A stretch of 46,993 bases of DNA from IMG/VR virus record IMGVR_UViG_3300024264_000057, positions 1 through 46,993 of that record. The stretch is one strand, 5' to 3'. The notes below the pieces were generated by a model. The model saw only the letters and a program-made list of their open reading frames with translations, made no database searches and was not told the DNA's origin. This DNA comes from a virus. The position numbers were made by a program, and so were the translations under genes. Positions 1-46,993 of this stretch are shown here, piece after piece (position 1 is the stretch's first letter; each line of letters starts with the position of its first letter).

Positions 1-1007
1 TGTAAAATTGCTTTCTTTGCATGTTCGGGCGCATTAGCAGCACTATAAAAATTAGGATGATGTACCATATTATGCGATACATTTACGCCTTTACTATTCC
101 AAAAATTCCATGCTTCTTTTATATAATAGATATTCATTATACTTACTGTCTGTAATATATAAGTTTTGTGTCCTAAACTATGTAGCCAATCAAATGCTTC
201 GATAGTCTTGTCCCATTTTGCAGGATGCCGTAAATAACTGTTTCTATCTTCTAAGTCGTCGATAGATACCATAAACTCAACTTGTTTAAATTTGTTCCAC
301 AAGTCTATATACTTGTCATTTATAATTGTTGAGTTCGTACTATATACCAATGTAATATTTTTTGCCAAGTCTTTAGTAATTAAAAATTCTAAAAACTTCA
401 TATGCTTGTCTACAAGTAATGGTTCTCCGCCATTGATATAAACTTTACGTGTATTATTGCAGTGTTCTGCTAAATTTGCCCAAAAGCGTTCGTCCAAAGG
501 CCAATCAAACATACTCTGAGGAGTATCAAACTTGCGTTCGTTTAATTTTTCCCAATCACGTATCCATTTACTACTACTTTGCGGATTGCATGAGCGACAT
601 GCTAAATTACAAATATTACCTAACCGTAATTCAATAAATTCAAAATTAACTTCAGTTAATGTGCCATCATCTTGTGTAATACGCTGTGCATCATTTAAAT
701 CAAAGTCTAATAATTTTGTATCACGGGTACGTTTACTTTCATTACCAAGTTGTTCAAGTTTGTAGCACTTAGTACACGCTGCAGGCATCTTGCCTTCTAA
801 CATATCTTTGCGGACCTTTTTAAACAAGTCCGAGTTCATTATTTTTTCAAAATCATATGTTGTATTGTGTAGTGTAATAAACTCTCGTGGCAAGTTTTGT
901 GCTTCGCTTGCACGATTCGTCATATCGCTTTCGCAACAAAGTGTAATACTACCATGCGGATGCGTTGCTAAATGTGTCCAAGGTAAAGGGCAGAATGTTT
1001 TACTCAA
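1..1007 (-). CDS. Radical SAM protein (rSAM1), TTG start, 3' end beyond window
   Basis: I translated this reading frame by hand; it is open for 335 codons and runs off the window, so the C-terminus is missing. It shows the radical-SAM 4Fe-4S triad C133-x3-C137-x2-C140 (ICNLACRSC) and the SAM-contact motif GGEP at 193-196. Before the core are an FCPLPW motif (C6), a Cys pair C24-C25 and a CxxC at 78-81. These correspond in order to Cys positions in the neighbouring 436-residue paralogue and could bind an auxiliary cluster. The start is TTG at 1007-1005, overlapping the upstream stop (TTGAGTAA). The first in-frame ATG (codon 29) would remove the FCPLPW and CC motifs that the paralogue keeps, so TTG is preferred; a weak GGTGG lies upstream. 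By family it should reductively cleave SAM to start radical chemistry. The substrate is unknown. It is the last visible gene of the accessory operon. Confidence 0.88.
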   Translation of the reverse strand, partial: MSKTFCPLPWTHLATHPHGSITLCCESDMTNRASEAQNLPREFITLHNTTYDFEKIMNSDLFKKVRKDMLEGKMPAACTKCYKLEQLGNESKRTRDTKLLDFDLNDAQRITQDDGTLTEVNFEFIELRLGNICNLACRSCNPQSSSKWIRDWEKLNERKFDTPQSMFDWPLDERFWANLAEHCNNTRKVYINGGEPLLVDKHMKFLEFLITKDLAKNITLVYSTNSTIINDKYIDLWNKFKQVEFMVSIDDLEDRNSYLRHPAKWDKTIEAFDWLHSLGHKTYILQTVSIMNIYYIKEAWNFWNSKGVNVSHNMVHHPNFYSAANAPEHAKKAIL

Positions 1008-2310
1008 TGTTATCCCACCATTCTTTGCCTGCATCACTTAGCGTATCTCTAAATGTAACATCTTGTTGTCTAATACTTTCTAAAAACAGCACGTTTTTCT
1101 TTCCTCTGCGCCAGCCGTCAGCATAATTTATAAATTCTTCTTCGAATGTTTTACGTTCTAACATGTTTTCTAGTGTTTCTTGGTACACACGAGTTTTAGG
1201 TGTTACTCTAGGTTTAATATAGTCTAGTAACATGTGTATTTGTTCATCTAATACTTCTCTAGGCAAACACATAGGGCTCATTAGTACACTAGGGTCAAAT
1301 GCAAATGTAATTTTAAAGTAACTTTTTACGTTTAGTTCTGTAACTACGTCAAACATACGTTTTAAATCAAACAATCCTGGCGTAGTTAGGGTTACATCAA
1401 ACACCATTGCATCATCGCCGTACTTGTCCACAAGAAACATACCGTCTTTAAAGTTTTGTAACCATTCGTTCCATTTGAGGCCTGTTCTGATATACTCGCC
1501 AACTGCTCCTACACCGTCTATACTAGCACAAATGTTTACACGTTTGAAGTTGTCTAGCATATCATACAGTTTGTAGTCTTTATAATGTGTTCTACTAAGG
1601 TTTGTATTGTAACGTACAACTACATCTTGGCTTTTGCCTTCATCTACTAGCTGTTGCATAATACGCCAATGTATATCATACATAAGTGGCTCGCCGCCTA
1701 CCCAGTATAACTCTTCTACAATGCCTTTGTCAACTGCTTCTTGTAGTTCTGTTTCGAGAACTTCTTTTTGAAATGTAGCAATCTTCTTTCGTGTGTCTGG
1801 TTGCATCCATTTTTCACGTTCGTAGTTAACTACATTGTGTTTAATCTTTTCAGTTTCCCAACTTGAGCTGAGTTGTTCACCGCACATGCGACATTTAAAA
1901 TTACAAAGATTGCTTATACGGTAGTCAAAACTAATTGGTTGCATAGTTGTGTAGCCGTCTTCTTTTGTACTAGCTATTATGTCTTGAACTTTGTGCGGAA
2001 ATAGTGTATTAGTAAAATAGTTTTTATATGTATGCAGGTTTAATACTTGATTATTACACACATCACACTGACTTAGTTTTTCTCCGGCTAACATACGCTT
2101 ACGAATGTCTTTCATATAATCGCTGTTCCAGTGTTCTTTGAGTGTTATTGGATCAAATTCAGTGTTGTCTTTATCACCTGCATCTATATACTGCTTTTGA
2201 AAACTTGCATCTTCTCTACTAGCACAGCACAACCTACGCTCGCCTTGAGGGCTAACATAAGTGTGTGTCCATGGTGCTGTACAAAAGTATGGGCCAAGTT
2301 TATCAGTCAT
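1000..2310 (-). CDS. Radical SAM protein (rSAM2)
   Basis: A complete 436-residue radical-SAM enzyme. The cluster triad is C136-x3-C140-x2-C143 (LCNFKCRMC) and GGEP is at 205-208. The N-terminal part has FCTAPW (C10), a Cys pair C28-C29 and CDVC (82-85), matching rSAM1 almost position for position. These two therefore form one subfamily, like phage proteins usually labelled twitch-domain radical SAM. No full SPASM seven-cysteine region is evident at the C-terminus. The ATG overlaps the last codons of the upstream radical-SAM gene by 8 bases, and its stop overlaps the TTG of rSAM1, so translation is probably coupled. The enzyme class is well supported by motifs. Whether the substrate is a peptide, sugar or small molecule cannot be judged from sequence. 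Confidence 0.92.
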   Translation of the reverse strand: MTDKLGPYFCTAPWTHTYVSPQGERRLCCASREDASFQKQYIDAGDKDNTEFDPITLKEHWNSDYMKDIRKRMLAGEKLSQCDVCNNQVLNLHTYKNYFTNTLFPHKVQDIIASTKEDGYTTMQPISFDYRISNLCNFKCRMCGEQLSSSWETEKIKHNVVNYEREKWMQPDTRKKIATFQKEVLETELQEAVDKGIVEELYWVGGEPLMYDIHWRIMQQLVDEGKSQDVVVRYNTNLSRTHYKDYKLYDMLDNFKRVNICASIDGVGAVGEYIRTGLKWNEWLQNFKDGMFLVDKYGDDAMVFDVTLTTPGLFDLKRMFDVVTELNVKSYFKITFAFDPSVLMSPMCLPREVLDEQIHMLLDYIKPRVTPKTRVYQETLENMLERKTFEEEFINYADGWRRGKKNVLFLESIRQQDVTFRDTLSDAGKEWWDNIE

Positions 2311-3751
2311 ATGTTGCCAAAGGTTTTTCTATGTTTTTATTATCAGGCTTTAATATCCAACCTTCTTTTTGCGCAAGTTCCATAATACTTGCATCAGTAT
2401 CTGGAATACTATCAACCCAGTCTGTTAGTATTTTAGGAAATACGCTTAGGCTTTTGTTTCTACGTACATCATACTGTGCATAGAATGTTTTAAAGTCACG
2501 CCATAGTGTAGTAGGATTACTTGTACGTCTATGCGGAGCATCTACAGTTACTAAGTAATCTATCAAACGTTCAATACTTGCTTTTTCAAACTCGCTCCAG
2601 CCTGGCTTGTCTTTGTTAGCTTCATACCATGTTGACAATTTATTATGGCAATGATCCTTAATATGATTAGGCAATGCCAGTGGTGACTGAAAGCTAGGAA
2701 AGCGTAATAAGTTTAAACTTACAGTTGGTGTTCTACTTTGTGTAAGCTCTTTTAGTTTGTAAACATCATCTAAGAATTCTGTAATACTAAACAAACAAAG
2801 ACTGTTAATAGTCATCATAATGTGTACGCCTTTAGTATTTGCTTCTGTTAGTATACGTTTAATATTTTTAGTCCATTCGTCGTAATCTAGTCCGTCACGA
2901 ATATAGTCTGCTTGAGCACCTACTGCTTCACAACTAGTATACAACTCAAAGTGATTCATACCTTGTGTTTTCTCAATTAGCTTGTCAATAATAGCATCTT
3001 TAGCAATTAGATTACTATTAATAGCAAAACGCATATCAGAATCTTGTGCGTTAAACCAGTCAAACAATTTCCAAGTGTTTCCGCTCATTAAAGGTTCGCC
3101 GCCTGTAACACGTAGTTCTTCTAGACTATCTGCTAACCCGTTATCCCACCATTTCCAAAATGCTTGTATGTAGGGGTTGTCTTCATCATTTTTGTAAGGC
3201 TGTGTCCAACTACCGTCTTGCTTAAACGCACCAGCACCATCACTTACTAAGTTTGTGTACTCGCCATTCTTTTTAATGTCTTTAGCCCATGTAGTTGAAA
3301 AACTTGCATTACAATAACTACATGCTAAGTTACACGTTCTGTCAAACGCAATTTCAAACGTTTTAAGATTAGTACTATCGTTAGCATCTGCTTCATATGC
3401 TTGTTGCAATTCTTCGTCTGAATAGATAATACTTTTAAAAGTCCTGTCACTGACAGCATCTTTTTTCATATCTTCCATCTTCCAACAATATTCACACTCT
3501 GCAGGACGCTCGCCTTTTTGCATCATACGGCGCATTTCTTTTTTATGCTTAGTATTATGGATAGCTGTATAATCTTCTTCTATTTCAATAAGAGGTATTT
3601 TATGTGCAGGAGGATGATGACAACTAGCCGTTGTACCGCTGCCCAGCCAGGTAGTAGCGTTAAACCATTTTGCTCCGCAAAAACTTTCGCTTTTACTATC
3701 TAATACTCTGTCTCTATATTGCTGTAGAGACTCATCAGATTTTTTAGGCAT
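2303..3751 (-). CDS. Radical SAM protein (rSAM3, CHHP subfamily)
   Basis: A 482-residue radical-SAM protein with triad C140-x3-C144-x2-C147 (TCNLACSYC) and GGEP at 217-220. It differs from rSAM1/2 in its N-terminal block: FCGAKW (C25), then SCHHPPAHKIPL (C44-H45-H46) in place of the Cys pair, then CEYC (86-89). The next gene, rSAM4, has the same elements at identical residue numbers, so the two are a duplicated pair. A C-terminal YDxRRxK motif near residue 443 is also shared. The start ATG overlaps the end of rSAM4 by 8 bases, with an AGGAG inside the upstream coding end. The chemistry is inferred from family motifs. The CHHP block may hold a second metal site, but that is inference. Confidence 0.92.
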   Translation of the reverse strand: MPKKSDESLQQYRDRVLDSKSESFCGAKWFNATTWLGSGTTASCHHPPAHKIPLIEIEEDYTAIHNTKHKKEMRRMMQKGERPAECEYCWKMEDMKKDAVSDRTFKSIIYSDEELQQAYEADANDSTNLKTFEIAFDRTCNLACSYCNASFSTTWAKDIKKNGEYTNLVSDGAGAFKQDGSWTQPYKNDEDNPYIQAFWKWWDNGLADSLEELRVTGGEPLMSGNTWKLFDWFNAQDSDMRFAINSNLIAKDAIIDKLIEKTQGMNHFELYTSCEAVGAQADYIRDGLDYDEWTKNIKRILTEANTKGVHIMMTINSLCLFSITEFLDDVYKLKELTQSRTPTVSLNLLRFPSFQSPLALPNHIKDHCHNKLSTWYEANKDKPGWSEFEKASIERLIDYLVTVDAPHRRTSNPTTLWRDFKTFYAQYDVRRNKSLSVFPKILTDWVDSIPDTDASIMELAQKEGWILKPDNKNIEKPLATYD

Positions 3752-5117
3752 TCCATTCTCCTAGTAAATGTTCGTATTGCGGAAATGTGTCCACAAAGTC
3801 TTTATCTCTTCTTTTGTCGTATGCATGTATGTATCTTACAAAGTCGGCTCTGTGTTCTGTTGCTGATTCAGTATTACGCAAGTAATCACATAATCGTTTT
3901 ATTTGATCAAACTCTTCTAGATACAATCTTGCATATTTTTCTTTAGTATAATACTTTAACCATTGCTCGCATACTTTTTCAATTGTATTAGCAATGCTTA
4001 TTCGGTATTCCTTATCTAATAATGTACATTGTAAATGCGGAGGCCAATGCATTATATTAATGCTCAACGGTATCCTATTAACATCAAAACTTTTATTATA
4101 TAATTTTCTAAAGTCCATTACAGTCATCATAAAGTCAAGAAAGGAAGGTAAACTTAGTATGTTTATTGTTGTCATCATTGCTACTGTTGAGTTTGTTTCT
4201 TTTAATACAGTTTCAACATTTTCAATCCATGTATAATAGTCAAGACCGTCTCTGGCATATTCTGCTTGTTTGCCTGTACTTTCTAAACTTGTATAGACAT
4301 CGACCTTAACTCCAACATCAGCAAGTTGATTAATTTTTAAAATAAGTTTTTTTATTAATACATCAGTAACACATAAGTTACTATTAATTGCAATATCTAA
4401 ATCTTTACGTGGATTTTCAATAAGATAATCTAACAACTTCCATGTGTCTTTTGACATAGTAGGCTCGCCGCCTGTGATACGTAATACTTTCAAATGAGGC
4501 AATGCATCAGGGAACCATTTCCAAAATGCTTCTACATAAGGGTTATGTTCACTATTTTTATAAGGTATCTTGCCCGACTCTTTTAAATAATCTAAATTGT
4601 GCGATCCATGTTTAGTTGGATATTCGCCATTTTGTTTTATATCCTCCATCCACTTACTACTAATCTCAGGTGAACAATATGCACACGCAAAGTTGCAAGC
4701 ATTACTAAATGATACTTCTAAGTAACTTGGATACACATCGTCTTGTGGATTGCTTTTAGCAATATCTTCAAATCTATCCCAAGCCCAAGAGTCACTTGTT
4801 TTATAATGTCTGTCACTAAAGTAATCTTTACCTAAGTCTTCAATCTTCCAACAGTACCCACATTCTTTAGGACGCTCTCCGTTAAGCATCTTAGCACGTT
4901 GTTCTTTTTTAAACTTACTGTTGTGTAGTGCCGCCGGATTTGCTTCAATTTCATGCAACGGAATCTTATGTGGAGCAGGATGATGGCAGCTGTGATTGTA
5001 ACCGTTTTGTAATAATAGCGTAGTTTGTAACCACTTAGCCGTACAGAATGAACAACTTACGTTGTTTATCTTTTCACGCTTTTCTTCTAGTACTTGTATA
5101 CGCTGTTCGTTGCTCAT
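3744..5117 (-). CDS. Radical SAM protein (rSAM4, CHHP subfamily)
   Basis: A 457-residue paralogue of rSAM3. The triad is C141-x3-C145-x2-C148 (ACNFACAYC) and GGEP is at 216-219. The N-terminal set is FCTAKW (C25), SCHHPAPHKIPL (C44-H45-H46) and CGYC (86-89). An extra Cys at 22 precedes the first motif. Both members of the pair share the sequence NPYxxAFWKW shortly before the GGEP motif and YDxRRxKxxxxxFP near the C-terminus. The start ATG shares an ATGA with the stop of the GNAT-like gene. It is the first radical-SAM gene transcribed in this operon, directly after an acyltransferase and glycosyltransferases, which suggests a shared pathway. The natural substrate is unknown. Confidence 0.92.
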   Translation of the reverse strand: MSNEQRIQVLEEKREKINNVSCSFCTAKWLQTTLLLQNGYNHSCHHPAPHKIPLHEIEANPAALHNSKFKKEQRAKMLNGERPKECGYCWKIEDLGKDYFSDRHYKTSDSWAWDRFEDIAKSNPQDDVYPSYLEVSFSNACNFACAYCSPEISSKWMEDIKQNGEYPTKHGSHNLDYLKESGKIPYKNSEHNPYVEAFWKWFPDALPHLKVLRITGGEPTMSKDTWKLLDYLIENPRKDLDIAINSNLCVTDVLIKKLILKINQLADVGVKVDVYTSLESTGKQAEYARDGLDYYTWIENVETVLKETNSTVAMMTTINILSLPSFLDFMMTVMDFRKLYNKSFDVNRIPLSINIMHWPPHLQCTLLDKEYRISIANTIEKVCEQWLKYYTKEKYARLYLEEFDQIKRLCDYLRNTESATEHRADFVRYIHAYDKRRDKDFVDTFPQYEHLLGEWNA

Positions 5118-5611
5118 AATTTATATTTAAAATTCTGTGTTGTATTGCTAATAGCAATTTGTTTTGCACCATTACGTATGTGAAAGTGTGTTGCCATCGG
5201 CGTTAACGGTGATAGGGTTACTAGTGTGTCAATATCATCACGAGACTTCATTAAGTCACCTATTTTGTGTATTAACTCTTTACCAGCGCCACGCTTACGA
5301 CTCCATACTGTATAAGCAACTGCCGTATTAACATCATTTTTAAAATGAGCATTTTGACTCATTAAATCTAACTCTTTTACACTTTCAGGTACATCATTAG
5401 TATATGCAATGCAGATAATACCTTCAATTTCATTTTCGTGTTTTAGTCCGTATATCTTACGTCCATAACTAGTACGCCATTCTACATCAAGCTCTGGACG
5501 TACTGGATCTTCTGTTACATCAATATCATCTAGTTCTACTAGTTCTGTTTTCTTTACCCAGCCAAAAAAATTGTCAATTGACGCTTTAAATTTTTTTACA
5601 TTTAAATTCAT
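5114..5611 (-). CDS. GNAT-like acyltransferase
   Basis: A 165-residue protein with a GNAT-like layout. The segment AYTVWSRKRGAGKELI (99-114) resembles the acyl-CoA pyrophosphate-binding loop and helix (RxxGxG-type; here R-K-R-G-A-G). It is followed by TLSPLTPMATHFHIRNGA (132-149), where an aromatic/His strand ends in the NGA typical of the GNAT C-terminal region. The TLSP motif also recalls the catalytic half of malonyl-CoA decarboxylase, itself a GNAT-fold enzyme. I infer acyl transfer from an acyl-CoA; the acceptor is unknown. It is coupled by ATGA overlaps to the GT2-like gene upstream and rSAM4 downstream, so its product probably works with them. Family-level confidence is moderate because the sequence is short and divergent. 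Confidence 0.6.
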   Translation of the reverse strand: MNLNVKKFKASIDNFFGWVKKTELVELDDIDVTEDPVRPELDVEWRTSYGRKIYGLKHENEIEGIICIAYTNDVPESVKELDLMSQNAHFKNDVNTAVAYTVWSRKRGAGKELIHKIGDLMKSRDDIDTLVTLSPLTPMATHFHIRNGAKQIAISNTTQNFKYKL

Positions 5612-6504
5612 TTTGCTCTTCTTATTATCCTTGCACTATTTTGATAGACGCTTTTAAAAAATTTACTTTGTTCAGCATCTAATGGGTTAGTAGATATATC
5701 AACCCCTGTACCTTTTAAAATTTCAAATCCTAAGTGTGCAGACACTTCTTCTGGATTAACATCTTTTACTTCTGTTTCCCAAAAGTTGTTTAGCCATTCA
5801 AAGTCACGCACGTTAGCATAGTCCCATGGTGTACAGTTTGTTAGATAACATCCTTGTCGTGCGCCTAGTATACTCCATATACCATTTTTAACATCAGCAC
5901 CTACTTGACTCCATATTAAAAGCCTGTCATAGTTTTGCCACCATACTTTACGCAAGTCTTCTACTTTAGCACCTTGATCCAAACTCATCTTAACACCTTC
6001 TCTAAATCCAGCTCGCCATGCCTGCCATGGTGTTTCGTTTGTATAAGATATACTAAAGTTTTCGTTGAACTGATAGTACTTGTCGTCAAAGCAAAATTCT
6101 ACTTTGCCACGCTCGTCTCCGTCTTCTGAATGTTCGTGTGTTTTCATATTGTGTACAAACTTACGTGTCCACATTTTTAATCCGCCGTTGCCGTACATTA
6201 GTCCGTTGACATGTAACTTACCGCACCAACTAAACACATGTTCTGCTGACAGCCCTAACGATTCGTAATCAACTACTTGATTTAAAAACTCTGGATCAAC
6301 AATATTATCTGCATCTACAGTAACAAAGTATTCCGTTTCACTTAAATCAGCACATGCTTTGTGTGCAGCATCGCTTCCATGAACTCCGTGTACACGCTTT
6401 GCCCAAGGTACTTTACTACATAAGTCTGCATAGTTCTTTTCAGCATTAGGCTCGTCATATGATAAGAAAATAATATCTTGATCAACTACTTTAATTTTTG
6501 TCAT
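5608..6504 (-). CDS. GT2-like glycosyltransferase
   Basis: A 298-residue protein with a GT-A-type N-terminal half. An early beta-strand (DIIFLSYDEPN, 10-20) is followed by TVDADN with the metal/nucleotide-sugar-binding DxD at D64-D66, then NGLMYGNGGLKMW, a glycine-rich acceptor-side segment. The C-terminal half is Trp-rich and unrecognised. It probably transfers a sugar from a nucleotide-sugar; donor and acceptor cannot be told. No signal peptide or membrane segment is visible, so it should act in the cytoplasm. The start ATG overlaps the upstream stop as TAATG, and its stop overlaps the GNAT gene start as ATGA. Similar proteins are common accessory genes of marine T4-like phages, as far as I recall. 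Confidence 0.75.
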   Translation of the reverse strand: MTKIKVVDQDIIFLSYDEPNAEKNYADLCSKVPWAKRVHGVHGSDAAHKACADLSETEYFVTVDADNIVDPEFLNQVVDYESLGLSAEHVFSWCGKLHVNGLMYGNGGLKMWTRKFVHNMKTHEHSEDGDERGKVEFCFDDKYYQFNENFSISYTNETPWQAWRAGFREGVKMSLDQGAKVEDLRKVWWQNYDRLLIWSQVGADVKNGIWSILGARQGCYLTNCTPWDYANVRDFEWLNNFWETEVKDVNPEEVSAHLGFEILKGTGVDISTNPLDAEQSKFFKSVYQNSARIIRRAK

Positions 6505-7076
6505 TAATAACTTTCCACAATGTGTTTATAATTTTCAAACGCTTTACCGCAGTATACACTCACATTAGGGGTTTGAGCAACTTCTTTATTTGCGTTTTCT
6601 ATAAAATATGTTTGCCCACTAAGTAAATCTCCAAAATTAACTACTAACGTATCTAATAAAAAATTAGGATCATTTTCTTGTGTTACAAACAAATGGTGCT
6701 TTTTATCTTTATAAAAAGTTGTGCTGTTTAGTAAATATTTTAAATCGTCTGATATTTTTATTTTCCATATACCAAGTTTAGTATCTTGTATAATAGCAAA
6801 TAATAACTTTGTTGTTGTATGTTTCTTTGTTATTTGATGTATACTATCGTCTACGTTAAAATTTTCTAGTATCGACGTATGCTTATATTTTATTTCAAAC
6901 ATAGATTCAGCAGTATCACTAGGCACAATAATATAATCATCCATACTTTTTTTACAATCTGCAAAATCATATGCCCAAGACTTATCAACTATAATGTACG
7001 GAGACGATTCGTCTAGTACATTAGATATTTTTATTATTTTACCATCTTCTTGAAAATTAAGATACGTTTGTTGCAT
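6504..7076 (-). CDS. Hypothetical protein of the accessory operon
   Basis: I do not recognise this protein. It is about 190 residues, soluble, and rich in alternating hydrophobic stretches that suggest a mainly beta fold. It has no Cys cluster, DxD motif or membrane segment. I chose ATG at 7076, not the TTG two codons earlier at 7082, because AGGGAG sits 8 nt before the ATG but only 2 nt before the TTG. The gene overlaps the end of the upstream glycosyltransferase gene, and its stop overlaps the GT2-like start (TAATG), so it is embedded in the operon. Its position between two glycosyltransferases hints at an accessory role in the same pathway; that is inference only. Confidence 0.7.
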   Translation of the reverse strand: MQQTYLNFQEDGKIIKISNVLDESSPYIIVDKSWAYDFADCKKSMDDYIIVPSDTAESMFEIKYKHTSILENFNVDDSIHQITKKHTTTKLLFAIIQDTKLGIWKIKISDDLKYLLNSTTFYKDKKHHLFVTQENDPNFLLDTLVVNFGDLLSGQTYFIENANKEVAQTPNVSVYCGKAFENYKHIVESY

Positions 7077-7896
7077 TTTCAATTCTCCCTAACATCTCGT
7101 CTGACAAAAACTCTGATTCAACATAATGCAACATTCCTGATTGCAAGAAATTGCCAAGCATAAGTTTATCATCGTTTCGGTAGTATTTTCCTAAAACACT
7201 AGTCCATTTATCCGGAGCAATTTCCCAATTTTGTATTTGAGGTTTCATATGAGTAAAAGTGACGCAACTATTTGTGTTTGTAATTTCTTTTTCGTTACCT
7301 AGTATCTTACTAGCAATAGCGGCGCATAAATCAATACTGCACCATTTTTGATAGCGTTCTCTTGCATACTTACTGTAGAATAACTCCCAATTAGCTATTA
7401 TTATTTCAAGTAATATGTAAAACTGTTTTGCAGTATCGCCTTTTCTAAAATAATGCAATGCACTATATAAGTTAGGTAATTCGTTTGCGTCAAATGTTTT
7501 TCTATAAAATCTACTAGTTACAACTTCGTCTCGATATGTTTTTACATTACTTGTAAAAAATAAATCATATTTTTCTAATTCTTTCCACCAATGTGTTATG
7601 TCTGATGTAAACAACATGTCGGCTTCAACAACAATAGTTTCATCATAAGGACTAGCATGATATACTTTCCATCTGTTTTCAATTTTCCATTTAGACTCGT
7701 CTGCTTGATCAGTCCATGGAATAGTAATGATTTGGTCGAAAACACTTTGCCACTCAACAGGAACATCATCATTGGTTATTAAACTAATTTTTTGTCCTAC
7801 ATTGTGTTTGTGTAAACTTACAGCAAGTGCATATGCTTGGCGCACGTAATCTGTCGTATCATTATTTTGTGCAAGTAAACAGAATCCTCTACTCAT
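7057..7896 (-). CDS. GT-A-fold glycosyltransferase-like protein A
   Basis: A 279-residue protein paralogous to the upstream gene. Both begin MS(R/K)G, then LxAQNN, xTxDYV(R/K)QA, and carry (S/T)PYDET before the acidic motif. Here that motif is VEADMLF (E91-A-D93) where the paralogue has MDTDF, so the first Asp of a classical DxD is Glu. The layout (N-terminal nucleotide-binding strand, LITND near 39-43, acidic motif near 91, later His/Trp-rich segment) resembles GT8 or related GT-A nucleotide-diphospho-sugar transferases. No membrane segment is seen. The start ATG overlaps the upstream stop by 8 bases. Function is inferred from fold-level motifs, so the specific family is uncertain. Confidence 0.65.
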   Translation of the reverse strand: MSRGFCLLAQNNDTTDYVRQAYALAVSLHKHNVGQKISLITNDDVPVEWQSVFDQIITIPWTDQADESKWKIENRWKVYHASPYDETIVVEADMLFTSDITHWWKELEKYDLFFTSNVKTYRDEVVTSRFYRKTFDANELPNLYSALHYFRKGDTAKQFYILLEIIIANWELFYSKYARERYQKWCSIDLCAAIASKILGNEKEITNTNSCVTFTHMKPQIQNWEIAPDKWTSVLGKYYRNDDKLMLGNFLQSGMLHYVESEFLSDEMLGRIENATNVS

Positions 7897-8743
7897 TAAT
7901 AAATTCCTCGCTTATTGCTCTATCTAAACTGAATTTATTAATAATGTGAATATTAGTATTTTTAATACTAGATAGTGTATAATGTCCGCGCCAGTCCTTC
8001 TTATCTAATAAAAACGTATATTTTTCGTCATCCATATTTATTAATACATCATTATCTGTAGTAAACCAAAGTTTTCCAGGCATTGCTTTGGGCCAGTTTG
8101 TTTTTTGATTGCCGTTTAATATATGTATTGCAATACTAAAACTAAAATCATTACGGTATGTTATATTAGGTATTTGATACACCAGTCTATAATATGTCCA
8201 GTTTTCTTTAATATGTTCAATCAAATTAAAAAATATTTCTGTGCGGTTGCTTTTTTTAAAATAAAACAAGGTAGCCCAATACATATCAACACTTCGATCA
8301 CTTATTTTATCAAAACTTTCTGCACGTTCAGGATTAACATCAGTAACATCTCTACAAATTAAAAAGTCGTCATCAGTAGTAAATGCGTTTAGTAATAAAT
8401 TATTACCAACTATAAAATCAGTATCCATTACTAATGTTTCATCGTACGGAGTTATATCATATATAGTACTCCTATCGTGATTTCTCCATTCTAAATCACG
8501 AGTACTCATGGTGCCGTCACCAAATGTTCTTTTTTGTGTACATTCTTTCCATTCTAAAGGAATAACGTGATCTATATACTTTTTATAAAACGGATACGTA
8601 GTTTCAAGATACTCGACATTGTCTGTAGCAATAGCAACAGATAGTTTTAGATGTTTCTTTATTTTCTTTGCACAAAAAAGAGCCTGCTTTACATAGTCAA
8701 TTGTATGATTATTTTGTGCAAAAAGTACTACTCCTTTGCTCAT
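7889..8743 (-). CDS. GT-A-fold glycosyltransferase-like protein B
   Basis: A 284-residue paralogue of the next gene downstream. The shared N-terminus is MSKGVVLFAQNN, followed by AIATDN (37-42), TPYDET (98-103) and the acidic motif MDTDF with D107 and D109, a canonical DxD for metal-dependent nucleotide-sugar binding. Sequence between 110 and 180 includes DxxFLICRD and YWATLFYFKK, consistent with the core of a GT-A domain. The two paralogues probably arose by tandem duplication and may transfer different sugars or act in sequence. The start ATG overlaps the stop of the 115-residue gene as ATGA. A cytoplasmic location is likely. Donor and acceptor are unknown. Confidence 0.68.
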   Translation of the reverse strand: MSKGVVLFAQNNHTIDYVKQALFCAKKIKKHLKLSVAIATDNVEYLETTYPFYKKYIDHVIPLEWKECTQKRTFGDGTMSTRDLEWRNHDRSTIYDITPYDETLVMDTDFIVGNNLLLNAFTTDDDFLICRDVTDVNPERAESFDKISDRSVDMYWATLFYFKKSNRTEIFFNLIEHIKENWTYYRLVYQIPNITYRNDFSFSIAIHILNGNQKTNWPKAMPGKLWFTTDNDVLINMDDEKYTFLLDKKDWRGHYTLSSIKNTNIHIINKFSLDRAISEEFINE

Positions 8744-9087
8744 AAATCAATTAACCCTTCTACTGATCTATTTGATTTAATTTCATTATATTTGTCCAAG
8801 TATTCATACGAAGAAGTAAAATAGATGTTTAAGATTTCATCTAGAAAAGTTTGTAAATCATCTATTTTAATTGGTGTTTCGTTATCGTCAATAACAATTG
8901 CATCATCTTGGTGATTATGTCGTAGTGTTTGACAGAATGTTATTAGCTCTCGATTAACTGAGAATTTTCCACCGTTAATATAATGTACACAATTTTCCAA
9001 AAACTGCTCTTTAATAATCCTTCGTTGATTATTCAGCGTTGTCATGTAATTAGAAAACTCTAATGCTTTTTCAAGACGCTCGTCCAT
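8740..9087 (-). CDS. Small hypothetical protein, first gene of accessory operon
   Basis: A 115-residue protein, predicted largely helical, with a central HYINGGKFSVNRELITFC segment and an acidic IDDNETPIKIDDL stretch. It resembles small uncharacterised proteins I recall from T4-like marine phages, but I cannot name a function. The start is well set: AGGAGA lies at 9094-9099 and a perfect sigma70-type promoter at 9115-9143. It is the first gene after that promoter, and its stop is ATGA-coupled to the glycosyltransferase pair. It may be unrelated to the sugar genes and simply a core gene after which the accessory genes were inserted. Confidence 0.75.
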   Translation of the reverse strand: MDERLEKALEFSNYMTTLNNQRRIIKEQFLENCVHYINGGKFSVNRELITFCQTLRHNHQDDAIVIDDNETPIKIDDLQTFLDEILNIYFTSSYEYLDKYNEIKSNRSVEGLIDL

Positions 9088-9114
9088 ACAGATTCTCCTA
9101 GAAGTATACTATTA

Positions 9115-9143
9115 ATTATATACTCTTAGAATGATTTTGTCAA
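9115..9143 (-). promoter_or_regulatory. Perfect sigma70-type promoter of the accessory operon
   Basis: On the minus strand, TTGACA (9143-9138), a 17-base spacer and TATAAT (9120-9115) match the bacterial sigma70 consensus exactly. AGGAGA and the ATG of the 115-residue gene follow. The predicted start of transcription is near 9108. It sits directly after the stop of the last virion gene. An inverted repeat AGTATA-N10-TATACT (9103-9124) overlaps the -10 box and start site and could be an operator or chance in AT-rich DNA. Confidence 0.9.
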
Positions 9144-9152
9144 GAGGTGAAT

Positions 9153-10184
9153 TTAGGTATCTTGGAAAGAAACAGCTTCGCTGCCAGTTGGTGCTGAAAC
9201 TTCAACATTTGTGCCTGTTGCACGTTTCATGTGTATACCTGCCGATTGTTCTTGCGACCCGGTGTTTACACGTTCGTCAAAGTTTGGCTGGCCTTCGTTT
9301 ACGTCATTAAAGTCTATTCTAAAACGTATAACATTTTCACCAATACGCTTTGCACGTATTTGATAATAGTTTTCATCGTACACACCAGACCCATATTTTC
9401 TAAATATAAGATTATAACTTGTAGTAAGCTGATAATTACCAAATGCAGTATCAATACCGCCTCCGTTTACGTCAGTGCTACCGTCTCTAGCTTGTCCGCT
9501 ATTAGTAGTAGTAGCGTTTTTACCAAAAACTACTTGAACATTATTAAACATCGAAGCCCAATTTTGGTCTTTAGCAGTATTACTGCCACTGGAAAATGTA
9601 AATCTTAGATCGCCGCCACTATTAAAAAAATGCCTACGGTGATCTGATCCCGAAGCTGTAGTACTGCCACTACTATTCGTTGTAGCATACCCGCCGCTGA
9701 ATGTTACATCAAGTTCACTATAGATATTATCATCTGGATCGCCGTCACCCCCCCAGGCCGATGTTCGTGTGCTACTACATAATGTTCTATTATTTGTAAC
9801 TGTAAATTCGTCAACATCTTCAGCATTATTTTCAATAGTAGTAATAGCAGATAACACGTCATTAAACCCTTTAGAGGTTTCTGTAAGACTGTTTGCAGCC
9901 GAACCACTAGCGTTCGCACCAATTATATTACCGGTTGCCCATGTAGATGAAATTACATTTGCACTAGTTTGATGTTGGCGACATTTATTAGCGTCGGCTT
10001 TTATATCGTTTAAGATATCTGCTTCAACTAATTCGTCATTTGCACTTATATCTTTGTGAGTTTCGTAACTACTAACTACTTGACCGTATCCACTTTGACC
10101 AGTTCCGTTACCGAGAACTGCGTTTACTCTATCAAGTGCACCTTTGTAATCACTATCTTGAATTAAACCTGCTACGGCTACCAT
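9153..10184 (-). CDS. Virion structural protein, DHRR-x-FFN family, copy 2
   Basis: A 343-residue protein paralogous to the preceding 306-residue one. Shared features, in order, are an N-terminal LG(N/S)G(T/N)GQxGxGQ segment, a Gly/Ser-rich middle, DHRR(H/N)FFN(S/A)GG, a WxxMxxN segment and a C-terminal NxDExVxTG-like tract. Such proteins occur among structural genes of marine T4-like phages in my recollection, without a defined role; a fibre or tail-surface component is likely. The start ATG lies just after the stop of copy 1, which ends with GGGAG usable as a ribosome site. It is the last gene of the late block. No lysis, enzyme or membrane motif is visible. Confidence 0.7.
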   Translation of the reverse strand: MVAVAGLIQDSDYKGALDRVNAVLGNGTGQSGYGQVVSSYETHKDISANDELVEADILNDIKADANKCRQHQTSANVISSTWATGNIIGANASGSAANSLTETSKGFNDVLSAITTIENNAEDVDEFTVTNNRTLCSSTRTSAWGGDGDPDDNIYSELDVTFSGGYATTNSSGSTTASGSDHRRHFFNSGGDLRFTFSSGSNTAKDQNWASMFNNVQVVFGKNATTTNSGQARDGSTDVNGGGIDTAFGNYQLTTSYNLIFRKYGSGVYDENYYQIRAKRIGENVIRFRIDFNDVNEGQPNFDERVNTGSQEQSAGIHMKRATGTNVEVSAPTGSEAVSFQDT

Positions 10185-10185
10185 A

Positions 10186-11106
10186 TTACGCTCCCAGTTC
10201 TAAACTTGACTGCGCCGAATAACTTGGAGAATCTACAGATACAAAAGTTCCTGTAGGTCTAATTTGTTGTATTTTACTTACAAGTGTTCCAGTTACTTGT
10301 TCGTCAATATTTGGATCACCTAAATCTTGATCTTGAAACTGTATTGTAAACTGTATTGCTCGAGTACTTACTTCTTTAGCAAAAATATAATATCTATTTT
10401 CTGAGTATGATGCTTGTTGACCAGTTCTTTCAAATAATGTTACACTTGATGCTGTTAGGCTAAAGTTACCAAAAGGACCATCTCCGTTTGGAAATAGTGT
10501 TCCGCCAATACCTGTCTTTGAAGTAGTATTTGCTTTAAACTGTATTACACCCATATTAGTTAACATTTGTTTCCAGTCAAGTGCTTTTGATCCACTAGCA
10601 GTTTCTAATTGCGCACTAATATATATTTGTCCGCCTGCATTAAAAAAGTTTCTTCTATGATCAGCATCGTCAAACGTAAGTGTAAATGAATGTGAAAGTT
10701 GTCCGTTCCAAGGAGCAAATCTACTATCCGAAGCAAGAGTTTCAAGTGTAACTTGAGTACCGTCAACTACATTACCATTAGCTTCTAAAATATCAACTGC
10801 ACTAATATATTGATTAAAACCATTGTTATCAGCAGGTGTATCTTCGTTAGCTCTTATTTTTGAACTTGATGTAACAGGGTTTAGGTCACTAGGACTACCT
10901 GTTTGGTGTATACTAACTCTATTAATATCTTCTAAAAGCAGATTCATATCGGATGCATAAACAATGCTTTCTGCACCAACAGGAGCACTATTTAATGTTT
11001 GTCCAAATCCTTCTTGCCCGTTACCCGATCCGAGGATTCGAGAAACTCTATTTTGCAATGTATTATAATTTGCTGCTGTAACAAGCGTTTCTTGGTTTAC
11101 TGCCAT
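10186..11106 (-). CDS. Virion structural protein, DHRR-x-FFN family, copy 1
   Basis: A 306-residue protein starting MAVNQETLVTAANYN, with a helical first 30 residues ending in RILGSGNGQEGFGQ, then a beta-rich remainder containing DHRRNFFNAGG and DWKQMLTNMG. It aligns by eye with the 343-residue downstream gene, so the two are a tandem duplication. The role is inferred as virion or tail-fibre-associated from position after the fibre genes and from its own late-type promoter (TATAAATA, 11136-11143). No catalytic motif is seen. The second copy differs mainly in longer Ser/Thr/Gly-rich loops, as often seen in surface-exposed phage proteins. Confidence 0.7.
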   Translation of the reverse strand: MAVNQETLVTAANYNTLQNRVSRILGSGNGQEGFGQTLNSAPVGAESIVYASDMNLLLEDINRVSIHQTGSPSDLNPVTSSSKIRANEDTPADNNGFNQYISAVDILEANGNVVDGTQVTLETLASDSRFAPWNGQLSHSFTLTFDDADHRRNFFNAGGQIYISAQLETASGSKALDWKQMLTNMGVIQFKANTTSKTGIGGTLFPNGDGPFGNFSLTASSVTLFERTGQQASYSENRYYIFAKEVSTRAIQFTIQFQDQDLGDPNIDEQVTGTLVSKIQQIRPTGTFVSVDSPSYSAQSSLELGA

Positions 11107-11135
11107 CCGAAATTGTCCTTAGTTATATACGTATA

Positions 11136-11143
11136 TATTTATA
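11136..11143 (-). promoter_or_regulatory. T4-type late promoter box TATAAATA
   Basis: The minus strand reads TATAAATA, the exact T4 late -10 element, 29 nt before the ATG at 11106. It overlaps the stop codon (TAA) of the upstream fibre-like gene. Late promoters of this class are read by gp55-containing polymerase, and a gp55-like gene is in this window. Confidence 0.7.
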
Positions 11144-12668
11144 CTTTGAGTACGCACTCAATTAATTTTTCAGACTCGTCAGTGCTTGACTCTAATGCAA
11201 TGCCTACTAATCCTATAGTTTGTATAGTTGATGCAACACCGTCTTGCCATGCATAAACTGCCATGCCTTTTGATACTGGGCCGCTTACTCTTACAGGAAC
11301 ACGCCCTTTAAGACCAACAGCCTGACCATCTTCTAAACCTTTGTTCATTAAATAAGCAGGTTCTGCGGATATAACACCAATACACATAGTGCTTGCTTTA
11401 GCTGCGGTTGCTTCTGCATCTCCACCTACTGCCATACATGTTCCAACTGGGTATTCTTCGTCTGTTGAATACATTTCTGCTAAGTCAGCATACCATGCTT
11501 CAGTTGCAATACCTTGGAAGCGTCTAGCAAAAATATCGCCGTTTACATCTCTAACTGGAACCGTATCTGCTGCTGTTGCTACACTTGGTGATAATAAATC
11601 TCCATTTGCTACTGTGCCAGTAACTGGGTCTGGATCGTAAGTAGCATCTGGTTTCATAATACCTTTGCTTACTTCGCCTAGACCTTTATATTCTAATGCA
11701 AATACACTAGGCCATCTATAATCTGCTGTACCTAATGTTGTTGCTGCAACTGTTTGTGTATTACCAACAAGTCCTGGAGTTACTGCATTATAGAAGAATC
11801 TAACTGGGTTTAAGATATTACCAAATAAATCTTTAGCACGTATAATAATTTGATTACCGTTACCGTTCTCGATAATAGCATTAATATCATTTTCAACTTT
11901 AATTGTAAAGTCGCCACTATCGCCAATTTGTAAACCTGCTTCTTGGAATTGTGCAAGTCCTGTAAATGACGGGTTATTAGCTTGTACATAGTCTGTAGCA
12001 AGTACGCCACCTAACTTTTCAGAGTTAGATGCTGTACCAAACAACCTAAATGCACCTGATGTAACACCGCCTGAACTGTTAATTGTATTTTTAAGGGTTA
12101 ATCCTGGTCTAATTCTATCAAAGCCAGTAATATTTGAATCAACGTCACTAGTATCAATAGTAAAATCTTGTGAACTAAATGCCATTATTGTTTCATCTTC
12201 AACAACGGCTGTAATAATATTTCTACTTCCGCCTGTTGTATCACGTACCGAACGACTTACAATTTGTGTCTGACCTGATCCTGCACTCTGGGGTCCAATA
12301 AGTACAAAGTCTCCGCCATTATATGTATAAAGTTGTTCGTTACCAGTATCCCACCAAAAATCACCTTGTTTAAGCCCTGTTGGAACTGTTGAACTAACTT
12401 CTGCGCCACCTGTTGTGCGCCATTTAAGTCCATCGTAAAATTTTAATTTAGAATTGCCACTATCGAACCAAATCTGACCTTGAACTTTACGTGGAGGTTC
12501 AACCTGCCCTGCAAAGTTTTCTAGTAAAAATACAAAGTTTTCGTTTTGTATTTCACCGTAGCCAGCATAGTTTTTACCAACTAGCTTTAAATCGGTTGTT
12601 TGGTCAATAGTACCATCTTCAATTTTCCAGCTTCTACTGTTGCTGTATGTGTCTATTGTATATGCCAT
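11139..12668 (-). CDS. Tail-fibre-like structural protein (fibre 3)
   Basis: A 509-residue protein. The first 130 residues match the two upstream fibre genes: an IEDGTID-type start, G(K/R)NxxGYG, ENFxxLLENFA, then two G(Q/D)xWxD-x-L-x-xYxG modules ending in VLIGPQ. The middle is beta-rich. From about residue 389 it ends in a distinct domain beginning YADLAEMY, with a PVGTxMxVGG motif and a terminal CVLKV. This C-terminal module recurs in marine phage structural proteins I recall, function unknown. The conserved N-terminus probably attaches the proteins to the virion, while the C-terminus diversifies. It has its own late-type box (12695-12702). Receptor binding or baseplate decoration is inference. 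Confidence 0.72.
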   Translation of the reverse strand: MAYTIDTYSNSRSWKIEDGTIDQTTDLKLVGKNYAGYGEIQNENFVFLLENFAGQVEPPRKVQGQIWFDSGNSKLKFYDGLKWRTTGGAEVSSTVPTGLKQGDFWWDTGNEQLYTYNGGDFVLIGPQSAGSGQTQIVSRSVRDTTGGSRNIITAVVEDETIMAFSSQDFTIDTSDVDSNITGFDRIRPGLTLKNTINSSGGVTSGAFRLFGTASNSEKLGGVLATDYVQANNPSFTGLAQFQEAGLQIGDSGDFTIKVENDINAIIENGNGNQIIIRAKDLFGNILNPVRFFYNAVTPGLVGNTQTVAATTLGTADYRWPSVFALEYKGLGEVSKGIMKPDATYDPDPVTGTVANGDLLSPSVATAADTVPVRDVNGDIFARRFQGIATEAWYADLAEMYSTDEEYPVGTCMAVGGDAEATAAKASTMCIGVISAEPAYLMNKGLEDGQAVGLKGRVPVRVSGPVSKGMAVYAWQDGVASTIQTIGLVGIALESSTDESEKLIECVLKV

Positions 12669-12694
12669 TCGTTATAACCCCTATGCGATAAATG

Positions 12695-12702
12695 TATTTA
12701 TC
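12695..12702 (-). promoter_or_regulatory. Late-type promoter box GATAAATA
   Basis: The minus strand reads GATAAATA 26 nt before the ATG at 12668, a one-base variant of the T4 late box. It lies in a perfect palindrome, GATAAAT-GT-ATTTATC (12687-12702, plus strand), so a partly matching box also faces the other way. Confidence 0.55.
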
Positions 12703-12706
12703 TGTA

Positions 12707-14680
12707 TTAAGAAAGTACGGTGGTTCGAATCCATGTCCATACCCCGCTTTGATTTTCAAACTCCATGATTGCTCGTTCTGGTGTTAGCCCTGCACTAGCT
12801 GATACTGGTAAAAAGTCAACATCTTGTAAGACTGACTCATCACTTGCGTTGCCATCTTTGTCTACACTAATAAACGTTTTACGAACTGCACTAATTTGCG
12901 GTCCGCTTGGATTATTAGGGTCGTCAACTAGTTGGTCAACATCAATACCTGTAACTGATGTAGTTGAATAACTTGTGCAATAAATTTTTGCAATCGCTGA
13001 GTTTGTTTTGTCTACTGCACTATATAATGTTTCGAGTACAGTTTTAACATTATTGTAAGGACCGTTTGCTGCTAAATTTGCACTAGGATTACTATATCCT
13101 GTTACATCTAAAGAAACAATTAACGGTTCTGCTTTCAATTCTTCGTCAACATATCCTTTACTTGCTACTGAATCATCAGGATCAACTGGATCAGCAAGTG
13201 AATTTAATGTTTTCTTTCGTAAGCTCAAAGGTGTGCTTACGCCTGTAATTTTTTGGTTATTAATAGTAATATTACCTGTTGACGATATCGATAATGGCAA
13301 CGTGGTTGATATTGCCGAACCGTTCAAACTGATATTATCAACTGTTAAGTCTTGTAATACGCCAACTCTAATTAACCCTTCTGCATACAATACTGAGTTA
13401 TGTATTCTATCAGCTGTAAGTGTAGTAATGCCGCCTATTTTAAGTTGCTTTGATGAAGCTATATCAATGTGTTCACTTGATGTCCATGCTTCTTCTGCAT
13501 TGATCCAGTTAAACGTTTTGTCTCCATCAGTTGATTTTAGGGTAATTCCGCCGCCGTCAACTGCAATATTATTACCGCCAGCATTTCCGTCAGAGTCAGC
13601 ACCTAATTCAATATTTTTATCATTAACTTGTAGTGTTTCAGCACTAATAAAAGTAGTATTACCGTTTGCTGTAAAGTTACCGTCAACTGTAAGATCGCCT
13701 TGAATCTTAGCATCAGTATTAACATCAAACCCTACGCTAGGAGAGTTTGTATATATTCCAGTACGTTTAATTGATGCATTTGCATACAATACATCATCAA
13801 ATGCATTTCCTCGTTTAACTCTTAGAACAAAATCTTTATTCTTTTGTTGATTTTCAAATGATGTAATATTATTATTCGTGGTCTCAATTCTTAAAGCTAC
13901 ATGTACTGTGTCGTCAACCCCAACTGTTAATCCATTCTCATCTCTAATTGCTAAACTACCAGTTGTACTAGTATCTCTGTCAGTTTTCATAAAGTTAACT
14001 TCACTAAACTCTTCGCCACTTACACTAATCAAAGATTGTGTACTTTTTGCAGAGCCTTGCCATGCAAATGCTGTATCAATAGGATTAAATCCTTTACGTA
14101 TTAACTGACGTTTTGGAATATTAACATCATCTTGATCTATTGGATACCCTGTTATGTTTAATTGTGGTCTAAATTCTGTTCTAGAATATATACCTGTTAG
14201 TAGTCCTCCAATATACATGAATAATGCTGTTTGTTCTTGTCCAGTTCTATCAATAACTGTTACTGCTTCAACAAGCGTTTTTCCTTGACCTGCATTATAT
14301 TGCGGACCAACTAGTACTATGTCAGCGCCGTCATAAAAATAAAGTTTATTATTAAAGCTATCAATCCAAATATCACCTGTAACTAAGTTTGGCTGTGTTT
14401 GACTTACTAATGCTCCGGAAGCTGTTTTAAATGTATCACCGGTATAAACTTTTAACCGTTGTTCGGAAGTATCATACCAAAGTTGTCCAACTAATGGAGC
14501 TCCAGGTGCGCTTGACTGTGCAAAGTTTTCTATTAACTTTACAAAGTTTTCGTTCATTTTTTCACCAAAGCCTTTATAGTTACGCCCAATTAGTGTAATG
14601 TCTGTAGAAGTTTCGTCTATCTGCCCATCTACTAGATCAACAATTAGTTCTCCGTTAGTTTTGTTTATTTTATAACTCAT
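12707..14680 (-). CDS. Tail-fibre-like structural protein (fibre 2)
   Basis: A 657-residue paralogue of the flanking fibre genes. The N-terminal module has DGQIDETSTDI, IGRNYKGFGEKMNENF, IENFAQSSAP, and the GQLWYD and GDIWID repeats closing in VLVGPQ. The middle carries long beta repeats resembling fibre shafts (a TVDGNFTANGNTTFIS-like stretch). The C-terminal 150 residues show no collar or YADLAEMY domain and are unrecognised. Its ATG overlaps the stop of the 700-residue gene (TAATG), so it is probably translationally coupled. The inferred role is a fibre or adhesin component with its own tip domain. Confidence 0.72.
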   Translation of the reverse strand: MSYKINKTNGELIVDLVDGQIDETSTDITLIGRNYKGFGEKMNENFVKLIENFAQSSAPGAPLVGQLWYDTSEQRLKVYTGDTFKTASGALVSQTQPNLVTGDIWIDSFNNKLYFYDGADIVLVGPQYNAGQGKTLVEAVTVIDRTGQEQTALFMYIGGLLTGIYSRTEFRPQLNITGYPIDQDDVNIPKRQLIRKGFNPIDTAFAWQGSAKSTQSLISVSGEEFSEVNFMKTDRDTSTTGSLAIRDENGLTVGVDDTVHVALRIETTNNNITSFENQQKNKDFVLRVKRGNAFDDVLYANASIKRTGIYTNSPSVGFDVNTDAKIQGDLTVDGNFTANGNTTFISAETLQVNDKNIELGADSDGNAGGNNIAVDGGGITLKSTDGDKTFNWINAEEAWTSSEHIDIASSKQLKIGGITTLTADRIHNSVLYAEGLIRVGVLQDLTVDNISLNGSAISTTLPLSISSTGNITINNQKITGVSTPLSLRKKTLNSLADPVDPDDSVASKGYVDEELKAEPLIVSLDVTGYSNPSANLAANGPYNNVKTVLETLYSAVDKTNSAIAKIYCTSYSTTSVTGIDVDQLVDDPNNPSGPQISAVRKTFISVDKDGNASDESVLQDVDFLPVSASAGLTPERAIMEFENQSGVWTWIRTTVLS

Positions 14681-16782
14681 TATTCTCGCCCGCCGTAAAT
14701 TATATAATTTAGTGTTACTGTTGGTGGCATAACATTAAATGTACTTTGTGGCACGCTGTCCGAATTACCAACTATGCCTCCACTATTATTAAGTCGTTGT
14801 GCTATACCAGCTTGTCCTGGACCAGATATACCTGTTTCAACATTAGTATCTGTTGTTGGATCTAATCTATCTTGATATACATAAAACTGGTTATTGTCAG
14901 CATCTTGTAAATCATGTTTGTGTTCTGGTATTTGTGCGATGTTAATTAACTTTTCTGCCGCTCCGTCTGAAGCACCTATAACATCTGCAGAGTTAGTTTG
15001 CACAACATTTGCATTTGTTCCGCCCATATTGTCTGCACCCATTGGCATTCTACCACGTAAATCAGGTAAACCAAAATATCCTGGTGTTACTTGTGTTGAA
15101 CCTTTGAAATTGAATCCAATAGCAGTAAATAATTCATTCCATAAATCACGTTCTATTTCTCTACCATCACATATTAACCATCCTATTGGTGCTGTTCCGC
15201 CACCATATGGAAGAATAACTCCTGCTGGAGTTCTTGGTAAATCATTTAAGAAAGCTCTTTTTGTTACTGACTTTAATCCCGGAGATGCTAACGAGGTATC
15301 ATTAAGTAAAAGTAAATCATTGTTGCCTACAGATTCCACTAATGGCTTACCTGTAATAAATGAATTTGATATTTCTGTTCTAAACTTCTTCTGCAACGGT
15401 TGCTCACCTGGTGTAAGTGGATCTCCGTTTGCATCAACACCGTTGTTAAAATTAGGATCTTGGAATGCACCGTCATATTCTACAGGAACTACAGTAGTAA
15501 CATCGCCCTCCATAATAAATGAAGTTCTATCAGTAAGTTTGTCCGAAGATGTTGAACGTCCGTCAATAGTACCTGTTACTGTTCCTGTAATATCGCCAAA
15601 GAACCGTTGTGCATGAACAAATCTATACTTGTTTTCCGATGTTCCGATATCTCTAATATTATTATCATCAGGAACAACAGCATTTGTTGACAGTATATTA
15701 CTAAGTGTTGTTTCGCCTGCAACATTTAAGTTTTTCTTAATTGCTGCGCCGCCAGCTACTTTTAACGCACCGTTATTAATAGTAGTGCTTTCTGTAGTAC
15801 CATTAACTAGTAAGTCTTGACTTGCTTGTATAGTACCTACAACGTCTAATGCTTGTTCCGGAGCTTCTGTGTTAACACCAACACGCAAGTTTGAATCAAC
15901 ACGTATAACTGTTTTTGTTTGGTTATTATTTCTAACACGAATATCAATATTAGAACCACCAATATTATGTTGTATAATACCAGCTTGCCCTACAACTCCG
16001 ACTGTTAACTCGCCGTTAATACCGTAATTAATGCCTTGGTTGTTTTGGACATTGATAGGAAATGTTGTTGTACTTGTTACATCGCCTCTTAAAAAGTCTC
16101 CTGCGGCAACAACTGAATTATTAACAATTAAACTTTCTGCCTTTTCAGCAGTACCAAAGAATTTAAAGTTACTTAGGCCATCGGAATCAGTATCTCTACT
16201 AATAACGTTAAATCCTGGATTAATTAATGGAAATCCTGCGATTGTTGCTTTTGGTATAAACGATACATCAGATCCGGAAATAATACCAACTACAACTCCG
16301 TTAACTTCAACTTTTAAAACAGTGTATGAAACGTTATCTTGTCCCACAATTTGATCTGCTCTAGCACCAGTTGCTAAACCTTCTGAGAAACTTGGTCCTA
16401 CTAGGATCCAGCCACCACCTGTAAATAAGTATAGTTGCTGATTATCAATATCAACCCATAAATCGCCTGTGTTTGCAAATGCCGGAGCACTAATTGACTT
16501 TGTAATTCCGCTTGCTGGAACCCAGTTAGTACCATTATAAACAAAAAGTGCTTCTACTAGCGGATCATTATTGTACCAAATTTGTCCTTCTGACGGATTA
16601 GATGGTGCAGATGTTGCAGCAAAATGCTCTAATAAGTGTAAAAAGTTTTCTGCAATAACAGCACCGTATGCTGTAGTATTACGTCCTGGTATTTTTAAAC
16701 TTGTAGTAGTATTAATAGTACCATCTTCAATTGTAATGGTGCCTTCTTTTGAAACGTCAGTGTAACTAATTGTATATGCCAT
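14680..16782 (-). CDS. Tail-fibre-like protein with tail collar domain (fibre 1)
   Basis: A 700-residue protein with the same N-terminal module as its two paralogues (IEDGTINTTTSLKIPGRN, ENFLHLLEHFA, GQIWYN, GDLWVD, ILVGP). The shaft includes a GVNTEAPEQALDVVGT-like repeat seen in many phage fibres. Residues about 516-580 form a phage tail collar domain: TPAGVILPYGGG, PIGWLICDGRE, GYFGLPDLRGRMPMG. This domain is known from T4 gp12 and microcystin-dependent-protein families. The C-terminus has HxH (EHKHD) and FNVMPPTVTLNYII, also typical of collar proteins. It is probably a short tail fibre or receptor-binding component. It follows the 204-residue gene after 4 bases. Confidence 0.82.
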   Translation of the reverse strand: MAYTISYTDVSKEGTITIEDGTINTTTSLKIPGRNTTAYGAVIAENFLHLLEHFAATSAPSNPSEGQIWYNNDPLVEALFVYNGTNWVPASGITKSISAPAFANTGDLWVDIDNQQLYLFTGGGWILVGPSFSEGLATGARADQIVGQDNVSYTVLKVEVNGVVVGIISGSDVSFIPKATIAGFPLINPGFNVISRDTDSDGLSNFKFFGTAEKAESLIVNNSVVAAGDFLRGDVTSTTTFPINVQNNQGINYGINGELTVGVVGQAGIIQHNIGGSNIDIRVRNNNQTKTVIRVDSNLRVGVNTEAPEQALDVVGTIQASQDLLVNGTTESTTINNGALKVAGGAAIKKNLNVAGETTLSNILSTNAVVPDDNNIRDIGTSENKYRFVHAQRFFGDITGTVTGTIDGRSTSSDKLTDRTSFIMEGDVTTVVPVEYDGAFQDPNFNNGVDANGDPLTPGEQPLQKKFRTEISNSFITGKPLVESVGNNDLLLLNDTSLASPGLKSVTKRAFLNDLPRTPAGVILPYGGGTAPIGWLICDGREIERDLWNELFTAIGFNFKGSTQVTPGYFGLPDLRGRMPMGADNMGGTNANVVQTNSADVIGASDGAAEKLINIAQIPEHKHDLQDADNNQFYVYQDRLDPTTDTNVETGISGPGQAGIAQRLNNSGGIVGNSDSVPQSTFNVMPPTVTLNYIIYGGRE

Positions 16783-16786
16783 CTAA

Positions 16787-17401
16787 TTATCCCTCGTTAA
16801 AACCAGTTAAACTTTGTATTCTTACTGTATAGTCAATCTGTATAAGCCTGTTTAATGATTTTTGTACAGGGTGAAAAATAACGTGTGTAAGCAAGCGACC
16901 TGACCCATCACTATCATAGCTCCTTAGTCCTAATTCATCAAATACAAATAAATTCTCAGCATTTGAAGCTGTGTCAAATGCGTCTTGTCCACTTGGTTCG
17001 CCGTAATCTAACAAACAAGTTACTAAAATATCAGTATAGTTTGTACCACTAACATGTCTTATTTCTGTTTTATTTCTAGCAGGGTCAATATTATTAACAC
17101 TTCTATCATCAACAACTTTCGTATAAGTTTGATTATACAAACTTGCATTAACTCCTGTTGAGTTTGGTGTTAAATATGTAATAACGCCAGTTGGGTCAAC
17201 ACTTGTTCCTCCGTTGCCGAAGCTCATTTCATGTATCCACCCTTCACCTGAGTTAGATAAACTCTCTGCAAGAGCTATACTCATGTTCTCGTAATGGATT
17301 GCGTTACGTTTGTCTATAATTACTTCGCCCGTTTTGGGGTCATGTATTTTTATATGTCCTTGTAACAAAGTTCCTTGTGTATCTTTAAATATATCAGCCA
17401 T
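16787..17401 (-). CDS. Virion structural protein, 204 residues
   Basis: A small structural-type protein beginning MADIFKDTQG, with GHIKIHDPKTGEVI, RNAIHYENMS and a central GWIHEMSFGNGGTSVDPTG. The C-terminal half has FDELGLRS and LTHVIFHPVQKS, then IQIDYTVRI. I recall similar proteins next to fibre genes in T4-like marine phages but know no defined function. The position between the giant protein and the fibres suggests a connector or baseplate attachment role, as inference. AGGAAAAC precedes the start, and a late-type GATAAATA box (17422-17429) lies inside the end of the giant gene. Confidence 0.72.
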   Translation of the reverse strand: MADIFKDTQGTLLQGHIKIHDPKTGEVIIDKRNAIHYENMSIALAESLSNSGEGWIHEMSFGNGGTSVDPTGVITYLTPNSTGVNASLYNQTYTKVVDDRSVNNIDPARNKTEIRHVSGTNYTDILVTCLLDYGEPSGQDAFDTASNAENLFVFDELGLRSYDSDGSGRLLTHVIFHPVQKSLNRLIQIDYTVRIQSLTGFNEG

Positions 17402-17421
17402 GTTTGTTTTCCTGTCAGTAG

Positions 17422-17429
17422 TATTTATC
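17422..17429 (-). promoter_or_regulatory. Late-type promoter box GATAAATA
   Basis: The minus strand reads GATAAATA 20 nt before the ATG at 17401. It overlaps the stop of the giant gene (CGA TAA ATA). It would start a separate late transcript for the 204-residue protein and fibres. Confidence 0.55.
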
Positions 17430-20400
17430 GCGGCAAATTAATTGTCTTTCCACGTAAGAAAGTTGCAATTTCTGTATTCGATTCTCCTAGCGGTTTAAAT
17501 GTAGAACTTGTATCTTCATCTAATTCACGCCATTCTGTTCCTAGTTTTCTTATTATAATTAGTGTTGTATTTGCTTCCGGAGGTGTCGTTAGACGTACAT
17601 ACGCACCTTCATTTTTATTAACAGCATAATCTGCTTCAATATCAATGTCTGCGTTTGGACTATCTGGACCTTTAGTTACATCGTACACCTTAGTTGGTGT
17701 TTTACGTAGTCTTTTACCATTCGCAAATACTTCAATGTTAAGTGCTTGCCAATATTCTTCTGGTATACCGCCTTCGTCAAACGGTGCTTTGTACCATTCT
17801 CCAGTTTCTGTTGGATTTTTAACAACATCTGTAAATGCTTCAGGATTGTAAGGTACTAATATTTGTACATAAGGCAAGTATTTTGGCAATACTAAATATT
17901 CTTCAGCTCTTAAAGCAGGTGCTGTTTCTTTTGGATTCAGTATTACTAAATCATATGCACCAACTGACATTGTTTCTGTATAGAATTGTATCTCTGTTGT
18001 AGTGCTTGATATTTTTTCAAGCTCTCTTATATCTCCTGCTTCATTTTGCATTAATACTTTTACACCAGGTCTAAATCCTGTTCCTGTAACTGTAGCAATT
18101 TGATCGTATGTACCAGGAACTCTTACAGGAAACACTGTATTGTTATTAAAACTGTATACAATTGAAGTTGCTGTAATGTCTACCGAAGAGTTAGGATATA
18201 TTTTACTTGTATCAGTATAAACTCCACTGATTACTTTGAATCTTTCTTCTTCATCTTTATATGGTAAAATACTATCAGCACCTTGATGATAAAATATTGT
18301 CTCAGCAGTATATTCATCTTTGACTCCGGTGCCCATAGTACCTCTACGCAACTGTTTAAGTACATTGCCGTCTCTTCTAAAGAATTCAATTCGTTCACCT
18401 TCAATGAAAAGCACACCTGGCACTGTAGAAGTTGGTTGTGGTAATCTTTCGTATCCTTCACCAACTTGTATTGATCTGTCGTACCAGCGTAACGGTGCTG
18501 ATAAGGTATGTTCGTCTTCTGAAGATAGTCTTAAATAAGTAGTTCTATTCAGCATATCTTTGAATTGTCGCCATCCAAATCTATTTGATACCGGAGGTGC
18601 TGCAAACTGTATAACATCAACTGTATCATAATCGTTAAGAGGCGTTATAAACTGAATACGTTTTTTGTTTTCTCTTAAAATATAATCAGCAGTCGGTGTT
18701 AGTAGTTTACCGTTAACACTAATCCATACAAAGTTTACGCTAATAGCAGCTGAACGCAAGTCAATAAAGTTATTTGTTAAGTTTCTATAATCGTAATAGC
18801 CTTTTGTCCCTACAGTCATTTCTGTTTGTTGTACTACTTCATATTTTTCTCGTTCTATTCCAAGTCCGTTATGATTACTAAACTGGTATACCTTAATAAC
18901 TGTATCAACTGGATACGTTTTATCAAAATATATAACTGCCGGAATTGGTACAATTTCTACATTTAATGTAGTATCTGCATCGTAATTTGTTCCTGCATCT
19001 ACTACTGTTACATTTATAATACTACCAACTTCATTAACATCAATAGTAAATTGCGCACCAACACCTGCATCAGAACTTGCTGATATACCAGAATCTGTAT
19101 TATAGCCTCTGCCTCCAGACACTACTGTTACGCTTGTAATTTGCCCGCTTTCAATTACAGGTGTTAATACTGCTGGTATTTGTTTACCGCTAGTATCGAT
19201 AAAATCGTTTGCTGAATCAAAGTAACCAAATCTATATTCACCACTACTTAAAACAAACACTTTAAGTTCATCGCCCGGTGCTGCAACTCCACGTTGTAAA
19301 ATAATTGTACTACCTGGTTGCGCATCTGCTGAAATATTTCTATTAAAACTGCCTGCACCTTCATAGGTCCATTCTTGTAAGAATGTAAGTTCTCTGTCGT
19401 TTAAGAACACCTTAAGTTCTGATCCTTCAACCGAACCTACTGGAATTTGCCATACTTTCATTTTGTATTCTAATACATCTGTTTCAACAGTAAATGCTTC
19501 ACTATACCCTGCTGTTAATACATTCTCAGTAACCACAGCTCCTTCAGTTGTTGTAGCAGTAATAATAGTATGATATGATGTTGGTTGCTGTTCAAATGGT
19601 GCACGAGATAATTCGTATGCTGTTGAACTTCCATCTGCTATGATTTTATCTATTGATATTTGACTAAATGTTTCAATTGTACTATTAAAAATTCCGTATT
19701 GTACTAATCTATTTTCAGGAGGTGTTTCAGCAAATTTAATGTGTGTTACTCCGCTTACATTTTCTAATGTAAATGGTAATACACTTCCGTTAACAGTAAC
19801 GTATGCACTATTATTTTCACTATACGGAATTGCTGTTTCGTAGTCTGTTGTACTTGCGTCTGTTGTAAAATTACCATAATCAAGTAAGTTTGTACCGCCT
19901 AAACTAATTGATATAATTGATATCTTTGCTCCAATAGCAGGAGCTTCATACAATAAAACTTCATTAGTTTTAAAATTAATTGTATACTTACTACTGTCTA
20001 CTATAATATAATCAATTTTTACAATTACACTTTCTACTGAATACGGACGTTGTGTTAATGTATAAGTTGTAGTTGTTCCGTTGCCTTGGAAACTATCAAC
20101 TTCAATAACACCTGTTCCACTTGTTGGACGCTCATAAACTTGTAAGTCAAGTGTGTCCATAACCTGCCCAGGGACAGTTTCTTCAGGACCTTTAGATGTA
20201 GTAGCTGTAACAAATCCATCACCGTCAACGTTAATATCTTCAGCTTTGATACCAGTAGCAGTACTATATGCAAGGTCGCCGCCTGTTATTGCAGTATCGT
20301 ATGCACTTTCGTCAATTACTCTACTTCCGTCTGATGTAGCTCTACGTAAAGTAATAACATTTGCCGGCGGATTATTAAGCCCACTACTATCAAGTTCTTC

Positions 20401-23400
20401 AACTACTTGTCTATAACGTATTTCATTTTCAAATGTAAATGTATTTGTTAATCCATCACCAACTATTGGAGCCATAAATGCATATGTGTTTCCTTCAACA
20501 GTAGATGTTCCGTCCCAAGTATCGTCATCAACTCTTTGTCCGTTAATATAAACATTATATTTTACATCTTTAGCTAAAGGTTTTACTAGATCAAATGTAA
20601 CTGTACTACCGTCAGTTTCAAATGTTTCATCGTCAAATGTTTCATCAAAGATATCCCAGTTATCAGTATACCAGTCGCCGGTATCCCATCCTGGAGGTGC
20701 ACCAAACTCAAAACTCTTAACCTGTACGCCGCCGTAATCAACTCCGTCCATAAGTTGGCTAAGATCTTTGCCTAACTGTCCTGTTGTTGGATTATAAAAT
20801 AAGTTTATTCTATCTTGTGCATCAAGTAAGTCGATTGACTTTCTATAATTAATTTGCACTACTGCTTCTGCAGCTGGCGGATTAATAAATTCAATTCTAG
20901 CAAAGTATTTGTCAACTGTTGATGTAGTATCTTTTACATTACTAAAGGTGTAATCACTACTTAAAATTAATTCGCCATTTACACTAATATCAATAGTGTT
21001 AGTTCTTAAATCCATTGGCCATTTTAAATCAAAACGTGATATACCGCCTGACGCTGTAAACGATTCAGTTTCATTCATTTGTGTAATAAAGAATGTTCCG
21101 CTTAATCTATCAAATTTAATAATTGTATGCATATTACGTACTGGAGAGTTACCTAAAACTGCTGTTAGTACTGCATCTCTGCCGCCATCTTTTAGCGTTC
21201 CATTAATTGTTATAGTTGGTAATTCGATATAACCACTACCTGGTTCAATTACTGTTATGCTAGATATGTTTCCTGTTGGTCCTAATGACGCTAATGCTGT
21301 AGCATTTCCTTCAATAACAATTTCTGGTCGTGATATGTATCCTTCTCCAGCATCACTAACTTCGATCTTTGTAACTTCGTAACTTAAATTGTTTAACCAA
21401 TTAGAATCTATATCTAACGCATTACCTGTACCAAATAGTACACCGTTTAAAACTTTAATATCTGCTGTAGTAATTGTCCCTTTGCTACTGTCGTACCTCG
21501 GTGGACTATCAAAATCTGTAACTACGTTTGACGCTGTTTCAAGTTTACTGTAATTTGATATGTACTCTCTAATCTTAGATTTATAAGGTTTAACTTCTTG
21601 AATATATGCTTCGTAACTTGTTAAGTTGTCGTTCTTAAATGTAGTTTTTTGCTGTAGTTCTCCGACATTATGTTGAGCTTTAACAAAACTTGTTTTAAAT
21701 GCCCAGTCAACATAACCTTGTTCTGAAAATACATAACGCAAGCATAAGAAGAATATGTTATTAAATTCATTAGCTAAGTTAGTAATAAAGATATCATCTT
21801 TTAACGCATTTAACAAAATTCTTAATTCTGCAATTGGTTGTTTATCAAAGAACTGTGTATCAAATGTTTGGTTATCAAATCCTACTAGGTTATCTGCAAA
21901 GCTATACAATGAAGATGATAACTGCACTGTACCGTTTTCTTTACCAATAGTTTTATAATTTACTGTATAATCAGTAGTATCTTGGTTATCAATTTTTTCT
22001 AATAATAACCAACCGGTGCCGCCAACATTTAAGATTTTTACAATATCACCAAACCTGTCATCTAACCCTTGAAGGTTATATGTATAATCTAATACATGAT
22101 CAATTTCTGTAAATTTATTATAATCAGTTGCATACCAATCAACATAATCCCAGTATGCTGTTACATCATATGCTTGTGATGCTACTCTAACCCAACTGTT
22201 ATTAATAAAGTGATAGATTGCCCATTTATTGTTAACTGTTTCATCAGCATTTACAAGTACTGCAAATGGTCTAACTTCAATTGACGTATTATCATCATAA
22301 TTATAGCCTTGACTAATTACTGTTACTTGAGTAATTTGTCCTAATACATCTAAAGTAAATTCAACATCTGCGCCAGTTCCCTGTCCGTCAATTTTATATG
22401 TCGGTGCTGTTTTATAACTTCTGCCTCCATCAACTATATCAACACGTACTAGTTTTCCGTTTTCAATTATAGGAGTTAATACTGCTGATTTTGCACGAAC
22501 TGTACTAACAAAATTTAAGTCGATATAGTTATCAACAGTAGTATCAAATTTATTAGTATTGCTAGTTGGTTTTAAATCATTTAATTGTAAAGCTGAAATG
22601 TCTTTTTCATCAGTAATTAAATTTTGCAGTAATGTAACATTAACTCTTTCGATAACTTGTTTAAGAACTTCAACTCTATTAATAAACCATCCCTGTCTTG
22701 GTCTGTTAAGAATGCCGTATTTTTCTTTTGGTGATAAATTTGGATTAGGTACAGGACGACTGTTTACATCGTAGCCAACAAGACTGTCAATAAGTTTGTT
22801 AACTATTTGTTCGTTTGGTATACTAGTTGACAATCCTTCAGTAACTATTTGATACTGATTATGTATATTACTATATTTGTCGCCTGATGTCCAGTACTGA
22901 ATATTTAAAACTGTGTTAGTATCTTCAATTAATGATCCTACATTGTGTAGTACAAAAGAATTAGTATCACTAAATGATATAAACTTATATTTCTGTCCGC
23001 TCGGGTCTGCAATTAATTTTGCTACTGCATCAATACTTAACGATCTACCTGGTATATTAGGAATTGTTGTTTTATCTTTAACCCAGAAATAGTAGTAATT
23101 TGTAAATCTTTTAGCAATATTATCGTATACTCTTCGGGTACTGTAGACCTGACTATCATAAATTGCTGTACCGGTAGTATCAGGATCATTATTCCACCCC
23201 TCTGGTGTTAACGTTGATTCTACCCATTCATATACATCAATTGACGATCCTTTAAATAATGTATTAAAGTTATTTGATTTATAAATTAAATTACTTTGAT
23301 ATACATTATAAAACTTTGCATTAGTTAAGTTCCACCAAACTCTGCCAGTTTGTTCCGGTCCCCAACTTCTGTTAGAGTCAATAGTTATATTATCTATTAA

Positions 23401-26400
23401 GTTATTATTATTAGTATACACCGCAGGATCGTTTGGTGTTTTATAACGTATTTCTTCGTCTGCAGGTCCTGCAATTTTTCCTTGTATTGGATCAATATAA
23501 TCTAGGTTAGTAATTACTTCGTTTTTATTTAAATCGTAAAGCATTACCTTTTTAATTTTATCAATATCAGCTGGCGGATTATGTACTCTATGCTGTGTCC
23601 AAATTCTTTCATTATCAGGACGTCTGTAATCTAATATAAGTCCTTTTTTGCCGTTAGCATTTTGATATTGTGGTACTGAAACATATAAGTGATTATTTTT
23701 AGCAAGAATATTTCTACCAAAGAAATCAACTTCAGCAATACTATCTCTGCCTGCATATGTATGATAGTCAATACTTTGTCCAAAGATTAATGATTCATCA
23801 ATTCTTTCGTATGCATATACTACTCCATTACTAGCTATTTCATTTTTATATGTTGTAAATTCATTATCAAATACTGTAGCGTTACTATCGAATGTTGTAA
23901 TATCGTCACTAGATGCATTAAATGCACTTACAAATAATGAGTTGCCGTCAAATTCAATTTTCTTACCGAATAATTCTCCATCAACTTCATTGACACTTGA
24001 TAACGTTTGTGTTAATACAAATGTGTTGCCTTTTTGTGTGTAAACAAATACTTTTCCAACATTAGTACTAGTTGAGTCATCTGCTAACGGAGCACCGATA
24101 GCTATCATTTTTCCATCTTGACTGATACTTATAGATGTTCCAAATTGTGAGTCAGTTTCGTCTACCGATGGATGAATTAGTTCTTGTGATTTTTGATAAT
24201 TATCATTTATATTTCTATATACAACAACTTTGGTAATATCATTATCAAACTTAGCACTTACTACTAATACTTCACCGTTATCACTAATATCAAAGTCACG
24301 ACCAAATTCTATTAAACCTGTTTGATCAAGTTTTAATTCAGTGTCACCTCCGGGCACAAAACTAATCAATTCCCAATCTTCTGCAGGGACTTCAATTGTT
24401 CCGTTAACATCAACAAATTCATTATATCCTAACGGAATATTACGCTTGGCTTTATAGAAATTTCCGTTAAAATATTGTACAATTTCATCTATTGTGTATG
24501 TTGACAGCGGAGTGAAGAATCCTTTATAATCAAGATCCTCTGGAATAGTTCCTGTATCATTTGGAATATATCCTAAGTAGTCAATACTTCTTATTTGATC
24601 GTTATTTACTAATTGCCATTCTGTAGCAGTAAATGTTGTTCCGTCACCGGCTATGTTTGTTAATGCTTTGTAAAAATATCCGCTATAATAAACATAGTCA
24701 TTAATTATATAATTTGTTGATGTGCTAAACACACCTTTGTAACGCTTGTCTTTTGAAGTTTCCCAATCGTATACTATACCTTCAGCATCAGTACCTTTGT
24801 TAATAAAGAATATCTTTCCTGGATTACTAAGTGTTCCGTTGCCTTGTGCTCCTATGAGAACTTTATATAAGTCATTTCTTTTGGCTATTTTAATCTTACT
24901 ACCTATACGCAGATTTTCTGTTACATCAGGTAGTATGAATGTATCAATTGGGTTAAATGATGACACATTTTCTTTTTGGAATACTGAGAAATAACCAAAG
25001 TTATTTAAATTGTTTCCCGGAGCATCTGGATTGACTGGTATTTTAAATACTTGTGTGTAGTCAAGATTGATAGAGCTTGGAGGATTAGCTAATAACGGTT
25101 GTCCTGAAATTAGCGTATCTTTATATATAATATATTCTGCACCTATTATTGTACTTTCAGCAGGTACAGTTTCAATTTCTGCATCTAATTGGAACACACA
25201 TAATTTACCTATGCCTAAATTATCTGCAACTAAGTCGCCTAATGATACTGCATTAATATCGCCAAGTACTTGGTCTTGGTTATATGCTGGATCTGGATCT
25301 GTTGGAATACCTATATATTCAATAGTTCTACCTGTCCCTAATGCTCCCCAATCGCCTAATACATTAGTAACATATACTCGGGCTTTACTGTTATTAAATT
25401 TTTGATAGTATACTACCTTTGCTGTTGCTCCTGGGTTAGGTGTGCGCTCTCTAACAAACTGTCCTACTTTAGGTTCAAATGGTGCACCAGTAACAGAGTT
25501 TGTTTCATCTAAATCAAAATCAATATACCCTTCCCATAAATCATACAGCGTATGCTTCTTATTTGTTTGAGTATAAGTTAACCCTGTTGGTGTAATATCA
25601 ATAAAGGATCCGTCAGCATCACTTGGAAAGCGTAATATTTCTAGCCCTATTTCGTCACCAACTACTATATTATCAGTTAGTGCTTTAGGAGCCCGAACAA
25701 TAAACAAATCACTCGGTATAATATCTAAGTTATCTGCTGGTCCCGGAGTACCTTGGTATGTAAGAGTTCTTATATAACTGTTATCTGCATTAGAACCATA
25801 AATTCCAGACTGTGTATTATTATACTTCCAAATATTTGCACCAAATGCATCTGTGTCTACTTCGCCTGTTGGTATAACATTATAAACTACTAAGCCTCTT
25901 GCTTCGTCAACATTATTTGCAGAAAGTTCGATATCAGCACCGGTATCAAAGAACCAATAACCGCCAAGCTCTGCATTAACATCAATTGAATCTGTAGGTG
26001 CAGCTCTTTGAAATGCGCCAACAACTTCTCCAGATTCCTTAAATAATTGTCCGATAAGAGGCCAAGCACCGTTTGTTCTTTCAATATAAATTACTGCTCT
26101 ATTGTTTGAAACATATACATAATTAACATATCCAAACACGCCAGTTGCTTCAACTTGATCACCAATCTGTGGCAATATTGATAATACCGGAATCTCTAAA
26201 ATTACATCAACTTTCTTTTGTATAGTTAACCCCGATTCTAAAAATTCTTGTGTAATTGCAGGGAACTCATTGTTAAATGGAAGTCTTGCAGTTGTAGTCG
26301 GTATATCTTGATTTGCTGATGTAAATTCGTTCCATTCCATATAAACTACATCACCTGCTGTAGTTCCTGAATACTGGTCTGCAGGAGCTCTTACAAGAAC

Positions 26401-29400
26401 GTGCTGAGGATGGGTGTCTTCTTCAGATTCGGTAAACGGATAATTACCCGTTAACATATTTTTAAAAAATGCTTCATTTGCAAAAATATTGTTATTTTGT
26501 AATACTTCTGCTATAGCCCCAAAACTTCCAAATTGTTGCTGTGCTTGGGCACCTTGAATATCAACTACTACTTCCCATAACAGTCCGTCGTATTGAACAA
26601 TATCTTTGTTATCATAATCTTGCGTAGATACAAATTCACCCTTGTATCTTGATTTAACATTTGAAGCACCCGGAGCACCTACTACTAAGTATTTTCCGTC
26701 TGCACTAATAGCTTGTCCTGTACCAAATAGTTGTCCTGATCCTACTGATGCACTAGTTGCTGGTTCTACTATTTGTGTAAATTGATAATTTTGACTATTT
26801 CCGCCTCTGCTATATATAAAAAGTTTTCCGTTATTACTAGCAATCGGTGACGACACTGACATAATACTGTTTCTGTTATCAACTGTAATTGATCCGCCGT
26901 AATTATTTTCGCCAGTTTCTTCTGCAGGTATTTGTTGTAATAGATTAAATCCTTGGGTATTCTTTAGAACTTTCCAATCATTTTCAGTATTTTCAATCCA
27001 TATTAACGATCCTTCGTCGATGCCTTGTTGTGCTATTTTATTAGCCTCAACATAATCGCTTACTTTTACAGATTTAAAAGTTGTAACTAACCCTTCACAT
27101 GATGGTATCTTTTCAATTTGAACATTACTTTCAAAATAAATTTTATTAAGTACTTTTTTAGTAACTCTATAAAATCCTTTTAACTGTGATAACCTAGTGT
27201 TAGTAGTTTCAGTTTCAGTAGATCCGTCTTGAGCATCATCATTAATTTGTACATTAAATATGCCTAATATATCGCCAGCTTTAATGCCTGCAGGTGAATT
27301 ATCTAATGTTATTTCTAACTCATACGGCGCAGTAGTGTCGGTAATTTTTTGTTGTAAAGTTTCAATAGAAGTAATAGTAGTATCTAAGGAAACATACTGT
27401 AATACATTCCATTTATTTTCTTTAGATCCGACCCATAAATAATCTTTATTACTAAGTGATTCAATATCTAAATTAGCTATACCATTATAATCAGCTAACA
27501 CTACATCTATATCTGATAAGTTAACAAATCCAGGACTACGAGTAAATGATTTTAAATCTGTTTTTTGAGGAAGAAAATTATTATTATACGTTAATGGCTT
27601 TTTATAAACTTCAAAATCTTTAATATTATATACAAGTCCGTCAACGTCATCACTATTTGTTAACTGTATTGGCTGAGGATTTAATCTAAATTTCTTTTCG
27701 TCTAATTTAAATTCAACTTCGTCGAATCCTTCGCTTGCACCATACTGCCCTTGTTTAATTGCCCATTCTTCATAAAAGTCTAAACTTTCTCTATCATTAG
27801 CACTTAATACATCAAATAATTTATCAAGACTATTACGAGTTCCTTTTTCTTGAATCATTCCTTGATAAAATTTGTACTGACTAACTTCGTCGTTAATAAT
27901 ATTTTCAAGATACTTACGTTTTTGGTAACCAATAAGATGTTGAGCTTGTTGTTGCTGTACTACATCAAAATTATCTGTGTCTAGATCATAAAAGTCTGCG
28001 AACTGATTTGTTTTATATTCAAAGTTTGGTATTAGTTTACTTTGAGGCGTTTCATTTAACCGCACCCATTGATTATAATCAAAAGTTTCTGATCCTGTAA
28101 TAACTGCATCAGCTGTATAATTAAATTCTTTATACTTAACCATATCACCTACTGCATAATCAGTCCATTGTTGCCAATCTTTTATAATAACTTCAGAATA
28201 TATAAATCCTGGAATGTCAAGACTGCCGTTCCAATCAGTAGTACGATATCCAAATGCTTTTATTCTATCTTGTCTATATCCTGTAGCTGGTTGATAAACT
28301 ACATCACCAAATACTGACGAGTTATCAATCATTACAACATGTTCTGTTTGTGTCAACGGAATTTTAATAGAGTAAACTCCGTCAGCTGTAATAGTTGGTG
28401 TTATTTTAAAATTATTTCTATCTATTCTGTCAATCTTTAAAAATTTACTTTCTAAAGGTTTGCCATCTGATTTTAATAATCCGTACCCAAAGAAATTATC
28501 AGTTACACTATCAACCTTAGCATATTCAGTATTAAACCAAACTTGATCTGCTGCAGGGCTTAAAGATATAAGGGCGCCTTCGCCCCAAGAATGTGATGTC
28601 CAAAATAAGAACTCTCTTGAAGCATTTTTCCAGTCTGAAATTATATTTTCTGTGCCGTCAAAGTATTGAAATCTAAATCCTTGTTCAACTAGCCAATGTT
28701 CGTATCCTAATAAAAAGTCAATAACATCTTGTATTGATGTAAGAATTGTACCATACGACAAGGTTAGTACATCATCTTTATTAAACCTGCTTTTAAAGGT
28801 TGCATTGCGGCCACCAGTAACAGGAAGTTTAGCAAGTTTTGTTAACTCTGTAGGTTGACTAGGGTCAAATACATTACCCGAAGTAAAGGTAACATTTGTT
28901 CTATAATAAGATCCGTTATTTTCTATAATAGTATCTTTAGCATAGGTTCTATTTTCATTCCACTCTATATATGAATCTGACACGCCGCCAACATTAACTT
29001 CAATATCTTTTGAAGATGTTAATGATTGATAATATTTAAAATAAGGTAACTCTTTATCATAGCCTCTAATCGAAAATCCACCTTGTACTTTTTCAACTAT
29101 AACACCGCTATAATTTATAGTTTTTATCGGAGTACTTGTATTTAAAAATACTTGATAGTTTTCTTCTGGTATAAAAACATTACCTTCGTTTGTAGGTGTT
29201 CTGCTATCAAGTATTAATTTAAATTTAGATTTATCAGTAAATCCGCCTAGTTTAAAGGTAAGTCTGTTTTTAATTGATTTTATATTATTTTGATATTCAA
29301 CAAATTTATCAGCAAGATTGTATGACATATAATCTTGTATATAATTTACGAATCCTGATGTTAATTTTTGTGCAGATTCATTAATACCTGTTGGAAAACA

Positions 29401-32400
29401 TAAGTCTTCTAACTTAATATGATTTTTTGTATCTTTATAAATTATATGTCCGATAGAATTGCGAACTTGTCTTGATCTATCAAAACCTGTAGCTAGTGCA
29501 GAAGGTGTGCTGTTAATTAGCCAACTAGTTAGAATTGCAAATGGATATTCTGAACTGTTTATCCATGCATCCTCAACTGGGCTTCCGTCACCAAAAACAA
29601 ATCCTCTATTTAATGACTGTGTATCAAATCGTTTTGGAATATTGCAATTAGAAGGACCTAATAATTCACCTGAAGCATTAACTGGTATAAACGTTTTTAA
29701 TCCTGGACGTCTATATAATTTATTAATTTTAAATGAACCGCTAGGATCTCTAATTATTCCTCTTTCTAAATCCTCCCAAAGTAAGGAGTTATTTTTTGTG
29801 TAAGGTGCAGGACCATATTGATCTTCCCACCAACTTGGTTTAATACTAAATCCTAACATTTCCCATGGTGTTAAGTGCGGGCTATCTGTATCGAAGTAAT
29901 ATCTGTATATTGCTCTCCACCAACCTGGTAACTTGTCACCATTCTTATCCATCAATAATGAATAGTTAAAAGTAAACGGATTATCTGTATCAAAGTAAGA
30001 GTTAACAGTATAGTCCTTATCAACTAATGTCATCCATTGTAAAAAATCTGTAGTCAACGGAGCATTAATTTCTTTTCTAGTAAACGCAGTATTACGATTA
30101 AGTCCAGGTACATATGAATGAACGTTAAACAACGTAGGATCGTAATTAATTTTAATGTTATTAAAGATTCTTTTTTCTAATTCTAAAATTAATGCATCTC
30201 TATAATCTCCAAAAGCCTTTACTATGCTTCCGTCATGTCCTTTAATAACTGTAGGATTACTACTAAATGAGGTATCTTGATATAGATATGGTTCAAATAC
30301 TGGATATAAACCTAACTTACTCGGCGTTGGTGGTATAAACGACCCGTTAGTTGTATCGTATTCGTTTATTTCAATAATGTCACCAACAGACTTAGTAGCA
30401 GTAATTACTAAAAAGCCTTCAGTATTAAATGTATAATCTTTATTGTGTATTAATTGTTCACTATTTAAATATACTGTTACTGCTCGAGTGCTTAATGTTT
30501 CTAGTGTAAAATCAGTATTTAAAGCATAGAATTGAGTTGCTATATCTTCTACTATTATTTTAGTTGTAATTGCTGTACCAAAAGGTATCATGTCACTAAA
30601 GTAAAATGGCATAACATTTGTTTTACTTTTTACTAGCTCAGTAATAATCTTATCAACATGCCCTTTTACATTTCCTGAATACCCTATACTTTCAGCTGTT
30701 TCAATAAACAAACGTTTAAATTTAGAATATTCTTTTTTAGAATATCTAACAGCGTTAATTATATTTGACGGCTTATCGATAAGACTGTACATTGATAAGT
30801 TTAACGGCGAACTATGTTTAATAAACTTTCTTCCGTATTTGCTTAACCCGTCTAGATCTCTTAAATTAGACGGTCCAGGAAATATTCCATTAAAGTTAGG
30901 AACATTTTCAGTTATACTAAAAACATGATCGTTAACTTCGCCAAGTGTAAATGAAGTTAAATCTTCATTCAACGGATTCTTTTCAAGATTATTAGCAATT
31001 TCATAATACCCGTTATTATTTTTTACAGCCGAAGAGCTACACTTTATGATAATTGATGCATCTTTATCTAAATCATATTTAAATTTTATACTCTTAATCT
31101 TATCAACACTATTTTCAAATTCGTAATCAATGTTTTCATATTTTATAATATTGTTACATAGTACTGTAATAGATAAATCAGTAAGCTCAGAACTTCGATC
31201 ATAACAGTTAATTGGATATGTAATGCGAGTGTTATCGTTTACATATTGAAGAATTACTTTTTGCTCACTTAATGTATTAGCCTTAGTATAAACATTTGCT
31301 ATTGTAAAATTTTTACCTTTATATTTTCTTAAAAATCCCTGTTTAACATCTACTACATTTAATGTATCATTAGTTTGATATTGGAAAGTGTCTGTATTAA
31401 AATTAAAATCAAATACTATGTCTCCAACATTTTCAATACTTTTGTAGCTTAACGGAAATCCTAATGCAGTATCGTTTGCACCTGTTCCAACTTTATACCC
31501 AAATATCTTACTTCCTCTAAAAGACGATGCAGGATATACATTTATGTTAGAATAACTAATATCGTTTTCGTCAAATACATCAAAAATTGGTGGTGTATTT
31601 ACTGACGTTTTTTCCTGTGCAATACTCCATTTATTACCGTCGTAATACCAAATTTTGCCACCGTTTTCTGTGCCGCGGGTTACTAGTACATTTTCACCGC
31701 TAGACGGCTCACTGTCTGTGGTTGGGACTAGAGTTATCTGTCCGTCTGTTCCGCTTCCTTTGAACTTAATAAATTTTACTTCAAATACTTTACCAGTTAC
31801 TAGTGGATCAGTATCTGCTAAGAATATAACACGCATGCCTGTTGATAACTGTATATCATCAATATTATAACCTAAACTACCTTCAATAGTACTAAACGCA
31901 TCCGTAGTAAAAGTGTCAATTAAGTCAATTGTGCCTTTTGAGAATGATCCAAAGTTATACAATCTTAAACCAGATTCAAATTCAATAATAGGTCTGCTTG
32001 CACGAGCAGTTTCGTCAACTGTAACAGAATTATTTGTAATTGTATCTACTAATTCAATTACATCTTTATGAAACCATCTGTTATATCTTGACCAAAAATT
32101 TCCATCTGGACTTGCACGATTAATTGTAATATAATCTTTATCTCTTGGATATCCTGTTGCTTGTGAGAAAGGAAACTGATCAAATCCTTCGTCATTATCA
32201 AACGGAACATCAACATCAACACCTACAGGAAAAGAAACTTCTACGTCAGTTGCTGATACTAATTCAATTTCTTCACCGACACCCTCAACATACCATTCTT
32301 TGTCTCGATATAGTTCCGGCTGTACATCGCCTCTAAATCTAACTTTTAATCCGTTAGTTAATGACCAATTATCTCTTGTTTGATATTCTTTCTTACCGAT

Positions 32401-33261
32401 AATTTCTGCAACAACATCAATAAATTGAGCATCGCTTTGATTTGCTACTCTAATTAATCCACCAGAATTAATATCTTCACTCGAAACATAAAATAACTCA
32501 TCAGGTGCATCTGATCCTAGTTCTAATTCAATAACGCCTTCATCAACTTTTTGGGCTGATATTCCGTCTACTAATAAAAATGCATCATCTAAAGTTCTTT
32601 GAGTTTTAAATGTTAATGGTAATCCAGGAGTGTTAATTTCAAATCTGTATTTTACACCTCTATATAATTTTAGTATAGGATTGTTAGTTAGCCCATCTGG
32701 AGTAAAAACATAAGAATAGTCGCCCAATGCTTCTGCTAACTCAACTGTATATGTACTTGTAATTTCTTTTTGTTCGCCTGGTATAAACACAGATCTTGGA
32801 CCGTTTGGTAACCAGTAATATTCTCTAAAATTACTAAATTTGTCCCAATCAATTTTTGGATCCCAGGAATAAAATTCTTCTTTTGTATTTCTACCATGAT
32901 TAATATTTGATCCGCCTAGGTTAGCAATTTGATTTATGTAATCTCGGTAATCAGCATGATAATCAACGTTTCCGTTTGAGTCTTGTATAATACTAGCAGG
33001 TTCTAATTGGTAGTTAGTTCTGTCTGCTGATATATCACTTAGATAGTTGTCATCTTTAACATAAGACTTTGCAGTTTTTCTACCAACAAATGAACTTATT
33101 TTTTCAGCTACACCAGGTTGTAATACTTGATCTAATGTAGACTTTAAAAACTTTTGGTTTTTATCTGTTCTAAAATACTTTGGTAAGTGTCTAGCACTTT
33201 CTCTTTTATTCGAGTTAGAACCATTTGGCAATGGAAATTCATTTTGGTCATTTTTTGCCAT
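17425..33261 (-). CDS. Giant baseplate-region structural protein, 5278 residues
   Basis: A single uninterrupted frame of 15.8 kb. The N-terminus (RHLPKYFRTD, LDQVLQPG, YREYYWLPNGP) matches large structural proteins I recall from cyanophages. The gene sits between gp6 and the fibres, where T4 has gp7 and gp8 (gp7 about 1030 residues). Visible modules: five short Trp/Tyr-rich units resembling chitin-binding CBM5/12 repeats (near residues 1430, 1690, 2205, 2840, 2910); FG-GAP-like propeller repeats (VVGAPG, FGTSISIS, AIGAPL) between about 2115 and 3215; three paired GGxGY-type beta modules (about 3590, 3960, 4700); a GGVQV...PPGWDTGDW block near 4180; an IPT/TIG-like domain near 5050-5120. It probably scaffolds the baseplate periphery or forms a long fibre. 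The ATG overlaps the gp6 stop (TAATG). No frameshift is seen. Equivalence to gp7 is not shown. Confidence 0.85.
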   Translation of the reverse strand: MAKNDQNEFPLPNGSNSNKRESARHLPKYFRTDKNQKFLKSTLDQVLQPGVAEKISSFVGRKTAKSYVKDDNYLSDISADRTNYQLEPASIIQDSNGNVDYHADYRDYINQIANLGGSNINHGRNTKEEFYSWDPKIDWDKFSNFREYYWLPNGPRSVFIPGEQKEITSTYTVELAEALGDYSYVFTPDGLTNNPILKLYRGVKYRFEINTPGLPLTFKTQRTLDDAFLLVDGISAQKVDEGVIELELGSDAPDELFYVSSEDINSGGLIRVANQSDAQFIDVVAEIIGKKEYQTRDNWSLTNGLKVRFRGDVQPELYRDKEWYVEGVGEEIELVSATDVEVSFPVGVDVDVPFDNDEGFDQFPFSQATGYPRDKDYITINRASPDGNFWSRYNRWFHKDVIELVDTITNNSVTVDETARASRPIIEFESGLRLYNFGSFSKGTIDLIDTFTTDAFSTIEGSLGYNIDDIQLSTGMRVIFLADTDPLVTGKVFEVKFIKFKGSGTDGQITLVPTTDSEPSSGENVLVTRGTENGGKIWYYDGNKWSIAQEKTSVNTPPIFDVFDENDISYSNINVYPASSFRGSKIFGYKVGTGANDTALGFPLSYKSIENVGDIVFDFNFNTDTFQYQTNDTLNVVDVKQGFLRKYKGKNFTIANVYTKANTLSEQKVILQYVNDNTRITYPINCYDRSSELTDLSITVLCNNIIKYENIDYEFENSVDKIKSIKFKYDLDKDASIIIKCSSSAVKNNNGYYEIANNLEKNPLNEDLTSFTLGEVNDHVFSITENVPNFNGIFPGPSNLRDLDGLSKYGRKFIKHSSPLNLSMYSLIDKPSNIINAVRYSKKEYSKFKRLFIETAESIGYSGNVKGHVDKIITELVKSKTNVMPFYFSDMIPFGTAITTKIIVEDIATQFYALNTDFTLETLSTRAVTVYLNSEQLIHNKDYTFNTEGFLVITATKSVGDIIEINEYDTTNGSFIPPTPSKLGLYPVFEPYLYQDTSFSSNPTVIKGHDGSIVKAFGDYRDALILELEKRIFNNIKINYDPTLFNVHSYVPGLNRNTAFTRKEINAPLTTDFLQWMTLVDKDYTVNSYFDTDNPFTFNYSLLMDKNGDKLPGWWRAIYRYYFDTDSPHLTPWEMLGFSIKPSWWEDQYGPAPYTKNNSLLWEDLERGIIRDPSGSFKINKLYRRPGLKTFIPVNASGELLGPSNCNIPKRFDTQSLNRGFVFGDGSPVEDAWINSSEYPFAILTSWLINSTPSALATGFDRSRQVRNSIGHIIYKDTKNHIKLEDLCFPTGINESAQKLTSGFVNYIQDYMSYNLADKFVEYQNNIKSIKNRLTFKLGGFTDKSKFKLILDSRTPTNEGNVFIPEENYQVFLNTSTPIKTINYSGVIVEKVQGGFSIRGYDKELPYFKYYQSLTSSKDIEVNVGGVSDSYIEWNENRTYAKDTIIENNGSYYRTNVTFTSGNVFDPSQPTELTKLAKLPVTGGRNATFKSRFNKDDVLTLSYGTILTSIQDVIDFLLGYEHWLVEQGFRFQYFDGTENIISDWKNASREFLFWTSHSWGEGALISLSPAADQVWFNTEYAKVDSVTDNFFGYGLLKSDGKPLESKFLKIDRIDRNNFKITPTITADGVYSIKIPLTQTEHVVMIDNSSVFGDVVYQPATGYRQDRIKAFGYRTTDWNGSLDIPGFIYSEVIIKDWQQWTDYAVGDMVKYKEFNYTADAVITGSETFDYNQWVRLNETPQSKLIPNFEYKTNQFADFYDLDTDNFDVVQQQQAQHLIGYQKRKYLENIINDEVSQYKFYQGMIQEKGTRNSLDKLFDVLSANDRESLDFYEEWAIKQGQYGASEGFDEVEFKLDEKKFRLNPQPIQLTNSDDVDGLVYNIKDFEVYKKPLTYNNNFLPQKTDLKSFTRSPGFVNLSDIDVVLADYNGIANLDIESLSNKDYLWVGSKENKWNVLQYVSLDTTITSIETLQQKITDTTAPYELEITLDNSPAGIKAGDILGIFNVQINDDAQDGSTETETTNTRLSQLKGFYRVTKKVLNKIYFESNVQIEKIPSCEGLVTTFKSVKVSDYVEANKIAQQGIDEGSLIWIENTENDWKVLKNTQGFNLLQQIPAEETGENNYGGSITVDNRNSIMSVSSPIASNNGKLFIYSRGGNSQNYQFTQIVEPATSASVGSGQLFGTGQAISADGKYLVVGAPGASNVKSRYKGEFVSTQDYDNKDIVQYDGLLWEVVVDIQGAQAQQQFGSFGAIAEVLQNNNIFANEAFFKNMLTGNYPFTESEEDTHPQHVLVRAPADQYSGTTAGDVVYMEWNEFTSANQDIPTTTARLPFNNEFPAITQEFLESGLTIQKKVDVILEIPVLSILPQIGDQVEATGVFGYVNYVYVSNNRAVIYIERTNGAWPLIGQLFKESGEVVGAFQRAAPTDSIDVNAELGGYWFFDTGADIELSANNVDEARGLVVYNVIPTGEVDTDAFGANIWKYNNTQSGIYGSNADNSYIRTLTYQGTPGPADNLDIIPSDLFIVRAPKALTDNIVVGDEIGLEILRFPSDADGSFIDITPTGLTYTQTNKKHTLYDLWEGYIDFDLDETNSVTGAPFEPKVGQFVRERTPNPGATAKVVYYQKFNNSKARVYVTNVLGDWGALGTGRTIEYIGIPTDPDPAYNQDQVLGDINAVSLGDLVADNLGIGKLCVFQLDAEIETVPAESTIIGAEYIIYKDTLISGQPLLANPPSSINLDYTQVFKIPVNPDAPGNNLNNFGYFSVFQKENVSSFNPIDTFILPDVTENLRIGSKIKIAKRNDLYKVLIGAQGNGTLSNPGKIFFINKGTDAEGIVYDWETSKDKRYKGVFSTSTNYIINDYVYYSGYFYKALTNIAGDGTTFTATEWQLVNNDQIRSIDYLGYIPNDTGTIPEDLDYKGFFTPLSTYTIDEIVQYFNGNFYKAKRNIPLGYNEFVDVNGTIEVPAEDWELISFVPGGDTELKLDQTGLIEFGRDFDISDNGEVLVVSAKFDNDITKVVVYRNINDNYQKSQELIHPSVDETDSQFGTSISISQDGKMIAIGAPLADDSTSTNVGKVFVYTQKGNTFVLTQTLSSVNEVDGELFGKKIEFDGNSLFVSAFNASSDDITTFDSNATVFDNEFTTYKNEIASNGVVYAYERIDESLIFGQSIDYHTYAGRDSIAEVDFFGRNILAKNNHLYVSVPQYQNANGKKGLILDYRRPDNERIWTQHRVHNPPADIDKIKKVMLYDLNKNEVITNLDYIDPIQGKIAGPADEEIRYKTPNDPAVYTNNNNLIDNITIDSNRSWGPEQTGRVWWNLTNAKFYNVYQSNLIYKSNNFNTLFKGSSIDVYEWVESTLTPEGWNNDPDTTGTAIYDSQVYSTRRVYDNIAKRFTNYYYFWVKDKTTIPNIPGRSLSIDAVAKLIADPSGQKYKFISFSDTNSFVLHNVGSLIEDTNTVLNIQYWTSGDKYSNIHNQYQIVTEGLSTSIPNEQIVNKLIDSLVGYDVNSRPVPNPNLSPKEKYGILNRPRQGWFINRVEVLKQVIERVNVTLLQNLITDEKDISALQLNDLKPTSNTNKFDTTVDNYIDLNFVSTVRAKSAVLTPIIENGKLVRVDIVDGGRSYKTAPTYKIDGQGTGADVEFTLDVLGQITQVTVISQGYNYDDNTSIEVRPFAVLVNADETVNNKWAIYHFINNSWVRVASQAYDVTAYWDYVDWYATDYNKFTEIDHVLDYTYNLQGLDDRFGDIVKILNVGGTGWLLLEKIDNQDTTDYTVNYKTIGKENGTVQLSSSLYSFADNLVGFDNQTFDTQFFDKQPIAELRILLNALKDDIFITNLANEFNNIFFLCLRYVFSEQGYVDWAFKTSFVKAQHNVGELQQKTTFKNDNLTSYEAYIQEVKPYKSKIREYISNYSKLETASNVVTDFDSPPRYDSSKGTITTADIKVLNGVLFGTGNALDIDSNWLNNLSYEVTKIEVSDAGEGYISRPEIVIEGNATALASLGPTGNISSITVIEPGSGYIELPTITINGTLKDGGRDAVLTAVLGNSPVRNMHTIIKFDRLSGTFFITQMNETESFTASGGISRFDLKWPMDLRTNTIDISVNGELILSSDYTFSNVKDTTSTVDKYFARIEFINPPAAEAVVQINYRKSIDLLDAQDRINLFYNPTTGQLGKDLSQLMDGVDYGGVQVKSFEFGAPPGWDTGDWYTDNWDIFDETFDDETFETDGSTVTFDLVKPLAKDVKYNVYINGQRVDDDTWDGTSTVEGNTYAFMAPIVGDGLTNTFTFENEIRYRQVVEELDSSGLNNPPANVITLRRATSDGSRVIDESAYDTAITGGDLAYSTATGIKAEDINVDGDGFVTATTSKGPEETVPGQVMDTLDLQVYERPTSGTGVIEVDSFQGNGTTTTYTLTQRPYSVESVIVKIDYIIVDSSKYTINFKTNEVLLYEAPAIGAKISIISISLGGTNLLDYGNFTTDASTTDYETAIPYSENNSAYVTVNGSVLPFTLENVSGVTHIKFAETPPENRLVQYGIFNSTIETFSQISIDKIIADGSSTAYELSRAPFEQQPTSYHTIITATTTEGAVVTENVLTAGYSEAFTVETDVLEYKMKVWQIPVGSVEGSELKVFLNDRELTFLQEWTYEGAGSFNRNISADAQPGSTIILQRGVAAPGDELKVFVLSSGEYRFGYFDSANDFIDTSGKQIPAVLTPVIESGQITSVTVVSGGRGYNTDSGISASSDAGVGAQFTIDVNEVGSIINVTVVDAGTNYDADTTLNVEIVPIPAVIYFDKTYPVDTVIKVYQFSNHNGLGIEREKYEVVQQTEMTVGTKGYYDYRNLTNNFIDLRSAAISVNFVWISVNGKLLTPTADYILRENKKRIQFITPLNDYDTVDVIQFAAPPVSNRFGWRQFKDMLNRTTYLRLSSEDEHTLSAPLRWYDRSIQVGEGYERLPQPTSTVPGVLFIEGERIEFFRRDGNVLKQLRRGTMGTGVKDEYTAETIFYHQGADSILPYKDEEERFKVISGVYTDTSKIYPNSSVDITATSIVYSFNNNTVFPVRVPGTYDQIATVTGTGFRPGVKVLMQNEAGDIRELEKISSTTTEIQFYTETMSVGAYDLVILNPKETAPALRAEEYLVLPKYLPYVQILVPYNPEAFTDVVKNPTETGEWYKAPFDEGGIPEEYWQALNIEVFANGKRLRKTPTKVYDVTKGPDSPNADIDIEADYAVNKNEGAYVRLTTPPEANTTLIIIRKLGTEWRELDEDTSSTFKPLGESNTEIATFLRGKTINLPR

Positions 33262-36200
33262 TAGTAAGTTGTCCCTGTGTTAGTATTATTAACTACATTG
33301 TTAGTAGATGTAACTCTTGCCGAAGCATCATCTAATGCTGAACTTTGTATTCCGGCATTTACTGAAACAGTTTGTGTAGTTATTGTATTTTGTGCTTTAA
33401 GTCTCGAAGCTGTTACTGCGTCTATAACTTCGATACTAGTAACATCGGCACCACTAATGAAAATTTCATCAGCTTCTGCTTTAATTTCGTATAAGCTACC
33501 AAAACTTTGATCTTCTTGTTTTGGTACGATAATAAATGTAGATACATCTGGAGCAAGTTGATACATAACATAGTTCGCAAGTTCTGAGAAATAAAACTGT
33601 TCTCCAAAGTCCCAATTGTCTAAAGCAAAAAATTGATTAATTGCTGTTATGATACGTGTTTTAATTTCGTTATCATTTAATACTTTGTCTTTGTTTTTTA
33701 CAACTTTAAATGTAGCTTGCAAATCTTCTGTTGCCTTATTGCCAAATAATACTTTGTACTTAACTGGATGATAAATTATTTCATCAGTAAGTGATTTAAT
33801 TTTATTTAACTGACTAGCATAAGATATAAACAGCTCGTCACTGCTTGGCGGTAGTGGCTGTTTAATTGAATTTTCTAATAACCACATACGATAATTTGCA
33901 TCATACGTCCTGTCAAGAATATACATATCAATAATATTGCTTGCACTAGGATCAATACGTGTTTCTGCACTTGCTGCATGGTAATATCTAAACTTCAAAT
34001 CATTACGACCAAGACGTGCTTTATAATCTGCACTAATAGTTAACTTTAATGCCGTTTGACTTAGTACTTCAAATACATCAGAATCAATGTAATAAAATAC
34101 CTGTCCATCTTTATATTCGCTAAATGGTCTTAATTCAGATTTTGTAGCTAATATAATAACTGCATCATCAGCATTGTTTAAGTAATTAAAATCTTCAACT
34201 CCGTCAACCGAAGTTATTTTTTGAAATATAACATACTTAGATTTTACATTAACTGTCGGAGAAACAATTTCTTCAAATAAATCTGCATCATCAACAATAC
34301 CGTCTTCGTCTGCATCGAAGTAACTGATTTCTAATTTTTTACTGTCAACATAACCTTCTAAATCTCTATATGCATCAACAATTTCCCAATCAAAGTCTCT
34401 TGTAAATGCATTAACATCATCTGGTTTATAATTTATATTTAAAACTGTAATTGCGTCTTTAATAATCTTACCGGTTTTGCTATCGTAAATTTTTTCTTTA
34501 GGATCGTAATAAAACTTAATCTCTTTATCACTTTCAAATACATAACGCATGCCGCGATATGTAATTGTATAACGTTCACCATCATTTTCAAATAATAGTG
34601 TCCAACTAGCATCCAATTGTTGATTAGTAGTATCTCCTGATTTTCCAGATGAAAATTCAGTGCCTATCGATAAGTTATTTTCAGTAACTAGTCTCCATTC
34701 GCCGCTTGTTTGATCAAAGCGTAGTCCGAATGTTTTATATACAAATATTTGATCGATTACCTGTTGTTTAACACTGTCAATTAAATTATTTGCTAATGCA
34801 GGTTTAATTTCACCTAAAAGAGCACCAGTAGGAATTTCGTCATTTAAGTATACAGCTCCGGTTCCGTCTGGTCTTTCTTCAATGCCTGTGCCATTGACTG
34901 AAATTACTTTTACCCACTTATAATCTAAGTCACCAATTTTAGATGACGGTCCGTCAACTATGTTTAATTTTTTATCAAAATGTTTTCCTGTTGGAGCAAT
35001 AAATTTAATTAAAGTTCCTGGTTTTAACAAGGACATAATTGTTGACGTAAATGAACCTAATTTAATAGCAATACCGTCTGCACTTTTAAATAACCCTGTT
35101 ACTAAATTAGTTTCAACGGTTGTTCGACTCCAGTTAATGCCCAAGTCGTCTGTTAGTATTTTAGGAAATTGGTCAAAGTAAAAATTTCGAAGTTTCTTAT
35201 CCGATAATAACGGAACAATGGTATTTTCAGTAGCACCTTCTACATCAGTCTTTGTTGTAAAAGTAAAGCCTTCTAACTTATTTTGATACTCTTTATACAA
35301 TACGCCATCGTTTCCGTAAAGTGTAGTTTGAGAATATTTTCCAGTTGCATCAATTAAATCAAAATATCTACTAATGCCACTTGCTGTTCTATTAACACTT
35401 TTTACTTTTACAATTTTTTGATTAATACCAAGTGGCGCAACTTGATAGTCTTCGCCAGTTACCATTCTATTTTGTGTATAATATGTTGACGGTGCATTAA
35501 ATCTAATAGTATCAGTACTTTCGCTTGTTGCGCCGTTATCAACTGTGTAATACAAACTATACAATAATGTTAATTCTTCTGTTTTTCCTGATTTAGAAAT
35601 ATAAGGAATGCTAACTAAAATATTACTAAAGTCTTTAGGCGTAAGAACAATACGTTCGTTTTGACTAGATCTAAAGTATACTCTAAATGTACCTTGTGGC
35701 AAATTGCCAAAGACACCATCACTAAACACTAAAGTTACTCTATCGTCAACTCTTGTTAACGCACTATAAATATTTCTTTCTGATTTAGACAAGCTATTGT
35801 AAACAACATTATTACCTTGTAATGCATCAACCTTGGACCAAAGTTCTTGTTCATTTCCTTCAGAATCTAACTTATATAACCAAACATCAGTATCATTAAT
35901 GTCTGGTGCTTCGACTGCAATTGATTGATTAGAACTAGGATTGTTTATTGTAAATACACCCTGGTCTAAAGACCCTTGGCGGAAGTGACTAAAGAAGCCT
36001 GTTGAATTACTAGCAACACCTTTTCCGTCGTCTTTATAAATTAATGCAAACTTATTTCCCGGAAACGGTGCTTCTTCTTCAATAGATGTACTTGTAACAT
36101 CAGTTGACACTATTTCAAACGATAAGTTTCTTCCGTCAATAATTTTATTATATTGGTAAGTTGCAATGTCTGAATTAATAGAATTAAATCGATATTGCTC

Positions 36201-36752
36201 TGTTGATATTCCTGATATCAACTCTTTTTTGTTTGGTTTTCCGAACTCTGAATTTGACGGTAATCCTGTATTCATTACTTTAATGAATTGTTCGTACCAA
36301 TCAGGATTTGAAACATCGTTCCATACAATAGTTTGTTCTTGTAAATTATTGCCGTTACTGTCAATTACTTGTTCAGTAGTCTTGATACTATCTAATTTTA
36401 CAAGTCCGTTAGTAGCTTGGTTACGCTTAGGATTGTATGAAAGCAAACGTGCTAAACGCAGTACTGATTCTCTACGCTCTGCAAGTTCCATATAATTTTC
36501 ACGAGCATTTAAGTCAATACGGAAAGCAATATTTTGTCCTAAGTATGCAATAAGATCTATTAGTGCAAGGTATTCTGAACTATCTACATAGTCGTTATAA
36601 TCTTCAGGATAATTATCCCGCAAGTATTGAATCATAGTTCTACGCAAGTTATCAAAATCATAACTTTGAAAGTCTGCGTTACGGAATGACTGGTAGACTC
36701 GCTTCCAATCTTCCGATAATAACAATCTATTTTGTCTGTCAGTTGAGGACAT
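33261..36752 (-). CDS. 6: Baseplate wedge protein gp6-like
   Basis: A 1163-residue gp6-type wedge protein, longer than T4 gp6 (about 660). The N-terminal region (LLLSEDWKRVYQSFRNADFQ, then YLALIDLIAYLGQN, RIDLNARENYMELAERR) is the conserved wedge start of marine T4-like phages. Residues about 330-470 carry a baseplate-J-like core: FSDGVFGNLPQG, RFNAPSTYYTQNRMVTGEDY. The C-terminal part has repeated structural segments and a low-complexity Ser/Thr/Asn tail. gp6 dimers with gp7 and gp53 normally form the wedge ring of contractile baseplates. It lies after gp25, as expected, and its stop overlaps the start of the giant gene. A possible late box GCTAAATA is at 36777-36784. Confidence 0.9.
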   Translation of the reverse strand: MSSTDRQNRLLLSEDWKRVYQSFRNADFQSYDFDNLRRTMIQYLRDNYPEDYNDYVDSSEYLALIDLIAYLGQNIAFRIDLNARENYMELAERRESVLRLARLLSYNPKRNQATNGLVKLDSIKTTEQVIDSNGNNLQEQTIVWNDVSNPDWYEQFIKVMNTGLPSNSEFGKPNKKELISGISTEQYRFNSINSDIATYQYNKIIDGRNLSFEIVSTDVTSTSIEEEAPFPGNKFALIYKDDGKGVASNSTGFFSHFRQGSLDQGVFTINNPSSNQSIAVEAPDINDTDVWLYKLDSEGNEQELWSKVDALQGNNVVYNSLSKSERNIYSALTRVDDRVTLVFSDGVFGNLPQGTFRVYFRSSQNERIVLTPKDFSNILVSIPYISKSGKTEELTLLYSLYYTVDNGATSESTDTIRFNAPSTYYTQNRMVTGEDYQVAPLGINQKIVKVKSVNRTASGISRYFDLIDATGKYSQTTLYGNDGVLYKEYQNKLEGFTFTTKTDVEGATENTIVPLLSDKKLRNFYFDQFPKILTDDLGINWSRTTVETNLVTGLFKSADGIAIKLGSFTSTIMSLLKPGTLIKFIAPTGKHFDKKLNIVDGPSSKIGDLDYKWVKVISVNGTGIEERPDGTGAVYLNDEIPTGALLGEIKPALANNLIDSVKQQVIDQIFVYKTFGLRFDQTSGEWRLVTENNLSIGTEFSSGKSGDTTNQQLDASWTLLFENDGERYTITYRGMRYVFESDKEIKFYYDPKEKIYDSKTGKIIKDAITVLNINYKPDDVNAFTRDFDWEIVDAYRDLEGYVDSKKLEISYFDADEDGIVDDADLFEEIVSPTVNVKSKYVIFQKITSVDGVEDFNYLNNADDAVIILATKSELRPFSEYKDGQVFYYIDSDVFEVLSQTALKLTISADYKARLGRNDLKFRYYHAASAETRIDPSASNIIDMYILDRTYDANYRMWLLENSIKQPLPPSSDELFISYASQLNKIKSLTDEIIYHPVKYKVLFGNKATEDLQATFKVVKNKDKVLNDNEIKTRIITAINQFFALDNWDFGEQFYFSELANYVMYQLAPDVSTFIIVPKQEDQSFGSLYEIKAEADEIFISGADVTSIEVIDAVTASRLKAQNTITTQTVSVNAGIQSSALDDASARVTSTNNVVNNTNTGTTY

Positions 36753-36776
36753 CTTTATTCCCTTATATCTTTGTAA

Positions 36777-36784
36777 TATTTAGC
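36777..36784 (-). promoter_or_regulatory. Candidate late promoter box GCTAAATA
   Basis: The minus strand reads GCTAAATA 24 nt before the gp6 start, in the 56-base gap after gp25. It differs from TATAAATA at two bases but lies at the same distance as the other boxes and resembles the ACTAAATA before the first late gene. No other feature is seen in this gap. Confidence 0.35.
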
Positions 36785-36808
36785 AGTATTAAATAACCGC
36801 GTATATAA

Positions 36809-37261
36809 TTATCCTGTAAAAAATCCAGCGTTTTCATCAAATTGAAACTGTATTTTTTCAACAATAGAATACGGTTTGTACACTAATTCACATGCTACTT
36901 GAATACCATGCTCGTATGTGTCAACAGTAATTTGATTAACTGAAACTCGAGGATCATAATTTATAATATCCGAAACATCTTTAATAATAAGATTGCGAGT
37001 TTGATCAGTCAACGGTTCAAATAATACGTCCCATATTATAGTTCCAAATGATGGGTCGCTTAATTTTTCACCTTTTCGAATATGAAAATGATTTATAATA
37101 TCTTGTTTAATCAATGCAATGTCGTATAGCTTATTACTCGATTGAGAACCATCTGCTGTACTAAATCCTTTATATGTTGGACTTTTTACGTAGATGTTAT
37201 CTTTTTTCGATCCTACTGCTACTTTAGTTTGTTGATATAACGATTTTTCTAATGTACTCAT
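36809..37261 (-). CDS. 25: Baseplate wedge protein gp25-like
   Basis: A 150-residue member of the gp25/GPW-like baseplate family (T4 gp25 is about 132). The typical core is visible: DIALIKQDIINHFHIRKGEKLSDPSFG, then IIWDVLFEPLTDQTRNLI and IINYDPRVSVNQI. The family forms the central contact between wedge and sheath in contractile tails and initiates sheath polymerisation. The extra N-terminal 30 residues (STxDGSQSSN) are a short extension. The start ATG follows the gp5-like stop by a few bases (TAAGTTATG). Position and sequence together make the call firm. Confidence 0.93.
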   Translation of the reverse strand: MSTLEKSLYQQTKVAVGSKKDNIYVKSPTYKGFSTADGSQSSNKLYDIALIKQDIINHFHIRKGEKLSDPSFGTIIWDVLFEPLTDQTRNLIIKDVSDIINYDPRVSVNQITVDTYEHGIQVACELVYKPYSIVEKIQFQFDENAGFFTG

Positions 37262-37264
37262 AAC

Positions 37265-38977
37265 TTACGCCTTTTTAAATGTATCATCGATCGGAGGGAA
37301 TTGAAATTCTGCTTCATCCTCCTCAGGACGCTCTGATTCTTCTGCTAGTGTTTCGTCTGGTATGAACGATTTAGGATCTAAATTTTCATGTTCTTTCCAA
37401 GGTTCGTGTAACGGAATACGCTTTGGATACAATGCCTTATCTCCGTCTTCAATTTCTTTAGCTTCTTTTGCAGTTGCCGCCTGGCCTGGAGAGCCGCCGC
37501 TATAGCCGAAAGAAAAATCACTTAGTATTTGATTATCGGTTCCTGGTTTATCTTGCCAAGCTAATCCAGCTACTGTATTGTTTATAATTCCTGCTTTTAA
37601 TTTTTTAATTTTAGCTTCGCCGTTAATTTCAACATTAACATCTAGATATAAATTATTTGATCCAATTGTATGATCGACCATTGCTCTTTCTTTAATAGCA
37701 TTTGCTTGTATTACAGAATTTAAATCTACTTTTGTTTCCATGTTAGAGTCTACAGAAATATAATAATTGTCTTTTACAACTAAATTATGATCACCTTTTA
37801 CATAAACGTTAGATTCTCCGTCAACTCTAAGATTAAAATCTTCTTCTACAAATTGATTAAAGTTTTTTGCCTGCATACTTGTATTTTCAATCGAGTGTAT
37901 TGCTGTATTTTTATCAGAAATAATGTTAATGTTTTCTACAGCACTCATATTAATATTACGGCCAGCATTAAAATTTAAATCATTATCACTATTAACACTT
38001 ATGCTATCTTCTGAGTAAATGTCAATTTTGCCGTTGGATGTCATTTCGATCCAACTCTTTCCGCTACCGTGTGCAATATAAATTAAATCTTCACTACAAT
38101 TCATCATTATTTGATGCCCTGTACGTGTTTGAAGTTTTATCATTTCGTTTGCAGGAATATCTTTTTTCCCAGATTTATCACCTTTTTCAAAATTAGCATA
38201 TTCTAGCTTGTCACCGTCGTCGCCGCCTGCAGCAGCTTTTCGCTGTAATGTTAAATCGCCGTCATCCATAATAAAAGAATGACCGCCTAATCTACTAAAG
38301 GGACGTTGAATTGAACTTCCTGGTGTTGGACCGTATGCATGTTTTGGACCATTTAAGTCTAGAGGTCCAGGAGTGGATATACCAAATACTGTACTAGGCG
38401 ACTCTCGTCTAGCACTAGATGTATTTGTACCACGAACGTGATCTGAAGCTAGTCCTGCTTCGTCAAGTCGTTTAAATCTTTCTGGAGGCACTGGCTTTAA
38501 AGCCTGTGTAGCATCTTTTCCTCTTAGTTCTGTAGTTCTTTTATTGTATTCTGCTACAGGCAATGCTTTAGAAGGATCAGTATCATTGTATGTAGTACCA
38601 GCATTTCCTGGAACTGAAAAATTCATGCCAACATCAGCTACACATCCTACCCAAAATGCTTGAGAAAAGTCGCCTTCAGGCATTAGAACAATTACTTGTG
38701 TTCCAATGTCTGGCGGAACTGCCCAAAAGCCGTAACTTTTTTGTGTACTTGCATAGTCTGATCCATACCCTAATCCTGCATACGGAGTTTGTCCTGCAAA
38801 AGGACTTGCATACTTACAATTAACTGTTTCGCCTTGCAAACTACCTGTTCTAGTCCTTCTTAAAATTTCAACTTGTAAGCCGCCCATAAAAGTAGTATCA
38901 AGATGGTTAACAACTTTACCAAGGTAAACTCCTACAGTATTGCTAGTTCTATCATTAGTTCTTCTATCTTGTGCCAT
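37265..38977 (-). CDS. 5: Baseplate hub/spike protein gp5-like, without lysozyme domain
   Basis: A 570-residue spike protein. Residues about 10-130 form the OB-fold domain of the gp5/VgrG family (VYLGKVVNHLDTTFMG; GFWAVPPDIGTQVIVLMPEGD; AFWVGCV). A charged linker follows. A repetitive C-terminal segment about 290-440, with octad-like repeats such as DLNFNAGRNINMSAVENINI and NLRVDGESNVYVKGDHNLVV, should form the beta-helical needle. Between OB fold and needle I see no T4-lysozyme-like domain (no ExxxDxxT pattern), unlike T4 gp5, which carries a lysozyme there. The C-terminal 90 residues are acidic and Pro-rich. It is coupled to the hub gene upstream by TAATG. Confidence 0.88.
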   Translation of the reverse strand: MAQDRRTNDRTSNTVGVYLGKVVNHLDTTFMGGLQVEILRRTRTGSLQGETVNCKYASPFAGQTPYAGLGYGSDYASTQKSYGFWAVPPDIGTQVIVLMPEGDFSQAFWVGCVADVGMNFSVPGNAGTTYNDTDPSKALPVAEYNKRTTELRGKDATQALKPVPPERFKRLDEAGLASDHVRGTNTSSARRESPSTVFGISTPGPLDLNGPKHAYGPTPGSSIQRPFSRLGGHSFIMDDGDLTLQRKAAAGGDDGDKLEYANFEKGDKSGKKDIPANEMIKLQTRTGHQIMMNCSEDLIYIAHGSGKSWIEMTSNGKIDIYSEDSISVNSDNDLNFNAGRNINMSAVENINIISDKNTAIHSIENTSMQAKNFNQFVEEDFNLRVDGESNVYVKGDHNLVVKDNYYISVDSNMETKVDLNSVIQANAIKERAMVDHTIGSNNLYLDVNVEINGEAKIKKLKAGIINNTVAGLAWQDKPGTDNQILSDFSFGYSGGSPGQAATAKEAKEIEDGDKALYPKRIPLHEPWKEHENLDPKSFIPDETLAEESERPEEDEAEFQFPPIDDTFKKA

Positions 38978-41352
38978 TATACACCTTCATCCACGTTTGT
39001 TTCTCCAATGTTATTAACAAATGGTGTGCCGCTAGTTTCTTGAGCATTACCTTTGCCTCCCATTAAGAAACTAATTACTTTTCCGGCAACTGCTTCAATT
39101 GAAATATCTTGATTACGTTTTCTAGCTAATTGAAGCGTCTGTTCAAATTTTCCATTATCAAAACTATTACTAACTTGAATAACTTGATATATTCCGCTAA
39201 ACATTGACACTGGTAAAAAGCCGCCTAACGGATATTTTACATATCCATCTTCTTCATCATAATCAATTGGTGTTCTAAAATTTAAAATAACATATACTTC
39301 ACCATCCATAGGATTCATGCTACCATCTATAGTTACTGGTAATAGTGGCGAGCTCGGAAGTCCTAAGAAGTTTCCTACTCCAACATCAGATATAAAATAT
39401 GGGTCGCCGTGTATTTTTAAGTCAACTTGTATTAAATCGTTACCAGAATTAATCATCATATCATTAAAATATCTTGCTGTTCCAGTTTCGGAATCGTCGC
39501 CAGCAGCATTGCCGCCGTTTGCACCTTGTTCGTTGTCTGTAGATGATGTATCATCATTTGTTTCACCGCCAGCTGCATTTCCAACAATACCAAAACTTGG
39601 ATTTGCACCTGTTGTTGTAACAGCATCTCTCTCTTTTGGTCCTAGCCCTAATGCGCCGCCCAAAACTGATGCTAATTGTTTTTGATTTCTTGCAGCTTGC
39701 ACACCAGTATAGTACATCATATTAAATTTTAAATCAAAATCTATAATATCTTTATTTTGCCCTGTATAGATATAGCTATACGCTTTTGGAGTAAGCAGTT
39801 GTTTTATTAATGTTCGTGAAAATCCTGTAAAACCTGGTGCAGAAAAGTTTGAGCCGTCAGTTTTATATGGACGGACTCTGTATACATATAATTTAGGAGA
39901 TTTACCAGTTATTAAACCTCCTAATAAACCGCCACCATTAAATACTTGAGGTTCAATTCTAAACCACGATTTACGTCCCGAGAAGTCTCCAGGTTTACTT
40001 GCAAAATCTCTACCGTATTGTGAAGTAATTAATACTTCTTCAATAATATCTTGTATTTTTGAGCCCTGTTCGAACTGATACACTGATGTATTAGGATTAT
40101 AACTTATTAAATTACGTTTTATAAAGCCGGGATTGCTTGGATCTTCAGCAAATGACGGAAGTTGATACGGAGTATTACCTAAATTATATTGAGTTCCGGG
40201 GCGTAATAATTGAGATCTACCAATTGCATTAATATCTGTTGCTGCTTGTGCTTTTAGTTTATTACCCATAAGAGTTCCTAAACTAAACACTGCTGTATTT
40301 TCTGAAACTTTTTCTAATAATCTCGGTGGCGGGCTATTATCACCGCCTACTAATCCTTGATACCATTCATTTGCGGCGCCGCCGACACCTGCAAGTGAGC
40401 CTGTTACTGAACTTGCAACTGATGCTAGTCCGTCTACTACTCCGCCAAGTACTCCAAGAATACTTGTGTTAGGAAATTGTATTACATATTCGTCGCCGCT
40501 ACTTTGTTGAGCAGCTTTTTGTTCAACAGTTACTTGATTTAATGCAGCTGTAAGACTTTGTGGTCCATTTTGTAAAAGTTCAGCTACTGTACGTCCTTTA
40601 ATTGCAACATCTGTTTTTAATCTTTGCGCTCTATTAGTCATTGCTTTTTCTGTATACGGAACTGCCTGAATATCGTAAGTTGCGCCTGCTTCTGAAACAT
40701 TCATTTCAGCTTGTACTATTTGTATAGGAAAATGTCGCTGACTAAAGAAAGGAGATTTGACATTTCCGTCATCATCATAACCTATAAATGCAATACTAAT
40801 TAGAAATGGTGCTTCTAAATAATTTTTATGCCCGGTTACTAATGATGCACTTCTTAAGTTATGAAAAAATTGGCCCATTGAATACGGTTCAATGACTTTA
40901 AAGTTAATTGCAGTAGCATTTGAATGTCTTGACTTTGGATTTGGTGCAACTGTATTTTTTATGTTTACATCTTCAATAAAAAATTCTCGTTTACCGTCTA
41001 AATCATATAATGATGGAATTGTTGGGCCACCTCCGCCGCCACTTCTAATTATTTTAACTGCTGGTCCAAGTGTTCTATAACTTAGTGGAAAATTAAATTC
41101 AATATTAGTAAGGCATCCAAGTGTAAAAACTGGAGCATAACTTGCAAACTGATCTAATTCGTTTCTAAAAGGAAAAATATCGGCGCCATATAACGCACTA
41201 GCACCTGCAAGACTTGGATTCTGTAAAAAGTTTATAGTTTGACTAGTTGTACTGTCTCTATCACTTACAGTCGCAGTTCCTCGGTTGCCAACAGCATTAA
41301 CTCCTGGGTCTCCAATTATTATATTACCGCTATCTTCGGGTACAAATGGCAT
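38977..41352 (-). CDS. Baseplate hub protein (gp27-position)
   Basis: A 791-residue protein directly before the spike gene, the place of a hub subunit. Segments FIEDVNIKN, INFKVIEPYSMGQFF and FPIQIVQAEMNVSEAGATYDIQAVP look like first hub beta-domains. LYVYRVRPYKTDGS, then AYSYIYTGQNKDIIDFDLKFN, resembles the second hub half. A Gly/Ala/Ser-rich loop and an acidic Asn/Asp/Gly/Glu linker (about 600-630) separate domains. The last 150 residues (VIDFRTPIDY-like segment, then SMFSGIYQVIQVSNSFDNGKF) resemble the end of late-control gene D-type proteins. I infer the trimeric platform on which the gp5-like spike sits. Direct homology with T4 gp27 is not provable here. The start immediately follows the gp53-like stop. 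Confidence 0.75.
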   Translation of the reverse strand: MPFVPEDSGNIIIGDPGVNAVGNRGTATVSDRDSTTSQTINFLQNPSLAGASALYGADIFPFRNELDQFASYAPVFTLGCLTNIEFNFPLSYRTLGPAVKIIRSGGGGGPTIPSLYDLDGKREFFIEDVNIKNTVAPNPKSRHSNATAINFKVIEPYSMGQFFHNLRSASLVTGHKNYLEAPFLISIAFIGYDDDGNVKSPFFSQRHFPIQIVQAEMNVSEAGATYDIQAVPYTEKAMTNRAQRLKTDVAIKGRTVAELLQNGPQSLTAALNQVTVEQKAAQQSSGDEYVIQFPNTSILGVLGGVVDGLASVASSVTGSLAGVGGAANEWYQGLVGGDNSPPPRLLEKVSENTAVFSLGTLMGNKLKAQAATDINAIGRSQLLRPGTQYNLGNTPYQLPSFAEDPSNPGFIKRNLISYNPNTSVYQFEQGSKIQDIIEEVLITSQYGRDFASKPGDFSGRKSWFRIEPQVFNGGGLLGGLITGKSPKLYVYRVRPYKTDGSNFSAPGFTGFSRTLIKQLLTPKAYSYIYTGQNKDIIDFDLKFNMMYYTGVQAARNQKQLASVLGGALGLGPKERDAVTTTGANPSFGIVGNAAGGETNDDTSSTDNEQGANGGNAAGDDSETGTARYFNDMMINSGNDLIQVDLKIHGDPYFISDVGVGNFLGLPSSPLLPVTIDGSMNPMDGEVYVILNFRTPIDYDEEDGYVKYPLGGFLPVSMFSGIYQVIQVSNSFDNGKFEQTLQLARKRNQDISIEAVAGKVISFLMGGKGNAQETSGTPFVNNIGETNVDEGV

Positions 41353-41658
41353 TTAAAATCCTAATTGTCTTGCTAACGAATCGCCCTTAGGCAAAAATAT
41401 TTTAACTCCAGCAACTAAGTCGTAAACTGGGTCTTTAAGTAAATCAATATTGCGTTGTGCAAAAACCCACCATAGATTCTTTGTTCCGTATAAATCAAAT
41501 GCTAACAAATCTGGTCTATATGTATATTGTGGTTGTACTTCGTATAATATGTCATCATCACTAACTGGTATTGGCCTAATAGTTAGGATATCTAGATATT
41601 CATTATTAACAACACTAGTATTAAACCAAGGACTATTGTTTTCATAAGATGTTTTCAT
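41353..41658 (-). CDS. 53: Baseplate wedge protein gp53-like
   Basis: A 101-residue protein with the gp53 family pattern: SPWFNTSVVNNEYLDILTIRPI, then YEVQPQYTYRPDLLAFDLYG, NLWWVFAQRN and VYDLVAGVKIFLP. T4 gp53 is longer (about 196), so this is a minimal form that keeps the core YRPDLLAxDxYG...WW.F...N block seen also in LysM-linked baseplate proteins. It normally completes the wedge and holds adjacent wedges together. The ATG overlaps the stop of the first late gene (TAATG). The hub ATG follows its stop directly, so the block is tightly coupled. Confidence 0.85.
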   Translation of the reverse strand: MKTSYENNSPWFNTSVVNNEYLDILTIRPIPVSDDDILYEVQPQYTYRPDLLAFDLYGTKNLWWVFAQRNIDLLKDPVYDLVAGVKIFLPKGDSLARQLGF

Positions 41659-42431
41659 TAAATAAATCCTTTGCCGCTTGAAATATAGCCGCCGTTAACA
41701 AATGTATCTAAGCTAAACTTAGTTACCGCTTTTCTACTGTAAGTAGGCTGTACCTGAACGTTAATTTGACTTCTAACCGGAACCCATGTTCCGTTTTCTC
41801 CTACGTTACACTGAATGTAATCTACATCGTTTGGCATATCAACTGTAAAGTATGTTACTGTTACAGGAACATCTTTAAATACAAAGTCACCGTACCCGTT
41901 TAGCTTTACAACTGGTGGCGGCGAACCTTGGTTGCTGGTTGCACCATATGCCATTTTAGTTACACTTCTTAAATAATGTGTTGCAGCTACCCAATATTCT
42001 GCTTCCTTTGCATTTTCTACAAAAAATTCTCCAATCATAGTCAAAGAACTCACTTGACTGTTCTGATAAGCAGGAAAGGGATAATTACTATGTGTAGGAT
42101 GAAGAGCATTGTAGTTAGCCGTGTGTTCCATAGTAATTTGCGGAGTAAAAGGAAACATAAACCCGTTAGTTTCTAATAACGGCGACATCACTGAACTGTT
42201 TTGAAAATTTGGAGGCATAGACAACCTTACTCTCCAATCAAGATCGGTTTGTGATCCCCAGTCAGCTTCAACGAAATTTAAATCGTTTGTTGGAACTGCT
42301 CCTGGAGGTAAATTACCTCGGCGCCTTGCACTAGGATCAATTATAACGTTGCTAGTGTTAGAAATTGAGTTACCAGATGACGGATTGCTACCTTGTAAAT
42401 TTTCAATACTAGATAATGGGTTGTTTGGCAT
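41658..42431 (-). CDS. Baseplate/tail-tube-region structural protein, first late gene
   Basis: A 257-residue protein. After a Ser/Asn-rich N-terminal 30 residues and SARRRGNLPPGA, it has WRVRLSMPPNF, GFMFPFTPQITMEH, YPFPAYQNSQVSSLTMIGEFFVENAKEAEYWVAATHYLRSV split by short loops, and a C-terminal PTYSRKAVTKFSL. The pattern (a MP strand, a PxxxI strand, then a fold with an aromatic helix) is like tail-tube-fold proteins near the baseplate, such as T4 gp48 or gp54. I place it at that position but cannot prove which. AGGAG lies a few bases before the ATG, and an ACTAAATA late-type box is at 42450-42457. Confidence 0.65.
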   Translation of the reverse strand: MPNNPLSSIENLQGSNPSSGNSISNTSNVIIDPSARRRGNLPPGAVPTNDLNFVEADWGSQTDLDWRVRLSMPPNFQNSSVMSPLLETNGFMFPFTPQITMEHTANYNALHPTHSNYPFPAYQNSQVSSLTMIGEFFVENAKEAEYWVAATHYLRSVTKMAYGATSNQGSPPPVVKLNGYGDFVFKDVPVTVTYFTVDMPNDVDYIQCNVGENGTWVPVRSQINVQVQPTYSRKAVTKFSLDTFVNGGYISSGKGFI

Positions 42432-42449
42432 AATAATCTCCTATAGTAT

Positions 42450-42457
42450 TATTTAGT
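42450..42457 (-). promoter_or_regulatory. Candidate late promoter box ACTAAATA for the virion block
   Basis: The minus strand reads ACTAAATA 18 nt before the ATG at 42431, with AGGAG between. It shares its last base (42457) with the -35 box of the divergent plus-strand promoter, so use of the two may be mutually exclusive. Confidence 0.4.
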
Positions 42458-42485
42458 TGACAAAATTATCAGAGTATATTATAAT
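42457..42485 (+). promoter_or_regulatory. Perfect sigma70-type promoter for the gp55-like gene
   Basis: TTGACA (42457-42462), 17 bases, TATAAT (42480-42485), followed by AGGAG and the ATG at 42510. A perfect inverted repeat GTATAT-TATAAT-ATATAC (42474-42491) is centred on the -10 box. This promoter would make the late sigma factor early, using host polymerase. Confidence 0.9.
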
Positions 42486-42509
42486 ATATACATAACTCCA
42501 GGAGAAACT

Positions 42510-43343
42510 ATGAGAAAAGTGAATTACCTTAACAATAAAGACTTACTTAAACAAATACATAAATCAAAGTCAGGATTTTGTAGCTTTATTGATACCGACT
42601 ACCACCAATTTGACATCATTTTACTAGATGTTGATAAAATTAACATAAGAACCATTGCAGAAGCAAAACGAAACAAAGCAAAACGCTTATCAACTGCTGA
42701 TTATGAAGCAAGAAGAAAAGCAGGCGAAAAGGTCAAACAAGCCGAATGCGAAGTTGACTATAGAAAAATTACAAAGGAAGAATTAATCTTCCGTATAATG
42801 ACGTTTGACCATATTCCAGACGAGCCAGGACGAAAAAAGACACCAAAAACAATAGCTGATACAAAAGTTAAACTTAATTTTCCACCTTTTCAACACTATA
42901 AGTTTAATGAACACGGTGAATTAATATTAGTAGGCAAAAGTCACTGGGAAGGCGGTATGGACAACGGCGGATTTAGTCTAAGACATGCTAGAGCAACAAA
43001 TGAACTTGCTCGCATGTGGATGAAATTAGTAGATCGCTATGCAACTAGAGGTAACGTTCGTGGTTATACATATAATGACGAGATGAAAGGGCAAGCAATA
43101 TTACAACTATCGCAAATTGGCTTGCAATTTGACGAATCAAAGTCAAATAATCCGTTTGCATACTATACTGCGGCTGTAACTAACAGTTTTGTTCGTGTTA
43201 TCAACTTAGAAAAACGTAATCAAAACATTCGAGACGATATTTTGGAGATGAATAACATGAATCCAAGTTATACTCGTCAACATCAAGGCGAATGGGAAGC
43301 TGCTCAGAAGCGTGAAGAAGCTGCTAAGAAAAAAACCACTTGA
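42510..43343 (+). CDS. 55: Late-transcription sigma factor gp55-like
   Basis: A 277-residue protein whose C-terminal half resembles T4 gp55, the phage late sigma factor: WMKLVDRYATRGNVRGYTYNDEM, KGQAILQLSQIGLQFDESKSNNPFAYYTAAV and TNSFVRVINLEKRN. This corresponds to sigma region 2, which binds core RNA polymerase and the late -10 box. T4 gp55 is about 185 residues; the first 150 here are an extension rich in Lys and Glu, perhaps including FPPFQHYKFNEHG. The start is ATG at 42510 with AGGAG 7 nt upstream. The gene is divergent from the late block it would activate. Its stop lies inside the -35 box of the next promoter. Confidence 0.82.
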   Translation: MRKVNYLNNKDLLKQIHKSKSGFCSFIDTDYHQFDIILLDVDKINIRTIAEAKRNKAKRLSTADYEARRKAGEKVKQAECEVDYRKITKEELIFRIMTFDHIPDEPGRKKTPKTIADTKVKLNFPPFQHYKFNEHGELILVGKSHWEGGMDNGGFSLRHARATNELARMWMKLVDRYATRGNVRGYTYNDEMKGQAILQLSQIGLQFDESKSNNPFAYYTAAVTNSFVRVINLEKRNQNIRDDILEMNNMNPSYTRQHQGEWEAAQKREEAAKKKTT

Positions 43344-43368
43344 CACTTTAATTAATTTCATGTATAAT
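43340..43368 (+). promoter_or_regulatory. Perfect sigma70-type promoter for gp47-gp46
   Basis: TTGACA (43340-43345) overlaps the TGA stop of the gp55-like gene; after a 17-base spacer comes TATAAT (43363-43368). GGAG lies 8 nt before the TTG start of gp47. A short dyad GTAT-AATA-ATAC (43362-43373) covers the -10 box, like the dyads at the other two promoters. Confidence 0.9.
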
Positions 43369-43391
43369 AATACAAAACTGGAGACTCTAAT

Positions 43392-44402
43392 TTGTTTAAG
43401 AAAGCTGCTGTCTTTACCGATATTCACTTTGGTCTAAAAGGCAACTCAAAAGTACATAACGACGACTGCGAAGAATTTGTAGACTGGTATATCGAACAAG
43501 CACAAGCTAATGGCTGTGAAACAGGCATATTCTGTGGCGACTGGCATCATAACAGGAACAGTCTTAACCTTACAACTATGGATGCTACTATAAGATGCCT
43601 TGAAAAGCTAGGTGCGGCCTTTGATAAGTTTTATATGTTTGTTGGCAACCATGATTTATACTACAAAGACAAACGTGATGTAAGCTCTACTATCTTTGGT
43701 AGACATATTCCAGGAGTAACACTTGTTGACGGAATATATGAAGAAGAAGATGTAGTACTTGTTCCGTGGTTAGTAGGTGATGAATGGAAGAAGATGGAAA
43801 AGATTAAAGCCAAATATATGTTTGGTCATTTTGAACTTCCTAGCTTTTATATGAATGCGCTTGTTAAGATGCCTGACCACGGTGATCTAAAACCGTCACA
43901 TTTTAAAAATCAAGAATATGTGTTTAGTGGACACTTCCACAAACGTCAAGTACAAGGTAAGATTCATTACATTGGTAATGCGTTTCCACACAACTATGCA
44001 GATGCATGGGATGACGAACGTGGTATGATGATACTTGATAGAGAAAATAATAAAGAACCTGAATATATTAATTGGTGGAACTGTCCTAAGTATCGTACAA
44101 CTACGTTAAGCAAACTACTAGACCCAAACCAAGACATTATCAAACCTAAGATGTATCTTCGTGTTACACTTGACTTGCCGATTAGTTATGAAGAAGCACA
44201 ATACATTAAAGAAACTTATATCTCTACTCACAACTGTAGAGAGATAACACTAATCCCACAGAAGCAAATTGAAGAAATTACAACCGACTTAGATATTTCA
44301 ACTTTTGAAAGCGTTGACGAAATTGTATCAAAAGAAATTAGTGCAATTGACAGCGATAACTTTAATAAAAAAATGTTGCTAGACATTTATAGCGAGCTTT
44401 AA
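43392..44402 (+). CDS. 47: Recombination nuclease gp47 (Mre11/SbcD-like)
   Basis: A 336-residue metallophosphoesterase, about the length of T4 gp47 (339). The full catalytic motif set is present: FTDIHFG (D10, H12), CGDWHHNR, VGNHD, FGHFE and SGHFHKR. With gp46 it forms the Mre11-Rad50-type complex that resects DNA ends for recombination-dependent replication. The start is TTG, with GGAG 8 nt upstream and the first motif only ten residues in, so no later start is possible. It has its own sigma70-type promoter. The stop overlaps the gp46 ATG (TAATG), so the two subunits are coupled. Confidence 0.95.
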   Translation: MFKKAAVFTDIHFGLKGNSKVHNDDCEEFVDWYIEQAQANGCETGIFCGDWHHNRNSLNLTTMDATIRCLEKLGAAFDKFYMFVGNHDLYYKDKRDVSSTIFGRHIPGVTLVDGIYEEEDVVLVPWLVGDEWKKMEKIKAKYMFGHFELPSFYMNALVKMPDHGDLKPSHFKNQEYVFSGHFHKRQVQGKIHYIGNAFPHNYADAWDDERGMMILDRENNKEPEYINWWNCPKYRTTTLSKLLDPNQDIIKPKMYLRVTLDLPISYEEAQYIKETYISTHNCREITLIPQKQIEEITTDLDISTFESVDEIVSKEISAIDSDNFNKKMLLDIYSEL

Positions 44403-46174
44403 TGATAAAAGTAAAAGACTTAACCGTAAAAAACTTTATGAGTGTGGGCAACCAGACTCAAGCAATCGACTTTAGTAAAGAGAACTTAACATTAGTGTTA
44501 GGGGAGAACTTAGATCAAGGAGGCGACGATAGCGGATCACGTAACGGTACTGGTAAAACTACAATTATTAATGCACTAAGTTATGCATTATACGGTACAG
44601 CACTTACAAACATCAAACGCAACAACCTTATTAATAAAACTAACTCAAAAGGTATGTTAGTATCTCTTGATTTTGAAAAGGATGGTATCGACTATAGAAT
44701 TGAGCGAGGACGTTCTCCTACATTTTTAAAATTCTTTATTAACAATCAAGAACAAGAACAGACAGATGAAAGCCAGGGCGACAGTCGAAAGACGCAAGAA
44801 CATATCAACACATTACTAGGTATGAGTCATGATATGTTCAAACATATTGTTGCACTTAATACTTACTCAGAGCCATTTCTTGCAATGCGCACTAATGATC
44901 AACGTGCTATTATCGAACAATTGTTAGGTATTACTATACTGTCTGAGAAGGCCGACAACTTAAAAGAACAAGTTAAGCAAACTAAAGATTCAATTACACA
45001 AGAAACACTTAAAATTGAAGCAATACAATCTGCTAACAGCAAAATTGAAACTACTATCAGTAGTTTGCAAAGTAATCAGAAGGCTTGGTTAGCAAAACGT
45101 ACTAACGATATAATGAAGCTCAAAGAAGGAATTGCCGAATTAGAGCATTTAGATATTGAATCTGAACTAGACTTACACGAAAAACTTTCAAACTGGACTG
45201 AACATAACAATGCTATTTTGGCTCTTAAAAAAGAATTAAGCACATTGGAACCAGCACTACAACGTGCTGACAAGTCTGTTGATAAAGCAAATAAAGACAT
45301 CGCAGACTTAGAAGATGCTACATGTTATACATGCGGTCAAGAACTACACGCAGACAAAAAAGCAGAGATTGCAGAGCGTAAAACTAAAGAGCTTGAAGAC
45401 GCAACAGCATATCAAAAAGAAGTAAGTGATAAACTTGTCAATGTTACAAAAGCACTTGCAGAGATTGGTGACATCAATGGTAAGCCTACAACGTTCTACG
45501 AAACAGCAAAAGAAGCATACGAACATAGACAAAACGTTGACAGTTTAAAACAGGCTTGGGAATCTAAAAAGTCTGAGGAAGATCCTTATGAATCTCAAAT
45601 TGTTGAATTGCAAAATAGTGCAATACAAGAAATAGATTGGTCTCCTGTAAATGATCTTACAAGTTACCGAGAACATCAAGACTTCTTACTAAAACTATTA
45701 ACAAACAAAGATAGTTTTATTCGCAAGAAAATTATTGAACAAAACTTAGCATATCTTAATAACAGACTTACATACTATCTCGACAAGTTAGGGTTGCCAC
45801 ATCAAGTAGTATTCCAAAACGATCTTAATGTTGAAATCACTCAGCTAGGACAAGACTTAGACTTTGACAACTTGTCAAGAGGCGAACGCAACAGACTTAT
45901 CTTAGGATTGAGTTTTGCATTCCGTGATGTTTGGGAAAGCCTCTATCAAAATATCAACTTGTTGTTTATTGATGAGCTGATCGATAGTGGTATGGACACT
46001 GCTGGCGTTGAAAGTTCTTTAAGTGTTCTCAAAAAGATGACTAGAGAACGTAACAAAAATATTTTTCTTATATCACACAAGGACGAACTTATAGGTAGAG
46101 TAAATCATATTCTTAAAGTTGTTAAAGAAAATGGATTTACAAGTTATGAAAACGATTTAGATGTTGTAGAATGA
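44402..46174 (+). CDS. 46: Recombination ATPase gp46 (Rad50/SbcC-like)
   Basis: A 590-residue SMC-like ATPase (T4 gp46 about 560). Order: Walker A region LGENLDQGG...SRNGTGKTT within the first 65 residues; a coiled-coil arm; a zinc hook CYTC with C308 and C311; the returning coiled coil; ABC signature LSRGERNRL near 493; Walker B LLFIDELIDSGMD near 525; and a final SHKDE switch. It binds gp47 and uses ATP to open or process DNA ends. The ATG overlaps the gp47 stop and the stop overlaps the next small gene as ATGA. No missing residue is seen. Confidence 0.96.
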   Translation: MIKVKDLTVKNFMSVGNQTQAIDFSKENLTLVLGENLDQGGDDSGSRNGTGKTTIINALSYALYGTALTNIKRNNLINKTNSKGMLVSLDFEKDGIDYRIERGRSPTFLKFFINNQEQEQTDESQGDSRKTQEHINTLLGMSHDMFKHIVALNTYSEPFLAMRTNDQRAIIEQLLGITILSEKADNLKEQVKQTKDSITQETLKIEAIQSANSKIETTISSLQSNQKAWLAKRTNDIMKLKEGIAELEHLDIESELDLHEKLSNWTEHNNAILALKKELSTLEPALQRADKSVDKANKDIADLEDATCYTCGQELHADKKAEIAERKTKELEDATAYQKEVSDKLVNVTKALAEIGDINGKPTTFYETAKEAYEHRQNVDSLKQAWESKKSEEDPYESQIVELQNSAIQEIDWSPVNDLTSYREHQDFLLKLLTNKDSFIRKKIIEQNLAYLNNRLTYYLDKLGLPHQVVFQNDLNVEITQLGQDLDFDNLSRGERNRLILGLSFAFRDVWESLYQNINLLFIDELIDSGMDTAGVESSLSVLKKMTRERNKNIFLISHKDELIGRVNHILKVVKENGFTSYENDLDVVE

Positions 46175-46380
46175 TCGACGATGACACTCATGACAAGTTA
46201 GTAAAGGCATACATGTCTTACTTTAAAGCTAACGAAGACTTTGAGTCAAGAAATTCTGTACGAACACATCGAGAAGCAAGAAAACTACTTCGAGAAATTC
46301 GTAATTTAGCAAAAGAAAGAATGGACGAGATACACGAAAAGCACACAACATCAAGAAAAACCAAAACAGGCGACGAATAA
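46171..46380 (+). CDS. Small hypothetical protein after gp46
   Basis: A 69-residue protein of charged, probably helical sequence (YMSYFKANEDFESRNSVRTH, then REARKLLREIRNLAKERMDE in adjoining stretches), ending in a basic KTTSRK-like tail region. I do not recognise a family. Its ATG shares ATGA with the gp46 stop, so it is translated from the same message. A small DNA- or protein-binding accessory role is possible, but nothing in the sequence proves it. Confidence 0.7.
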   Translation: MIDDDTHDKLVKAYMSYFKANEDFESRNSVRTHREARKLLREIRNLAKERMDEIHEKHTTSRKTKTGDE

Positions 46381-46404
46381 TTTAGGCATAAGGTAAGTAC
46401 ATTG

Positions 46405-46854
46405 ATGCAGTGGACTTACAAAGAAAAAACAATAGACACAATACCAGATGAGTACGAAGGCTTTGTTTATCTTATTACTAACACCACTACAGGTCAAAAA
46501 TACGTAGGCAAAAAACTAGCAAAATTTAAAACCACTAAGCCACCTCTAAAAGGCAAAAAAAATAAACGACGAGGCTACAAAGAAAGCGATTGGAGAACTT
46601 ACTACGGTAGTTCAGATAGACTAAACGCAGATGTAGCATCACTAGGCGAAGAACACTTTACAAGAGAGATACTTTATCTTTGCAAGGGCAGAGGCGAAAT
46701 GTCTTACATAGAGGCAAGAGAACAGTTTGATAGGCGTGTACTCGAAACAGATGATTACTACAACGGTATCATTAATGTTAGAGTAGGCGGATCAGACAAA
46801 CTCAAACAGGCATTGCTAGAACATCACATACAGGCAAAACATTCCAACACCTAA
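46405..46854 (+). CDS. GIY-YIG-like nuclease
   Basis: A 149-residue protein with GIY-YIG-like features: FVYLITN in place of GIY, KYVGKK in place of YIG, a downstream basic loop (KGKKNKRRGY), WRTYYGSS, then EAREQFDR whose Glu could be the metal-binding residue, and a closing YYNGIINVRVGG. Phage members of this type are often called Seg-like or homing nucleases. I chose ATG at 46405; a TTG one codon earlier at 46402 is an alternative. AAGG is about 12 nt upstream. Whether it is a homing enzyme or a host/phage DNA-processing nuclease is not clear from sequence; it does not visibly interrupt another gene. Confidence 0.7.
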   Translation: MQWTYKEKTIDTIPDEYEGFVYLITNTTTGQKYVGKKLAKFKTTKPPLKGKKNKRRGYKESDWRTYYGSSDRLNADVASLGEEHFTREILYLCKGRGEMSYIEAREQFDRRVLETDDYYNGIINVRVGGSDKLKQALLEHHIQAKHSNT

Positions 46855-46993
46855 GGTTGGCGGGCCAGATTAGAAATACCGCTGTGGAAAAAGCTCTCGT
46901 ATAGAAGCACACGTACATATTGATTGACACACCAGAGTGTGGAAGCCACCAAACAAATTGGGCTCACTAGTTGATATAGATTGCATGTTGGCA
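46855..46993 (+). other. Non-coding stretch to window edge
   Basis: There is no convincing coding frame. It contains small inverted repeats: CCAAC-N7-GTTGG (46844-46860) across the nuclease stop, and CACAC-CAGA-GTGTG (46928-46941). A TTGACA at 46924-46929 has no -10 box at the right distance. No poly-T tract follows either hairpin, so a terminator is not supported. Its base composition looks less AT-rich than the genes around it. Confidence 0.5.

Follow-up and report, generated by a model that had tools for sequence, protein, structure and literature searches.

The protein encoded at positions 17425..33261 on the minus strand (5278 aa, about 593 kDa) is a large member of PHROG_10938, a widespread family of giant virion proteins of jumbo phages, and is probably a baseplate wedge protein of the virion that takes the place of T4 gp7, a scaffold from which variable zones project. 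The DNA analysed (the window), 46,993 bases long, is a virus record from IMG/VR. A baseplate location in the place of gp7 has good support from the gene order, the PHROG families of the neighbours and the proteomic detection of orthologues in virions. The modular anatomy of the protein, its conservation and family membership, the order of the genes and the presence of orthologues in virions were established directly, and we infer that the protein most likely works like gp7, with a module-based surface added.

The reading frame is single and uninterrupted, with 5278 codons, an ATG start and no internal stop; it makes up 33.7% of the window, and codon-position GC is even over its entire length and resembles that of the neighbouring genes. 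Comparison with an IMG/VR relative that is 97% identical (L019) gave a dN of 0.015 and a dS of 0.18 (NG86 dN/dS about 0.085), with ratios of 0.09, 0.07, 0.13 and 0.07 in four consecutive segments; this comparison stops 140 residues short of the C-terminal end, which lies beyond the L019 locus. The gene is under strong purifying selection over the tested length, and the values of 0.07-0.13 per segment indicate that all of that length is translated and constrained and is no dead extension. Among 192 related IMG/VR loci the gene is unbroken in 189; the breaks in the other three (L025, L031 and L087) occur at sites bearing no relation to one another and are therefore likely to be assembly errors. 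The first-pass annotation, which had described a single-frame protein of 5278 residues taking up a third of the window, was correct on both counts.

Related ORFs with both ends closed (n = 53) range from 3649 to 5165 codons, and with its 5278 aa the giant protein falls towards the top of the PHROG_10938 size range. It had been described as about five times larger than T4 gp7 (1032 aa); the measured ratio is 5.1, yet this size is unexceptional beside the 4156-4458 aa of cyanophage gp7. The idea of a record-size phage protein was rejected, as a structural protein of cyanophage ACG-2014d has 6817 aa. The latter (L055 1-3164), which is larger than the giant protein described here, matches the N-terminal part of the S-SM2 gp7. 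No near DNA match to the window was found in deposited phages.

Each third of the giant protein hits the PHROG_10938 profile, named ‘virion structural protein’ (E = 1e-223, 6e-62 and 1e-23, respectively), and the matches cover most of its length. Searches with tblastn revealed family members in 60 deposited jumbo-phage genomes, including RaK2, GAP32, CBB, PA5oct-like and Atu_ph07, and profile-guided scans of IMG/VR found at least 596 and at least 594 encoding stretches, with at least 594 contigs carrying the family. The full-length proteins have 3857 aa in Cassandra, 4449 in Atu_ph07, 4555 in Phosso, 3326 in RaK2, 3807 in SCTP-2, 3771 in Vibrio 2.275, 3339 in Kaldavass, 3323 in 121Q and 3341 in GAP32. 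The relatives RaK2 ORF070, GAP32_230, CBB_236, 121Q gp582, Atu_ph07 gp180, SCTP-2 gp140 and the PA5oct-like protein have three scaffold blocks in common with the giant protein, at about 25-30% identity, but are smaller (3323-4555 aa versus 5278) and have insert zones that are shorter or unlike its own. The family is already in the databases, with members listed as structural, and giant proteins in the gp7 position are known from cyanophages; judging from the open-access literature, what seems to be new is the placement of the family at the baseplate wedge, the map of scaffold and inserts, and the observation that much of the scaffold is without a PDB match. An anonymous family of ‘virion structural proteins’ from environmental virus contigs is in this way tied to the baseplate wedge.

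The giant gene lies in a structural cluster on the minus strand, which is transcribed in the order baseplate wedge protein in the gp53 position (41353..41658), structural protein (38977-41352), gp5-like hub protein with an OB domain (37265..38977), gp25-like baseplate wedge protein (36809..37261, in the same place as GAP32_232, a GPW_gp25 protein), gp6-like baseplate wedge protein of 1163 aa (33261..36752; phrog_10646 and phrog_219), giant protein, conserved 204-aa protein (16787..17401; phrog_11259) and three fibre-like genes. The stop codon of the gp6-like gene overlaps the ATG of the giant gene (TAATG), and the T4 gp6 and gp7 genes likewise overlap. The giant gene also directly follows gp25 and gp6 in Cassandra, Atu_ph07 (gp180), Phosso, RaK2 (ORF070), Kaldavass, 121Q (gp582), GAP32 (GAP32_230) and CBB (CBB_236), and in Vibrio 2.275 and SCTP-2 it is preceded by a large gene in the position of gp6; most of the structural gene order is repeated in the relatives examined. 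By position the giant protein is gp7. The earlier suggestion that it lies where T4 has gp7/gp8 therefore holds for gp7, directly after gp6 and with the overlap, but not for gp8, of which no homologue was found in the giant protein or its 204-aa neighbour; hhalign gave no sign of a fused gp8.

A gene similar to that of the 204-aa protein follows the giant gene in five of nine reference phages (Cassandra, Atu_ph07, Phosso, SCTP-2 and Vibrio 2.275), and none was found there in RaK2-like phages. In these, an opposite-strand gene for a ClpA-like ATPase lies directly after the giant gene (L005 22528-24837, and the equivalent place in L009, L010, L011 and L017), in the spot of the 204-aa gene of the window. 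The 204-aa protein gave no match as a counterpart of T4 gp6-gp12. In Salicola phage SCTP-2 the gene in the gp6 position (L007 6606-15896) itself encodes 3096 aa, and two adjoining baseplate genes may have grown.

Orthologues of the giant protein are present in virions, in agreement with the structural role first proposed for it; the detections concern orthologues and not the phage of the window itself. CBB_236, which is the CBB orthologue by coordinates (10,023 bp, adjoining CBB_237, the gp6), was represented in CBB virions by 21 peptides at a coverage of 7.72% (PMC5259590). In phAPEC6, gp245 (381.88 kDa) was found in virions with 17 unique peptides and adjoins the 131.18-kDa wedge protein gp244 (PMC7247149); the calculated mass of 121Q gp582 (381.87 kDa) equals that of gp245, and its wedge neighbour comes to 131.21 kDa. 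With a coverage of 7-8%, such data do not tell an intact chain from pieces. Cleavage of a polyprotein into several virion proteins after translation, which the unusual size and clearly modular build might suggest, is nevertheless very unlikely: scans with Pfam and PHROGs revealed no protease or intein domain in the giant protein, the gene remains one frame in 189 of the 192 loci and is never neatly divided into genes, and the phAPEC6 proteome table has a single 382-kDa product, though the mass given is the predicted one (PMC7247149).

Several phages with hairy tails carry the family (PMC5259590, PMC7247149, PMC6102473), and the giant protein could in principle form the hair-like whiskers on the tails of CBB, phAPEC6 and Atu_ph07. 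We consider this the remotest of the explanations, as the gene sits in the wedge cluster and not among the fibre genes, and many unexplained virion proteins of the hairy Atu_ph07 map to a different cluster (CDS 31-76). The family is also carried by the PA5oct-like phage MIJ3 and by RaK2, for which the available portions of the published accounts mention fibres and no tail hairs.

An alignment of 27 family members divides the giant protein into blocks of constant length (residues 1-150, 376-1950 and 3221-3960; about 2460 residues in total), with a coefficient of variation (CV) of length of 0.05-0.08 and about 31-36% identity, and three variable zones with a CV of 0.21-0.75. Scaffold block 1 is an N-terminal ‘LLP..FRT’ domain (32812..33261, minus strand as for all features below; residues 1-150, CV 0.06). 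It is followed by insert zone 1 (32137..32811; residues 151-375), which has 10-513 aa in relatives and is almost missing in RaK2-like phages, by scaffold block 2 (27412..32136; residues 376-1950), the best-conserved part, and by insert zone 2 (23602..27411; residues 1951-3220), which has 116-1461 aa in relatives, RaK2 having 119 aa where the giant protein has 1270. Scaffold block 3 (21382..23601; residues 3221-3960) is again conserved, and the C-terminal variable zone (17428..21381; residues 3961-5278) is a chain of beta modules with 493-1318 aa in relatives. The variable zones together with a few small insertions account for the size of the giant protein. The map sets the constant scaffold apart from variable, possibly host-facing modules.

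The presence of many modules typical of adhesins and fibres, as claimed by the first-pass annotation, was partly borne out. One CBM5/12 module of the chitin-binding type lies inside scaffold block 2 (28042..28194; residues 1690-1740). It exceeds the Pfam cut-off (26.8 bits against 26.2), and its fold, that of CBM5/12 chitin-binding domains such as 1ed7, was confirmed on the structure model (Foldseek 1ed7, probability 1.00, 1.5 Å over 44 columns); this single small module within a virion protein has a putative role in ligand binding. Insert zone 2 contains three further CBM-like stretches (near residues 2215, 2851 and 2922) and FG-GAP repeats, one of which is above the Pfam cut-off for FG-GAP_2 (24040..24177; residues 3029-3074, E = 9e-11) and a second of which is at about residue 2986. 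There are three double glycine-rich ‘GxGY’ modules (22276..22515, residues 3583-3662, phrog_2885, E = 4e-14; 21157..21390, residues 3958-4035; and 18964..19185, residues 4693-4766, E = 5e-20), of a type otherwise found mainly in PHROGs of T4-like wedge proteins and of virion structural proteins (2885, 701, 708 and 438). A beta module at residues 4042-4131 has weaker repeats near 4208 and 4387, and another (18262..18519; residues 4915-5000) also occurs in the N-terminal region of cyanophage gp7 (hhalign E = 2e-9, 96%). PHROG and Pfam scans of the giant protein turned up neither a collar nor an S74 or tailspike domain; a collar domain is present in the separate gene at 14680-16782.

The modules raise the question of whether the giant protein is mainly a receptor-binding arm or adhesin attached at the rim of the baseplate, in which case the true subunit of the gp7 class would come from another, smaller gene, for instance the 204-aa gene or one of the uncharacterised structural genes between 38977 and 42431. 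The CBM5/12, FG-GAP and beta modules are consistent with such an arm, as are the unproven homology to gp7 and the matches of modelled beta-rich parts to a phage tailspike and podoviral tail modules. Host-recognition parts are, however, usually the fastest to diverge, and the best-conserved and length-constant part of the giant protein is its scaffold, the adhesin-like modules being variable and dispensable, as the short insert zone 2 of RaK2 illustrates. Separate fibre genes also exist, so the giant protein is less likely to be the main receptor-binding protein. Overall we regard the arm explanation as improbable. The first of the fibre genes (14680..16782) has the tail collar domain, and two further fibre-like genes (12707..14680 and 11139..12668) belong to the family of its N-terminal domain, all on the minus strand. 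The proposal of a baseplate periphery fused to a receptor-binding arm thus stands as regards the baseplate location, on the evidence of gene order, PHROG neighbours and orthologue proteomics; the fused arm is unproven, with three separate fibre-like genes downstream and no sign of fused gp8, gp9, gp10, gp11 or gp12. Fusion of gp9-gp12 was sought by PHROG and Pfam scans and by hhalign of the module at residues 4861-5010 alone, with no match.

The three fibre-like genes (11139-16782) share an N-terminal domain (phrog_15511/14394) and differ in their C-terminal parts, with one collar domain and one weak Peptidase_G2-like chaperone region among them, and look like alternative or co-mounted fibres. 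Their N-terminal domain gave no match to T4 gp6-gp12.

T4 gp7 is a wedge monomer present in six copies (PMC3004832), and gp7 equivalents differ greatly in size, XM1 gp17 having 242 aa (PMC10457771). The giant protein shares the gene place and the overlap with gp6 with T4 gp7 and its counterparts P2 gpI, T6SS TssG and XM1 gp17. T4 gp7 is, however, five times smaller and has no significant sequence match to the giant protein or fold match to its two modelled stretches: no scaffold segment of the family gave a significant hhalign profile match to T4 gp7 or gp8 or to cyanophage gp7, and the Pfam Gp7 helical, domain V and domain VI families, all three of which match T4 gp7 itself, were not found in the giant protein. 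The sole candidate for a helix of the gp7/gpI/TssG class is a suggestive KGT-helix motif (27742..27879; residues 1795-1840). This motif (about residue 1806), picked before testing, falls on the KGx helix when aligned with cyanophage gp7 (E = 0.003-0.007); its alignment with the helix of T4 gp7 and P2 gpI is poorer. A sliding-window scan of 86 windows against three targets (258 comparisons) would be expected to yield about one match of this size, so the alignment is suggestive only. In the same scan, residues 2341-2420 match T4 gp7 domain V weakly (E = 0.005-0.01) and in the correct order after the KGT motif, which is a lead only. The negative profile result is weak too, because the identical profile-profile method missed the control pair T4 gp7 and P2 gpI, which are held to be counterparts (PMC6300606). 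Unlike the scaffold segments, T4 gp7 and cyanophage gp7 do recognise one another (hhalign 96%, E = 8e-9). Homology of the giant protein to gp7 is thus suggestive only.

A parallel outside the family is the cyanophage gp7, annotated as ‘baseplate wedge initiator’ (S-SM2 SSM2_097, 4156 aa; 4458 aa in MED4-213), which is likewise giant and modular and follows gp25-gp6. It has the glycine-rich module and the beta module at residues 4915-5000 in common with the giant protein; the glycine-rich modules and, by hhalign, this one beta module were the only matches to PHROG_2885, the family of the cyanophage giant gp7, and a full-length match was not found. Its scaffold is not alignable with that of the giant protein, its gp7 class is backed by a match to T4 gp7 that the giant protein is without, and an annotated gp8 comes next.

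Domain-wise structure prediction, proposed in the first-pass annotation as a check, was run with AlphaFold for residues 960-1990 (mean pLDDT 80, the KGT region being at about 37-65) and 3215-4210, which include scaffold block 3 (pLDDT 79). It yielded the CBM5/12 fold and small modules only: Foldseek searches with both models found neither T4 gp7 nor any large PDB match. In the PDB, the first model matched CBM5/12, and the second matched parts of podoviral tails (8es4, 9efk and 8ck1) and a tailspike. Among predicted viral structures, the model of residues 960-1990 matched family members including that of Atu_ph07. Searches of solved-structure sequences with profiles matched only CBM5/12 and a glycine-rich module of podoviral tail proteins, and those with raw protein pieces gave nothing useful, 4m7v at E = 0.7 being taken as chance. 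Much of the scaffold is thus confidently predicted yet without a large PDB match, a point of interest for how T4 gp7 came to be enlarged or replaced in jumbo phages. That the conserved scaffold is an unrelated, unsolved fold rather than a descendant of gp7, having taken over the role of wedge scaffold across a large branch of the jumbo phages, is a minority possibility; if true, evolution would have replaced the third subunit of the wedge in contractile baseplates.

As a wedge protein working like gp7, the giant protein would pair through its constant blocks (about 2460 residues) with the gp6 dimer encoded by the overlapping gene, with one chain per wedge and six per baseplate. The three variable zones would project outward and line the baseplate rim, where the CBM5/12, FG-GAP and beta modules may make weak multivalent contact with glycans of the host surface, dock separate fibres, or both, and the contact signal could be relayed to the sheath via gp6/gp25. 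Differences in size between phages would reflect modules gained or lost in the variable zones.

Genes for a late sigma factor and SbcCD (42510-46174) adjoin the structural cluster, as they also do in Cassandra and Kaldavass. A 150-aa ORF on the plus strand (46402-46854) hits PHROGs that carry the names NAD synthetase and homing endonuclease; the former name may be a mislabel. At the other end of the structural cluster (1000-5117, minus strand) there are three adjacent radical SAM proteins of 436, 482 and 457 aa, all of which match the twitch-domain family NF033640 (E = 3e-90 or better), and in Atu_ph07 and Phosso radical SAM genes likewise lie just after the fibre genes.
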